DNA from: Artocarpus heterophyllus
Taxonomy: Eukaryota; Streptophyta; Magnoliopsida; Rosales; Moraceae
DNA length: 64,000 nt
Assembly: GCA_025403435.1 (NCBI GenBank)
Contig: CM046332.1
Span: 9,913,903-9,977,902, forward strand
Direction: 5' to 3'
Positions within the stretch are counted from its first letter, which is position 1. Every line of letters begins with the position of its first letter. Position numbers and translations under genes: made by a program. The notes beneath the pieces are model-generated. The model saw only the letters and a program-made list of their open reading frames with translations, was not told where the DNA came from and searched no databases. This document shows positions 1 to 64,000 of this stretch, in pieces.

Positions 1-1029
1 ACGGCTTAAGGAAATGCATGGGCTTCTTTCTTATTGTAGTTTCGTCCCTCAACTATGAGTATATGTGTACTTAAAAATCATACTTCTTAAATATGTTTTT
101 GTTACCTTATAATATGGGATGTAAACCACATTACTTACCTATGTTTTCCTTTACTCTAAGCTTTGAGAAATAAACATGTGCTATTGTCTGGTTGCCAAGC
201 ATATTTTATGACAAATTGGATCTATCCAAGAGAAACAACCTCGAGTTAACGAAATCTTATGAGTATAAAGACTACTACAAAATAAGGCTTGATGTTTTTA
301 CAAAACCACGATTAATTCATTAATTCAATTTTTAAATAAACAGTAAGAAAATTTGGATCTATTAAAGAAAAACAACCTCAAGTTAATGAAAATCTATGAG
401 TATAAAGACTGCTAAAAAGTAAGGCCTGACATCTTTATAAAAACATAACTTCTTCATCAATTCAATTCTTAAATGGACAGTAATAAGCTGCTTAGTCTAC
501 TATCCCAATAGGAGATGGGCTTCTTGTTTTAGACATGATGGGAAAAAAGTTCATCTACCTAATACCACTATCACTTTTACCCTTAACATTCCTTAGACCA
601 CATATTAGGACCTCGTCAACTCATGCAAGCTGATATATTTACTTGAAGCAATTCCATGTAGACCACATAAATTTGGCTTCAAACTATTTCGTACTGATTC
701 ATTTTAAACACTACTATTTTTTTAATTGCCTACTAGTAATAATCTTACACAACCAAAGCAGAGTGTGGGTCACAAGAACTTTGTTGCTTCCTTCTATATA
801 GTTTACATCTATACAACCATTACAACCAACGATGAGTAATAGACGCTTCCATTGATTCCTTCAACTAGTTTTTTTCCACCCATGAGCTTAACAATAACAG
901 CTTCACACATCTAGGATTCCATGCCCATGGGACATACACTAAATTGAATAGTAGGATGCTCAACAAACTACTTTCTATAGGCTTCACCTTTAGTTTAACC
1001 TTTTACTTCATGCCATGCAGTAGACTGTT
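1..1029. other. Gene-poor AT-rich flank
   Basis: I see no supported gene here. The stretch holds a two-copy tandem repeat (listed separately) and AT-rich sequence. The open frame near its right end runs into an LTR-like region and has no recognisable protein family. Confidence 0.6.
217..488. repeat. Tandem duplication, two 136-bp units
   Basis: The unit starting TTGGATCT at 217 recurs at 353 with scattered substitutions. Both copies share the stretches AACAACCTC and GAGTATAAAGACT at matching offsets. No function is evident. Confidence 0.8.
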
Positions 1030-2480
1030 TATAAGAGTATATTTTATTATATTTTTGCATCATTTTTCCTTGTATTTATTATTTAAATTTTTTAGTAATT
1101 CTTATGTTTTATTTTTATTTTGTGTTTTAGGCATTTTAATATTAAGAATAAAAAGAGGGAGAAAACTGAAGATTTTTGGAGTTAAAAATATCAAGCATTC
1201 AATTTGGAGTCCAACGAAAGTCGCAAAACGTAAATTAGAGTTGAAACGGTTGACAAATGGTGAAAACGACACCAAAAACAAGATCCGCGCTGCAGCCCCA
1301 TATCGTGCCTTGTAGACCGTTGGCAGAGCCTGTGCATGCCTACTTAACCTGCCATGCAACATGCACCCCCACCATGGCTTGCTTGCAGTCCTTGCACAGG
1401 CCACTCATTCAATCCGTTTTTGGCCCATTTTGACTCTAAAAACCTGATTTTACTATTCCTCTAACCCTAATACTATATAAGCATCATTATAACAGAAAGA
1501 AGAAATTTTGGATGAATTTCACCAAAGAGAGAGAAAAAGAAGGAAAAAAGGGGAGATCAAAAGGTCTTTTGCTTGAATTTTCTTGAAGATCTTCATCAAC
1601 ACTCCTCTTAGTTCATCAAATTGAGTTGTAATATTGCTAAAGTTTATGTTTTATTTTCAATTTCAATTATGTTTAGCTAAATATTTTGTGGTTAAAGGTG
1701 AATTCAAAGCCTTAGACATGTTTGTGTAATTGATTGTGTAAATTATTCTCTAGATTTTAAGTTGAAATTACTTATGTTTCACTAAAAGTACTGCTCATAG
1801 CTGATTTAGTGTGTTATTTGAGGTGGCCAACTAAATGAAACTTTGAATTTGCTTAATGCAATGTTGGAAACTTTTATCCGTAATTGTCATATGTTTTTAA
1901 CCATAAGTAGCACAATGTTGTCACTGATTATGGTTAAGTTTTCATGTGATTGCATGTGAAATGTAACCTAGGTTAAATAAAACAAGCTTATGTATTTGTT
2001 GCCTAGATCAACCTATCATTTTTAGTATAATGCTTCTATTAGATTAAATCTAGAGAGCTTGTTTTAGGTTGTTTAATAGAAAGAGATTTAGTGAAGAGCT
2101 TGTTAGACTGAACTACAGAGTAAGGAAAGATCAGGATAACAGAACTTGTTGCTATCTATGGTTGTTAATTTCAACAAAAAATTTGGGAATAATTCTAAGA
2201 TTAATTGTATAAACATTATTGAACGGTGAAGATTAAACCTTTAATCTGTTTTATTATTTTATTTTTAATCTTTAAAATTTTATGCTTGTTTATTTATTTT
2301 GTTTTGTGAATTTAAGTTTTTTGCTAATTTAGTTAATCAAATCAAAGACCCCTTTCATTATAAAAAAAAATACAAACAAACAAAAATTAATTAAATTCAG
2401 TCCTCTGTGGAAATGACCATTGCTTGCTGCTGTACTTTATAACGACCATTATAGACCCAACAAGGTTTTATATTTTGACA
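1030..2480 (+). mobile_element. Athila/Tat-type LTR remnant, probably solo
   Basis: The segment has the layout of long Athila/Tat (Ty3/gypsy) LTRs: a T-rich start with a GTTTTAGGCATTTT motif, a GC-richer core near 1280-1400, a TATA box near 1473-1480, and an end of the CAGTCCTCTGTGGAAATGACC type at about 2398-2418. That last motif is typical of the 3' part of these LTRs. The exact ends are uncertain, and I found neither a target duplication nor an internal region next to it. It could be a solo LTR or a truncated copy. Confidence 0.5.
1473..1480 (+). promoter_or_regulatory. LTR TATA box
   Basis: CTATATAA lies downstream of the GC-richer core of the LTR-like segment and is followed by a purine-rich leader at 1497-1560. 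This is the expected U3/R promoter position. Confidence 0.4.
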
Positions 2481-5400
2481 GGCTTCAGGATCCTATCAAC
2501 TATAGATACCACCTTCAAGCACAAATTTTACATTGCAGTCATCATTGATCTATAAATTTCAAGACATTTCCTTACCATGTTGTTCATGTTTTAATCCATC
2601 TTACCTCCTAATAATTTCCATTTGAACTCTGTTACATGCTTCTGGAGTAACTGGTTACATCTTTATGACTAGAAGTACACACAACAATGTTCTTTTATTT
2701 ACATGTCGTTAGACATTAGCTTTTACATTTTTTCAAAGCGTATCAGCCTATCTTCATAGCCACCAAAATTACTACAAAGCCCTTCAAACCAATATTATAT
2801 TTGCTTATTCCCTGATATTCTCTGCTGCCTCCTACTAACCTCTTGCCAACACACCTCATTACCTGCCAAGTGTCACTTAGCCAGCTAAGGTCTTTGACAC
2901 AACTTCATTTTGCACAACACTTGTCCCTGATGTCTACACCTCCATATGACAAAAAAGATACTCCATAGGCCCAGCAGATGGCCGTCAAATGAGACCTTGT
3001 ATTTATATGCACTACATCAATTTAGTTTTAAGTTGAGAAAATTGTGTCATATTTAAGTTGTTTCATATTTAAAAAGTAAGTTTTAAAATATAACGTTTAT
3101 AAAAATTTTATTTTTGAATTTCTATACAATTTAATAAGTATGTTATTAATGAATGGCTCCAAACTAACCTAAATGTGCTTTTCCTTTTCCTTTATAATAA
3201 ACAAATTCTCAATTTTTAATTTATGAATTTGAGAATAGTGAAATAAATTTAAAAGCTCAAATATATGAATCAACAAAATTCAATGTTTTTATTTGATTAG
3301 ATTTGGAAACTCATGGATTAGACACTGATTCCCGAAAGTAACGAATTGAATTATGAATATATTCTTAATCTGTGTAATTCAATTCATGAACAACTTTACT
3401 GCTAGACTATGCCTGTAGCTATATATAAACTTAAAATTAATTTCAAGTGTCTAGAAAACAAAAAAGAAATATAAAAAGTACACAACATAATCCTGTACAC
3501 AAAACAAAAACAAAAAGAGAGAGAAAAAAAATATCATCAAAATTCTTACTATTGTAGGACTCATGTTGAATCATTTTATTGCCATTTCCTTTATCCTCTA
3601 ATTGACTAAGTCTCCCATTGCTTTTTTTTTTTTTTGGTAGAGTATTTCAAATCATTTAATCCACTCAATCTAATCCAATCCATCAGAGTAGATTAGATAA
3701 TAAAAAATATAGGTTAGTTTTAAATTGGGATTTTTCAAATCAAATATGAACGAATTGGAAAATGAATTGGAAAATAGATTGACTATCTTCGAATTTGTAT
3801 AACCTGTGAATCCAAATTATATATATATTATGAATTATATGTATAAATACATAGGTTTTTAATGAATATATAAACTTATACACCTATGACATTGTGTTTA
3901 AAGTTTATGTGCTTAAAAAGAAAAAGAAGCTTAAGCCCAATTACAAAACCCATTATCATTTGCTTACATGTAAAGTTTATTTAAGTTTTATTGTTGTTAT
4001 GTTTTGTAATGTTATAATTTTGTTTATTATCAAGGATTTGTATTTGTTTGGGCTATACTATGTTGAATTTTAGTGAATTATGTTATGTTATATTAATTTG
4101 TATTTTTTTAATAATTTAAAAGTAAAATCCATGAATTCGTGAAATCCAACTTGCAAAATATGTTGTTTTATGATTGGATTGGGGTATTTATAGATTTGTT
4201 TCGAATTGAAATTTTTCTAATATGATATATATAGAGACTACAAACTGATCCCTAATATGTATAAACTGATATGTGAATACCTCTAGTTTTCTTTAACTCG
4301 CATGCTGATGTAAACCTGATAAGTAGCCCAATAATTTCTCATTGGTAATCTAATATGTTACTGGCTGTCACAGATGTTAGTCATTTACAAAAGTAACCCA
4401 ATGATTTCTCATTTGTAATCTAATATGTTACTGGTTTTCAGCATTAGAGCGGCCCGACTATCATCAGCAGGGAGTTAACCGGTGTACCACAGCTAAGTTA
4501 GTAGACAGAAGTATATTTGATATCACATTTCAGTTGAAATATTTCATAAAATTACAGTTGGTTCAAAATTCCAAAATTAAAACTACAGTATACTTTTCTA
4601 GGGAGTTTAAAAGGAGTGCAATTGAAATATAGTAATTTTAAAGTAGTTTTTTTTTTTTAGAATGTAATGTTAACAGTTTTACGTACATAATAATTGTTAA
4701 GTTTGATGCCATATAATCATATATATTGTTTTAATAATTGTGACACTGTTTATTTTTAAATATTCTACTTTTTAGTGTATGTTAGCAATTTTTAAAAAAC
4801 TTAAGGAGGGAGATCGCATGAATTTAATTTTTTTTTTAAAAGAAAATCTTATGTTTCTTTTATAAATGATTACCTCCTCCACCCGTCACTCGTTTTCACG
4901 TCTAATCATGCACATCATCGGTATCATCATGGGAAGCTCGTCAATTGCATCAACGACTCATTGTCATCGGATACCATATGACCACCGTCCAGTCCCCATC
5001 GAAGATTGCTGCCTGTCGCTTGGCATGACAACGACGATGGTGAAGCACGACTTTCTTCGCTTATTTTCGCCACCGAGCTAATGTTACAGAAGTCGTCGAT
5101 GAAGAGAGGGGAAGAGAGAGAGAGAGAGCAACAATGAGAGTTGGAGAAAAGAGACACGGAGTAAGCAGAATTCCACATATATGTTATTTGTAAGATATAT
5201 TTTTTCATGTCTACCATTTAGTTTAATTACCAGTTGCAAAATTTTTATTTTTTTTTTCTTTTTCTATTTTCAAACGAGATATATATGCTATGTACACTCT
5301 TTTTTTTTTTTTTTCACGTAGGTTGATTTACGTCACTCACCCTAAAAACTATTTAAGAATATACTACTGTGGCATAACTAAAATTCATTATGCTAATCAA

Positions 5401-5520
5401 AATACCCATGAACTAAATCGAGGTTTTTTTTTCCACTATTTCAACTGCTTCTCCCCTTTCTCTCACTTCTATCTTCTCCTCTCTCTCCTCTCCTTCTTCC
5501 CCGCTGTTCAGGTTTAAAAA
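2481..5520. other. Gene-poor AT-rich intergenic region
   Basis: No coding family is recognised. The region holds poly-T tracts near 3620, a two-copy tandem duplication at 4321-4434, a moderately GC-rich patch at 4870-5100, a GA microsatellite near 5110-5130 and a CT-rich patch at 5450-5510. The last could be an old leader sequence. Confidence 0.55.
4321..4434. repeat. Tandem duplication, 70-bp period
   Basis: The run from 4321 (AAGTAGCCCAATAATTTCTC) recurs at 4391 with few changes. Both copies contain GTAATCTAATATGTTACTGG. No function is evident. Confidence 0.8.
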
Positions 5521-7648
5521 TGTAAGTCCTATATAACCTCAAGTACAATATTGTTTAAGTAATAAAACTCGGTGAAAAGGTCGATCCTACAAGAAAAAGA
5601 TATTGCAAAGATCCAATATATTTGTTACATTAGTTTTAGCTGAAAAATTTGAGTATTAAAGTTAATTATTTACAATTTATTTACAATATTTACATATTTT
5701 TTACTTATTCCGTTTTTAGATTTTTTTCGTGATTTTTGGAACTTCAACAACAAGAAATATGACTTAAATTAGAATGGCAAATGAAACTTTAATAATAAAT
5801 GCAAAAAAATAGAAGGTGGAACTTTAACAAAAAGTGCAATTTTAATTAGAAGAAACAACATTTTTAAACAATACTGAGAATTAAAGGTTCTATTTTGGCA
5901 ATTAACTTAAATATGTTTTAGTTTTTCTAAAATTATTTGTTAAAATTGTTTAAGCATGCAATATGCCCTTTTTTGTCTACAATAAATCAAGAGTAACTAA
6001 GCATTTAATATGTCAATTCATGTCTATAATGCATCAAAAACTCATTTTTAACAAATATATATGCTTTCAAAATTAACTAACTAAAATTACTAACAAAAGT
6101 TACAATTAAACATTTACTGTATCATTCCCTGTCTACGAATAATCAAAGTGTTTCTAAGCATTACCCATACAAGCATATGTTTACGATAAATCAAAATTTA
6201 ATTTTGCAAGAGTTTTAGCTAAATTAACATGAAAATCATAAGTTTTCTAAAAATGATTTTGACATTATAACAACATAGAAAATATTAAAAAACTAAAAGT
6301 ATTTACCTTAATTTTGCCAAAATTTCTCCCTTTTTCCTCAGCAAAAAAAAAATTTAGAAAGACATATTGGAGGTAAAAACACACATAATTTTACTAAGCA
6401 AAACTATTTTACAAAATAGAAACTAGAAGTATTTTACAAAAGCATAAAACTAGAAACTAAGGAGACTAAAAGTAAACTTAGAACTATATTTTTACAAGAC
6501 AAAAGAAATTTCTCACAATGAGAAGGAGTAAAGAATACATTGAACGGAATGGGGTATTTATAGGTGGTGAAATTTACTATTTACATATTATTAATTTATT
6601 TTTTTCATTATTTTTATTATTTTATTTGGATATTTTTAGCTTGAAAATAGTAAGATGGCAAATTGAAAAATTTTGAATTTTTTAATAATTTTTGGCTGCC
6701 CATTTCATATTTGAATCTAATTTTTTATTTTGTATTTTTTTTTCTTTTCTTCATGCTTGAAACTGCTCTAGATTGAGTTAATTTTACAATGCGATCTAGT
6801 GGAGTACAGCGCACAGAACTGGCATGGAATGTAGCCCAGGATCGTCAGATGCATGAAATTTGACTAGAGGACGACTCATATTGAAGCGCTAAAGTTGAGA
6901 GAGTTGGACCATTGGAGCAGTTGCAAAGACGCACTCACGTGAGGAGAGCTACAACAAATTCGGGGGAGGGGGGGACACATGGATGGTCTAGATGTGCTGG
7001 GTGGCTATGATCCGGCAATTGATAGAGCACCACGTGGCGATTCTTTATTTTTATTTCCTTGTTTTGATTTTTCATGCATTTGAGGTCTGTTTTTTTTCCT
7101 GTGTTACACCATTTTGTTCCCTTTTTATTGTAGATTTTAAATTTAAAATAAAATAAACAAACAAAAATTAATTATTTGACAAGCATAATTTATACAATAA
7201 TTAAAAATATTTATTTTACAATAATACACATAAAAATTACTTAAAATAGATAAAAATTTCTAAGATTAACAAACCTTAACAGATATATTATTTAAGGCTC
7301 AGGAATCTTTCTAGAAATGACTAGAAATATAATAAAACATATTTACAAACTCAAAACTTATTTACAAATATTTTAAGACTCAAAATAAAATCAGCTAATA
7401 TTATTTTTACGCTATGAATTATTTACAAATTAAACAATTATAAAACATACAGAAATGATTCTAAAAATTACTCAAAATATTTTTAAACATAAAAACACAC
7501 TAAAAACATATTTTTAAATAATTTTCACACAAACACACTAAAATACTAATTATCACACAAATGCTATAATTAAGGGATTTAATGAGAAATATTAATGCAA
7601 AATGATGATATTTAGCTATAAGAAATATGCATTTTTGTAGTCTCATCA
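5521..7648 (-). repeat. 3' LTR of the Athila-like element
   Basis: On the minus strand it starts TGATGAGACTACAAAAATGC at 7648, directly after a GGGGGTA polypurine stretch, and ends ACTTACA at 5521, giving TG...CA ends. It is about 2.1 kb long. A GTAGGATCGACC motif near 5578-5590 is the counterpart of the conserved 3'-end motif of Athila LTRs. No second copy is present in the window. Confidence 0.65.
6551..6564 (-). promoter_or_regulatory. LTR TATA box (minus strand)
   Basis: Minus-strand CCTATAAATACCCC is followed by CATTCCGTTCAATG, a good plant TATA and start region. It is placed inside the LTR as expected for the element's own promoter. Confidence 0.55.
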
Positions 7649-7657
7649 TACCCCCGA
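7649..7657 (-). other. Polypurine tract of the Athila-like element
   Basis: Minus-strand GGGGGTA abuts the TGATGAG start of the 3' LTR. Polypurine tracts at this position prime plus-strand DNA synthesis. Confidence 0.55.
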
Positions 7658-9501
7658 ACCAGCATATTGCTAGTCTTAAAAATATGTCTTATATTTAAAA
7701 CGGATTTTCCCGTGTGTTATTCTATCACTAATCATTGCATACAAACCAGATAAATTTTCATTAATATAAACTTATTTATTTTAATAAAATATTACAAGTT
7801 TGTTTTTTATTCATCTCTTCACTAATGTATAATAACAATAAATTAACGACCATTAAGACTTTATTCAGCTTGTAATGTAAGGCTTAGATAAAAAGGTAAG
7901 ATGAAATATAAATTTAAAACTTGATTCATCCATAAGACACTTACATTATTCGCGGATATACAAATTATTTCCCAAGTAACAAATCTAGACTTGAAGTAAA
8001 CCTTCATTTGTCATCAGCTTTTTATTCTTTTTTTTTTTTACTTTTCTTTTTTTTATCATTTTTTATTTTTTATTTTTTGAATTTTTTATTTTTTTTTTGA
8101 ATTTACAGACGTACTGAATAAACAAACTTGATTTAAAAACACTTCACATCCCCCCTTAACATTAGCATAACCCAAAATACATCTAAACTGATCATATGCC
8201 TTATGAGTGAAATGTAAAAAGAAAAAATATGAAATTATTAAAAAAGCTAAGCTAAAAATTTGTGGGTGATAAAAAAATGGAACATTAAGCACAACAGGTT
8301 AACTAGGGATATAAAATGCATTCAGGTAACTTTGAAAGGCTCAAACAATTCAAAGATGGCCTAAATTATGTCCTTAACTTAGTATTATCTAGGATTTCAC
8401 CTTGAGAGGGATTTAAACATATTATAAGATATTATAAAAATAAACCAGATTATATTGGCATAAAAAATCTCTAAATTAGTATAACAAATCAAAATTTAAG
8501 ATTCAATACTCAAATTTTGAACAAATAATCTAAATATGAGGCTAACACATGAAATTAATATAAACTTCAACAATATCTGAATTTTATGACAAGCCACGAT
8601 ATATCCATGTTTCTTGATTAGACAAGAGGCACTTTTAAAACAAAAACAAAGAAAACAAATATTTATAGAACATTTTTTTAGGTTTTCAAAATTTTTTTTA
8701 ATCAGATATAGATGATGACAAACTCCATAGAATGAAATATGTTTCAAACATGATTAGGACACGTATCAAGAATGCTAAAGACTCCATAACTTAACTATCT
8801 TAAATATGCGTGCATACACACAACATGGAGAACATAAATATAAATGAAAATATATAAAAGATGACATTCTCCGACCAAATCGAGACATGTTTCAATATTA
8901 ACTCCTTCACTTAACCATCCTGGCACTCAACAAGAATCTTAACATTTTTACAAACAACACAACATTTTTTATTTTTGAATTTTTTGGGGTTTTTCTCTTT
9001 TTTTATACACTTAGTTTTAGAATAAGTCTCATTTTAGACACACAAAAACAAACTCAAACTTGAAAAATTTTGGCATAAATTTGAAAAATTTTGATACAAA
9101 CCTTCTCCCCCAACCTAAGTTTGAAAAATTAAGCAAAACTATACAACTTCTAACAAAATGGGACAAAATGAAATTGTAAAGAACACACAAAATACTTACT
9201 GAATAATATATCTGACAGATGAGATAAAAAAAATTAAAAGCAAATAGGACAAACACAATAATTAAACAAACAACTATTATAACAATCACAAAAACAAAAA
9301 TCTTTTTTATGTTTTAATTTTTTTCTGATGAAAATTTATTTGAGAATGAATGAAAACTCATGTTCATCAAAACATGTCTCAAGAAAATCCGTTACTCAGC
9401 CATTTTGATGATTTTTCACTAAAACTAAAGTCATATCTCAAATAGTTTTTCAATAAATTTTTTTTTAAAGAAAACAAAAGTAGACAAAAACTAAAAATAC
9501 T
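7658..9501 (-). other. Non-coding 3' interior of the Athila-like element
   Basis: This is about 1.8 kb of very AT-rich sequence between the finger ORF and the polypurine tract. The short open frames look random. A minus-strand AGGTTGGGGGAGAAGG at about 9102-9117 resembles a second, internal polypurine tract. Confidence 0.5.
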
Positions 9502-10043
9502 TTATAGATTTTGCTTAGAACCAGACAAACCAGGTGACTGTTTCATTTTTAATATTCCTGGAAATTGAAATATCGAATTCCCTAAACGTTCTTTTTCTGC
9601 GTGAAATTGAGGCCAAAATTTATAAATGGCTCCTTCGACATAACCACTAGGATGGTCTAAAAGAGAATCTTGAACATCATCTAAGTTTTCTTTTAAAAGC
9701 CCATCTTTACAAAAGAAAAAGTATTTTATGTCCTTATTTACAGAAGTAAGACCTTTTGATTTGCACATATGCTCATAATTTTAATGAGAACACTTAGGAT
9801 ACTTTGAAGCTGTAGCTCAGGCTCTTCTTTTCCTAGCACAAAGACTTGTACCCATCCTAAGGAGACCCTTATTTGTGAATTCACTAAGATAAATAAGACC
9901 TTCTATATACTTTTTTACATCAGTTGGAAGTTTAAAATGAGGAAGGACCCAAAGACAAGTGATTCGAGCTTTATATTTTTGCCCAATTTCTTTCTAAGAA
10001 AGGGAAGGAAAGTATTCTTCAGGTGATCGTATTTAGGATCCAT
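9502..10043 (-). pseudogene. Broken zinc-finger cargo ORF, copy 1
   Basis: A diverged copy of the 173-residue ORF at 59489-60010. The minus-strand start at 10043 reads MDPKYDHLK, against MYPKYQHLR in the intact copy. After a frameshift near 9975 the alignment continues through KYKARI, a GTS-x-x-A-x-KRRA basic patch and the conserved tail HPSGYVEGAIYKFWP. Two stops lie around the finger (one after KRRA, one inside the finger), and the first finger cysteine has become tyrosine. It replaces the pol region of an Athila-like element and lies on its sense strand. Family and function are unknown. The basic patch followed by a CX2C finger suggests nucleic-acid binding. Confidence 0.7.
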
Positions 10044-10343
10044 GATTTGAGAGAGAAGAAGATATTCTTGAGAGTAAATTGAGAGCTTTGAAAGAAAGAA
10101 TTGAGTGCTTTGAGTGGATCTAAGAGCTTTTAGGAGAGTATTGAGAAGATTTTACAGGATTAAGAAAGAAAAATTGAAGAATTTTGAATTAAAGTGTTTA
10201 AAGATCAAAAAAACTTTGACAGTTTTTTGGAAATCTTTTGAAGAAAAACTTTGAAGATCCAGAGAGAAGGTAGAAGGAATTTGAGAGAGAAGATTTTTGA
10301 GAGAGAAAGAGCAAAGAATTGTGGGCTTGAATATACAGTGAAT

Positions 10344-10355
10344 CGTTTTATAGAC
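10344..10355 (-). promoter_or_regulatory. Possible own promoter of the copy-1 cargo ORF
   Basis: Minus-strand GTCTATAAAACG is a good plant TATA box about 300 bp upstream of the cargo ATG at 10043. Between them lies a strongly CT-rich leader, as in many plant 5' untranslated regions. Further upstream are TGGGC-type motifs near 10420-10442. This suggests the cargo was captured with, or acquired, its own promoter. Confidence 0.4.
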
Positions 10356-10933
10356 AAAGGAAGCGGTATTGTTTAAACACGGAGGAAACTGTTCTAATAC
10401 GTGTAAAAGGTTATTTTGGGCTGGGCCAAACAGTAATTGGGCTAAATGATTTTAAAAAAAATGGTGAAAAGCAACAACACTTATTTACAAAGAAAAAGAA
10501 AATATTTTTGTGATTTTAAATTTTTTTTGTTGTTTTTAAACTTTTTAATTTTTTGTGTTTTTTTTTTTATATTTTAAAGAAAAATTCTAAAAATTAGAAA
10601 AATTCATTTTAATTATTTCATTAAAATGCATTTCTAGAGGTCATTGATAAAGAGTACCAACTAATCAAACTTGATTATATCCTCCATAACCTTAGAAACT
10701 TATATAAATTTCTGAAATTATTTTTCTAAATTTTAGGAAAAACAAAGAAAACAAAAATACAACCCACCAAAACAAAGTTACAAGAACATAGAAATACAGA
10801 AATACAAACAAAAAAACATAATAAAAACATCAATCTATAATTATAATTTCATCTTTAGAGTTGCAATCAATGAGGTTGATAACTGGTAGAATAGTTGCCC
10901 TCAACCTTCCTAGAAGATAACATTTCCAAAAAG
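10356..10933 (-). other. Non-coding interior of the Athila-like element
   Basis: AT-rich sequence between the cargo promoter and the acidic ORF downstream of protease. No reverse transcriptase or integrase motif is recognisable in any frame. Confidence 0.5.
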
Positions 10934-11173
10934 TTAAGCTGCCAGATGCTTCAAAAAACCTTTTTCTTGAAACTCTTCTTCATCCATGAGTTCATACATA
11001 AGTTCATCTATAGGTTTACCCATAAATTCATCTTCAAGTTCTTCTTCAAAAACTTTATTTCCAAATTCAGGTTTGAAAATTGAATTTTCAACTTCAAGAG
11101 TTTTATTAGTTAAAACATTCATGGAATAGTTATCAACTTTTGACGAGACATTTAATTCAAAGTTATTAGCCAA
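10934..11173 (-). pseudogene. Acidic Athila fragment after protease
   Basis: A 79-residue open frame with a strongly acidic C-terminal half (EEELEDEFM... and ELMDEEEF). It lies just downstream of the protease on the same strand. In Athila pol a poorly conserved linker separates protease from reverse transcriptase, and this may be its remains. No catalytic motif is visible. Confidence 0.4.
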
Positions 11174-11248
11174 GACAACTAAAGGATCAACAGATATTCT
11201 AGAAGTACTGCCCTCAACAAAGTTTGTTTCATATTTTCCAGAAGAAGA

Positions 11249-11665
11249 TTATGCCATGTTAAATATGTTAAATTTTGAAGTCATATTTCCAAAAGACAAT
11301 TTTAGTACTCTATTTCTACAATCAATCAAAGCATTGGAAGTTGCAAGAAATGGATGACCTAAAATAACAAAAATTTCAACATTTGAATTGCCAATAGATT
11401 GTGTATCCAAAACAATAAAATCTACTGGGTAGTAAAATTTATCAATTTGAACTAACACATCCTCAACAACACCTCTTGGAAATTTTTCAAAATGATCAGA
11501 TAACTGAAGTGTGACAAATGTTGGTTTAAGGTCATCTAAACCTAATTGTTGCTAAACAAAATAAGATAAGAGGTCGACACTAGCAACAAGATCTAGCAAA
11601 GCATGTTCAATTTGAGTGTTTCCTATGATACAAGAAATTGTAGGACAACTTTGGCCTTTCAACTT
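11249..11665 (-). pseudogene. Athila-type aspartic protease, broken
   Basis: The minus-strand translation gives CIIGNTQIEHALLDLVAS, then GLDDLKPTF, PRGVVEDVLVQIDKFYYPVD and ILGHPFLATSNALID, in the order of an Athila protease domain. The active-site triad region reads D-L-V-A-S where the family has D-L-G-A-S, so a glycine is lost. A stop codon interrupts the frame shortly after it. The domain would mature the element's polyprotein, but this copy cannot work as it stands. Confidence 0.7.
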
Positions 11666-12399
11666 AGGTGGTGAGTCATATTGAATGATTGAACTAACAC
11701 TCACAGTTAAAATGTAGTCTTAGTCATATTATGCCTTCTTTTAATTATACACAGATCTTTTAAAAAATTTAGCATAAGATGGAACTTGTTTGATTGCATC
11801 TAAAAGTGGAATGTTAATTTTGACTTATTTGAAAAGCAAAAATTTCAACATTTTTATCAGAATTCTCTTTTATAAGCAAAGCTTAAGGAAATAGAATCTT
11901 TGGAATAAATTTTTCTTTTTAAACAACTTTTTCTTTTTTAAAATTTTCTTCGTCACTATTAATTTTATTACCATATTTTAAAGTTGAATTAACCTTTTAA
12001 TCTTTTGAAAGAAAAAATTTTATCAACAGCTTTTCCACTTCAAAGAGTTATGACAACATTAATAGTTTCTTGTTGTGATGGTAAACTAGAAGAGGCAATT
12101 TCATTAACGATGCATAATGTATAGATTGAGCAGGAAATTTGCCTTTTTCTTGAATGCAAAGCGAAGAGGTGAGCTTAAAAATAGACTCTTTAATTTTATG
12201 AATGTCTTGAGAAGTACGAGTGTTGTGAATTTCTTGTTTATGAATGAATGCTTTTTGAGCTTATATAAATGATTGTAAAGTGTCTTCAAGACTTTTGACT
12301 TGAGAATGAAGATTTTTAAAAGGTGGAAAATTTTGAGAAGGCCTTGGAAAATTTTGTAAATTTGATAAAAATTGTGGATTTTGAGATTGTTGTAAAAAT

Positions 12400-13390
12400 G
12401 AAGGACGACTTAGAGAATTTTGAGGTAGAAGTGGCAGTGTTGGTTGAAATTGCTGTTGTCGTTGATCATTTCTTCAATTAAAATTGGGATGATTTCTCCA
12501 ATGTGGGTTATATGTGTCAAAATGTGAAGATGGAAATGGCTTCCTAACTAGGTCTAATTGATTTGTGTAATTTACCTGTTCATAGAACTCTTCCTTAAAA
12601 ACTTGGCATTCATAAGTTGAGTGTCTTAGAGTTTGGCAAACACTACACAAAGTTTCAATTTGGGGTTCCTAAACATTCTTATGTTCCATGGCTTCAATAT
12701 TTTTAGTCAAACATAGAACCTTAACATTTAGAACATCTTCTCGACTAAATTGTTGGATACCTCTTTGAGAATTAGTAAGATTAGACCTAACTGAGCCTTT
12801 AGAATTACCATGTTGCCAATATTAAGAGTTATCAGTTAAATTATCTAAAAAATCTTTTGCTTCATCTGGGTCTTTATCAAGAAATTCTCCATTACCCATT
12901 GTTTCAATGAATTGACGAGTTTCAGGAGTTAAGCCTTTATAAAAGAAACTATTATAATGTCATTTTTCAAAACCGTGATGTGGGCAAGAGTTCAACAAAT
13001 CCTTAAAATATTCCCAAAATTGAAAATAGACTTCCATTACGTTTTGGAAAAAAAAAATTCAAAGCATTGGTTTTATGAGTTTGAAAGAATTTCTTCAAAA
13101 AGAATTTCTTCAAAAACTTAGTTTGCATTTCTTTCCATGTGCTAATTGATTTTTGTTTTAAAGAAGTGAGCCAAGTTTTACCTTTATCTTTTAGAAAAAA
13201 AAAAAGAAAGAAGAAAAGCTTAAGCTTAGTAACTTTGTTCAAAACATTTTGATTAGTGAAAGTAGCAAAAACGTCTTTAAACTCTGTAAGATGCAAATAT
13301 AGATTCTCATATCCTAGACCACGAAAGGTTGGAAGCAAGTTAATCATGCTTGTCTTAAATCTAAAATTATGAGTATTAAGAGGAAAAACT
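12400..13390 (-). pseudogene. Athila-type gag, truncated and broken
   Basis: The part at 13003-13347 has INLLPTFRGLGYENLYLHL followed by KGKTWLTSLKQKSISTWKEM and a K-F-L-KKFF run, the pattern of the retrotransposon gag domain. Downstream, interrupted by stops, come FIETMGNGEFLDKDPDEAKD and a cysteine region (C-S-V-C...H...C) near 12630-12660, then a Q/P-rich tail. The N-terminus is cut off at 13390, where a gypsy-type LTR starts. Gag would form the virus-like particle. Confidence 0.65.
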
Positions 13391-14663
13391 TGTAACGCTC
13401 CCTTATAGACATCATAGATTTCATTACTTTAACCCTTGTTATCATTATTTTAAGGTAAACTATTTTAAAATAAAGTACAGTTTAATAAACTTATCCCAAG
13501 AATTGATGCATTCTTTTTTTTTATACCTTGAAACTAAATATATATATTTTAAATAATCTACCAATACCAAAATAATGAAGCCATAATTTAAATAAAACTT
13601 AAAGCAATTGTTTAAATCTGCTTTTCCAGTTCAGTAGGACGAACTTCAAGCATAGGCAATCCGAACATGACCAGCAATCTGAACTTCAGCCATTGGCAGG
13701 CCATCTAAGGCTCTGCAAATTCAGAGTTTTAAAACACCTAGATCGTCAAGCCGTTATAGGGTCAGCAGGCTGACACTAACATCGGTAATCTGATCAATAA
13801 TGATCGGTAGGCCGATCTACTGCAAACTTAAAAAAAAAAACTTAAAACAAGTCTTAAAACAATATAGTGTGGAAAATTAACATAAAAATAATAAAACCAT
13901 TGTTCAGTATCTTAAAATCTTTTCTTGGTGTTCTTTTGTTTTCCAGTCCATTGTTCCTAGCACACACCCCCGTCCTTGTCCTCTACCTATTCCATAGCTC
14001 TTTTACCTTTGTTTGCAACATGATATAAAAACTAGTAAGCAAAAGCTTAGTAAGTACACATTCCTATCTCACAACATAAAACATTTCATAAAATCATAAT
14101 GTAACATCATATTCATAAACATCATCATCATAGTAGTGCACTTGGCACAAGTTCATATATAACATATCTTTCATTAAAATTTCCATATTAAAACTTCATT
14201 CATTTATCTTTAGGGGCCCAAGAATTGCACCATTCATCATCATCATAGGCGTGCCTTCATGAGAGGAGAGGGGTAGCTAATCCCAAACCAAACATGATAA
14301 GTCTAACTTTTGGACAACATCATAAACATAACATTGGGTGTGCAATACTTAATTAGGTGATACATACATACATACATATATATATATATACTTTTAAGTT
14401 TTGACATACGTCATAACAAACATGGATTAATTCTTCTTGTAACTTCAAAAACTTTCATAATAAAACCTTATATACAAGCATCATAGAAATCATCATAAAA
14501 CATACTTTCAAACTTTTCATAAACTTCATCATGTTGTAGGTGAGAATGTACTCAGGAAGTTTTATCAAATTTTATCTATCATATGATTTAAAATGAATTA
14601 AAATAAAAAAATGAACAAATAAGAAAAAAAATGGATGTGTATGTACCTAGTAAAAACGTTACA
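13391..14663 (-). mobile_element. Gypsy-type LTR, probably solo or truncated
   Basis: Both ends read as TGTAACG inverted repeats (TGTAACGCTCCC at 13391 and ACGTTACA ending at 14663), as in Tekay-type LTRs. Inside is the TAAGC/GCTTA hairpin seen in the other gypsy LTRs of this window, and palindromic GATCGGTAGGCCGATC near 13792-13815. The flanks show no matching target duplication, and the gag frame to its left does not resume on its right. A recombination or deletion at this junction is likely. Confidence 0.5.
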
Positions 14664-14916
14664 TGGATTCTACAATATAACCTGCTTATCGTTTTTATGA
14701 CTAAATTTTGGGTTTAAAAATTGCGTAACTGATATAATAATGAATACTTCACTTAATTGGACTCAATAATAACAAAAAAATCTCAAAATTCATTTTAATT
14801 TAAGTCAACAAACATATACATTTGTTTATGAAATTCCCAATATGTAGTATGAGATGGGTGGAAATTGCTTATGAAAGATTTATCTCAACCATCTATTTAT
14901 AATTAATCAATTAGGT

Positions 14917-14948
<32 letters not shown>

Positions 14949-15131
14949 GACTTAATTCATAAATATTTAATGGATTTTGTAATTAGATAGCCAAAATAAG
15001 GCAAGTTTCATAATTCAGGGTTGTGATTTTGTTGTAGTTTAAAGTTTAGGAGTCAAAATGGGACAAGTTATATAGTTTGGGGGCAAAAGTGAACCTATTG
15101 ACTAAACTTTGTTATTATTTCACGAATTTAG
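14664..15131. other. Intergenic flank with CA/TA microsatellite
   Basis: No gene is visible. An (AC)n-(AT)n tract lies at about 14917-14948. At 15050-15092 is a unit, AGTCAAAATGGGACAAGTT and onward, that recurs on the other side of the hAT element at 35870 and 35931. Confidence 0.6.
15124..15131. repeat. hAT target-site duplication, left copy
   Basis: GAATTTAG directly precedes the TAGAGCTGCAC terminus. The right copy at 35853-35860 reads AAATTTAG and differs only in the first base. Confidence 0.7.
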
Positions 15132-15939
15132 TAGAGCTGCACAAAAATCACCCCATAACCGCTGGCCGCCCGTGCCCACACTTGACCCTCCCAAAAAAAA
15201 GGGGTCCATGTCAACAACCCGCCAATGGACAGGTTGAACGTGCCCGCCTGCATATGTTGGTGGGCGGGTATGGTTTAGAATTTTAGGGGGTGGGTTCAAA
15301 CCGAACCCACCCGCCTAATGCTTTAAAAAAAAAATTCTAATCTAAATGCCCCACAACCTGCTGTTGTGTTGTATTTTCACCCTAAAGTCTAAACAATTGA
15401 TTTCACCCTCAAATTTCCCCCCTTTCTTTTCTTCTTCCCACTTTAGTTTTGAGTCTTCCGACTTTAGTGGCAGACAACAGTGGCATAGTGGTTGACTGGT
15501 TTCCCACCGGTGGCTATCTTCCTCTTCCGTCCTCCACCGGCGTCGTCATCCTCCATTGCTCCTTCTCTATTTTGTAAGGTTTTTTTCCCCTTCAAAGTTC
15601 AAAGTTCTTTTCTTTAGATTCTAGTAGAGTTTGTCTTTTCTTTGCATTAGGTTGTTATGTATGTGAAATTCTTCTTTGAATCAATACCTTTTTTTTTTCT
15701 TTCAATTTTTGTTTTGGCGCGAACTGTTTCATTTTTGATGAACGGGTTTTTAGAATATTAAGTATTTTTCTCTCAGATCTGTGAAAAGAATTCCCCTCGT
15801 GACTGCTCTTTTGTACCAAATATCTACTGTATTATTGGAGACCCTCTTTTGCTTCTCTCTCTCTTGCTCAAGGCTTTTTTGTACCCATAAAGTTTTTCAT
15901 ACAAAAGCTGATTCCCTTTATTGAGAGAAACGTTATTCC
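15132..15939 (+). other. hAT 5' subterminal region and leader
   Basis: After the terminal repeat comes a G/C-rich stretch with repeated CCCGCC/GGCGGG motifs to about 15320, the typical subterminal transposase-binding pattern of hAT elements. A CT-rich leader-like part at 15410-15600 follows. The sequence is then interrupted at 15940 by a copia element. Confidence 0.55.
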
Positions 15940-17285
15940 TGTTGGGTTTGGTGCCCTAAAAGCTGTGACATTGTACATATTGTTAATAAATAAATAAAAT
16001 GACATTTATTATTATTTTGATTGATTATATGTATTATGAATACATTTATAAACATCAAGAAAATTCCATGATTATTTATGTGAATATAAATTTAGCATAT
16101 AAGTGTTATTTGCTTAGGGATAAAATTTATAGATAATAATCTAAATAGTCCATAATAATTAATTAAAGTTTGTGATCTTTAATTAAAAATTACAAGTACA
16201 GTCCAATCTCATCTAAAATAAAGTAGTCATTATCCGGACTATTAATGTAGAGACATTGGATTGGATGTACTTTATATAATGAGATTATATAGGACTGGAC
16301 TAGATAAATTATGAATCTCTAATAATCATCCGTTACAAATAGAGTATTCAAATTTATCACTATGATGATCATATATTTGATAGTCTTAATCCTGAGTATT
16401 TATTAGACTCTTATTTATGACATTATGTTTTTTGACTTGCATGGTAAGATTTGTCTAAGCACAGATTATAACTTAGCATCTTAGAAACATAAAGTAATAA
16501 ATGGCTGGGAATAATATTATACAGATATGGAATCCATTCCTTCCCTATGGAAGTTAGAAAAATAGTTCTCTTGAGTGATAATTCAAGGTTTGAACAGTAG
16601 AGCGCTCGTTCATAATAAGATTATGAATTAATTGTTCATTAGAGAATTATTGGAACTCAAGGATAAAGATGTAATAAGAGAGGTGAACAAAAATTGAACC
16701 TAGCTCTTATTATGAACTATTTATGGAGGACTGACTTATATATAATGATTATATCAATGGACTACTCGTTAATTTTCTTTGAGTAATTTCACTATAATCT
16801 CAAGAGTTTAGTTTCAGGTTTTTAGTGGAGTAACACTGAAACTAATAAATTTGGCGCATTAATCAAAGAGTTTAATTAATTGTCAAATTTATTGGAGCTT
16901 GGGTTATAGGTCCATAGGTCCCCAATACCACCTCTGTAATACTATATTAGATTTTTGCATAGAATGAATTATACATGTTTAATTCAGAATTATTAAATTT
17001 TGAATTAATTATTTCACACTTGAATTATTAATGTAACACAGAAAAATGTTCTTTGTGACACATAATGTAATGTGATAAATGTTGTCACATTTAACTGAGC
17101 ATTAGTTAATTAATTAATTGGTTAATTTTAAAATCTATTCTTAAATAAATGTGATTTATTTTTGAATTTAGATTTAGATATATATATATATATATATATG
17201 GTTTTGAACCAAATCTTTTTGTATATATATGAGTTTTTATAATATATTAATATATATATTAATATTATATTAAAAAAAAAGAGGA

Positions 17286-17316
17286 GGAAAGACGTGAAAC
17301 TTCAGTTTCACGCTTT

Positions 17317-17379
<63 letters not shown>

Positions 17380-17504
17380 AAATCGAATCACAATGTGATT
17401 CGGTTAAATTAAATTAAAAAAAAAGAAGGAAAGTTTACTTTACGTAAACTTTCCTTATATATATATATATGTATATATATATATGAATCACGTTAACGTG
17501 ATTC
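17286..17504. repeat. Palindrome cluster with (TA)n spacers in U3
   Basis: Four inverted repeats lie in 220 bp: 17286-17318 (arms GGAAAG...CGTGAAAC with one bulge), 17384-17402 (CGAATCAC/GTGATTCG), 17428-17454 (arms GGAAAGTTTAC/GTAAACTTTCC) and a perfect 20-bp palindrome GAATCACGTTAACGTGATTC at 17485-17504. They are separated by TA repeats. The 3' LTR has shorter, partly decayed versions. Confidence 0.85.
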
Positions 17505-17563
17505 GAAAGAAAAAAAAAGGAAAAAGAAAAGAAAAAGGGAAAGTAAAATTACTAATGGCTCAG

Positions 17564-17573
17564 ATATAAAAAG
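17564..17573 (+). promoter_or_regulatory. LTR TATA box of copia element 1
   Basis: ATATAAAAAG follows the palindrome cluster and precedes the presumed R region. The same motif is present in the 3' LTR near 25125-25135. Confidence 0.55.
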
Positions 17574-17954
17574 AAGAGATAATAGTTATCTCAGCAGAAT
17601 TTTTTTTCACGTAATTTTTAGAGAGAAAAAAACTGAGAGTTCTTCTATAAAGAAAAAGGTCTGCTATCTCATGTGTTAAGTACATAGCAGATTCAGAAAA
17701 GTGTGAGGAAAATTTATTCTTGCAGTTTGACGCCCACTCGTCTTTTCATTGGTGTAGAGGCCTGGATTGGAAGATCGTGGTGTCAAAGAGGAAAGCTAGG
17801 ATACCCTGATAGTCTTAAAAAAGGTTTATAAAATTACCTAAAGCTTTTTATAATTAAAATTATATATCTATTCCCGATGAACAAAGTTTTTAGAAATGTT
17901 TTGTTTGTCAACGATCCGTTCCTTCTGCTGCGTTTCATATTTTAATTCCAACAA

Positions 17955-17970
17955 ATGGCATCATAGCGGG
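17955..17970 (+). other. Primer-binding site, variant initiator-Met type
   Basis: ATGGCATCATAGCGGG follows the 5' LTR end. It resembles the common initiator-methionine tRNA site TGGTATCAGAGC with substitutions. Confidence 0.55.
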
Positions 17971-19547
17971 TTATAGCATATATAATTTTAATTAAACATG
18001 ATTTTATTTTGATAATATCATGTTTTTTATGCATGTTTGGGGGCACTTTGCATCTTTGTTAATTTTTATTCATGAGATGAATGATTGTTTGATGAAGGGA
18101 TTTTTGGTCGTTAATTATATGGTCCTTTTGGATTAATAATTTTATTTTCAGTTTGATTAGATCAATCTGTGTAAACCCATAAAGGGGTATAGGATTTTTG
18201 TAATTTATTATTATTATTATTATTATTTTCTTCTCTCCTATCTTTCACTTGCTACACGTGGAGCGATGAAGAAAAAGATGTCCATTGGATTTTTTTTTAG
18301 CCCAGTTGAGAACTTTGGGCCTATCAAATTTTAAAGGTAATCCAGCAAATTGTTGCACAATAAACCACTTGATAAAGACTGTAAAATTGGAGCAAGGAAT
18401 TATGTATAAATTACAAGAAGACCCCTGTAATTTTATTTTTTATTATTTATTTTTTTTGGGTTGTAATTTTAATTATCCAAAAGGACCCGGTCAAAAATTC
18501 ATTGTTTATTTTCATTTTTATTTTCATGTGATGATTGTGATAACATGTTCATGCATGATAACATGTCATCTAAGAAAGTGCTCACTTATAGTTATTGTAA
18601 CATGACATGCATACACTTAACATATTATTTTTTATAAAGGAGTTTATAAAATGATTTAATATGTGTTAGCATTAATTTAATGAGATTAAATTAATTGGGT
18701 TGGTTTTATAGAATCTTAATTTATTAATCAACCAAATAATGTGAATTTAGTTTTAATAGTTAAGACTTGGTAAAATTCATATAAATTCTAAGTTATCTAA
18801 TTTAAATTGTTTAATATTTGGTAACTTAAACAATTCATAATAAATTTAGATTTTTAGAAAATCTAGTAATTTATTTAAGTGTAAATAGAATGGGATTCTA
18901 TTAACACATAATATAATCTAGTAATTAAAAATTGTTTTTATCTACTAGAATTATGAAACATATGATGTTTTATAAGATAAAACACATCTTTTAAAATAAT
19001 GAGTGGGAGAAGGTAATATGACAATATAACCTGCGGTCTCCACTATTAGTACAACACCGTGAGATTTAGGTGGCGTCTCGCGACGCTTTGATTTCGTCCT
19101 CCCTACGGAGGGTGTCCATTTAAATCAATATCAAGGTTGGCTTCCTTGAGATTGGATTTTATAATGTATTTCAAAATTGATCTACCCTACGGCGGCAATT
19201 TTGAGTTAAGTTGTTAAAATCTAAAATAGTGGGTTACACTCATAAAGACATAATTAAATTGTTAATTATATCTTGACCAAAATAAACGGTTGTTAATAAA
19301 TATAGAAAATATGAGATATTTTGAATATATTTATTAATTGAGAATGTCTCAATTCAATTCATAAATAATTTGACCTACCCAACAGTGGCACTTTATTTAT
19401 TAAAATTGAATAATCGTGGAATTAGTAAAATATTTTTTGTGTTTTTCATATGCATCATGCATCACGTTTACTATTCTAAAACATATATTTATGATGTTTA
19501 TGCAACCATTTTAATTTGTGCTATTTTATTTATTTATTATAGCAACA
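17971..19547 (+). other. Untranslated leader of copia element 1
   Basis: About 1.6 kb between the primer-binding site and the gag ATG. It contains a TTA microsatellite near 18210-18230 and no recognisable protein. Long leaders of this kind carry packaging signals in related elements. Confidence 0.6.
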
Positions 19548-22500
19548 ATGTCCAATCCAATCATCGCTATTCTCTCAAATGAAAAATTAACCGGAGATAA
19601 TTTTGTCAAGTGGAAGAGTAACATGAACATTGTACTAATTTGCGAAAGTTACAAGTTCGTCCTAACTGAGGAATGTCCTCCAAAGCCTGCTACCAATACT
19701 CCTCGTAATGTACGAGAAGCATATGATCGTTGGATCGAGGCGAACAATAAGGCCCGTTGTTTTCTTTTGGCTGGCATGTCTGACGTGCTTAGGATGAAGT
19801 ATGAAAGCATGGAGACCACTTATGAGATAATGCAGTCTCTACAAGACATGTTTGGTAAACCTTCTAAAAAGGCACGCCACGAAGCCGTTAAGGCAATAAT
19901 GAATGTCAAAATGAAGGCAGGGATTTCGGTCAGAGAACATGTTCTCAACATGGTTAACTATCTCTATGAGGCCGAGGTGAACGGGGCAGTGATAGATGAA
20001 GCTACACAGGTGGGGATTATTTTGGAAACCCTCTCCCCTGCGTTCCTTCAGTTCAAAAGCAACTATTTCATGAACAAACTGAAATATAACATGACTGAGT
20101 TGCTTAATGAACTTCAAACCTTCGAGTCTATTTCGAAAGAAAAGACTAAAGAAGCTGAGGCAAATGTTGCAGAAGCTCAACCCTCATCTTCTGCTCAAAA
20201 GAATAAGAAGAGGAAGGGGATTGAAGGAAGTGGTAAGTCTAAGAATGGAAGGCAACCTAAAAAGAACAAAAGCAACAACAACAAAAAGAGCTCAAACCAA
20301 AAGAAGCCTAAAGGAAAATGTTTCCACTGCAGCGTAGTTGGGCACTGGAAGAGAAACTGCAAGAAGTATCTTCAGGAGCTCAAAGAAAAGAAGAACAACG
20401 GTAAATCAGATTTACTTGTTTTAGAAGCTTGTTTAGTTGAAGATGATACTTCACCTTGGATAATTGATTCAGGGGCAACTAACCATGTTTGTTCTTCTTT
20501 ACAGATGCTTAGTTCTTCAAGGGAGCTTACCGACGAGGAACAAACGATGAGAGTGGGAACGGGAGAGGTTGTTTCAGCAAGAGCAGTGGGAGTTGTTAAA
20601 CTTTATTTTAGAAATAAGTTTTTAATTTTAGACAGTGTTTATTACATTCCTTGTTTTTGTAGAAATTTGATTTCTATTTCCAAGTTGTTTGAACAAATGT
20701 TTAATGTTTCTTTTAATAATAATTATTTTAATATTTCTAGAAATGGTTTGGATATTTGTTCTGTGCATCTGGAAAATGGCCTTTACACCTTAAGGCCCAA
20801 CGAAAAAGCACTGCTCAATACCGAAATGTTCAAAGTTGAACAACCTAAACCCAAGAAGCAAAAGATTTCTTCTAATAATGAAACATACCTATGGCACCTT
20901 AGATTAGGTCACGTTAACCTTGACAGAATTAACAGACTGGTAAAGGAAGGTCCTTTAAAAGAGCTAAAAGTTAGTTTTCTACCAGTTTGTAAATCTTTTC
21001 TTGAAGGTAAAATGACTAAGAGGCCTTTCTCTACAAAAGGCGAAAGGGCCAAGGAACCACTTGAGCTAATACATTCAGACGTCTGTGGTCCAATGAATGT
21101 ACAAGCACGTGGTGGTTACGAATATTTTGTCACATTTATTGACGATTATTCAAGGTATATGCATATACCTAATGCAAAGGAAATCTGAAACTTTTGGAAA
21201 GTTCAAAGAATTCCAAGCGGAAGCTGAAAAGCAATTAGGAAAGACGGTGAAGAGTCTTCGATCTGATCGAGGAGGAGAATACCTTGATACTGAATTCAAG
21301 GACTATATGATAGAACATGGTATTCTATCACAACTCACCGCACCTGGAACACTACAACAAAATGGTGTTGCAGAGAGAAGAAATAGAACGTTGCTTGATA
21401 TGGTGAGATCCATGCTCAGCTACTCATCATCACCCACTTCATTTTGGGGATATGCACTACAAACTACAGTATATCTTCTAAACATAGTTCCATCTAAGTC
21501 TATTTCAAAAATACCTTTAGAGTTATGGAATGGTCACAAACCTAGTACACGACATATCCGTATATGGGGGTGTCCAGCACATGTGCTGAAAGGAAAGACT
21601 GGGAAGTTGGAACCATGTTCTGAAGTATGCTTATTTGTGGGATACCCAAAGGGAACGAGGGGAGGTTTGTTTTATAGTCCACTGGAAAAGAAAGTACTTG
21701 TATCGACAAATGCCACTTTTCTCAAGAATGATTATATGACAAACTATAAACCTCGTAGCAAAGTTGTACTTAAAGAGTTACTTTCTGATCAGACCAGACC
21801 GCAACCGACAACTGTTGTCGAAGGACAAAATGAGGAGACCACATCTCCCTATCAGAAATTCATACCACCTCGACGTGGTGGGAGGGTTGTGAGACCACTT
21901 GCTCACTACAGGGAACTTGAAGAAGCAAATGTTGCTATCTCTGATAATGGTGAAGATGATCCATTGACATATCATGATGCAATGGAAGTTTCTGAGAAGG
22001 AAAAATGGCTGGAGGCTATGAACCTTGAAATGGAGTCCATGTACTCCAATTCAGTCTGGGATCTTGTAGACCTACCTGAAGGGATAAAACCCATAGGGTG
22101 CAAATGGATTTACAAGAAGAAAAGAGGAGTGGATGGGAAAGTTGAGACTTTCAAAGCTAGGCTTGTGGCAAAGGGTTATACCCAAAAGGAGGGAGTTGAC
22201 TATGAAGAAACTTTCTCGCCTGTAGCTATGCTTAAATCCATTCGGATTCTTTTATCCATTGCTGCTTGTCTTGATTATGAGATATGGCAAATGGATGTCA
22301 AGACTGCCTTTTTGAATGGCTATCTTGAGGAAAGCATCTATATGGTGCAACTAGAAGGGTTTGTAGTCAAAGGTCAAGAGCAAAAAGTTTGCAAGTTGTA
22401 GAGGTCCATCTATGAACTCAAGCAAGCTTCAAGATCTTGGAACTTGAGATTTGATGAAGCGATCAAATCTTATGGTTTCGATCAAAATATTGATGAACCT

Positions 22501-23535
22501 TGTGTTTACAAGTACATCAAAGATAAGAAGGCGGTCTTCTTGGTTCTTTATGTAGATGATATCCTACTCATTGGGAATAATGTAGGCGTATTATCTGATG
22601 TAAAGAAATGGCTCGCCAACAATTTCCAAATGAAAGATTTAGGATAAGCAAGTTATGTTCTTGGAATCCAACTCATAAGAGATCGCAAGAACAAACTGTT
22701 GGCGCTGTCTCAGGCATTGTATATCGATAAGGTGCTTATCAAATTTTCAATGCAAAACTCCAAGAAAGGTAATTTGCCTACACATCATGGAGTTTATCTT
22801 TCAAAAGAGCAGTGTCCTAAGACACCTCAAGAGGAAAAAAATATGAGACGGGTACCCTATGCATCTGCAGTAGGAAGTCTAATGTATGCCATGTTGTGTA
22901 CAAGACCTGACATTTGCTATGCGGTGGATATAGTCAGTCGGTATCAATCCAACCTAGGATTAGATCATTGGGTAGCGGTTAAACATATTCTCAAGTATCT
23001 TAGGAGAACGAGAAACTATATGCTAGTTTATTCTAGTGAGAATTTGATTTCCATTGGATACACTGATTCTTATTTTCAATCAGACAAAGACACACGTAAA
23101 TCTACGTCTGGATCAGTGTTTACTTTTGGTGGTGGAACAATAGTTTGGAGAAGCATCAAACAATCTTGTATTGCTGATTCAACTATAGAAGCAGAATATG
23201 TGGCTGCTTGTGAAGTAGCTAAAGAAGCTGTTTGGCTCCGTAAGTTCTTAAATGATTTGAAAGTAGTTCCAGGCATGGATAAACCACTCACACTGTATTG
23301 TGACAACAGTGGTGCAGTGGCAAATTCAAGAGAACCTAGAAGCCACAAAAGAGGAAAGCATATAGAAAGAAAATATCATTTGATTAGAGAGATAATGCAT
23401 CGAGGCGATGTAGAAGTTGTGAAGATAGCGTCGGAAAACAACCTTGCTGACCCTTTCACCAAGACGTTACCTGCAAAGAGCTTTGAGGGACACTTGGAAG
23501 GCTTAGGTCTTAGAGACATGTCTCACCTGCTTTAG
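19548..23535 (+). pseudogene. Copia gag-pol polyprotein, three breaks
   Basis: The ATG at 19548 (MSNPIIAILSNEKL) is preferred over the upstream ATG because it matches copia gag starts. Domains in order: gag with a CX2CX4HX4C knuckle (CFHCSVVGHWKRNC, near 20320-20361); protease with WIIDSGATNH; pre-integrase HLRLGH, where the last cysteine of the zinc site is phenylalanine (CKSFLEG); integrase HSDVCGPM, TFIDDYSR and SDRGGEY; reverse transcriptase KARLVAKGYTQ and YVDDILL; RNase H EAEYVAACE. A small deletion near 21160 shifts the frame, and stops interrupt it at 22399 (TAG) and 22645 (TAA). It would have driven its own transposition, but this copy is dead. Confidence 0.9.
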
Positions 23536-23536
23536 G

Positions 23537-23549
23537 GCAAGTGGGAGAT
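23537..23549 (+). other. Polypurine tract of copia element 1
   Basis: GCAAGTGGGAGAT lies between the RNase H stop codon and the TGTTGGG start of the 3' LTR. Confidence 0.85.
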
Positions 23550-25514
23550 TGTTGGGTTTGGTGCCCTAAAAGCTGTGACATTTTACATATTGTTAATAAA
23601 TAAATAAAATGACATTTATTATTATTTTGATTGATTATATGTATTATGAATACATTTATAAACATCAAGAAAATTTCATGATTATTTATGTGACTATAAA
23701 TTTAGCATATAAGTGTTATTTGCATAGGGATAAAATTTATAGATAATAATCTAAATAGTCCGTAATAATTAATTAAAGTTTGGGATCTTTAATTAAAAAT
23801 TACAAGTACGGTCCAATCTCATCTAAAATGAAATAGTTATTATCCGGACTATTAATGTAGAGACATTGGATTGGAGGTACTTTATATAATGAGATTATAT
23901 AAGACTGGACCAGATAAATTATGAATCTCTAATAATCATCCGTTACAAATAGAGTATTCAAATTTATCACTATGATGATTATATATTTGACAGTCTTAAT
24001 CATGAGTATTTATTAGACTCCTATTTATGACATTATGTTTTTTGACTTGCATGGTAAGATTTGTCTAAGCACAGATTATAACTTAGCATCTTGGAAACAT
24101 AAAGTAATAAATGGCTAGGAATAATATTATACAGATATGGAATCCATTCCTTCCCTATGAAAATTAGAAAAATAGTTCTCTTGAGTGATAATTCAAGGTT
24201 TGAACAGTAGAGCGCTCGTTCATAATAAGATTATGAATTAATTGTTCATTAGAGAATTATTGGAACTCAAGGATAAAGATTTCATAAGAGAGGTGAACGA
24301 AAATTGAACCTCGCTCTTATTATGAACTATTTATGGAGGACTGACTTATATGTAATGATTATATCAATGAACTACTCGTTAATTTTCTTTGAGTAATTTC
24401 ACTATAATCTCAAGAGTTTAGTTTCAGGTTTTTAGTGGAGTAACACTGAAACTAATAAATTTGGCGCATTAATCAAAGAGTTTAATTAATTGTCAAATTT
24501 ATTGGAGCTTGGGTTATAGGTCCATAGGTCCCCAATACCACCTCTGTAACATTATATTGGATTTTTGCATAGAATGAATTATACATGTTTAATTCGGAAT
24601 CATTGAATTCTGAATTAATTATTTCACACTTGAATTATTAATGTAACACAGAAAAATGTTCTCTGTGACACATAATGTAATGTGATAAATATTGTCACAT
24701 TTAACTGAGCATTAGTTAATTAATTAATTGGTTTATTTTAAAATCTATTCTTAAATAAATGTGATTTATTTTTGAATTTAGATTTAGATATATATATATA
24801 TATATATATATATATGGTTTTGAACCAAATCTTTTTATATATATATAAGTTTTTATAATATATTAATATATATATATATATTAATATTATATTAAAAAAA
24901 AAGAGGAGGAAAGACGTGAAACTTCAGTTTCACGCTTTCCTTATATATATATATATATATATATATATGTTAAACGTGATTCGGTTAAATTAAATTAAAA
25001 AAAAAGAGGAAGGAAAGCGTAAACTTTCCTTATATATATATATATGAATCACGTTAACGTAATTTGGAAGAAAAAAAAAGGAAAAAGAAAAGAAAAAGGG
25101 AAAGTAAAATTACTAATGGCTCAGATATAAAAAGGAGCGATAACAGTTATCTCAGCAGAATTTTTTTTTCACGTAATTTTTAGAGAGAAAAAAACTAAGA
25201 GTTCTTCTCTAAAGAAAAAGGTCTGCTATCTCATGTGTTGAGTCATAGCAGATTCCGAAAAGTATGAGGAAAATTCATTCTTGCAGTTTGACGCCCACTC
25301 GTCTTTCCATTGGTGTGGAAGCCTGGATTGGAAGATCGTGGTGTCAAAGAGGAAAGCTAGGATACCTTGATAGTCTTCAAAAAAGTTTGTAAAATTACCT
25401 AAAGCTTTCTATAATTAAAATTATATATCTATTCCCGATTAACAAAGTTTTCAGAAAATTTTTGTTTGTCAATGATCCGTTCCTTCCGCTACGTTTCATA
25501 TTTTAATTCCAACA
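23550..25514 (+). repeat. 3' LTR of copia element 1
   Basis: A near-identical direct repeat of 15940-17953, shorter mainly because the TA tracts are shorter. It is followed by the second ATTCC duplication. Confidence 0.9.
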
Positions 25515-26233
25515 ATTCCCCCCCACCTAGCACAGAAAAACTAAAAGACAATTAGAAGTAGGACATGGAAAAAAAATGAAAAATGAAAAAAAGTAACCAA
25601 TATTGTTTCAAATCATTGGATTATATCAAGTTATATTACGGTAAGAAATGTATGTATCGACTTGATTATGGTTTAGAATTGTATCTGCAAAAGGGTTACT
25701 TTATCGAAGAATTCTTTTTCTTTGTATATGACATGCAATCGGGGCAATCTTGAGCAAAACATAATTTGACAGCCACACGTGATGAGTTTGATTATTTTTC
25801 TTCTGTATCCTAATATGTTAGTGTATTTGTATTACATGGCATCATTTTCATGAGTCCACTTCAAATTATAATATATATATATAATAAAGTGATACATATG
25901 AATCTATGATGCTTAACTAAGCAAATCAAATTATACCAGCGTGGATCAATTTCCCACCAAAACAAACCACAGTCTTTAGAATTTGCAACTTTGTCGATAT
26001 ATACACATACACACACATATATATATATATGTATAGATATCTATCGAAGTTGAAGGATCTATTTCCTATGAATCATCAAACTGAGCTTCTAAATAGTATT
26101 TTGGGTTATGAAAAAACAAACAAACAAAAAAGTATGTATAGGTAACACCTGGTGATTTCACAACGAGATTCGGGCCAAGTAACAGAAAATAGAGGGAAAA
26201 AAACTTAATACCTCTTCTAATACCATATGTGTA
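25515..26233 (+). other. hAT interior, no gene seen
   Basis: AT-rich sequence between the copia insertion and the PDCD5-like exons. It contains a (CA)n/(TA)n patch near 26000-26040. It may be part of a captured intron or upstream region. Confidence 0.4.
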
Positions 26234-26512
26234 GTTGCTCGTATTGCTTTGGTGAAACCTGAGAAGGCAAGGGGCATTGAAGATGCTTTACTAAGGACAT
26301 CTCAAATCGGCCAGATAGTTGAAAAGGTAATGTAATATTTTCTTTTCTTCAGTCATCTTTTTTCTTCCTGTCAGTATTTTTATTTGAAAATCCTGTCAAA
26401 GAGTCAATTGTTTATGGAGCCATGGTTGATGTATTTATAGGTTTTTGAAGAAAGGTTCATATCATTGTTAGAGCAGATCAACAACCAAACAACCAAACAA
26501 ACCAAAGTCACG
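26234..26512 (+). pseudogene. PDCD5: PDCD5-like gene fragment, two exons plus intron
   Basis: Exon A (26234-26326) encodes ARIALVKPEKARGIEDALL, then RTSQIGQIVEK. Exon B (26441-26512) encodes EERFISLLEQINNQTTKQTK, then VT. These match consecutive parts of the conserved core of PDCD5, a small nuclear/cytosolic DNA-binding protein family found from archaea to plants. Exon A follows a TGTGTAG acceptor-like site and ends AAG/gtaatg. Exon B follows TTTATAG and ends ACG/gtcagt, both phase 0. The intron is kept, so the fragment came from genomic DNA and not mRNA. The N-terminal and last exons are not found. It lies inside the hAT boundaries, so gene capture is the simplest reading; a pre-existing pseudogene is possible. 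Confidence 0.75.
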
Positions 26513-26643
26513 GTCAGTCCGTGCTGTCCATAAACTAAATTTGTTTGTCTAGCATTTTTCTTGAAATATTCAGAACATTTCCAATGCTCACGTAATGCCC
26601 CTCAGGTTAGCCACCTTTTCTTTGCATATGATAGTGCATTTTT

Positions 26644-27410
26644 TTAAAGATCGTTCAAATTATAGGGATAACCTCTTTCGGAGTTTTGGTCTTGGTACAA
26701 GTTTTTTCATTAGAGAAGTTTGAGGTGACATATCAAGGCGTGCTCAAGCAAATGTGCAATTGATCCTTCATGACTTAAGTATAAGCGTACTGTAAATTTT
26801 TGCTCCGCTCTATATCCAATTGAGCTGGATATGATGTATGTTAAAGGAAAGAAAGAAAGAAAGAAAGAAATATTCTTAAAAGAAAGAAATATTCTTAAAG
26901 GAACTCAGATCTATCAATTTTTTTGTCTAACAAATAGATGAAAGAAAGAAAGAAAAATTCTTGAAGGAACTCAGATCTTTCAATTTTTTTTGTCTAACAA
27001 ATAGATGAATGCCACATTATACCCATATTAAAATCTGCTATCGGAGATGAACCGCTTCCTTCAAGTAGTTAACTTTTTTTAAATAAAAAAATATTACTCA
27101 AAACTTGAATTCAGGATTCAATACACTAAAATAACTTGTTTACCAAATTAACACCGACTAAAGCTCTTAATTAACTTTAAATGGAAATATATATGCACTC
27201 TATCTTATGGAGAAAAAGAAGCCAATATTTATGCATTCTAACTTGTTTACCTTTTCTTTGCATATGATAGTGCATTTTTTAAATAGAAAATTAGAACCAC
27301 TTTTTCAGTGCATTTTTTTTTCCAATGCTCAAGACCGAAGTCACGTAATGCATATGATAGTGCATTTCTTTGTCAAAAGAGGTTATCCCTATCATTTGAA
27401 CGATCTTTTA
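26644..27410. repeat. Inverted repeat pair, 32 bp arms
   Basis: The stretch at 26644-26675 (TTAAAGATCGTTCAAATTAT and onward) recurs inverted at 27379-27410 with about two mismatches. Nearby segments (CCAATGCTCA...CACGTAATGC and GCATATGATAGTGCATTT) are also partly duplicated in direct orientation, so this part of the hAT has a complex internal duplication. Confidence 0.75.
26846..27010. repeat. GAAA microsatellite and duplicated segment
   Basis: A (GAAA)n tract is followed by two copies of a roughly 65-bp unit containing GGAACTCAGATCT and GTCTAACAAATAGATGAA. Confidence 0.75.
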
Positions 27411-28240
27411 ACCATTATGTTATATTAGAATCATTTCTAATTAAATAGAAAATTATAGTTTAGTAAACTTTAAATAAACTGCCTTGCATCCATGTGTGAT
27501 TTTGTCTTATTCGATTATGTACTTTAGGTGAAAAATGAACGGTAGTTCTAGTCAATGTCAAGCCTCTTCAAGTTTTGGCATTGTTGATATTGCTTCTAAA
27601 AAAGAAAATCCAGTTGATCTTGAGAATGAGTTTGAATCGGATGAAGAGACAGTAGATGGAAAAAATTTCAAAAAACGGAAAGGCCAAAATCCTCCTAAAG
27701 AAACTAGTGATGTTTGGAAGGATTTTATTCGTTATTTTGATGAGAAAGGGGAGAGAAGAGCGACGTGCAAGCATTGTAGGCAAATTTTGCTAGTCAAGCA
27801 AAAAAGCATGGGACGAGTACTTTGTGGAATCATTTGAAAAGTTGCTCAAAAAATCCCAATAAAACTATTGACAAGAAACAAAAGGTCTTAGTATTTGAAC
27901 CAAAGAAAGGAGGCAATGTAGTAAATGAAAGTCAATTAGTGGCTAAGCATTATAACAAAGAGGCTTGTAGGGAAGCTGTTGCTGAGTACATTGTGTTGGC
28001 TGAATTGCCATTCAAGCATGTCAAAAGTGAGGGGTTTAAGCGTTTTTGTCTAAAGCTTCAACCTAGCTTTGATCCCCCATCAAGGATGACAATTGCTAGA
28101 GACATTTACAAGATGTATTTAGATGAGAAGAAGAAATTGAAAAACATCTTGAAAAAGGAAAGAGTTTCTATTACTACAGATTGTTGGACGTCAATTCAAA
28201 ATATTAGGTACATGGTAATCACAGCTCATTGGGTGGATAG

Positions 28241-31200
28241 TGTAACGACCGGGAAAAATTCAAGAATTAATAAATGTGATTAATTAAGGATTTTTTTAAA
28301 ATTACTTGGTTAAGTACTTGAAATGTTATAATAGTGCATTAAAATAATTATTTTTAATGTGCTAAACTAAAAGTTTATGATTCATTAATTTCTTGTATGA
28401 GCCATAGTGGTGGCAATTATAAGAATCTCAATTTAAAAGATTTAAATTGAGATAATGTGATAAAAGTGAAATTTCCCAACTTACTATGGTTATGTGGAAA
28501 TTCCTGTATGATATTAGTTCAATAAGAGTACAGTTATGTGTATGGAAATTTTAATTTTACAGATCAAGAATTTGATCAATTCGACCACGACATAGTATAG
28601 ATTTTTAAGAGCATCTTTAAATATTTAAAGAAATGCAAAAAAAGGGACAAAAAAAAATCTGTTTTCTCTCTCACACTGTCTCTCTACTTTCTCTCTCTAT
28701 ATTTTCTCTCTCCTCCAACCCAGTCAAGATTTCGGCATCCGTTTTCGACACCTCCTGCGCCCATGGAAAGCTCTTGACGAGCTGAGTCCAACGAGGTGCC
28801 GTGCTGCCCAAAAACCCATCAGAGGAACCCGCACGCACCGCCCAAAGTGACGGAGAAACCCAACTTTTTGACGAGATATCTTTACCGTCCGACGTCCGAT
28901 CGACGTGATTCTTGTTCCTACACGACCACCGTGATGAGAGGAACAAAACCCACCCTTAGTGGCAGCTCAACAACCATCGGATTGCTCCGCCCTTCTACCG
29001 CCACCATGCGCCGCCACACCAAGGTGGAACTCTGCCTTGTCGGAGAAGGTGGCTGACACCGCCCCTCCCAATGGACTCAGAGGGCCAAGGCAAGCTAGAA
29101 GCCACACCCAATTGTGCCAAACCGCTGCCACCGGTTGAAGAACGGTGAGTGGTACCGATGATCACCGTGAGAAGAATGGAACTTAGTGTTCTGGGCATGA
29201 TCTCATCAAATTGAGAGCACAGCTACGTTCAGAGGATCAAGGGGAATAAAACCCCTCGATCAATTGCACTGAAGGAGTTCGTTTCATCGGAGAATGGCCA
29301 ATGCCGCCATGGGCCACCGTGAGTTCTTTAATTCCATCAATTTTGATAGCGTTGAAGGGCTGCAATGGAGGGGAAACACTCAAAAGAGGATGGGTAGCAA
29401 AAGCCCTAAGCCAATTTTGGGTTTCCATCGTCGAAAAGCCATGATCGGAATCTCCATTTTTGGCCGCCGACTTTGAGCTTCGACCTGCTATGTTAGAGAC
29501 AGAATTAGGCAAAATTGACACCTCCATTGGACTCAGAAGGGTCAAATTAGGCAGGGTAGGCCAGAGCCCAACCACCAACGGAGCCTGATTGATGTCGGTC
29601 AACGTCGGTCAAAGTTGGTCAACGGCTTGTCAACGTCGATCAACGACGACTTTGGATTTTTGTGATCTGGACCTTCGATCGAAGATCTGAGACCGCCTCC
29701 CAACTCGTTTTGATGTTCTAAACGTGATGGTGACCTTTGTTCAAGCTAATTCCACTCTAGTGAAAATCATCTAGTATCGACTACACGTGGATCGAGACGA
29801 TTCAAATTATAGTAATGGACTCTAGAATGAAGTTTCCAGTAATATATGATCTCTAGAGAGCATTCCTAGCCATTCATGGTTGCTCAAGGAGCACTATAGA
29901 GGATGCTTCGCATACTGTAGATACAACGAGGTACAACTAGACCTGCTTAGCTCGGAGTCCAAGTAAGTAGGAATCTCGCCTATAGTATGAATAGTTTTAA
30001 AATAAGATATTTTAAATGTGTTCATAAAAAGCTATGAAAATGCATGATCAGTGATTGTTACACTGTTTTATGTTAGAATGGGTGTTATGTTATGATTTAT
30101 TATGATATGTCATGTCATGATATGATATGTTACGATGATGTTATGATTAATGTGGGATGAATGCAATAGGTTTCAGAATAAAAGTTATGATTTGCAAAAT
30201 GTGTTTATGTTTTATGTTGCATTTGTTATGCAATAGGTTTTACAATGCAAGCTATGAATTGCATATGTGTTTACATATGATGTGATTGCATTTGATATGC
30301 TCACTAAAGTTAATAAGAAGGTAACATAAAGATAAAAAGAAAGTGTCATACCAACCTCCTTATTGTGAGGTAATGAAAGTAAGGTTAAAGTTTGACCTCC
30401 TAGATATGAGGTACATGACCTCGAAGTTCGATGGTCTCAAGTCTTCCGTAAGGGAAGTATCATGTTTATGATCTCATGATTAATGATGTTAGTACGAACA
30501 CTAAAGTAAAATAAGGAAAGTTAAAGTAAGATAAGAAAAGATAAGGAACAAGGATAGAAAGTTAAAATAAGATAAGGAAAGTTATGGAACAAAGATAAGA
30601 GTTAAAGTAAGGAATGAATGATTATAGGATGTTCATAATTAAGCATAAAACGAGTTGACAAGACAGCATAAAATGTTCATGCATATTTTTATTAAAATGA
30701 TTTTTAATTATGTTTTGCGAGACTGATTTTCTACTTACTGAGCGAAAGCTCATTTAAGTATGTTCATGCTGTAGGTAAGAAAACCTGTCAGTGATATTTG
30801 TTGGGCGGTGGTAAGCGGCGGACGAACGGTGGAGATGGGTATGGATACCACTATGGTATGTTTCCGTTGCTGAAAAAAAATGTTAATTTTCCACTATTTG
30901 ATATAGTACTTTCAAAGTTCGAGAAAGTTGAAGTTAAGAATTATTTTCAAGGTTTAAGTTATATTTTATGAAATGTTTTATCCAATTGTAAAGTTAAGTC
31001 TTAAGTTCTGTTTCAGTAAATATTTCTTATTAAGTTTTAAGAAACAATGCAAAAAGGGTTTTAAAGGCATTGGTTGAGCAAGGTCTCAACTTGAAATGCG
31101 ACAATAGTGGCAACCGTTTTTAAGTATGTTTTAAGGAATGTTTTAAAGAAAGTAATTCTTAAATAATTATCTTTATGTTGAAAAGAAAAGTTTTAAAGAT

Positions 31201-31645
31201 ATTTTATTATTATATGTTTTAAGAGATTAATATTGTGAAGTAAGCAATTGCTAAGCAAGTTGATTTAAAAGAATGTTTGCATTTGTTATGTAAAAGGTTT
31301 TAAAGTTTAAATCATGATTTGCAATATATTTTCAATAATTATGTTTAAAGTACTCTTGCATTTTTTTTAAATGCATAAGTTTAAGTTATAAGTTTTATGA
31401 TGCATTTGTTATGCAGTAAGTTTTACAGTATAAGTTATGACTTACAATGTGTTTGCAAATATTAGACAAGTTATTTTTAAAATATGTTTTCACTTGTTTG
31501 CATAAAGTTATAAAGATTAAATAAAGGTTTGCAATCCATTTGAGGAAAAGTTTTTATTCCGCAATTTTCAGTACTTTATGTTAAAGTATGTTGAAATTAC
31601 GATTATGTTCAAGTTAAGTAACGACCATGTAGGTGAGTCGTCACA
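28241..31645 (+). mobile_element. Gypsy-type solo LTR, 3.4 kb, TSD GATAG
   Basis: The insert begins TGTAACGACC and ends GTCGTCACA, flanked by GATAG at 28236-28240 and 31646-31650. It splits the transposase frame between HWVDS and SHFNLQKR, which rejoin in frame when one GATAG is removed. There is no primer-binding site, gag or pol, so it is a solo LTR left by recombination. End sequences and the TGAGC/GCTCA hairpin at 30739-30752 match Tekay-type gypsy LTRs. A GC-rich leader-like part lies at 28670-29700 and TTGAC-box repeats at 29597-29634. Confidence 0.85.
29597..29634 (-). promoter_or_regulatory. Phased W-box cluster in solo LTR
   Basis: GGTCAA occurs at 29597, 29607 and 29617, exactly 10 bp apart, and TGTCAA at 29629. 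On the minus strand these read TTGACC/TTGACA; TTGACC matches the W-box core bound by WRKY factors. Function is inferred from motif and spacing only. Confidence 0.4.
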
Positions 31646-32609
31646 GATAGTCATTTTAATTTGCAAAAAAGAATTATTAATTTCTCTCAAATTACAGATC
31701 ATCATGGAGACACCATTGCTAAGGCAATCGAAGCTTGTTTAATTGAGTGGAGTATCCATAAAATTTTCTCTGTGACAGTTGACAATGCTTCTACCAATGA
31801 CAAGGCCATTAAATACTTGAAGAATAAATTTGAAGAGAAAAAGGAGGGGCTGGTACTTGATGGTAAGTTCTTACACATGAGGTGTTGTGCTCACATTATC
31901 AATTTGATTGTCAAGGATGGTTTGAAAGAAAAACAAACGTCGATAAACAATATTCAAAATGCTGTCAGATATGTGCGGTCATCAATGGCAAGACTATTGA
32001 TGTTTAAGGAGTGTGTGAGAATGGAGGGAATTCCTTGTAAAGTACTTTTATGCTTAGATGTTACTTCTAGATGGAACTCTACATATTTGATGTTAAACCA
32101 AGCATTGAAGTTTCAAAAGGCATTTGAAAGGTTGGATGGCGATCAAAATTATTTCAAATATTTTGAGGAGGTTGAGAAGGATGGCAAAAAAAAGGACGGG
32201 CCACTAGATGAACTTGATTGGGAAAATGCAAAAATATTTGAGCAACATTTAGCTATTTTTTATGAGATCACTTTGAGGTTTAGTGGTTCCACTTATATCA
32301 CTTCTAATAAATATTTTTGGGATATTTGTCAAATTCAAGAGCATTTGTATGATTTGAGTGATGAGGCTTTTGAGAATTCTTTGTTGGCATCAATGGCTTC
32401 TAACATGAGACTCAAATATGAAAAATATTGGGGAAAAGTGGAGGAGAGTAATGGATATTTGTTGCTTGCCACCGTCCTTGATCCTCGATAGAAGCTTGAG
32501 TATTTACATCATTGCTTGAGTGCTTTTCACGACTCAAGGACATGTAAGTCTATAATAAACAATGTTGAAGATGATTTGAGGAAGATGTTTGATTATTATA
32601 ACGAGAAAG

Positions 32610-34640
32610 TGTTAGACATATATGCCTTAAGGAGTAAAAATGTAATAAGTTTTTGGAGACATTTTTTATCAATAAAGAATTTATTTATTGTTTATGTACC
32701 AAATTTTGTCCTCTTTAAGTTTATATTTGTTGAATGTATGTTAAGAAAATAATAGTCTGAGACTGTCAGTCTAAACCTTTAAGAATTAGGCTTATGATTA
32801 CAGATTATATGGAAGACACGATTCTTAAGGTGATGGTCTAAATCATAAGATCCGCAATCGAGGGAACAAAGTTGGGTGCTTTATTTATGAAAGATTGTTA
32901 TATTGTCTATATCCCTGTTGAGAGATAGTTTGTCTTAACCATCAGAGGTGAACTCCGTGAATAGAAATATTGGCACGTTGTCATAGGTGACGATGTGTTG
33001 GATCGGAATATAAAGTGAATTGATTTGGATTAATAATTCTGTCTCGGCAAATTGATTCACTTTAGACAATCATTTGTATTGTATCTTAATCTTGAGATGA
33101 ATAGTGAGCCCGTTGTCTTGACTTGTGTCTTTTGATGTACCAAAGGGTGACACCCACATCTTAATAGTGGTATGCATGCTGGTACGTTGGAGGCATGAAT
33201 CTTGATAGCGTAGACCAGTTATTCATAGATATGGAAACCATAGTTCCTCTTTAGGAGTAATGATATCCTCTTATATGCGTTATCTTGTAATTGAAAAATT
33301 AGAGCGCTCAACCATTTGGATACATAGGTGTAACCGAATGGTATACTGACTTTGGATGGTAAGTTTTCTGATGGTGAGATAATGGAACGTAAGATAAAAA
33401 TAATTGGAAAGGTAAGACAGAACTTGTCCTTAAGCCGATTATGGATAATCCTATAGGGATACGATGCACTATGATATGTCATGAAGACTTAGCTGTATGG
33501 GCTTCGTAATTCTATATAGTTCAAGAGTGCAGCCCCAAGCTTTTAGTGGAGTAGCGTTGGAGTTGATAATTATGAAATATATATCTGGGATATTGGGTTT
33601 CATAATTATCGGGAGCTGGAACTATATAGGTCAATTTGGTCCCCTTTGCTAGCTCACAATATCCTGTAACGATACGGCGTGCTTTTACAATAATTGGTGA
33701 CTTATGTCAGATTTATTAGATTGGTTGAAATTTGAAAGAATCAGATAATTTATGTCTGTTTATCGGATGAATTAATTTTGTGATAAAATTAATTCAAGAT
33801 AAACTTGTTGAATTATTGGGATCGGATAATTCTTATCTGTTTATCAGTTGATTTAATTTTTAATAAATTAGAACAAGATAAACTTGTAGAATTATTAGGA
33901 ATTCATTTATTTTCTTAGAGATTATCTAGATAAAGTTGTTTTAATCAGATAACTTTTCTATTGGGTTATTTGAATTAAAACTGAGACTTTATCCTATAGA
34001 ATCTTGGGTATAAAATAAAAGATTCACTGAGATTTTAATTTGTAGTTTAGCATGTCGATCCCCAAGTTTGGCCTACCGATGGGGCTTGTTCGGCCTGCTG
34101 ATCATCCTGATCGGCCTACCGATGAGCTAAGGATAAGATCACTTGTTTTTATGCGGATCTTATCAGATATTGATCCGAATTTGATTCTGATTCGAATTTT
34201 GAGACCTAATCTGATAAGGACTGAACATGGACCCAACCTCTATAAATAGGGGGTAAGTCACATAACTTACTTACATCAATTGAGAGATTAAGAGTGATAC
34301 CCTGCTGGTGAGAACATGAAAAACTCCCTAAGAGCTATTGTTCACAAATTATGAAAATTAGCTTTGGGTTCTCCAATTGGTTGGAAGGAGAGTCACCTAA
34401 AGGAAGAGCTGTATGTGTGAGCCTACACTCACTTCGATCGTATATAGAGAATAGCAAAGAAGACTAGTTGGTTGAGGCTCTTCCGGAACGTTACTTCTCT
34501 TCACTGATTGTAGGAGCTTTTCGGTACACAAAGGTTAGTAAGATCTGGTTAATTTATGCACATAGCATGTCAAACTTATGTTTTAGAAAATACTCTGATA
34601 TCAAATTTTAAAATTTCGCTGCGTACTATTTTTTCCAACA
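32610..34640 (+). mobile_element. Copia solo LTR, TSD GAAAG
   Basis: Begins TGTTAGACAT and ends TTTTCCAACA, flanked by GAAAG at 32605-32609 and 34641-34645. It is a diverged copy of the LTRs of the copia element at 45610-55205, in the opposite orientation. It interrupts the hAT transposase within a codon run that rejoins as NEKEFGVLP. A TATA box (TATAAATAGG, 34241-34250) lies in its second half. No internal sequence remains. Confidence 0.9.
34240..34250 (+). promoter_or_regulatory. TATA box of the copia solo LTR
   Basis: CTATAAATAGG lies at the position matching the TATA box of the related full-length LTRs (minus strand near 46000 and 53610). It is a near-ideal plant TATA. Confidence 0.55.
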
Positions 34641-35163
34641 GAAAGAATTTGGTGTATTGCCACAGCCAATGGAACCTCAAGCTTAAGCTGCAAGTCAAGT
34701 GGAAATTGTCAAGCAAACTTCATTGTTGTCATCTTTTATGCTTACTAGAGCTACTAAATTTAGTAGGCATGATAGTTTTGTGCAACAACGGTGTAATCAG
34801 GATAGTGGTGAAATAAAGAATAAGGTAGACAGGTACTTGAATGAGCCTCCTAAAGATATAGACACAACTAATATTGATGATTTTGACATTTTGAAGTGGT
34901 GGATGGTGAATTCTGTGAAATACAAAGTTTTGTCTCATATTGCCCGTGATGTACTTGTTGTTTCGGTGACAACTGTTGCATCTGAGGCTGCAATTTCTAT
35001 GGGAGGCCGCATACTTGATCCTTTTAGGAGCTCGCTAAGCCCTAAGACAGTAGAGACATTGATTTGCTTGAAGAATTGGTTGAGCGAATCTCATCAACCA
35101 ATCAATGTGATGGAGTATATGGACGAGCAGGAGGTTCTTGAGACTTCTAGAATCTTGAGATAG

Positions 35164-35699
35164 GTAATTACATAATTTTTAAGTTTGTTATAATTCTGCT
35201 TATTCTTTAAAATTTATCATTTATTTGATTTTGTTCTTATTTTAGAGATGATTGAACAATCCAATACTTCAAGCGCGGGCATGACTGCGTCTTGACATAC
35301 TAGAAACTGGAAACTAGAAACTAGAAAGTCTCCTATTATTTTCTGAAGTGATCAAAATTCAAATCAAGTAAGTTAGTAGAAAAAAGCCCTAAAAAGAAAA
35401 AGAACACTTGACTTTGTTCATTATTTTATCTGTAGTATTCTGTTATTTTCAAACCCAATGAACAGGTTTTATGGAAGAACAAGAACTCTTAACTTTGTTC
35501 ATCACTTCATCTGTTGTTGATATTTCTTGTTGCAATGAATGATATGTTTCTTATTGTTGTGAATATGGTCACTGCCTTTAGGCACCAAACTTGGTTGTTG
35601 TTAGGAATGCTTCATACATTATCATCTAATATTTTCTACAAATTTTCTTCACTTTTTTTAAATAAAAAAAAGCTCAAAAAATTACATTGGGCATTAGTG
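35164..35699 (+). other. hAT 3' untranslated region
   Basis: Sequence between the transposase stop and the 3' subterminal repeats. The codon frame ends with AGA TAG, and AT-rich non-coding sequence follows. No further gene is visible. Confidence 0.6.
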
Positions 35700-35852
35700 T
35701 AAGCCCAAACCGCAGCAATCCGCCCGCACTCAAACTGAAACCGCCCGCCATTTCACGAGCGGTTTCTGGGTTGGTTAATCGCCAACCCGCTATTTAAAAA
35801 AATCGACCCGCACATGCCCAAAAACTGCTAAACCGCCCGCTATTCACCCCTA
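35700..35852 (+). repeat. hAT 3' subterminal repeats and terminus
   Basis: Repeated CCGCCCGC, CCCGC and their complements cluster between 35705 and 35845. The terminus ATTCACCCCTA is followed by the AAATTTAG duplication. Confidence 0.75.
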
Positions 35853-36268
35853 AAATTTAGCAACGGAATGACCAAAATGAGATAAGTTGAATAGTTTAAG
35901 GGTGTAATTTATTACATTTAAAAATTCAAGAACCAAAATAAGATAAGTTATATAGTTTAGAGCCAAAAATGAAATTAACGTTAAAAGTTTGTATACCTAA
36001 ACTGTTTGAAACATCAATTGTAAATAATATTTTAAATTTAAAAACCTTAACATACTAAGATTTATAATGTAGTTATTTTTACTTTTTTTTTTTAACTATT
36101 GAAAGTTTTACATGTTTGTTATCAGTTAATCAATAGAACAACTTGGAACCAAATTACAAACGGGATTTACTCCAAAGGATTAAACAACCCGCCCACGGTT
36201 CAAAACAAGGGGGCCCCGCTCTCTTTAAGCTATGGAATCCCCCTCTATTCTTTTTCCCATCACACACT
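35853..36268. other. Right flank of hAT and upstream region of SNRNP27
   Basis: After the duplication come two copies of an ACCAAAAT(A/G)AGATAAGTT unit (35871 and 35932) that match the unit left of the hAT. The 100 bp before the SNRNP27 ATG is GC-richer and probably holds its promoter and 5' untranslated region. No clear TATA box is seen. Confidence 0.5.
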
Positions 36269-36937
36269 ATGGGCGACCGAGACCGAGACAGAAACCCGGA
36301 TAGAGCCCGAGAGCGGGAGCGAGACAGAGACCGCGACCGAGACCGAGACCGAGACAGAGAAAGACGGCGCGACAGGGACGACCGTGATCGTGGCCGCAGC
36401 AAGAGGTCCCACACTCCCGACCGAAGCCGATCCCGCCACGCCCGCTCTCCCGACGACCGGTACCGGTCCCGGTCCCGCTCCCGCACCCTCTCACGTTCCC
36501 GCTCTCCACCTCCGGAGGACCGGTCCCACCGCCGCCGCCACCACCACCGGACTCCCTCACCGGAGTCCCGCAAGCGCCACCGTCGCAACTCTGCCGCCGA
36601 GGACGAGAGGGAGCGGCAGAAGGCGGTGTCGGACTTCGTCGACGGGATTGCCAAGGAGCAGCAGAAGCAGAAGAGGCAGAGCGATACTGGTGGCGGCGGA
36701 GGTGGCAGAGAGAAAGAGGAGGAAGGAGGAGATGGAGAAGACGGAGAACTGAACGAGGACGAGATGGAGATGATGAAGATGATGGGGATTCCGACAGGGT
36801 TCGACTCAACCAAGGGAAAGCAGGTCGCTGGCGCTGACATCAGCGGCGTTAGGGTCGTCACTAAGCGCCAGCCCCGCCAGTACATGAACCGCCGCGGCGG
36901 ATTCAACCGCCCCTTGCCCGCCGAGCGCACTCGCTGA
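36269..36937 (+). CDS. SNRNP27: U4/U6.U5 snRNP 27 kDa protein
   Basis: The 222-residue frame from the ATG at 36269 starts [12 protein letters not shown]. The in-frame ATG at 36143 is less likely because the added 42 residues look untranslated. Residues 1-60 are an alternating Arg/Asp/Glu region, about 60-115 an RS-rich segment, then an acidic linker. The last 60 residues contain the signature [34 protein letters not shown]. This C-terminal block defines the SNRNP27 (RY1) family, a component of the U4/U6.U5 tri-snRNP in nuclear pre-mRNA splicing. The coding region is one intact exon, GC-rich unlike its surroundings. Introns may lie in the 3' untranslated region. Confidence 0.9.
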
Positions 36938-37967
36938 TACCGGTTAGGGTTTTGTTGCTCCTCCTCCAATTTTTGGTTTTTGCACTGAATTTTGAGCTCT
37001 GGTTTTGAGATAATCTATGGTTTAGGTTTTTGTTTAACGATGTGTTTGAATTGCTTTAGTTCATAGAAGCTAGTATAAGTTTTTTTGCTGTTTAGCACCT
37101 TAGCTTCTGTGTTAATCGCTGAAACTGGACTGGATAACTAGTTGCACTAAATTCAAGCTCTTGTTTTAGATTAATTATTAGAAAAATGCATCTGCAGAAA
37201 AAAAAAAAAAGAAGGCAAATGGTTGTGACAGAATGAAAACCAATGTGTATGACATGTCTCTTTGTTGCTTAGCTTTGCTAAAATTAGCCAAAATATGTAC
37301 AAGTGTTGTGTTACATTCCCTGTTTATCCATAATTTCATGGTTGTAGTAAGAACTTCTCTTTTGGTTAGCAATAAAACCTGTGTGTGCAATGGGATGAGG
37401 CAATGAAGAAAGGAACCCTGTGTGTCGTTAGTGCGCTAGTTGCAGTCTCGCCTTATGAAGTCAGGTTTTGCAAGACTTTCCGAATAGTAAGTAAGAAGAT
37501 TTATTGGTCCCTTTCTTTTCTTTTCTTTTCTTCAGCTAAACAACATATGGGTTCAGTTTCTATATTTAAAAGGAGGCAAGTTAGGTCCAATATCAAGTAT
37601 GGCGACTTCTTCTTGCTTGGGACTGGCCGCAGAAATGACATGAAACTTTGGTGACTTCAGATCCCTCATATTAGTCAAAGCTTCTTGTAGAAACTCATAA
37701 AAAATGGTTTTGCTCTTGCTCTTTGATTCTGATTATTGTATGAATAGTGTATCTTAAGTCAACTGAACTGGTGATGGTTTGTAGGAAGAGTGAAAACCAA
37801 CTATTGAGATGCTTTCTCTGTTTAGATCCACTAAATTAGTGAAAACCAGGTAACTGGCTGGCATAGTTTCACTATGCATTTTGATTTTTTAGGTAAAAAT
37901 AGCATCTGCTATTTATTCGTGGTCGTATTAGATAGAAATTTTCTCTTCAATTTTGGTAACAGAACTT
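36938..37967 (+). other. Probable 3' UTR/intron region of SNRNP27
   Basis: T-rich sequence after the stop codon. Part of it (about 37390-37880) is an old, diverged duplicate of a segment near 38728-39060: both have an AGGCAA/GGGAACAAAG-like start, a run of GTAAGAAG(G)ATTT and later TTCAGA-CC--TCATATTA. No protein family is recognised in the short open frames. Confidence 0.45.
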
Positions 37968-38641
37968 CACTTGCTCAGTGATAGAGAATGTGACCAACTT
38001 TCTGTTTTATTTCTTACTTTGGAAACTTTCTCCTAGACCACCTTTTGTGGATAATAGAGTGTGGATTTGTGATGCCACTGGTTTTTCATGCAATCCACGT
38101 GCCATGTGGAAGAGTATAAATCTGATTGTTTTGCGGGGTCATCTGGTCGGAGAGAAATTGGTGAATGTTCGAAGATAAGGAATTGTGAAAGAAGACCTTT
38201 TTGTGAAAACCAAGCTTTTGGCTTCTCTTTGGGCTACAGATCAGTCCTTTAAGGATTTCCCACTCTCCTTGATTATGTTAAGTTGAGAAGATATTTTGGT
38301 TAAAGTTTCAGTTTGTTCTATTTGTATTGTTCTTTGAGCTCTCGTTCAGCTTCTCTTTTGGGGTAGACAGATCATTCCTTAAAGGGTTTCCCACCTTGAT
38401 TATGTTGAGTTGGGAAGATATGTTGGTTTAAGTTTCAGTTTGTTCTATTTGTATTGTTCTTTGAGCCCTCGTTCTTGCTTGGGGCTGTTTTCTGCCCTCC
38501 TTTTTTTTATTTTGCTCTTTTTTTTTTAATGGATCTCTCATCCATCTCTCTGTTTGTTTATAGTTCCTTCATTGTTTAATAAAATTATCAGTTTAATGTG
38601 AAAAAAAAAGAAAAGAAAAAGAGCTCCACTTGCTCAGTGAT
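37968..38641 (+). mobile_element. 5'-truncated LINE tail with 15-bp TSD
   Basis: CACTTGCTCAGTGAT at 37968-37982 recurs exactly at 38627-38641. The segment between them ends in an A-rich tail (38601-38620). It begins with sequence whose translation (VWICDATGF, then RAMWKSINLIVL and further on LLASLWATD, with stops) weakly resembles the far C-terminus of plant LINE ORF2. Target duplication, A tail and 5' truncation are the hallmarks of target-primed LINE insertion. The protein similarity is weak; the duplication is firm. Confidence 0.65.
38220..38472. repeat. Tandem duplication inside the LINE tail
   Basis: A unit of about 125 bp, containing TTGGTTTAAGTTTCAGTTTG-like sequence and ATTTGTATTGTTCTTTGAGC, occurs twice in a row with a few differences. 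Confidence 0.8.
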
Positions 38642-40300
38642 TTAGATTATACTTTGTTTAATCTTCAATGTGTTACTGTTCAAGTGGAGAAATTTGGTAG
38701 ATGTTTCTGATAGTAAACCGGCATGCCTAATAGGATAAGGGAACAAAGAGGCGGCATTTGTGTAATGACATTAGAGTGCAAGTCTTACTCTCTTTTTTAC
38801 TTGTAGGTTTACTGGACTTTTTTGGAAAGTAAGAAGGATTTCTGGCCCTTTGTTTTCTTTTCTTTAGCTGGCCAATTTATCAGCTCAAATTACAAGTTTA
38901 GAGGGCGCTTGGTCTTATGCCTTAGTTTCCAATATCTACTGTGGGTACTTTTTTCTGCTTAGTGATTGGCTGGAGTAGTGGCATGATTATTTAGAAAAGA
39001 TAGTTTCAGACCTATCATATTAATCTAGCTACTTCAAAAACTTAAGGATTGTCTGCATTGAAAATTTATTGATAATCATCTTGCAGAGTATTACCGTTTC
39101 GTAATTCAGGTAAAAAGAAAAAAAGGCAGAAAGAGCTTAACTAAATAAATTTGATAAGGGCAATTTAACTTATCATGTTAGAGATCAGAAATCTTTAAAC
39201 CTAAGATTGGATTTTGTCTTGATTACAAAATTCTACTTATTGGTGGCTATTAGCACATGAAGCAGGGAGGTGGAAATTATTATTATGGATATTGGTTGCT
39301 ACTTGCTAATTTATGGAACTTGCGGAAGAATATTGGGTCATTTTTTTTTTTTTTTGGTAGCCTAACATAGTTCCGATTATGTAAAAAGTCAGTTGTATTT
39401 TCCAAATATGTTCTCTGTTTTATAAACTTTTCAGATAAGGTAATGCCATATAGGTTACCATATATGTCCTATTGAACATGCTGGCTTTGAGGAGGGATAA
39501 AGTGCTTCTGGTTTAATTAGTAACCGTCACTTTTACTTGAGATTCAGAAAGAGATTTAAAACTTGTTTCTTTTCTCTGAGACTTTCATTTTCTCCAACAA
39601 AGAAAACTTGGATTTTGTTTTTCCCCTTGCTAAAGGGAGAAGAATAGGTATCTGGTCAAGTGAGAAGAACTAATCGAGTGATTGGCAGTTTCATGTTTGC
39701 TATGTTCTAAACTTTATATTATAAGTAACTGAATAGATCTATAAAAACCTGCTGATTAACTTTGTTTCCTGCACCCTATATTTTTTTCTTGCTTTGTTCA
39801 ATTTAGAGTAATTATTGTAGGTAGGGAGGATAGAAATGAAAGAATTGCTTTAGATTGGCTTTAGTGCAGACATGCCTTTACATATATGTCTGGCTCAAAT
39901 TTTCAACAAAGTTATTGTAGGATGGGGGTTTTTAACCCAAAGCTTGTTTCACGAGTTATGCTTACATGGTTCACAATTAATATTTGATAAAAGGGAATCT
40001 CAGTTTGTATACCTATTTGTTGCGACATCTGAAGAACTTTGCCCCTAAATCCTGAAACTGTGTACAGGATACTGGATGATTTGAGGATTCTCTGTTTTCT
40101 GCTGTTTCTGAAAACTTGCTGATTTTGTTTAGTGTCTAGGCTACCCTTTTAGGATAGTCCTTAATCTCATCTAATCCTACCTGTAGTTTATGTACATTCT
40201 CCCCCTGGTAGTTTGAATGCCCTGGTAGACCGTGCACCGTTTTACTCTTTTCCTTTTAGTGTTTGATGTTCATTAATTTGTGGCTTTCTTCCTTCAACAG
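38642..40300 (+). other. T-rich region downstream of LINE, no gene
   Basis: Looks like plant intron or 3' untranslated sequence (T-rich, no long open frame). It ends in a polypyrimidine stretch and CTTCAACAG at 40292-40300, a good splice acceptor. Confidence 0.45.
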
Positions 40301-40373
40301 ATGGTTGTTTCCCAAAGGCCAAATCTGAATCAGATGCTTCAAAGCCATCAATTGGGATCGACGACTAAAGCCG
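40301..40373 (+). other. Putative small downstream exon
   Basis: This 73-bp segment lies between an acceptor (TTCCTTCAACAG) and a donor (GTAAGA at 40374). It is less T-rich than its flanks and has a short open frame ending in a stop at the donor. It could be a 3' untranslated exon of SNRNP27 or a short alternative end. RNA data would be needed to assign it. Confidence 0.35.
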
Positions 40374-40740
40374 TGTAAGACTTGATTTCTTTTTTCGCAA
40401 TTACTACCTGTGAGACAGATATTCCGGTGGTGTATGAGTTAAACCTGGTCTCATTGATTACATTCATGTATTGAATGCAGAATTAGCATCTGAATCATCT
40501 TTTGTGCTAACTCCAAGACGTATGCTTACTACCAGTTTACCATGCAATGGCATGAATATACAATCGTTGTCTCTGTTAGTCTATTTAGATTTTTTCACTT
40601 TTCACCCACGTTATTAGTGTGACGTCCACTATAAAATCTAGTCATTCATCTGTACCCAGTCTCTAAAAATGGTATTCCTTTAAATGAAGAGAGAACTTGA
40701 ATAGGAAGCATAATATCAGACACCAGTGATCCAGGGTGCC

Positions 40741-42899
40741 TGTCACGCCCGGAGTACGGGAGGTGACGTGGCAGATTATTTAAATTAATTAAATAAGAAT
40801 TTAGTTAAAACTAATGGTTTGAGAATCAAATTAAGTGAGAAATAAGAAGATTTCAACCACATTTTATAAAAGAGTTTATAAAATATTAAGCAAATAATAA
40901 AAATTAATAAAGAACCGCGAGTATGGGTTCTACAACCCATAACTTGTGCACACACATGGTACTGACAATATCATAAATACAATTACAGTCCAAATACAAA
41001 TAAAGTTAAGTCTTACATGCATTGATTAAATAAAACAAAATATAAATCAATCCTCTTATTGATCCTGAGTTCGGTCCGAAGAATCCTCTCCAAATCTAAA
41101 TGGGAAACCACCTAGAGGGGGAAATTTAAAACAATAAAACGTGAGCGGAAGGCTCAGTAGGACTATGTTTTATAAAATAATTTAATTTAAAGAAATATTT
41201 CATTGTTTAGGAGTACCCAATAGAAACCTTAAATAAATAAATAAATAAACAATTTTGAATAGAACCGTCCTGACCTAGAACCGTCTACTCGCACAATCAG
41301 AAATATCATTTTTCTTTTCCTAGGCAAACCATAATATCACTACCGTAGTGACCCAGTTGAGTTTCGGGGCCTGCCCCCAAGGTCGATAGCTACACGACCC
41401 GATCTCTGATATGGCATCACGCCTATATGTTTATTATCATCATCATTCAAAACCCAATTACCGAGTGTTGTCATTTATATTCATTATGAAGTTCATTTTA
41501 GTTCACGGTATATCAAAATATAACCGATAAATTCATTTTTCAAACAACCGTTGAAATCATTTTAATAGAAATCCTTTTTAAGGCCAAATCATTTCAAAAC
41601 CAGGCTACCAAAGAAATAGGATAAAAGTCCTACCTCAATACTCGTGCCGGTGCCCCACACCGTAATCCCGGTCCGCTATACGTTAGCTCCGTAGAACCAC
41701 GAACGATCCTAGATACAAACTAAGTCGATCAATAACTAGTTTGAGACATTTTATGTCACTAAATCATTTCATGATGTCCTAGTGTGCCATTTGTATCATT
41801 AAAATCATTCTATAAGGTTGGAATTTAAATCAGGGTTCAAAATAGTGAAAACGGGTAAAAAATCATAAAAATTTTCATGCCTCGTTCGGCCTGCCGGAAT
41901 CCCTGCTTCGGCCGGCCGAACTGCACAGTTCGGCCTGCCGGAAGCAAAGTTCGGTCGGCCTGAGCAATTTCCAGGTTCGGCCTGCCGGACTGAAGAACAC
42001 CGGCTTGCCGATCCCTGTTTCGGCCTGCCGAACACGCACTTCGGCCTGCCGAACTGGGAAAACCCAGAAATTCCAGCCACGAGTTTCGATTTCCCCAAAA
42101 CCCAAATTTTGATTCTAACATGTTTTTCTCAAATCCCAAGCATAGAAAACATTCATAGATGATAGAAAAACATATTTAGACACTTTAAAACTCATTTAAA
42201 CAAGATTCAAACACAAAAATCCTGAAAATCCAAAAATAGAAAAAATTGAGGAAAAAAGAAAAATCTTGAATTCAATCCATTTTTCTTCAATCTAAGCTTA
42301 GATTCTAGTTGTTTTAAGTTCATTTAACTCAAATCCAAGGTTTTCTAAGCTTAAACAAACCTAGATTTCAAAAATGCACAAAATTGAAAATTTTGGAAAA
42401 AGTTTAGAAATTTCAAATCTAATCTCGAATCGAAGCTTCAATCCGCGTTCTCGGTTGCCAAATCATGTCCCCGGGCCTCCTCCTTGCTATCTCGAAGCTT
42501 GGATTCGAAATGGGGTTTAAAAATTTGAGAGAGATGTAGAGAGAGAGAGAGTGCCGAGAGAGATCAAGAGAGAGAGAGAGAGTGTCGTGAGAGTGAGGAG
42601 AGAGAGAGAGGGAAAGGAAATAAATAGAGAAAATCGGTGGGCGGTTTTACTGTGCGAAAACCATGTGCCGCCCACGGTTTTGTAAAACGGAGTATTTTTA
42701 ACATTTTACAAATTGTTGTGTTTTAAAACTCAAAACATCATTTTAAAACAATAAGTAATCATTTGAATGCATCAATTTAACAAAACGACCAAAATTTAAA
42801 ATCCAACCAAATAATCTAATTAATGTTAAAACATTAATTATGGCACACTAATTCATCATTTATATTACATTAACATTAAATAAATTTCGGGGCGTTACA
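40741..42899 (-). repeat. 3' LTR of the Tekay-like element
   Basis: Reads on the minus strand from TGTAACGCCCCG (42899) to GGGCGTGACA (40741), 2.16 kb. It contains a GA-rich tract at 42530-42612 (a CT-rich leader on the minus strand), an array of TTCGGCCTGCCGAA-type palindromes at 41879-42060 and a TGAGC/GCTCA hairpin at 41142-41156. Confidence 0.8.
41879..42060. repeat. Array of TTCGGCCTGCCGAA palindromes
   Basis: About eight imperfect copies of a 14-bp interrupted palindrome (6-bp arms TTCGGC/GCCGAA) lie within 180 bp. Perfect copies are near 42030 and 42040. Related motifs occur in other LTR families of this window. Confidence 0.85.
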
Positions 42900-42959
42900 A
42901 ATCTCCACCCCTAAAAGAAATTTCGCCCTCGAAATTTACAACTCATCTAAAAAACAAAA

Positions 42960-45312
42960 CAAATGCGGATACAATTCCCGCATACTCGACTCTAGTTCCC
43001 AAGTGGCTTCATCAACCCCATGATGCTGCCACACGACTTTTACCAACGGTATCTCACGACGACGCAAGCTAATCACTTTCTAGTCGATAATCTGAATCGG
43101 CACTTCTTCGTACGTCGTATCCTCTTGAACCTGCACATCGCGAAACGAAACTATCTTACTCTGCTCAGGTGGACACTTCCTAAGCATTGACACATGAAAT
43201 ACATCGTGAACATGAGAAAGTTCGGGCGGAAGATCAAGCCGATAAGCGACCACACCAACACGCTGAGTGATCTCGAACGGCCCAATATACCTCGGTGCGA
43301 GCTTCCCACTCACTCCGAACCGCATAGTTCCCTTACGAGACGATACCCTCAAGAGAACGAAATCTCCAACCGCGAACTCTAAAGGTTTACGTCTCCTATC
43401 CGCGTAGCTCTTCTGTCGACTCTGAGTTGCCCTCAACCGAGCTTGAATCACCGCGACTTTCTCGTTGCTATCACGAATCTCATCCGGCCCAAGAATAACC
43501 CTATCTTCCGGCTCGGCCCAACACACAGGTGATCGACACGGTCGCCCATACAACGCCTCAAACGGTGCCATGCCAATGCTCGCTTGATAACTATTGTTAT
43601 ACGCGAACTCCGCCAGATGCAAACATTGCTTCCAATTCCCGCCGAAGTCCAACGCACAGGCACGCAACATATCCTCGAGAATCTGAATAACCCGCTCAGA
43701 CTGCCCATCAGTCTGAGGATGAAACGCCGTACTGAAGTTCAAATCCGTACCTAAAGCCTTCTGAAAACTCCTCCAGTACTTAGCATTAAACCTGGTGTCT
43801 CAATCAGAGGTGATGGACAAAGGAACTCCATGCAACCTCACAATGTTCTGCATATACAACTCCCCGAGAACCTTCCTAGAACACGTCGACCTAAACGGAA
43901 TGAAATGCGTCGATTTCGTCAACCTGTCGACCACAACCCAAACTGCATCGTGCTGCTGCTCCGTCCTCGGCAATCTTGTGAGAAAATCCATCGTCACATG
44001 CTCCCATTTCCACCCTGGAATAGGAAGCGGCTGAAGCTGACCTGCAGGCTTCTGATGCTCGGCTTTCACCTGAAGACACGTCGAACACTTGGCCACGTAC
44101 TCTCGAACATCTTTCTTCATGCCTCTCCACCAATACTGCCTCTTCAAATCACGATACATCTTGGTGCCCCCCGGATGAATAGCGAACTAAGACCTATGAG
44201 CTTCGTCCAAAACGGCTTTCGTCACCTCGGCAATAACTGGAACTGCAAGACGCTCCTGGAAGTACAACGATCCATCTGCATGCACGCTCCATTCCTTGAA
44301 CTGCTCCCCGTTATGAATCCGTGACCAAATCCCCTGCAAATGCCGATCCTGCCACTGACTTTGCTTCACCATCCGAACAAGAGCTGGAGTCGCTTCCACA
44401 TGATACACCGAAACTCGATCACAATCTTCATGATACCGTAGTCTAAACTCGATCACTGTCGCATCCCTGCTCTAGTCCTCAAAAACCAAACAAGCTAGAA
44501 TCCCTGAAGACTTCTTGCTAAGCGCGTCCGCGACCACATTAGCTTTCCCGGGATGATACTGCAACGCAAAATCATAATCCTCCATATACTCGATCCATCT
44601 ACGCTGCCTCAGATTAAGATCCCTCTGAGTGAACAAATATCTCAAACTCTTGTGATTGGAGAAGACCTGAAACGACGCTCCATACAAGTAACATCTCCAA
44701 ATCTTCAACGCGTAAATCACCGCCGTAAGCTCAAAATCATGAGTAGGATAATTTCGCTCGTGAGGTCGTAGCTGTCTCGATCCGTACGCAACCACATGTC
44801 CATGCTGCATCAACACGCATCCAAGTCTGCGCCCTGAAGCATCCGCATAAACCTCATACGGCTCGTCACTGCTAGGAATAACCAACACTGGAGCTGAGGT
44901 CAACCGGTTCTTCAATTCCTGAAAAGCAAGCTCACAATCTTCATTCCACTCAAACCTGACATTTTTCTTGATCAATCTCGTCAACGGAGCTGCAATCTTC
45001 AAAAAATCCTTTACAAATTTCCTGTAATATCCAGCAAGACCCAAGAAGCTGCGAATCTCCTGCTACATTCCTTGGTCGTTCCCACTCCAATATAGCTTCA
45101 ATCTTGGACAGATCCACAGAAATACCATGCTCCGAGATAACATGACCCAGAAACTTGACCTCAGTTAACCAGAACTCACACTTTTCCCTCTTAGCATACA
45201 ACTAGGTGCTCCCGCAGGGTCTGAAGCACGATCCAGAGATGCTGCTCATGCTCCTCCCAAGTCTTAGAATACACAAGAATATCATCGATGAACACGATCA
45301 CTAACGTTGGAA
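42960..45312 (-). pseudogene. Tekay-like pol: RT end, RNase H, integrase
   Basis: From high to low coordinates: the reverse-transcriptase motif VFIDDILVYSKT near 45290; KCEFWLTEVKFLGHVISEHG (45100-45195); the RNase H region [10 protein letters not shown] to [14 protein letters not shown] (44472-45044); integrase zinc site and core with WWRGMKKDV, CSTCLQVK, MDFLTRLP and FHPQTDGQSERVIQ (43080-44160); and a tail HGVDEATWELES (42960-43060). At least two frameshifts and several stops, including one after PLSITSD and one after QIID, break the frame. It would have copied and integrated the element. Confidence 0.85.
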
Positions 45313-45604
45313 AATGAGGGGAAGAGCTTTGTCATTACAATGTTGGGGGAAAAGGGTCAAGGATCTTCACTGTCCGAATGTGCGAGGGACCTTGCAACAA
45401 AACTCACAATAGCCAACCCAGCTCACACAAATAGCACGAATAAGAACAGAAATGGAAAGGAATTGGGATATGATATTTGATTTAAATTGGAGGAAAACTG
45501 ATAAAGAGCTACAAAGAAAAATTTGCTGCTAAAAATGCAAAGAAAAGGATAAGGGTTTCGAGGACCCTTTAACCCAACGTCCATTCACACAAGTCAGACC
45601 TGAG
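45313..45604. other. Unassigned relic left of copia element 2
   Basis: About 290 bp that is neither the gypsy element nor the copia element. It continues on the far side of the copia insertion at 55211. No protein similarity is seen. It may be part of another, older repeat. Confidence 0.4.
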
Positions 45605-45609
45605 CCCTC
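45605..45609. repeat. Target duplication CCCTC of copia element 2
   Basis: CCCTC at 45605-45609 matches CCCTC at 55206-55210 exactly. Confidence 0.85.
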
Positions 45610-47598
45610 TATTGGAAGAACGTTGCGCAGCGAAAATTTAAAAATTTTTGATCAGCGTATTTCCAAAACACAAGTTTGACATGTTATATGTATAAATTAG
45701 ATAGATCTTACTAACCTCTGTGTGCCGAAGAACCTCTGTAACATGTGTAGAGAAGTAACGTTTCAAAAGAGCCTTAACCAACAGGTCTTCTTTGCTATTC
45801 TCTATCCACAACCGGAGTGAGTGGGGGCTCACACGTACAGCTCTTCCACTGATGACTCTCCTTCCAACCAATAGAGAGAACCCAAAGCTAATGTTCGTGA
45901 TTTGTGAACAAAAGCTCTTAGGGAGTTTTCAGATGCTCACTAAAAGAGTATCACTCTTAATCTTTCAATTGATTTGAGTAAATCATGAGACTCACTCCCT
46001 TTTTATAGCCATTGGTCCTAGGGTCAGTCTTTATCAGATTAGGTCTCAAAAACTCGAAACAGAATCAAGTTTGGATCAATATCTGATAAGATCCATGTGA
46101 AAATGAGTAATCTTATCATTCGCTGATCGGCAGGCCGAATAGCTTGATCGGCAGGCTGAACTCCCGCGAAAAAATCTCCGCGAATCTTTTATTTTTCACC
46201 CGAGATTTTATAGGATAAAGTCTCAGTTTTGATTCAAATATCCCAATAGAAAAGTTATTTGATCAAAACAAACTTTATCAAGATAATCTATAAGAAAATA
46301 AATCAATTCACAATAATGCTACAAGTTTATCTTGATCTAATTTATTCAAAATTAAAACAACAGATAAACAAACAAGAATTATCTGATCGTAATAATTCAA
46401 CAAGTTTATCTTGAACTAATTTCTTACAAAATTAATTCAACCGATAAACATACATGAATTATTTAATTCTTTCAAATTTTAAACCAATATGATAAATCCG
46501 ACATAAGTCACCAATTATTGGAAAAGCACGCCGTGTCGTTACAGGATTTTGTGAGCTAGCAAAGGGGACTAAAATGGACCTATAAAGTTTAAGCTCATGA
46601 TAATTATAAAACCCAATATTTCAGATATACATTTCACAATTATCAACTCCAACGCTACTCCACTAAAAGCTTGGAGCTGCACTCTCGAACTTTGTAGAAT
46701 TACGAAGCTCGTATAGCTAAGTCTCCATGACATATCATAGTGTATCGTATCCCCATATGAAAATCCATAATCGGCTTAAGAACAAGTTCTGTCTTACCTT
46801 CCGGATTATTTTTATCTTACGTTCCATTGTTTCACCATTAGAAAACTTACTATCCAAAGATAGTATACCATTCGGTTACACTTATTTATCCAAATGGTTG
46901 AGCGCTCCAGTTTTCCAATTACAAGACAACGTATATAAGAGGATATCATTACTCCTAAAGAAGAGCTATGGATTCCATATCTATGAATAACAAGTCTACG
47001 CTATCAAGAGTCATGCCTCCAACGTACCGGCATGCATACCACTATTGAGATGTGGGTGTCACCCTTTAGCACATCAAAAAACACAAGTCGAAACAATGGG
47101 CCTACTATTCATCTCAAGATTAAGATACAATACAAATGATTGTCTAAAGTGAATCGATTTGTCGAGACAGAATTATTTATCCAAATCAATTCACTTTATG
47201 TCCCGATCCAACACATCGTCACCTATGACAACATGCCAAAGTTTGTATTCATGGAGACCAACTCCGATGGTCAAGACAAACCATCTCCCAAAAGGGATAT
47301 AGACAACATAACAATCTTTACATGAATAAAGCGCCCAACTTTATTCCCTTGATTGCGGATCATATGTTTTAGACCATCACCTTAAGAATTGTGTCTTCTG
47401 CATAATCAGTCCATCATATGCCCCATTCTTAAGGTTTAGATTGACGGTCTCAGACTATTGTTTGCTTAACATACATTCAACAAATATGAACGTAAAGAGG
47501 ACAAGATTTGGTATATATAAATGAATAAATTCTTTATTGATAAAAATGTTTCCAAAAACGTATTACATTTTTACTCCTTAGGGCATACATGTCTAACA
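45610..47598 (-). repeat. 3' LTR of copia element 2
   Basis: About 1.99 kb. It matches 53220-55205 closely and contains a TATA box (minus strand, near 45998-46008) and GATCGGCAGGCCGA-type palindromes at 46124-46160. Confidence 0.9.
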
Positions 47599-47611
47599 AT
47601 CTCTCACTTGC
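47599..47611 (-). other. Polypurine tract of copia element 2
   Basis: Minus-strand GCAAGTGAGAGAT directly precedes the TGTTAGACATG start of the 3' LTR. Confidence 0.8.
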
Positions 47612-47612
47612 A

Positions 47613-50600
47613 CTAAGTGAGTAAATACAACAAATTTTGCATTCCCATAGCATCCACATGCCTCTCGAAGACTCTACCAATAAGTGTCTTCGTAAATGGA
47701 TCAGCTAAATTGTCCTCTGACGCGATCTTGCACACCGTGACATTCCCGCCCTCAACGAAGTCCTTTATCACATGATACTTTCGATCAATATGCTTACTCT
47801 TCTTGTGAAATCTTGGTTCCTTAGCATTAGCTACCGCCGCACTGTTATCACAGTACAGTGATACCGCTTTATCCATACCAGGAACTACCTCAAGATCCCC
47901 AAGGAACTTACGGAGCCACACTGCTTCTTTTGAAGCATCACTAGCCGTCACATACTCGGCCTCCATCGTTGAATCCGAAGTGCAATCTTGCTTCGCACTT
48001 CTCCAACTGATGGCACCCCTGCCCAGAGTAAACACAAACCCCGAAGTCGATTTCCTAGAATCCAGACAGGATTGAAAAACCGAATCAGTGATCCTAGAGG
48101 AGTTAAATCCTCACCCGAATACACAAGCATATACCCTCGAGTCCTTCTCAGGTACTTGAAAATATGCTTTACCGCAACCTAATGGTTCGGTCCTAGATCC
48201 GCCTGAAATCGACTTACAATCCTGACCGCATAGCTAATATCCGGTCGTGTGCAAAGCATGACATACATGAGACTACCCACTGCCAAAGCATAAGGCACCT
48301 TCTTCTTGTATTCTCTTTCTTCATAAGACATTGGAGAGTCTTTCTTAGAAAGAGTAATTCCAGACCTAGATAGTTGCCCACCTTTCTTGGAATTCTACAT
48401 TGCAAACCTCCTGAGAATTTTATCTATGTAGCCGGCCTGTGACAAAGCTATCATTTTGTTCTTCCTATCCCAAAAGATCTAGATACCGAGAACAAAATTA
48501 GCCTCACCTAAGTCCTTCATGGCAAACTGCTTGGTCAACCATATTTTGACCGATGACAACGCCCCAACGTCATTGCCAATTAGCAGAATGTCATCTACAT
48601 AGAGTAGTAGAAAAACCACCTTCTCATCTTTAATGTGTTTGTAAATACATAGTTCATCCACATTTTGTGAGAACCCATAAGTCTTGATCACTTGATCAAA
48701 CCTTATGTTCCAAGAACAGGAAGCCTGCTTAAGTCTATAAATTGACTTTAGTAGCTTACAAACCTTACCCTCTTGACCCGCGACCTTGAACTCTTCTGGT
48801 TGTTCCATATAAATGGATTCATCAAGATAGCCATTCAGAAAAGCCGTCTTGACATCCATCTGCCAAATCTCGTAGTCGAGAGTGGCAGCTATAGACAAGA
48901 GAATCCGGATGGACTTAAGCATGGCTACAGGTGAAAAGGTTTCCTCATAATCGATTCCTTCCTTTTGCGTATAACCCTTAGCTACTAGTCTAGCCTTAAA
49001 GGATTCGACCTTTCCATCCACTTCTCTTTTCCTCTTGTAGATCCACTTACACCCTATGGGTTTTACCCCTTCGGGAAGATCCCCAAGCTCCTACACCTGA
49101 TTAGTCTCCATAGACTTCATCTTTATGTTCATGGCCTCTGTCCAGAGTCTTGAATCAACATCCTCCATAGCTTCTGCGTGAGTATAAGGATCTCTGTCAT
49201 GTTCATCTGGTTCAACCAAGAAGACCTCCCTATTGAACATATACCTCTCAGGTTGACGCTCGATCCTCCCACTACGCCGAAGCCCCTAAGATTGTTGTTC
49301 AGGTTTGTTTGGTTTTCTACACCGATCGTAATGGTTTCGTTCGGAACCTCTAGAGTAAACGGATCACCCCTTAACTCCTCAAGCACCACTTTGCTTTGAG
49401 GTTTAAAGTCGTTCATGTAACTGTCCTCATGGAAAGTTGCATTAGTTGAAACCACAACTTTATTTTCCTCTGGGTTATAAAAATAACCCCCTTTAGTCTC
49501 TTTTAGATATCCTACAAACTTCTAAACGTACTTCCAACTTATTCGGATCCTTAAACAGGACATGAGCTGGACATCCCCATATGCGAATATGGTTTAAGGA
49601 TGTCTTCCTTTTTGTCCACAACTCATGAGGAGTTTTAGGGACCGATTTTGAAGGCACATTGTTCAAAAGATAACATACGGTTTGTAGTGCATATCCCCAA
49701 AAGGATAAAGGCAATGATGAATAACTCATCATGGACATAATCATGTCCAACAAAGTCCTATTCCTTCTCTCTGCTACGCCATTCTGCTACAGAGTGCCCG
49801 GCCCAGTCAAATGGGATAAAATCCCATTCTCTAACAAGTGTCCCAAGAACTCATCAGAAAGGTATTCCCCACCTCGATCAGATCGAAGTGCCTTTATGGG
49901 TCTACCCAATTGCTTTTCCACTTCAGCCTGAAACTCCCTGAAGTTGTCAAAAGTTTCGCTTTTGTGGCGCATCAGGTACACATACCCATATCTTGAGTAA
50001 TCGTCAATAAAAGTGATGAAGTACTCATACCCTCCTCGTGCCCGGATGTTCATCGGTCCGCAAACATCACTATGCACAAGTTCTAAAACCCCTTTGGCCC
50101 TATTGCCCTTACACCCGTATGGTCTTTTGGTCATTTTACCCTCCAAACAAGATTCACATTGAGGTATAGATTCCACCTTTAAGTGACTTAAAGGTCCATC
50201 CCTTACCAACCTTTGAATCCTATTCAGGTTAATATGGCCAAGGCACAAATGCCAAAGATAAGTCTTATTAGAGTGAGAAGTTTTAAGTCTTTTTGAGTCA
50301 TTATCATTTATCTCAGCATTAAGCAACAAGTCCATCTTAGGTTTGATAAAATATAGGTTATTTTGCATCCATCCAGAACAGATAAAAGATTTGTTTTTAC
50401 GAATCACCACTTTTTCATTAAAAGATACCATGTAGGAGTCTTTAAATAAACAAGATACAGAAATTAAATTCCTTTTAAATTTAGGAACATAAAAACAATC
50501 TTGCAAAATTAAATTCTTATAATTATCAAAATAAAGATGGACATCTCCCATTGCTTCCGTTGAGACCAAGGATTCATCGCTAATCCTCAACATGAAGTCT

Positions 50601-51691
50601 TTACGTAGCAGACTTCTCGTTTCTTTGAATACCTGCAGAGAAACACAAACATGATTAGTTGCACCGGAATCTATGACCCAGATATCATTGGATTCCTCAA
50701 CCAAACAAGTTTTTAAATATAGAAGATCACACCTACCTCCTCTAGAAAGGAAGTCCTTGCAATATTTCTTGATATACCCGACCTTACCACAGAAGAAGCA
50801 CTTAAGCTTCTTTGGGTTCTTCTTCTTCCTCTTCTTGCTCTTGATAGCAGTAGGAATAGAAGACTTCCCGTTCTTGGCCCATTGCTTCTTTCCACTCCCT
50901 GAGTTAGGATTGGAACCAGAAGCAGCTACCATGTTGGCCTCACCACCAGCAGGAGACTCCCTAATTAGCAGTTTGAACTCCTATAACTGTTTCATCAGTT
51001 CTGTCAAGGTCATATCCCATCTATTGCTTAAATTAAAAGTAGCTCCAAAACGGAATAAATTTCTTAGACAGAGTCTCAAAGACCATAGTCATCTGAGCTC
51101 CAGCATCGATGTCGGCCCATTGGTTTGAGTCTCAACGAGGTAACCCATGACCAACATCATGTGCTCCTCTACAGATGTCCCCGGTCTCTGTCTACAGTTT
51201 AAGAGTTTTCGAAGCCCCTTTTGCCGCTTTGTTATGGCTTGGCCTCCAAACATATCCTCAAGATTATCCAAGATTTGCTTCGCAGTCTCATAATCCTGAT
51301 GTTGAGCCTGTAGCACGTTGTTCATGTTGGCCATAATATAGCAGCAGGCCTGATCATTAGCATCTTTCCAGCGATCGTACGCTTGGAATTGCTCATTACT
51401 TGAGTTTCCCGTAGGCTCGAGAGGACAAGGGGTTGTCAGTACATATTTCAGTTTCTCAAAGGATAGGACGATATCCAGGTTCCGTTTTCAATCGTTATAA
51501 TTCTCACTGGTTAATTGGTTTTTGTCAAGTATCGATGATAAAGCATTTTTAGACATTTTTAATCTACAATGAAGAATCATGTACCAAACATAAGCAAACA
51601 TATAATAATAATTTAGTAAGATAACACAATCATGTAAAATCATACAAATGTGTTTATGTGTCAAAACCTTGAAAATATCACAACCGTACAA
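47613..51691 (-). pseudogene. Copia element 2 gag-pol, many breaks
   Basis: The minus-strand gag starts near 51555 (SKNALSSILDKNQLTSEN) and meets a stop where a tryptophan is expected (51488). The zinc knuckle near 50780 reads CFFCGKVGYIKKYC, with tyrosine in place of the histidine ligand. Then come protease (WVIDSGATNH), pre-integrase HLCLGH and CESCLEG, integrase HSDVCGPM and SDRGGEY, reverse transcriptase (48479-49021: KARLVAKGYTQ, YVDDILL) and RNase H (47613-48035: EAEYVTASD, SLYCDNSAAVANA). Stops include TAG near 49785 and 48480; frameshifts lie near 51110, 49510 and 49250. It is inactive. Confidence 0.9.
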
Positions 51692-53203
51692 CGATAATTC
51701 CCAACTCAGAATTCAACAAGCTCCTACGGGAGTCATGCCAAATTCAATCAGGAACACGGATCCCCTCTGGATTAATATATGCCATCTAGGACCCGTATGA
51801 TCCAGCATATATTAATAATCGTTTCTTTGGCCATTAATTTTATTAACAGAGTTCCTAGGGGAGGTTAATAATAAAATTAACGTGAGTGTATAACCATCGT
51901 TTCAATATTTTATCCATGATTTATAATCACCACCTAGGGGTGTGCAACCATAAATTATACTAAAATACCTTATCCTTTCAGAAATCCAATCTGGTACATG
52001 ATAGAAATCCTTTCCTAAGGGTCGGGACCACCATGTTCTGCATATGGACCAACGATGGAGGCCTTAGGTCCTCTCTTCGAAAACCTTCTCCCACTCAATC
52101 TTTTGAAATCAAGGTTTAATTTTAAAATTATGCATGAACAATTTTAATATGAGCGGCGCTCTTTATTCTATATGACATGTTATCAATATACATGGTAAAT
52201 CATATTATAATGCAGACAAGCAAAGCAATCAAGCAAAGCTACAAGCAAAATAATAATAACCGTAATATTATGGTTCTATCCTAGAGAATAGAAAACTAAG
52301 ATTACAAGAGAATAATCAAGACATTTATCGATTCTTCATCCTTGAATCCTCAAGCCGTATCCTTCTTCATGTAATACCCATCTTCAAGTCTTCAATCTCG
52401 TATGAATCAAATACTTCATATTTTCGGTCATATACAAATTTAATGTTTCTCAGAATCATCTCAAAAATAAAATTAAAATTGCACTAGAAAAAATGCACCT
52501 TTTCTGAAAATTTTTCAGCTCTCGGTCGGCAGGCCGATCTAGGTGATCAGCCTGTCGATCATGTTTCATTGGCCTGTCAATCCATGAAAGTTCGGCCTCA
52601 GTTCGGCCTGTCGGCGGAGTACCCCAATTTCTGCCCCACTGTCTTCCTGTCGGACCACACGTCCTGCCTGTCGATCTGTGAACATCGGCCTGTCGAACTG
52701 TGACGTCTGGGATGCCGACCGAGCAGTAATCTTTCATTCCAGAAAATACAATTTTAATGCAATTCATCAATTTTATTTTCAACAATTCAAAAACATAAAA
52801 TTAGAGACTCAGGAAATACCTGGGGGCACCATCATCTTTCTTCTATATCCGTCTTCTCCGAATAATAATTTAATTACAAAAATTCTTATAAATTTAAAAT
52901 TAAATAATAATTCCTAGACGGAGATGAAGGTCCGCCTTCAAATTACATGAAAAACCTAGATATACATTCTAACCTCTAAGGAACCATAACCGGTATTAAT
53001 TAATTAATAAATAATTAAACAACGATTTAATCAACCATAATTAATTAATAAACATTCACCATATAATACATGACAACATATAATTTATAGAAACCTAGAG
53101 TGTCAACTCTCTATAAAATTCAATTCAAGCATAGGAGTGATTAAGATCACAAAATTTATGCATATAACATGATCACAAACTCATAAATTTATATAAAAAA
53201 TGA
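51692..53203 (-). other. Leader of copia element 2
   Basis: About 1.5 kb between primer site and gag with no coding family. It contains an array of CGGCAGGCCGA/CGGCCTGTCGA-type motifs at 52522-52710, matching those in the LTRs. Confidence 0.65.
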
Positions 53204-53217
53204 TGGCTCTGATACCA
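53204..53217 (-). other. Primer-binding site, initiator-Met tRNA
   Basis: Minus-strand TGGTATCAGAGCCA follows the 5' LTR end by a short spacer. It is the usual primer site of plant copia elements. Confidence 0.85.
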
Positions 53218-53219
53218 AT

Positions 53220-55205
53220 TGTTGGAAAAACGTTGCGTAGCGGAAATTTAAAAATTTTTCATCAGATTATTTTTCAAAACATAAGTTTGACATGTTATAT
53301 GTATAAATTAGATAGATCTTACTAACCTCTGTGTGCCGAAGAACCTCCGTAACCTGTGTAGAGAAGTAAAGGTCTAGAAGAGCCTCAACCAACTGTTCTT
53401 TGCTATTCTCTATCCACAACCGGAGTGAGCGTGGGCTCACATGTACAGCTCTTCCACCGGTGACTCTCCTTCCAACCAATAGAGAGAACCTAAAGCTAGT
53501 GTTCGTGATTTGTGAACAAAAGCTCTCAGGGAGTTTTCAGATGCTCACTAGAAGAGTATCACTCTTAATCTCTCAATTGATCTGAGTAAATCATGAGACT
53601 CACTCACTTTTTATAGCCATTGGTCCTGGGGTCAGTCCTTATCAGATTAGGTCTCAAAAACTCAAAACAGAATCAAGTTTGGATCAATATTCGATAAGAT
53701 CCGCGTAAAAACACGTAATCTTATCACTCGCTGATCGGCAGGCCAAACACGTCATTCGGCAGGCCAAATTCCCGCGAAAAATCTTCGCGATTCTTTTATT
53801 TTTCACCCGAGATTCTATAGGATAAAGTCTCAGTTTTGATTCAAATAACTCAATAGAAAAGTTATCTGATCAAAACAAACTTTATCAAGATAATCTCTAA
53901 GAAAATAAATCAATTCACAATAATTCTACAAGTTTATCTTGATCTAATTTGTTCAAAATTAAAACAACCGATAAACAGATAAGAATTATCTGATTGCAAT
54001 AATTCAACAAGTTTATCTTGAACTAATTTCTTACAAAATTAATTCAACTGATAAACAAACAAGAATTATTTAATTCTTTCAAATTTTAAACTAATCTGAT
54101 AAATCCGACATAAGTCACCAATTATTGGAAAAGCACGCCGTGTCGTTACAAGATTTTGTGAGCTAGCAAAGGGGACCAAAATGAACCTATAAAGTTCAAG
54201 CTCATGATAATTATGAAACCCAATATCATAGATATATATTTTACAATTATCAACTCCAACGCTAGTCCACTAAAAGCTTGGAGCTGCACTCTCGAACTTT
54301 ATAGAATTACGAAGTTCGTATAGCTAAGTCTCCATGACATATCATAGTGTATCGTATCCCCATATAAAAATCCATAATCGACTTAAGGACAAGTTTTGTA
54401 TTACCTTTCCGATTATTTTTATCTTACGTTCTATTGTCTCACCATTAGAAAACTTACTATCCAAAGATAGTATACCATTCAGTTACACCTATGTATCCAA
54501 ATGGTTGAGCGCTTCAGTTTTTCAATTACAGGACAACGCATATAAGAGGATATCATTACTCCTAAAGAGGAGCTATGGATTCCATATCTATGAATAACAA
54601 GTCTACGCTATCAAGAGTCATGCCTCCGACGTACCAGCATGCATACCACTATTGAGATGTGGGTGTCACTCTTTGGCACATTAAAAGATACAAGTCGAGA
54701 CAATGGGCCCACTATTCATCTCAGGATTAAGATACAATACAAATGACTGTCTAAAGTGAATCGATTTGCCGAGACAGAATTATTAATCCAAATCAATTCA
54801 CTTTATGTCCCGATCCAACACATTGTCACCTATGACAACGTGCCAATGTTTGTATTCACGTAGTCCAACTTCGATGGTCAAGACAAACCATCTCCCAAAA
54901 GGGATATAGACAACATAACAATCTTTATATGAATAAAGCGCCCAACTTTATTCCCTCAATTGCGGATCATATGTTTTAGACCATCACCTTAAGAATCGTG
55001 TCTTCTGCATAATCAGTCCATCATATGCCCAATTCTTAAGGTTTAGATTGGCGGTCTCAGACTATTGTTTGCTTAACATACATTCAACAAATATGAACGT
55101 AAAGGGGACAAGATTTGGTATATATAAATGAATAAATTCTTTATTGCTAAAAATGTTTCCAAAAACGTATTACATTTTTACTCCTTAGGGCATACATGTC
55201 TAACA
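53220..55205 (-). repeat. 5' LTR of copia element 2
   Basis: About 1.99 kb, reading on the minus strand from TGTTAGACATG (55205) to TTTTTCCAACA (53220). It is bounded on the right by the second CCCTC duplication and has a minus-strand TATA box near 53608-53616. Confidence 0.9.
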
Positions 55206-55210
55206 CCCTC

Positions 55211-55549
55211 CCCTTGTCAATCCCTTTTATATCCAAATAAAATGACACTCTATTAAGTAAAACGATACCAAACAACATGTAAGCTACCTATCAGAACGCC
55301 ATCCTTGCATTTGAAGCCACTGAATTGGACTTACCTAGTGGAAAGTAACCTCCAAGTTTGAGGTCTATATGTGGATTGAACCTTCTCTAGTGTACAACAA
55401 TTTTCGAGGATTATTATAGCTAGCAATAACCTTATCGAGCATCTTCAATGTAATGCTAAATTAATGTGCTAATTACAAATTTTATATTGGAGTGTAAAAA
55501 AAAAAAAAAAACTCTGCAATGCTATGCAATGTTATTTTTAATGTTAAAT
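55211..55549. other. Unassigned relic right of copia element 2
   Basis: Continues the relic at 45313-45604 once the copia element is removed. A minus-strand GATATAAAAGGG near 55225-55240 could be an old TATA box, so the pair may be parts of one older LTR. There is no coding signal. Confidence 0.35.
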
Positions 55550-57866
55550 TGTAGCACCCGTTATTTTTTTAGTGAGTATTAAGGTAATTAAATTAATTAT
55601 TAGTATGCCAATTAAAAATTTGTTTCATTTAAAATCTATTTCACAATACTTATTTCTACTTATTTTTAGAATTTCCTAAAATTTCCTATACTCATTTAGT
55701 ATATTTACCAAAATGTCTTGGAACTTCTAATTAATTACGAAAATGTCATTTGGCATTATTTGAACTAAAAGTCTCCGGAAGAGACTTACTCACCTACTCC
55801 TCAATTATTTCCTTACCTCTCATTTAGATCAAATCACTCTCTCTCTTTCCCTCATGTCTCCCTGCTCCTTTCTCTTTTCTTTCATTTCCTCTTCATTTCT
55901 CTTACACGGTGAGATAAATTAGAGGAAGACCAAAGGAAAACTCAAGTTGTTCTATCACAATCTTCACAAACAACTAACCACCAGCTCGAAGATCAAGGAA
56001 ACTCAAGGATTTCCAAGTTCAAACCACTTTTGAGTTAAGTTTTTAAGGTTATATTTTTAAAACTTTAACTTTGATTTTAAGTTGTATTTTGGTATGAAAA
56101 TTTGTGAGAAATGTATTTTTGATGTTTGTGAATGGTTATACATCATTTTTAAGCTTAGAAACATGTTACAAACTTGAATTTTGATTGAGAATGAGAAAAA
56201 AAAAATCAAGAACGCGTATGTGCATTTTTTCAGAGTTTATTTCATTTTTCTGGCTTTTAGTCGTTTTTCCAAAACAGAGATTAAATAAAAATAGAAGCAA
56301 ATTTTAGCTTCAGGTGGGATTTGAACCCGCCACCTTAGGGATAAATAGAGGAGGCCAAACCACCAAGATAATGATGGTTATTTGATAACCTATATTTCGA
56401 AAATAATAAATAGTTCTTTATAAAAAGTCTATAATTTCAAATAATTTTATTTTAATGAATATTAAACTTTTCAATTATTTTATTTCTAATTATTTTATAA
56501 TCGTATTATTTATTTAAAAAAATTAATTTAACATATTTCGTACCAAAATAAAATTTGTATATTTTAATTTTATTGTTATTTTAGCATTTACTAAAATTAA
56601 GTTAGAAAAGTGATATTCATAATTTTAGACGTTAATGGTTATGACACACTAATAAAAATAAATGATAAACTGACATAATTAAAAATTAGGATTTAAGTTA
56701 AAGTATGATTATTTTATATGTTTTAGGATAATAGCATGCTTGGAGCTTACGTGGTGAATTGTGTAAGTTGGGAATTGTCAGTGGATGTTTGTAAAGAGGT
56801 AGGGATTCTATTACTCATCTTTTGTGTGGTTTTTATGAAATTAAAATTGATTGTTTTACCTCAAGATATATATATCTATGTTGAACTGCTATTATATGAG
56901 TATCACATGTGAAACTATGACATGGACTCGTCGTGTATTGTACGATGAGGAACATAATGAATTGACACATGTTATAAATTGAGAAGTATGGTTAAAAAAA
57001 TTGACTATAAATAATGATTGAATATAGAGAAATGATGAGACGTGAAAGGGGCGGCGGTTACATCCTTGGACACGAATACCCTAAAAGGTAAAATAGGGAA
57101 AAGGTGATGACGCTTCCTTGGGTCGAAAGTCCCAAAACACACTGTACAGGAATCGACTTAGTGAGGACTCGGGGCTTGATGTCTCCTCACCGGAACACCC
57201 TTGGAATGTTTAGTGGGTGATCAAGCGCGTCCATTTGGGTTTCGATGAGTTGAGTGATACTCTAGTGAACGTAGATACCTAGGAATAATAATGAACTGTA
57301 ATATTTGTATATATGTATATGTATGAAACTTGGTAATGATTAACTATAATATCCACAGAATATGATTATAATAAATCTCATAATCTGGATAATGGTGAGT
57401 ATTAACTAACCATGCAGGTTTTAATGTGGTAATGATAAAAACCTAAAGGTGAGTAATGGTTTTCCCTACTGAGCATATTATTGCTCATTCCCTTATATTT
57501 TTATCTTTTCAGGACCAACTAAGTGAGGTGGCTACGAGAAAAATACTTGAGGAAGCTATGGAGCTATATTACGTTGGGACTGCTTCAATTGCTAAGAACG
57601 TTCTTCATGATAATGTAAGCATCAATTGCTACTTTCTATGACTGTATTAAAATGCGTTGAAGGTTAAAATGATGATGACGACAGTTTATATTATTAAATT
57701 TAAGGTGCTACATTAAACTGTGGTTTAATTATCATTTATATTTTTATTTTTGATTTGAGAGTTTTCATTTAAACCCCGAGCAACTTTATTATTGAGGTTT
57801 TACTTTTATTTTTGATTTTTATTTTATTTTATTAAAAACTGTTAACCCCCATATAGGGGCATTATA
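55550..57866 (+). repeat. 5' LTR of the cargo element
   Basis: Starts TGTAGCACCC and ends near GGGGCATTATA, just before the primer site. It contains a CT-rich stretch (55830-55910), a tRNA-like B-box on the minus strand (56317-56327) and a TGAGC/GCTCA hairpin at 57470-57487. Confidence 0.75.
56317..56327 (-). promoter_or_regulatory. tRNA-like B-box in LTR
   Basis: Minus-strand GGTTCAAATCC matches the Pol III B-box/T-arm consensus, set in GGTGGCGGGTTCAAATCCCA. The same stretch is in the 3' LTR at 63037-63047. It may be a remnant of a tRNA gene or tRNA-derived SINE absorbed into the LTR. Confidence 0.4.
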
Positions 57867-57869
57867 GAA

Positions 57870-57890
57870 TTTTTGGTATTAGAGCCTAGG
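57870..57890 (+). other. Primer-binding site of the cargo element
   Basis: TTTTTGGTATTAGAGCCTAG resembles the initiator-Met primer site TGGTATCAGAGC with one change, directly after the LTR end. Confidence 0.7.
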
Positions 57891-59488
57891 TTCGGTTAAC
57901 CTAGGGAGTGTAGCACCACTTTAAAAAAATTTGTTTTTGAGTTGGTTTTGAAGCTGAATTTTCATTGTCATCATCAAGATGAACCTTCAGATTGATTTAT
58001 ACAATCCAGAAGGATGTCACATGGAAAAGCTCTAGAATGAAAATATTAACGGTTATGTGAGTACGATAATTATATAAAAGGAAAGTATTAATAGTTATGA
58101 GGGAATGAAAATTATATGGAATGTGTTTATAAGTAGAATGCTTATGAGAGATTCGTATAATATTAGGATCTATATGCATATCTAATTTGTATAAAATGAT
58201 GAGAAATTCATATAGATACGAGGATTTAAGAGCCTTTTATCTCGTGAAAAACAATAAGAAATATAAGGCTTGATTTATTGATTTCAAAGTTTCGCATATA
58301 TGTGTCAAATTTTTTGTAATTGATTCAAACCTAAGTAATGATTATGAGTGGATTCGGTGGAGCACATAAGTGTCAATAACTTTTCTTGTAAGTTCTATTT
58401 ACTTGAGGAATATGAGATAAGTTAGGAATCTATGGTATTGAATCTTGAGTGAGATAAACGTTAGACTTTTGGTCTGTTGAGACTGTGTAAAGGCAAGAAT
58501 GCATGAATTTCAAGGTTGGAATATTTTGTTATGTACATTGTATTTAAGTGTATCAGTGAAACTTTATGAATAGATGTAATGTGAAAATGACCAATAAGAG
58601 TTTCCTTAAGTAAATCATAATACTTAAGGCACCTATAATAATTTTGGATAATTACGATAAAAGGTTTAACTTCTAGATGTTTAGATGTGAATCTTTTTGT
58701 TACTTAAGGTTTTGTTATATGAGGAAATTAAATATTGTATAGGTGGAATTGTGGGGATTGTAGATGTTCCTAAGTAGTAACATCAAATGTCTTTGTTCAT
58801 TGATATGGTCTATGTTGGAATACATAAATTGTATTGATTTTAAGGTTAGTCACATTCAAAACCCCTGGTAGTAATGATGATGAATCCATTGATAGATGTT
58901 GAGTATTAGGGATAACATATGGGTGTACGCATTATTCAATGAGGTTTTGATTAAAACAAATTATTTGAATTGCTAGAAGATTATGTTGTTATGAAATGAT
59001 TTTAAATACCATTCAAGGAGGTCCCTGATTGTTGTTAAATTAGACTTGTTGTTCATAGTTAATTTTATCTTTAGTAGGCTTTGAATTAGGCTTAAGATCT
59101 GTACAAATTGGTTTTCAATTTTATGTTTATTATTTAACTCGTTCTAAATGTGTTAAGGCCCAAAACAACCTGACCTATTTCAACTTAGAACATTTGGGCC
59201 TAGTCCAAATCCTAAATCAGTTTGATTCACACCGTCTCTTCCACGTGGCCTCTATACGTGTCATTTACAATGGTTTAATCATTGTTTACATATACGTCTA
59301 CTGTGTATAGGAGCTTGTTTCTCTGAGCTTACTCTCTCTCTCTTAATTTGTTATTCTCTATCTAAATGGTAAATCATTTTCTTTTTCCCTAGAAATTCTT
59401 CTTTCCCTCTAAAAGAAGAAGGAATTCTAGGATTCTGCAACTTACTATCTCAATTTTTTCTTCCTATTTACTCTTCTTTCATCTCATC
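57891..59488 (+). other. Non-coding leader of the cargo element
   Basis: About 1.6 kb with no recognisable gag or other protein. The last 300 bp has promoter-like character: a TTGGGCCTAG-type motif near 59180-59215, CACGTGG near 59240 and a strongly CT-rich leader from 59320 to the ATG at 59489. Confidence 0.5.
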
Positions 59489-60010
59489 ATGTACCCAAAG
59501 TACCAACACCTGAGAAAGTATTTCCCATCACTCTCCCAAAAGATTCTCAAAAAGAAATACAAGGCTAGAATCAGTCGGTTGTTGATTCTTTTGTGTTTTG
59601 GCATCCCTTGTGATGTGAGAATGTTGATAGAAGGAAAGATCCATCCGAGTGATTTCAATCAAGATGTCGGTTTACTAGGAACGGGTACCAGTCGTAGTGC
59701 AATGAAAAGAAGAGCTCGTGCCATCACAGTCACTTGTAACAAATGTGGAAGACAAAATTATAATGGTAAATGTACTTCACCTGGTTATATGTCTACGAAT
59801 AGAGAGGATAAAATAAGGTTTTGCAGGGATGCGCTTTCAAAGGAGAACTTGGATAGCATCCATCTTTCTCTTCATGGTCACCCTAGTGGATATGTTCAAG
59901 GAGCTATTTTTAAACTCTGGCCTAAATTTTATGCAGAAAGACAACGCCTTAGAAATATGGTATTTCTAGATCCTGTTTGCCAAGCCATAAGAAACCTGGA
60001 TGGGGAATAA
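59489..60010 (+). CDS. Zinc-finger cargo ORF, copy 2 (intact, unknown)
   Basis: An uninterrupted 173-residue frame. A hydrophobic helix-like stretch lies at residues 29-40, an arginine/lysine patch (KRRARA) at 73-78, directly followed by a cysteine finger (Cys83, Cys86, Cys95, perhaps Cys112), and a C-terminal region with HPSGYVQGAIFKLWPKFY near 131-148. I do not recognise the exact family. A basic patch followed at once by a CX2C finger in a small protein is also the layout of nucleic-acid-binding/silencing-suppressor proteins of some Betaflexiviridae, so a virus origin is possible but unproven. The diverged copy at 9502-10043 shows it is a real, conserved protein. It lies on the sense strand of the LTR element, upstream of a LOG-like pseudogene. 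Confidence 0.6.
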   Translation: MYPKYQHLRKYFPSLSQKILKKKYKARISRLLILLCFGIPCDVRMLIEGKIHPSDFNQDVGLLGTGTSRSAMKRRARAITVTCNKCGRQNYNGKCTSPGYMSTNREDKIRFCRDALSKENLDSIHLSLHGHPSGYVQGAIFKLWPKFYAERQRLRNMVFLDPVCQAIRNLDGE

Positions 60011-60628
60011 GTCATCGCTCTATAAAGGTTGTTTAGTCTTTGCTTATTTGAAATAGTTTGAGTTGATGTTCAATAGTTTGTGTTTTTCTTTTACTCAGAA
60101 TATTTGCCTTTGTGGTCAAAATAATTGTGATTATTAGATTGATACAGTAAGTGGTAATATCTCATTTAATTTATGGTTTTCTTAAATATATATATAATAA
60201 AATATATTATCTTATCAGACACGTCACATAAGATACAGTAACATGTTTGAATTTTGAAAACTTATCCAGATATTTCAAGATTTGTGTCTCAAATTTCAAA
60301 AGTTCTACAGTATTTATCGTTTATATTGAATTTTTAGACTCGATGTATATTTGTCAAAAAGTCTGCAGTTGTGTCAAGAGGGTCTTCTGTCAAACCATTC
60401 TCAATTGTCAAAAGGTATACCATTAGAGTCTAATCTTTTTTAAAAAGTGAATCAGATTTTCTGTAAACTATCAATCACCTTATCTTACTTTCTTACCCGC
60501 ACAAGATTTTGTTTAAATCTTTGGATTGCCTTTTTATTTCCCACTCATCTGTCTCTTTAGTCCTTTTTGCGTATCCCTCATCCTTAAAATCTCATGTAGA
60601 ACCCGAAGTCTAAGTGGAGCAGACATAA
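60011..60628 (+). other. Spacer between cargo ORF and LOG-like sequence
   Basis: AT-rich, no open frame of note. It contains repeated TGTCAAAA motifs near 60350-60420. It may be untranslated sequence of either cargo. Confidence 0.45.
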
Positions 60629-61302
60629 AGCAATCACTTATATAAACCAAATATATCTACCTCCCAGTCTACCAAGAAAATAAAGAATGTCTGTGTCTTT
60701 TGTGGTTCCAGCCTTGGAAAAGATAAAGCCTATGTAGAAGCAGCAAAACACTTAGGGCAATTCCTAGCACGCAGGAAGATTAACATAATTTATGGGGGTG
60801 GTAGTTTAAAAATGATGGAAAATATGACGCTAGCAGCTAGGTCTAGTGATACCATAGCTGTAGGAATTTGGCCTCATACTCTAGCTAAAGGAAACCTTTA
60901 TAAGGAAACCATTGGTAAGAAAAAAGGAGTAAGAAGCATTCCTAGAAATTTTAAAGCCATAATCAATAATTCTGATGCTTTTATAGCATTACTTGGTGGT
61001 CTAGGTACTCTTGAGGAAATATTCGTAGTTGCTTGTTAGCAATTATTGGGCTTTTATTCCAAACCCTTGGGACTACTGAATGTAAATGGTTTTATGATGG
61101 TCTTTTGAAATTTCTAGATTACGCTGTGGAAGAAAACATCATTGTAGAATCAGAGAGACAAATCTTTATTACTGCTTCAATAGTTGAGGAATTGATAGAT
61201 AAGATGCAAATCATACATCTGAAATCCGACACTGCAATATCCAAGCTTGAATGGGAAAGGGAAAGCCGGGAGCAGCCTATTGATTTGAATCTCCATCTGT
61301 AA
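60629..61302 (+). pseudogene. LOG: LOG-type cytokinin-activating enzyme, intronless pseudogene
   Basis: The translation gives KNVCVFCGSSLGKDKAYVEA, then INIIYGGGSLKMM, NSDAFIALLGGLGTLEEI, and after a stop KPLGLLNV and DYAVEENIIV. This is the LOG family (cytokinin riboside 5'-monophosphate phosphoribohydrolase), which releases active cytokinin bases in the cytosol. The diagnostic PGGxGTxxE motif reads LGGLGTLEE, so its proline is lost. A stop lies at 61037-61039 and a frameshift near 61090. The frame opens at 60629 without an ATG before 60812. Plant LOG genes normally have several introns; here none is seen, so this is probably a retrocopy carried by the LTR element. Confidence 0.85.
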
Positions 61303-62226
61303 TCTTTTGGTTTTATCTATGGCATGTGGGCATGTGTGTCCATATTTCGTGTGTCACGAATAACCGTTTACCTTGTATTCTATATTTCTTATGGCATGTC
61401 GTTGTTCAATCTTTTAGATTTATTGAGCCTAATACCAGGATGGCTAGATACGGAGTACTTGATATTCTCGAAACACGTCCCACTTAAGGTCTGAACTTTT
61501 GTTTATCGATGTTTTTGTATGCTATAAGCATACATGATATGGATAGCTGGTATACGGAGTGCCTTGTACTCTCGAAACGTATCTGTATCATGTCTGTAAT
61601 GTGTAGTATTCTGTTAATGTTTTGTAGAAGACTAAAGTTAACTATGGGGATACTTTGTAGAAAATATGAGTGTGTTATATGGATGAAATGTTTCAGTGTT
61701 ATAAAGGTAGATATTTAATTAAAAAAAACCTGTCGAGTTGGCTATAATTATGAGACTCCCTCTAATATCTCTATATATAAGTTTAATGTATGATTTTGAA
61801 TAAAAGCACTTGTGTTATATATTTTATGATTATGTTTTAGTTTATTGCTTGGAATATAAGATTTATCATTCTTGACTTTTCTTTGCTTAGAAAAGAAAAG
61901 GAACCCAAAGATGAAGTATGTAGAATTTCTCGAGCAATGTCCCTAATGTGATTGTAGATTACAGTCTATGAATAGTGAAGGACTGAAAAAAAATGGTATG
62001 ATCGGCATGTGTGCTTTTCTGATTAGATTCCTAAACCATTATGCGATTTAATCAATGTGGAACCGACTAGAAATACTCTTGTTGAGGGATTTAGAAACTA
62101 GAGTGAATTCATATTTTAAGTATATAAGTGGAGATATGGTAACTTACATTTGAGGAGAAACAACATTGACGGTTTAGAGCCGAAAGAAGAATCATAACGG
62201 AATTGTGATTTTTACTAGTATGATTT
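61303..62226 (+). other. Non-coding 3' interior of the cargo element
   Basis: No coding family. A motif TACGGAGT...CTTG.TA.TCTCGAAAC occurs twice, at about 61449 and 61553, about 104 bp apart. Confidence 0.5.
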
Positions 62227-62239
62227 AAGGGGGTAGAGC
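62227..62239 (+). other. Polypurine tract of the cargo element
   Basis: AAGGGGGTAGAGC directly precedes the TGTGACACC start of the second LTR. Confidence 0.75.
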
Positions 62240-64000
62240 TGTGACACCTGTTATTTTCCTAGCGGGTATTAAGGTAATTAAATTAATTATTAGTGTGCCA
62301 ATTAAAAATTTGTTTCATTTAAAATCTATTTCACAATATTTATTTCTACTTATTTTTAGAATTTTCTAAAATTTTCTATACTTATTTAGTATATTTACCA
62401 AAATGTCTTAGAACTTCTCATTAATTACGAAAATGCCATTTGGCATTATTTGAACTAAAAGTCTCCGGAAGAGACTTACTCACCTACTCCTCAATTATTT
62501 CCTTACCTCTCATTTAGATCAAATCACTCTCTCTCTTTCCCTCATGTCTCCCTACTCCTCTCTCTTTTCTTTCTTTTCCTCTTCATTTCTCTTACACGGT
62601 GAGATAAATCAGAGGAGGACCAAAGGAGAACTCAAGTTGTTCTATCACAATCTTCACAAACAACTACTCACCAGCTCAAAGATCAAGGAAACTCAAGGAT
62701 TTTCAAGTTCAAACCACTTTTGAGTTAAGTTTTTAAGGTTAGATTTTTAAAACTTTAACTTTAATTTTAAGTTGTATTTTGATATGAAAATTTGTGAGAA
62801 ATGTGTTTTTGATGTTTGTGAATGATTATACATCATTTTTAAGCTTAGAAACATGTTACAAATCTGAATTTTGATTGAGAATGGGTAAAAAACAATCAAG
62901 AACTCGTATGTGCATTTTTTCAGAGTTTATTTCATTTTTCTGGCTTTCTGTCGTTTTTCCTATAAAGGGGAAACAACATGTCGTTTTTCCAAAACAGAGA
63001 TTTAATAAAAATAGAAGCAAATTTTAGCTTCAGGTGGGATTTGAACCCCCTACCTTAGGGATAAATAAAGGAGGCCAAACCACCAAGACAATGATGGTTA
63101 TTTGATAACATATATTTCGAAAATAATAAATAGTTCTTTATAAAAAGTCTATAATTTCAAATAATTTTATTTAAATGAATATTAAACTTTTCAATTATTT
63201 TATTTCTAAATATTTTATAATCGTTTTATTTATTTTAAAAAGTTCATTCAACATATTTTGTACCAAAATAAAATTCGTATATTTTAATTTTATTGTTATT
63301 TTAGCATTTACTAAAATTAAGTTAGAAAAGTGATATTCACAATTTTAGTACGTTAATGATTATGGCACACTAATAAAAATAAATGATAAATTGACATAAT
63401 TAAAAATTAGGATTTAAGTTAAAGTATGGTTATTTTATATGTTTTAGGACAATAGCATGCTTGGAGCTTATGTGGTGAATTGTGTAAGCTGGGAATTGTC
63501 AGTGGATGTTTGTAAAGAGGTAGGGATTCTATTACTCATTTTTTGTGTGGTTTTTATGGAATTAAAATTGATTGTTTTACCTCAAGATATATATATCTAT
63601 GTTGAACTACTATTATATGAGTATCACATATGAAACTATGACATGGACTCGTCTTGTATTGTACGACGAGGAACATAATGAATTGACACATGTTATAAAT
63701 TGAGAAGCATGGTTAGGAAAACTGATTATAAATAATGATTGAATATAGAGAAATGGTGAGACGTGAAGGGGACGGCAGTTACGTCATTGGACACGAATAC
63801 CCTAAAAGGTAAAATAGGGGGAAGGTGATGACGCTTCCTTGGGTGGAAAGTCCCAGAACACATTGTACAGGAACCGTCTTGGTGAGGATTTGGGGCTTGA
63901 TGTCCCCTCACCGGAACACCCTTGGAATGTATAGAGGGTGATCAAGAGCGCCCATTTGGGTTTCGATGAGTTGAGTGATACTCTATTAAACGTGGATACC
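62240..64000 (+). repeat. 3' LTR of the cargo element, cut by window end
   Basis: Follows 55550 to about 57290 closely for 1.76 kb, with scattered substitutions and a roughly 30-bp insertion near 62960-62990 that duplicates GTCGTTTTTCC. The remaining 0.6 kb lies outside the window. Confidence 0.85.

What the first reader, a model, noticed from the sequence alone, without database searches (positions are those of the whole stretch)
55550..64000. An LTR retrotransposon whose interior is cargo: a zinc-finger ORF plus a LOG retrocopy
Seen: LTR, primer site, polypurine tract and second LTR in correct order, with no gag-pol and two non-retroviral coding segments between them, both on the sense strand. 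Known: LTR elements capture host genes only rarely, and LOG controls cytokinin activation. Inference: the element is a mobilisable carrier of foreign genes, one of them still intact.
Basis: partly seen in the sequence, partly recalled or inferred. Interest (0 to 1): 0.9.

Follow-up and report, generated by a model that had tools for sequence, protein, structure and literature searches.

The report
Gag-less retrotransposon carrying two accessory genes
A plant jumping element without its own copying enzymes carries two extra genes, one resembling a plant-virus RNA-binding protein and one a hormone-activating enzyme, and younger copies elsewhere in the same genome still have both genes open.

Summary
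The element is a complete insertion: TSD TAAAT, LTR 55550-57866, tRNA-iMet-type PBS, PPT, second LTR 62240-64589 (ending 589 bases outside the window), no gag-pol. It is one copy of a large family: 7 of 7 other fetched copies with both LTRs carry the same two genes in the same order, and two young ones (LTRs 99.90% and 99.67% identical) have both genes open. The 'zinc-finger ORF' belongs to a plant family of ~180-aa proteins, most of which match Pfam Carla_C4 and Viral_NABP, the nucleic-acid-binding proteins of flexiviruses; the window's own ORF is below the cut-offs. In a contig that I read as plant contamination it lies just downstream of a Ty3/gypsy integrase. An Athila-like gag-bearing element of this genome carries this gene and then LOG. 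Between diverged copies dN/dS is 0.15 for this gene and 0.20-0.29 for LOG. The window's LOG is dead. So this is not a fresh capture of host cargo but an older two-gene module on two LTR backbones. LOG in plant gypsy elements was already reported; the answered paper searches showed no virus-like partner. A silencing-suppressor function is inferred, not shown.

The parts
55545..55549 (.). 5' target-site duplication TAAAT (3' copy at 64590-64594, outside the window)
55550..57866 (+). 5' LTR (TGTAGCACC...CATTATA)
57874..57886 (+). primer-binding site TGGTATTAGAGCC, initiator-Met tRNA type with one mismatch; TGGTATCAGAGCC in the young copies L056 and L057
   Evidence: the tRNA assignment is recalled
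57923..59480 (+). leader region without ORFs of 80 aa or more, shared by the other copies
59489..60010 (+). open ORF, 173 aa, flexivirus NABP-like protein (basic stretch KRRARA plus Cys-rich motif CNKCGRQNYNGKC)
60653..61302 (+). LOG (cytokinin riboside 5'-monophosphate phosphoribohydrolase) intronless copy; here a pseudogene: start codon changed, TAG stop at 61037, frame shift near 61090
62227..62239 (+). polypurine tract AAGGGGGTAGAGC
62240..64000 (+). 3' LTR (TGTGACACC...), continues outside the window to 64589 (C6:9978491)

Best explanation
The element is a member of a large non-autonomous LTR-retrotransposon family. It has the cis signals of a gypsy element of chromovirus (Tekay-like) type (LTRs, iMet PBS, PPT) but, in place of gag-pol, two accessory genes: a flexivirus NABP-like protein and a LOG-type protein. 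Steps shown: insertion with TSD; family-wide gene order; young copies with both genes open; purifying selection between diverged copies, strong for NABP and weaker for LOG. Steps inferred: transcription from the LTR; packaging, reverse transcription and integration by gag-pol supplied in trans by an autonomous gypsy element; the NABP-like protein binding the element's RNA or siRNAs and weakening host RNA silencing, as its viral relatives do; LOG raising active cytokinin in subfamilies that keep its catalytic motif, and doing something else or nothing in the window's family, where the motif is changed; and transfer of the module between LTR backbones, since the same gene pair sits on an Athila-like element of the same genome.
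For: TSD and structure. Same gene order in 7 of 7 other fetched copies with both LTRs. ORF search: 150 scored of 5776 candidates, 147 of 150 without a stop (best scorers only). Among 29 loci L027-L055, picked by NABP score, one full-length open frame for NABP in 28 and for LOG in 22 (an earlier count of 23 for LOG had missed an insertion). NABP dN/dS 0.15 and LOG 0.26 between L056 and L059; LOG 0.20 and 0.29 against the Athila-like L058 (neutral p 2e-7 or lower for each of these four). Shifted-frame NABP control 0.89-2.95 in 10 comparisons, against 0.13-0.35 in frame. Carla_C4 in 42 of 60 and Viral_NABP in 41 of 60 family members at E 1e-3 or better. Foldseek against viral models: 28 of the first 31 rows are flexivirus proteins, the other 3 unnamed. 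3' end of L056 aligns with the chromovirus at window 42.9 kb, 67 of 91 columns, E 2e-8 in that one comparison. NABP behind a gypsy integrase in L001. Athila-like gag, NABP and LOG in L058.
Against: The window ORF is below the Pfam cut-offs (Carla_C4 17.7 bits vs 20.9; Viral_NABP 16.3 vs 23), and L056's ORF has no match at E 1e-3. Both structure models are poor (mean pLDDT 65.6 and 60.8) and no Foldseek row reaches E 0.001. The window's own 3' end gave no match to the chromovirus in the search where L056's did. No autonomous partner with matching LTRs was identified. LOG in the window family has lost the GLMG loop and the MHxR arginine, so cytokinin activation by it is unlikely. LOG constraint against the 7 older copies is modest: 0.36-0.50, next to 0.48-0.84 in its shifted frame; the non-coding I2 stretch read as codons gives 0.56-1.05 for the 6 of those copies (L021 included, L022 not) where it was found. 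Shifted-frame controls were not run for L058 and L059, where dS is about 0.9-1.8 and the ratios are rough; NABP L056-L058 gave no ratio because dS was saturated. No expression data were available.
Confidence: 0.68

Rival explanations
1. Ordinary non-autonomous element with passive cargo: the two frames look open only because the family expanded recently from a few source copies.
For: The two complete young copies have LTRs 99.90% and 99.67% identical. Copies decay after insertion: ratios between old copies reach 1.05 for NABP (20 pairs, 0.31-1.05) and 0.87 for LOG (21 pairs, 0.45-0.87); LOG has a stop in 7 of 7 older copies. For LOG the in-frame values are close to its controls.
Against: Open copies of diverged subfamilies (L056 vs L059, dS about 1) give NABP 0.15 and LOG 0.26. 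NABP is conserved over about 180 aa in several plants.
Confidence: 0.15
2. The ORF is a plant-retrotransposon zinc-finger protein that resembles viral NABPs only by convergence on a small Cys motif; it acts as a nucleocapsid-like RNA chaperone for the element.
For: Window ORF below the Pfam cut-offs; low-confidence models; no flexivirus sequence could be aligned directly.
Against: The Viral_NABP match in L001 spans 88 residues, beyond the Cys motif, at 34.1 bits vs cut-off 23. 42 and 41 of 60 members match the two viral models. Foldseek rows are often flexivirus proteins in a library of viral proteins in general: 31 of 50 and 7 of 15.
Confidence: 0.22
3. Two independent LTR insertions flank unique host DNA.
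For: None found.
Against: Matching TSD around the whole unit and the same interior in other copies.
Confidence: 0.01
4. The machinery in trans is Athila-type rather than chromovirus-type, and the family arose by replacing an Athila element's LTRs.
For: The same gene pair sits on an Athila-like element. A search with the L001 integrase gave 91 scored matches of 19298 candidates, some in open frames of 1788 aa.
Against: PBS is iMet type, not the TGGCGCC type of L058; the PPT/LTR junction of L056 matches the chromovirus.
Confidence: 0.2

Closest known systems
Plant Ty3/gypsy elements with additional ORFs between pol and 3' LTR (reviewed in PMC7264820)
   Same: Sense accessory genes in the 3' half, conserved across copies; the review names the stretch between pol and 3' LTR as the most frequent place.
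   Different: Here gag-pol is absent and the accessory genes are the only coding content found; one is virus-like, whereas the review says of antisense aORFs that they lack similarity to other TEs or viruses.
LOG/YgdH-bearing gypsy elements of Citrus and Populus trichocarpa (PMC9289625 section 12, citing Steinbauerova et al. 2011)
   Same: LOG-family domain inside a gypsy LTR retrotransposon.
   Different: That section mentions no NABP-like partner or gag-less derivatives; here LOG is paired with NABP and its catalytic loop is changed in the window's family.
Flexivirus NABP / cysteine-rich silencing suppressors (Pfam Carla_C4, Viral_NABP)
   Same: Profile similarity of family members, basic stretch before a Cys motif, similar size range.
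   Different: Encoded by retrotransposons in plant chromosomes, with a conserved C-terminal part (DPVCQFIRKLDGK in the family); no suppressor activity shown.
LARD and other non-autonomous LTR retrotransposons (recalled)
   Same: Long LTRs, PBS, PPT, no gag-pol, many copies.
   Different: LARDs have a non-coding interior (recalled); this has two genes.
Tekay-type chromovirus (name recalled)
   Same: PPT/LTR start of the young copy L056, iMet PBS type.
   Different: No integrase, reverse transcriptase or chromodomain in the family.

Membership tests
Non-autonomous LTR retrotransposon | Two LTRs with TSD, PBS and PPT | tested here: met
Non-autonomous LTR retrotransposon | No gag-pol | tested here: met
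   Window copy; L056 and L057. Gaps in other copies: Ty1/copia-like frames at C17 (5' LTR), C5 and C11 (judged by eye); no frame of 100 aa or more in the C2 gap or in the C17 3' gap
Non-autonomous LTR retrotransposon | Mobilised by an autonomous partner | not testable with these tools
LARD | Non-coding conserved interior (recalled) | tested here: not met
   Two genes, open in young copies and under purifying selection
Athila lineage | TGGCGCC-type PBS and Athila gag | tested here: not met
   Window family: iMet PBS, no gag. L058 in the same genome: PBS TGGCGCCGTTACCGGGGA and gag PF03732; the lineage name is recalled
Tekay chromovirus | pol with chromodomain | tested here: not met
   No pol. 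3' junction of L056 aligns with the chromovirus in the window, whose own Chromo match is weak (E 0.026, below cut-off)
Viral NABP (PF01623, PF05515) | Pfam score above the curated cut-off | tested here: inconclusive
   Window ORF below for both; L059 above for PF01623 (23.3 vs 20.9) and below for PF05515 (20.6 vs 23); L001 above for PF05515 (34.1 vs 23) and just below for PF01623 (20.4 vs 20.9)
Viral NABP (PF01623, PF05515) | Silencing suppression or nucleic-acid binding | not testable with these tools
   Needs a bench assay
LOG | LOG family by sequence (Pfam LDcluster4 / Lysine_decarbox) | tested here: met
LOG | Catalytic motif PGGxGTxxE plus MHxR arginine and GLMG loop (importance recalled) | tested here: not met
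   Window: LGGLGTLEE; L056 keeps PGGLGTLEE but has KMMV and IPKN; L058 and L059 keep GLMG, an arginine in place and PGGLGTLEE

The most novel reading that the evidence does not exclude
Plant LTR retrotransposons and flexiviruses share, by gene exchange in one direction or the other, an RNA-silencing suppressor gene. In rosid plants it forms, with a captured cytokinin-activation gene, a two-gene counter-defence and host-manipulation module that jumps between gypsy lineages and lets a gag-less element reach thousands of copies.
Probability: 0.33. Interest if true: 0.92.

Novelty: new variant of a known kind. Interest (0 to 1): 0.76.

Why it matters
Plants silence retrotransposons with small RNAs, and few retrotransposon-encoded counter-measures are known (recalled). 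A selected, multi-copy retrotransposon gene related to viral silencing suppressors makes the question 'do plant retrotransposons suppress RNA silencing in trans?' directly testable. It would also link RNA-virus and retrotransposon gene pools. The LOG partner raises the question of why a retrotransposon would keep a hormone-activating gene, and why one young family keeps the frame open after its catalytic motif changed.

Tried and rejected
Generic zinc finger or host transcription factor: not supported, the two best of three weak Pfam matches are viral. Host-gene capture unique to this locus: rejected. Copy at C6:3.84 Mb as an independent insertion: rejected, 99.5% identity runs past the 3' LTR into the flank. 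Gaps in other copies as their own gag-pol: not supported; frames at C17 (5' LTR), C5 and C11 look like nested Ty1/copia elements by eye, and the C2 gap and the C17 3' gap have no frame of 100 aa or more. Relatives in viral contigs: none confirmed; phage records: one row at E 0.5. tRNA and Rfam scans of the window: nothing. LOG in L001: no convincing match in the 1 kb after NABP. Structure models: too poor to prove a fold. Exact copy number: the pattern search did not complete; candidate numbers are unscored first looks. Literature: six paper searches failed by time-out, so the statement that the virus-like ORF was not seen in print rests and on the parts read of two papers.
Full report
WHAT IS THERE. 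The window holds a complete LTR-retrotransposon insertion. Direct repeats begin at 55550 and 62240. The 5' LTR is 55550-57866. The second LTR runs past the window; the neighbouring stretch C6:9977850-9979500 shows its end at window position 64589 and a 5-base duplication TAAAT on both sides. Seven bases after LTR1 comes TGGTATTAGAGCC, a primer-binding site of initiator-Met type with one mismatch (assignment recalled); the young copies L056 and L057 have TGGTATCAGAGCC. The polypurine tract AAGGGGGTAGAGC abuts LTR2. The LTRs are 93.96% identical (K2P 0.064, about 2.4-4.5 My at two commonly used rates, rates recalled). No ORF of 80 aa or more other than the two described lies inside.

THE TWO GENES. 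The ORF 59489-60010 (173 aa) has weak matches to Carla_C4 (E 0.0036) and Viral_NABP (E 0.01), both below their cut-offs. A search of 5.8 billion proteins gave 8 relatives at E 1 or better, one at 89% identity and seven at 44-51%. A search with their alignment gave 1015 at E 0.01 or better, of which the best 120 are listed. Six listed rows name a species: Hibiscus, Xanthoceras, two Populus, Acer and Rhamnella, on contigs of 16-78 Mb. Some clusters have tens to hundreds of members, which fits a repeat but may also reflect repeated sequencing. Of 60 members scanned, 42 match Carla_C4 and 41 Viral_NABP at E 1e-3 or better; the window member does not. Low-confidence models were compared with viral structure models. 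From the window ORF, 7 of 15 rows are flexivirus NABPs, suppressors or the 15-kDa protein. No row in either search reaches E 0.001. LOG (60653-61302) is intronless; here its start codon is changed and it has a stop and a frame shift.

A FAMILY, MOVED AS A UNIT. The first 651 bases of the LTR gave 43 matches in the 985-Mb genome, 40 of 2559 candidates scored. I fetched regions around some of them. At C9, C2, C17, C5 and C11 the interior has leader, NABP, LOG and 3' part in the same order between LTRs. [quoted passage not shown] The copy at C6:3.84 Mb is a segmental duplication of the window's copy. Gaps at C17 (5' LTR), C5 and C11 hold frames that look like nested Ty1/copia elements; the C2 gap and the C17 3' gap hold no frame of 100 aa or more. 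The ORF as query gave 5776 candidates; 150 were scored, each at 90% identity or more, and 147 of 150 have no stop. These are the best scorers, so the open fraction is not a fair sample. P0017 as query gave 5298 candidates; 150 of 150 scored matches show a single TAA, which fits the shorter C-terminus of this family. Two young copies are complete: L056 (LTRs 99.90% identical, TSD GTATG) and L057 (99.67%, TSD GAAAT), each with an open 173-aa NABP and 216-aa LOG. LTR divergences of the eight dated copies span K2P 0.001 to 0.122, so the family has been active over a long time.

SELECTION. Against L056, 10 copies give NABP dN/dS 0.13-0.35; the shifted frame gives 0.89-2.95. LOG gives 0.09-0.61 with shifted frame 0.30-0.84 over 10 comparisons; without the near-identical L057 pair it is 0.36-0.61 against 0.48-0.84. 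The non-coding I2 stretch read as codons gives 0.56-1.81 over 10 comparisons. So NABP stands well apart from its controls and LOG only a little. Binomial tests against neutrality: NABP p 1.6e-6 and 1.4e-8 against the two oldest copies tested and 1.3e-5 for the window copy; LOG p 3e-4 to 2e-3 in three comparisons. Between old copies the ratios are 0.31-1.05 for NABP (20 pairs) and 0.45-0.87 for LOG (21 pairs), as expected when copies decay after insertion. Within the 29 young loci pN/pS is 0.20 for NABP and 0.43 for LOG, but these loci were picked by NABP protein score, which biases NABP downwards. The strongest test uses diverged open copies: L056 vs L059, NABP 0.15 and LOG 0.26; LOG L056 vs L058 0.29; LOG L059 vs L058 0.20 (neutral p 2e-7 or lower for each); NABP L059 vs the first 137 codons of L058 0.15; NABP L059 vs L001 0.26, p 1.2e-6. 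NABP L056 vs L058 gave no ratio because dS was saturated, and no shifted-frame control was run on these pairs. One full-length open frame exists in 28 of 29 loci for NABP and 22 of 29 for LOG (this replaces 23, which did not see insertions). In the window family LOG has lost the GLMG loop and the arginine of MHxR; L058 and L059 keep them (their catalytic role is recalled). 99 of 120 listed LOG relatives end in LxLxL with at most 2 residues after it, a pattern like the EAR repression motif (recalled).

TWO BACKBONES. In L001, titled as a bacterial MAG contig and read by me as plant contamination, a gypsy integrase frame (PF17921, PF00665) is followed 192 bases later on the same strand by a 186-aa NABP frame scoring 34.1 bits for Viral_NABP. 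In this genome L058 has a TGGCGCC-type PBS, gag (PF03732), a weak protease match below cut-off, then a NABP with a frame break, then an open LOG. This is Athila-like (name recalled); the L001 integrase found no match in the fetched stretch. The window family instead has an iMet PBS, and the PPT/LTR start of L056 aligns with the minus-strand chromovirus at window 42.9 kb (67 of 91 columns, E 2e-8 for that small comparison); the window's own 3' end found nothing in the same search. The chromodomain match there is weak (E 0.026). L059 carries both genes but its LTRs were not fetched. So the gene pair rides on at least two LTR backbones. Two contig lengths (8723 and 4511) occur in both the NABP and the LOG hit lists; in a rough simulation two or more such coincidences among 23 and 33 contigs of 3 kb or more have a chance of about 0.004. 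This was noticed before it was tested, and equal lengths also occur among contigs too short for both genes (905 and 734), so it only suggests that the pair is linked in other plants.

HOW IT PROBABLY WORKS. Shown: complete insertions, gene order, young copies, selection on NABP and more weakly on LOG. Inferred: RNA from the LTR is packaged and copied by gag-pol supplied in trans. The NABP-like protein binds RNA and may protect the element from silencing, as related viral proteins do. LOG may raise cytokinin where its motif is intact. I put the retrotransposon and module part at about 0.9, the virus kinship at about 0.75 and silencing suppression at about 0.45.

WHAT IS KNOWN. PMC7264820 (text parts 1 and 2 of 3 read) reviews accessory ORFs in plant LTR elements. 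PMC9289625 (section 12 and passages read) reports LOG/YgdH domains in gypsy elements of two Citrus species and P. trichocarpa, citing Steinbauerova et al. 2011 (not read). A search for the two Pfam names and accessions found 2 papers, by their titles both on methylglyoxal genes; carlavirus with nucleic acid binding protein and LTR retrotransposon gave 0 papers; a wider search listed 7, seen as titles and abstract starts only. Searches were listings too. Six later paper searches timed out. So LOG in LTR elements is known; the virus-like partner, the gag-less form and the double backbone were not seen in print in these searches.

VERDICT. Observation confirmed. Interpretation partly supported: a real mobile unit, but with old accessory genes rather than a fresh host capture. 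Interest 0.76.

Noticed in passing
window 31661-35163 (+): A hAT transposase gene (PF14372 and PF05699 pieces) is split by a 2-kb repeat at about 32609-34640 that matches, inverted, the LTRs at 45612-47598 and 53222-55205: probably a solo LTR.
   Followed up: partly
window 45612-55205 (-): Ty1/copia element with 2-kb LTRs 93.4% identical, ending 344 bases before the finding.
   Followed up: partly
window 15940-25515 (+): Second Ty1/copia element with LTR blocks 96.4% and 89.7% identical and gag-pol frames.
   Followed up: no
window 42945-45044 (-): Chromovirus-type gypsy pol remnant (RNase H and Tf2-1-like SH3 domains, weak Chromo match).
   Followed up: partly
window 36143-36937 (+): SNRNP27-like host gene frame (PF08648), with long overlapping antisense frames.
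   Followed up: no
G000 C12:5310771 and 5316975; C15:8381143 and 8387769; C1:11396525 and 11403139; C22:23827117 and 23833354: Pairs of NABP copies 6.2-6.6 kb apart on the same strand: tandem elements possibly sharing a middle LTR.
   Followed up: no
G000, LOG hits: 150 scored of 5894 candidates, each a single block of 180 residues or more. A second group (matches to query about 3-198) lies on many chromosomes; one of them, L058, is the Athila-like element.
   Followed up: partly
L001: A bacterial MAG record (Candidatus Nomurabacteria) holds what I read as a plant retrotransposon fragment: contamination in a public genome.
   Followed up: partly
LOG relatives P0123-P0242: 99 of 120 end in LxLxL; the LOG structure alignments shown stop before this end, so whether ordinary LOG proteins have it was not tested.
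   Followed up: partly
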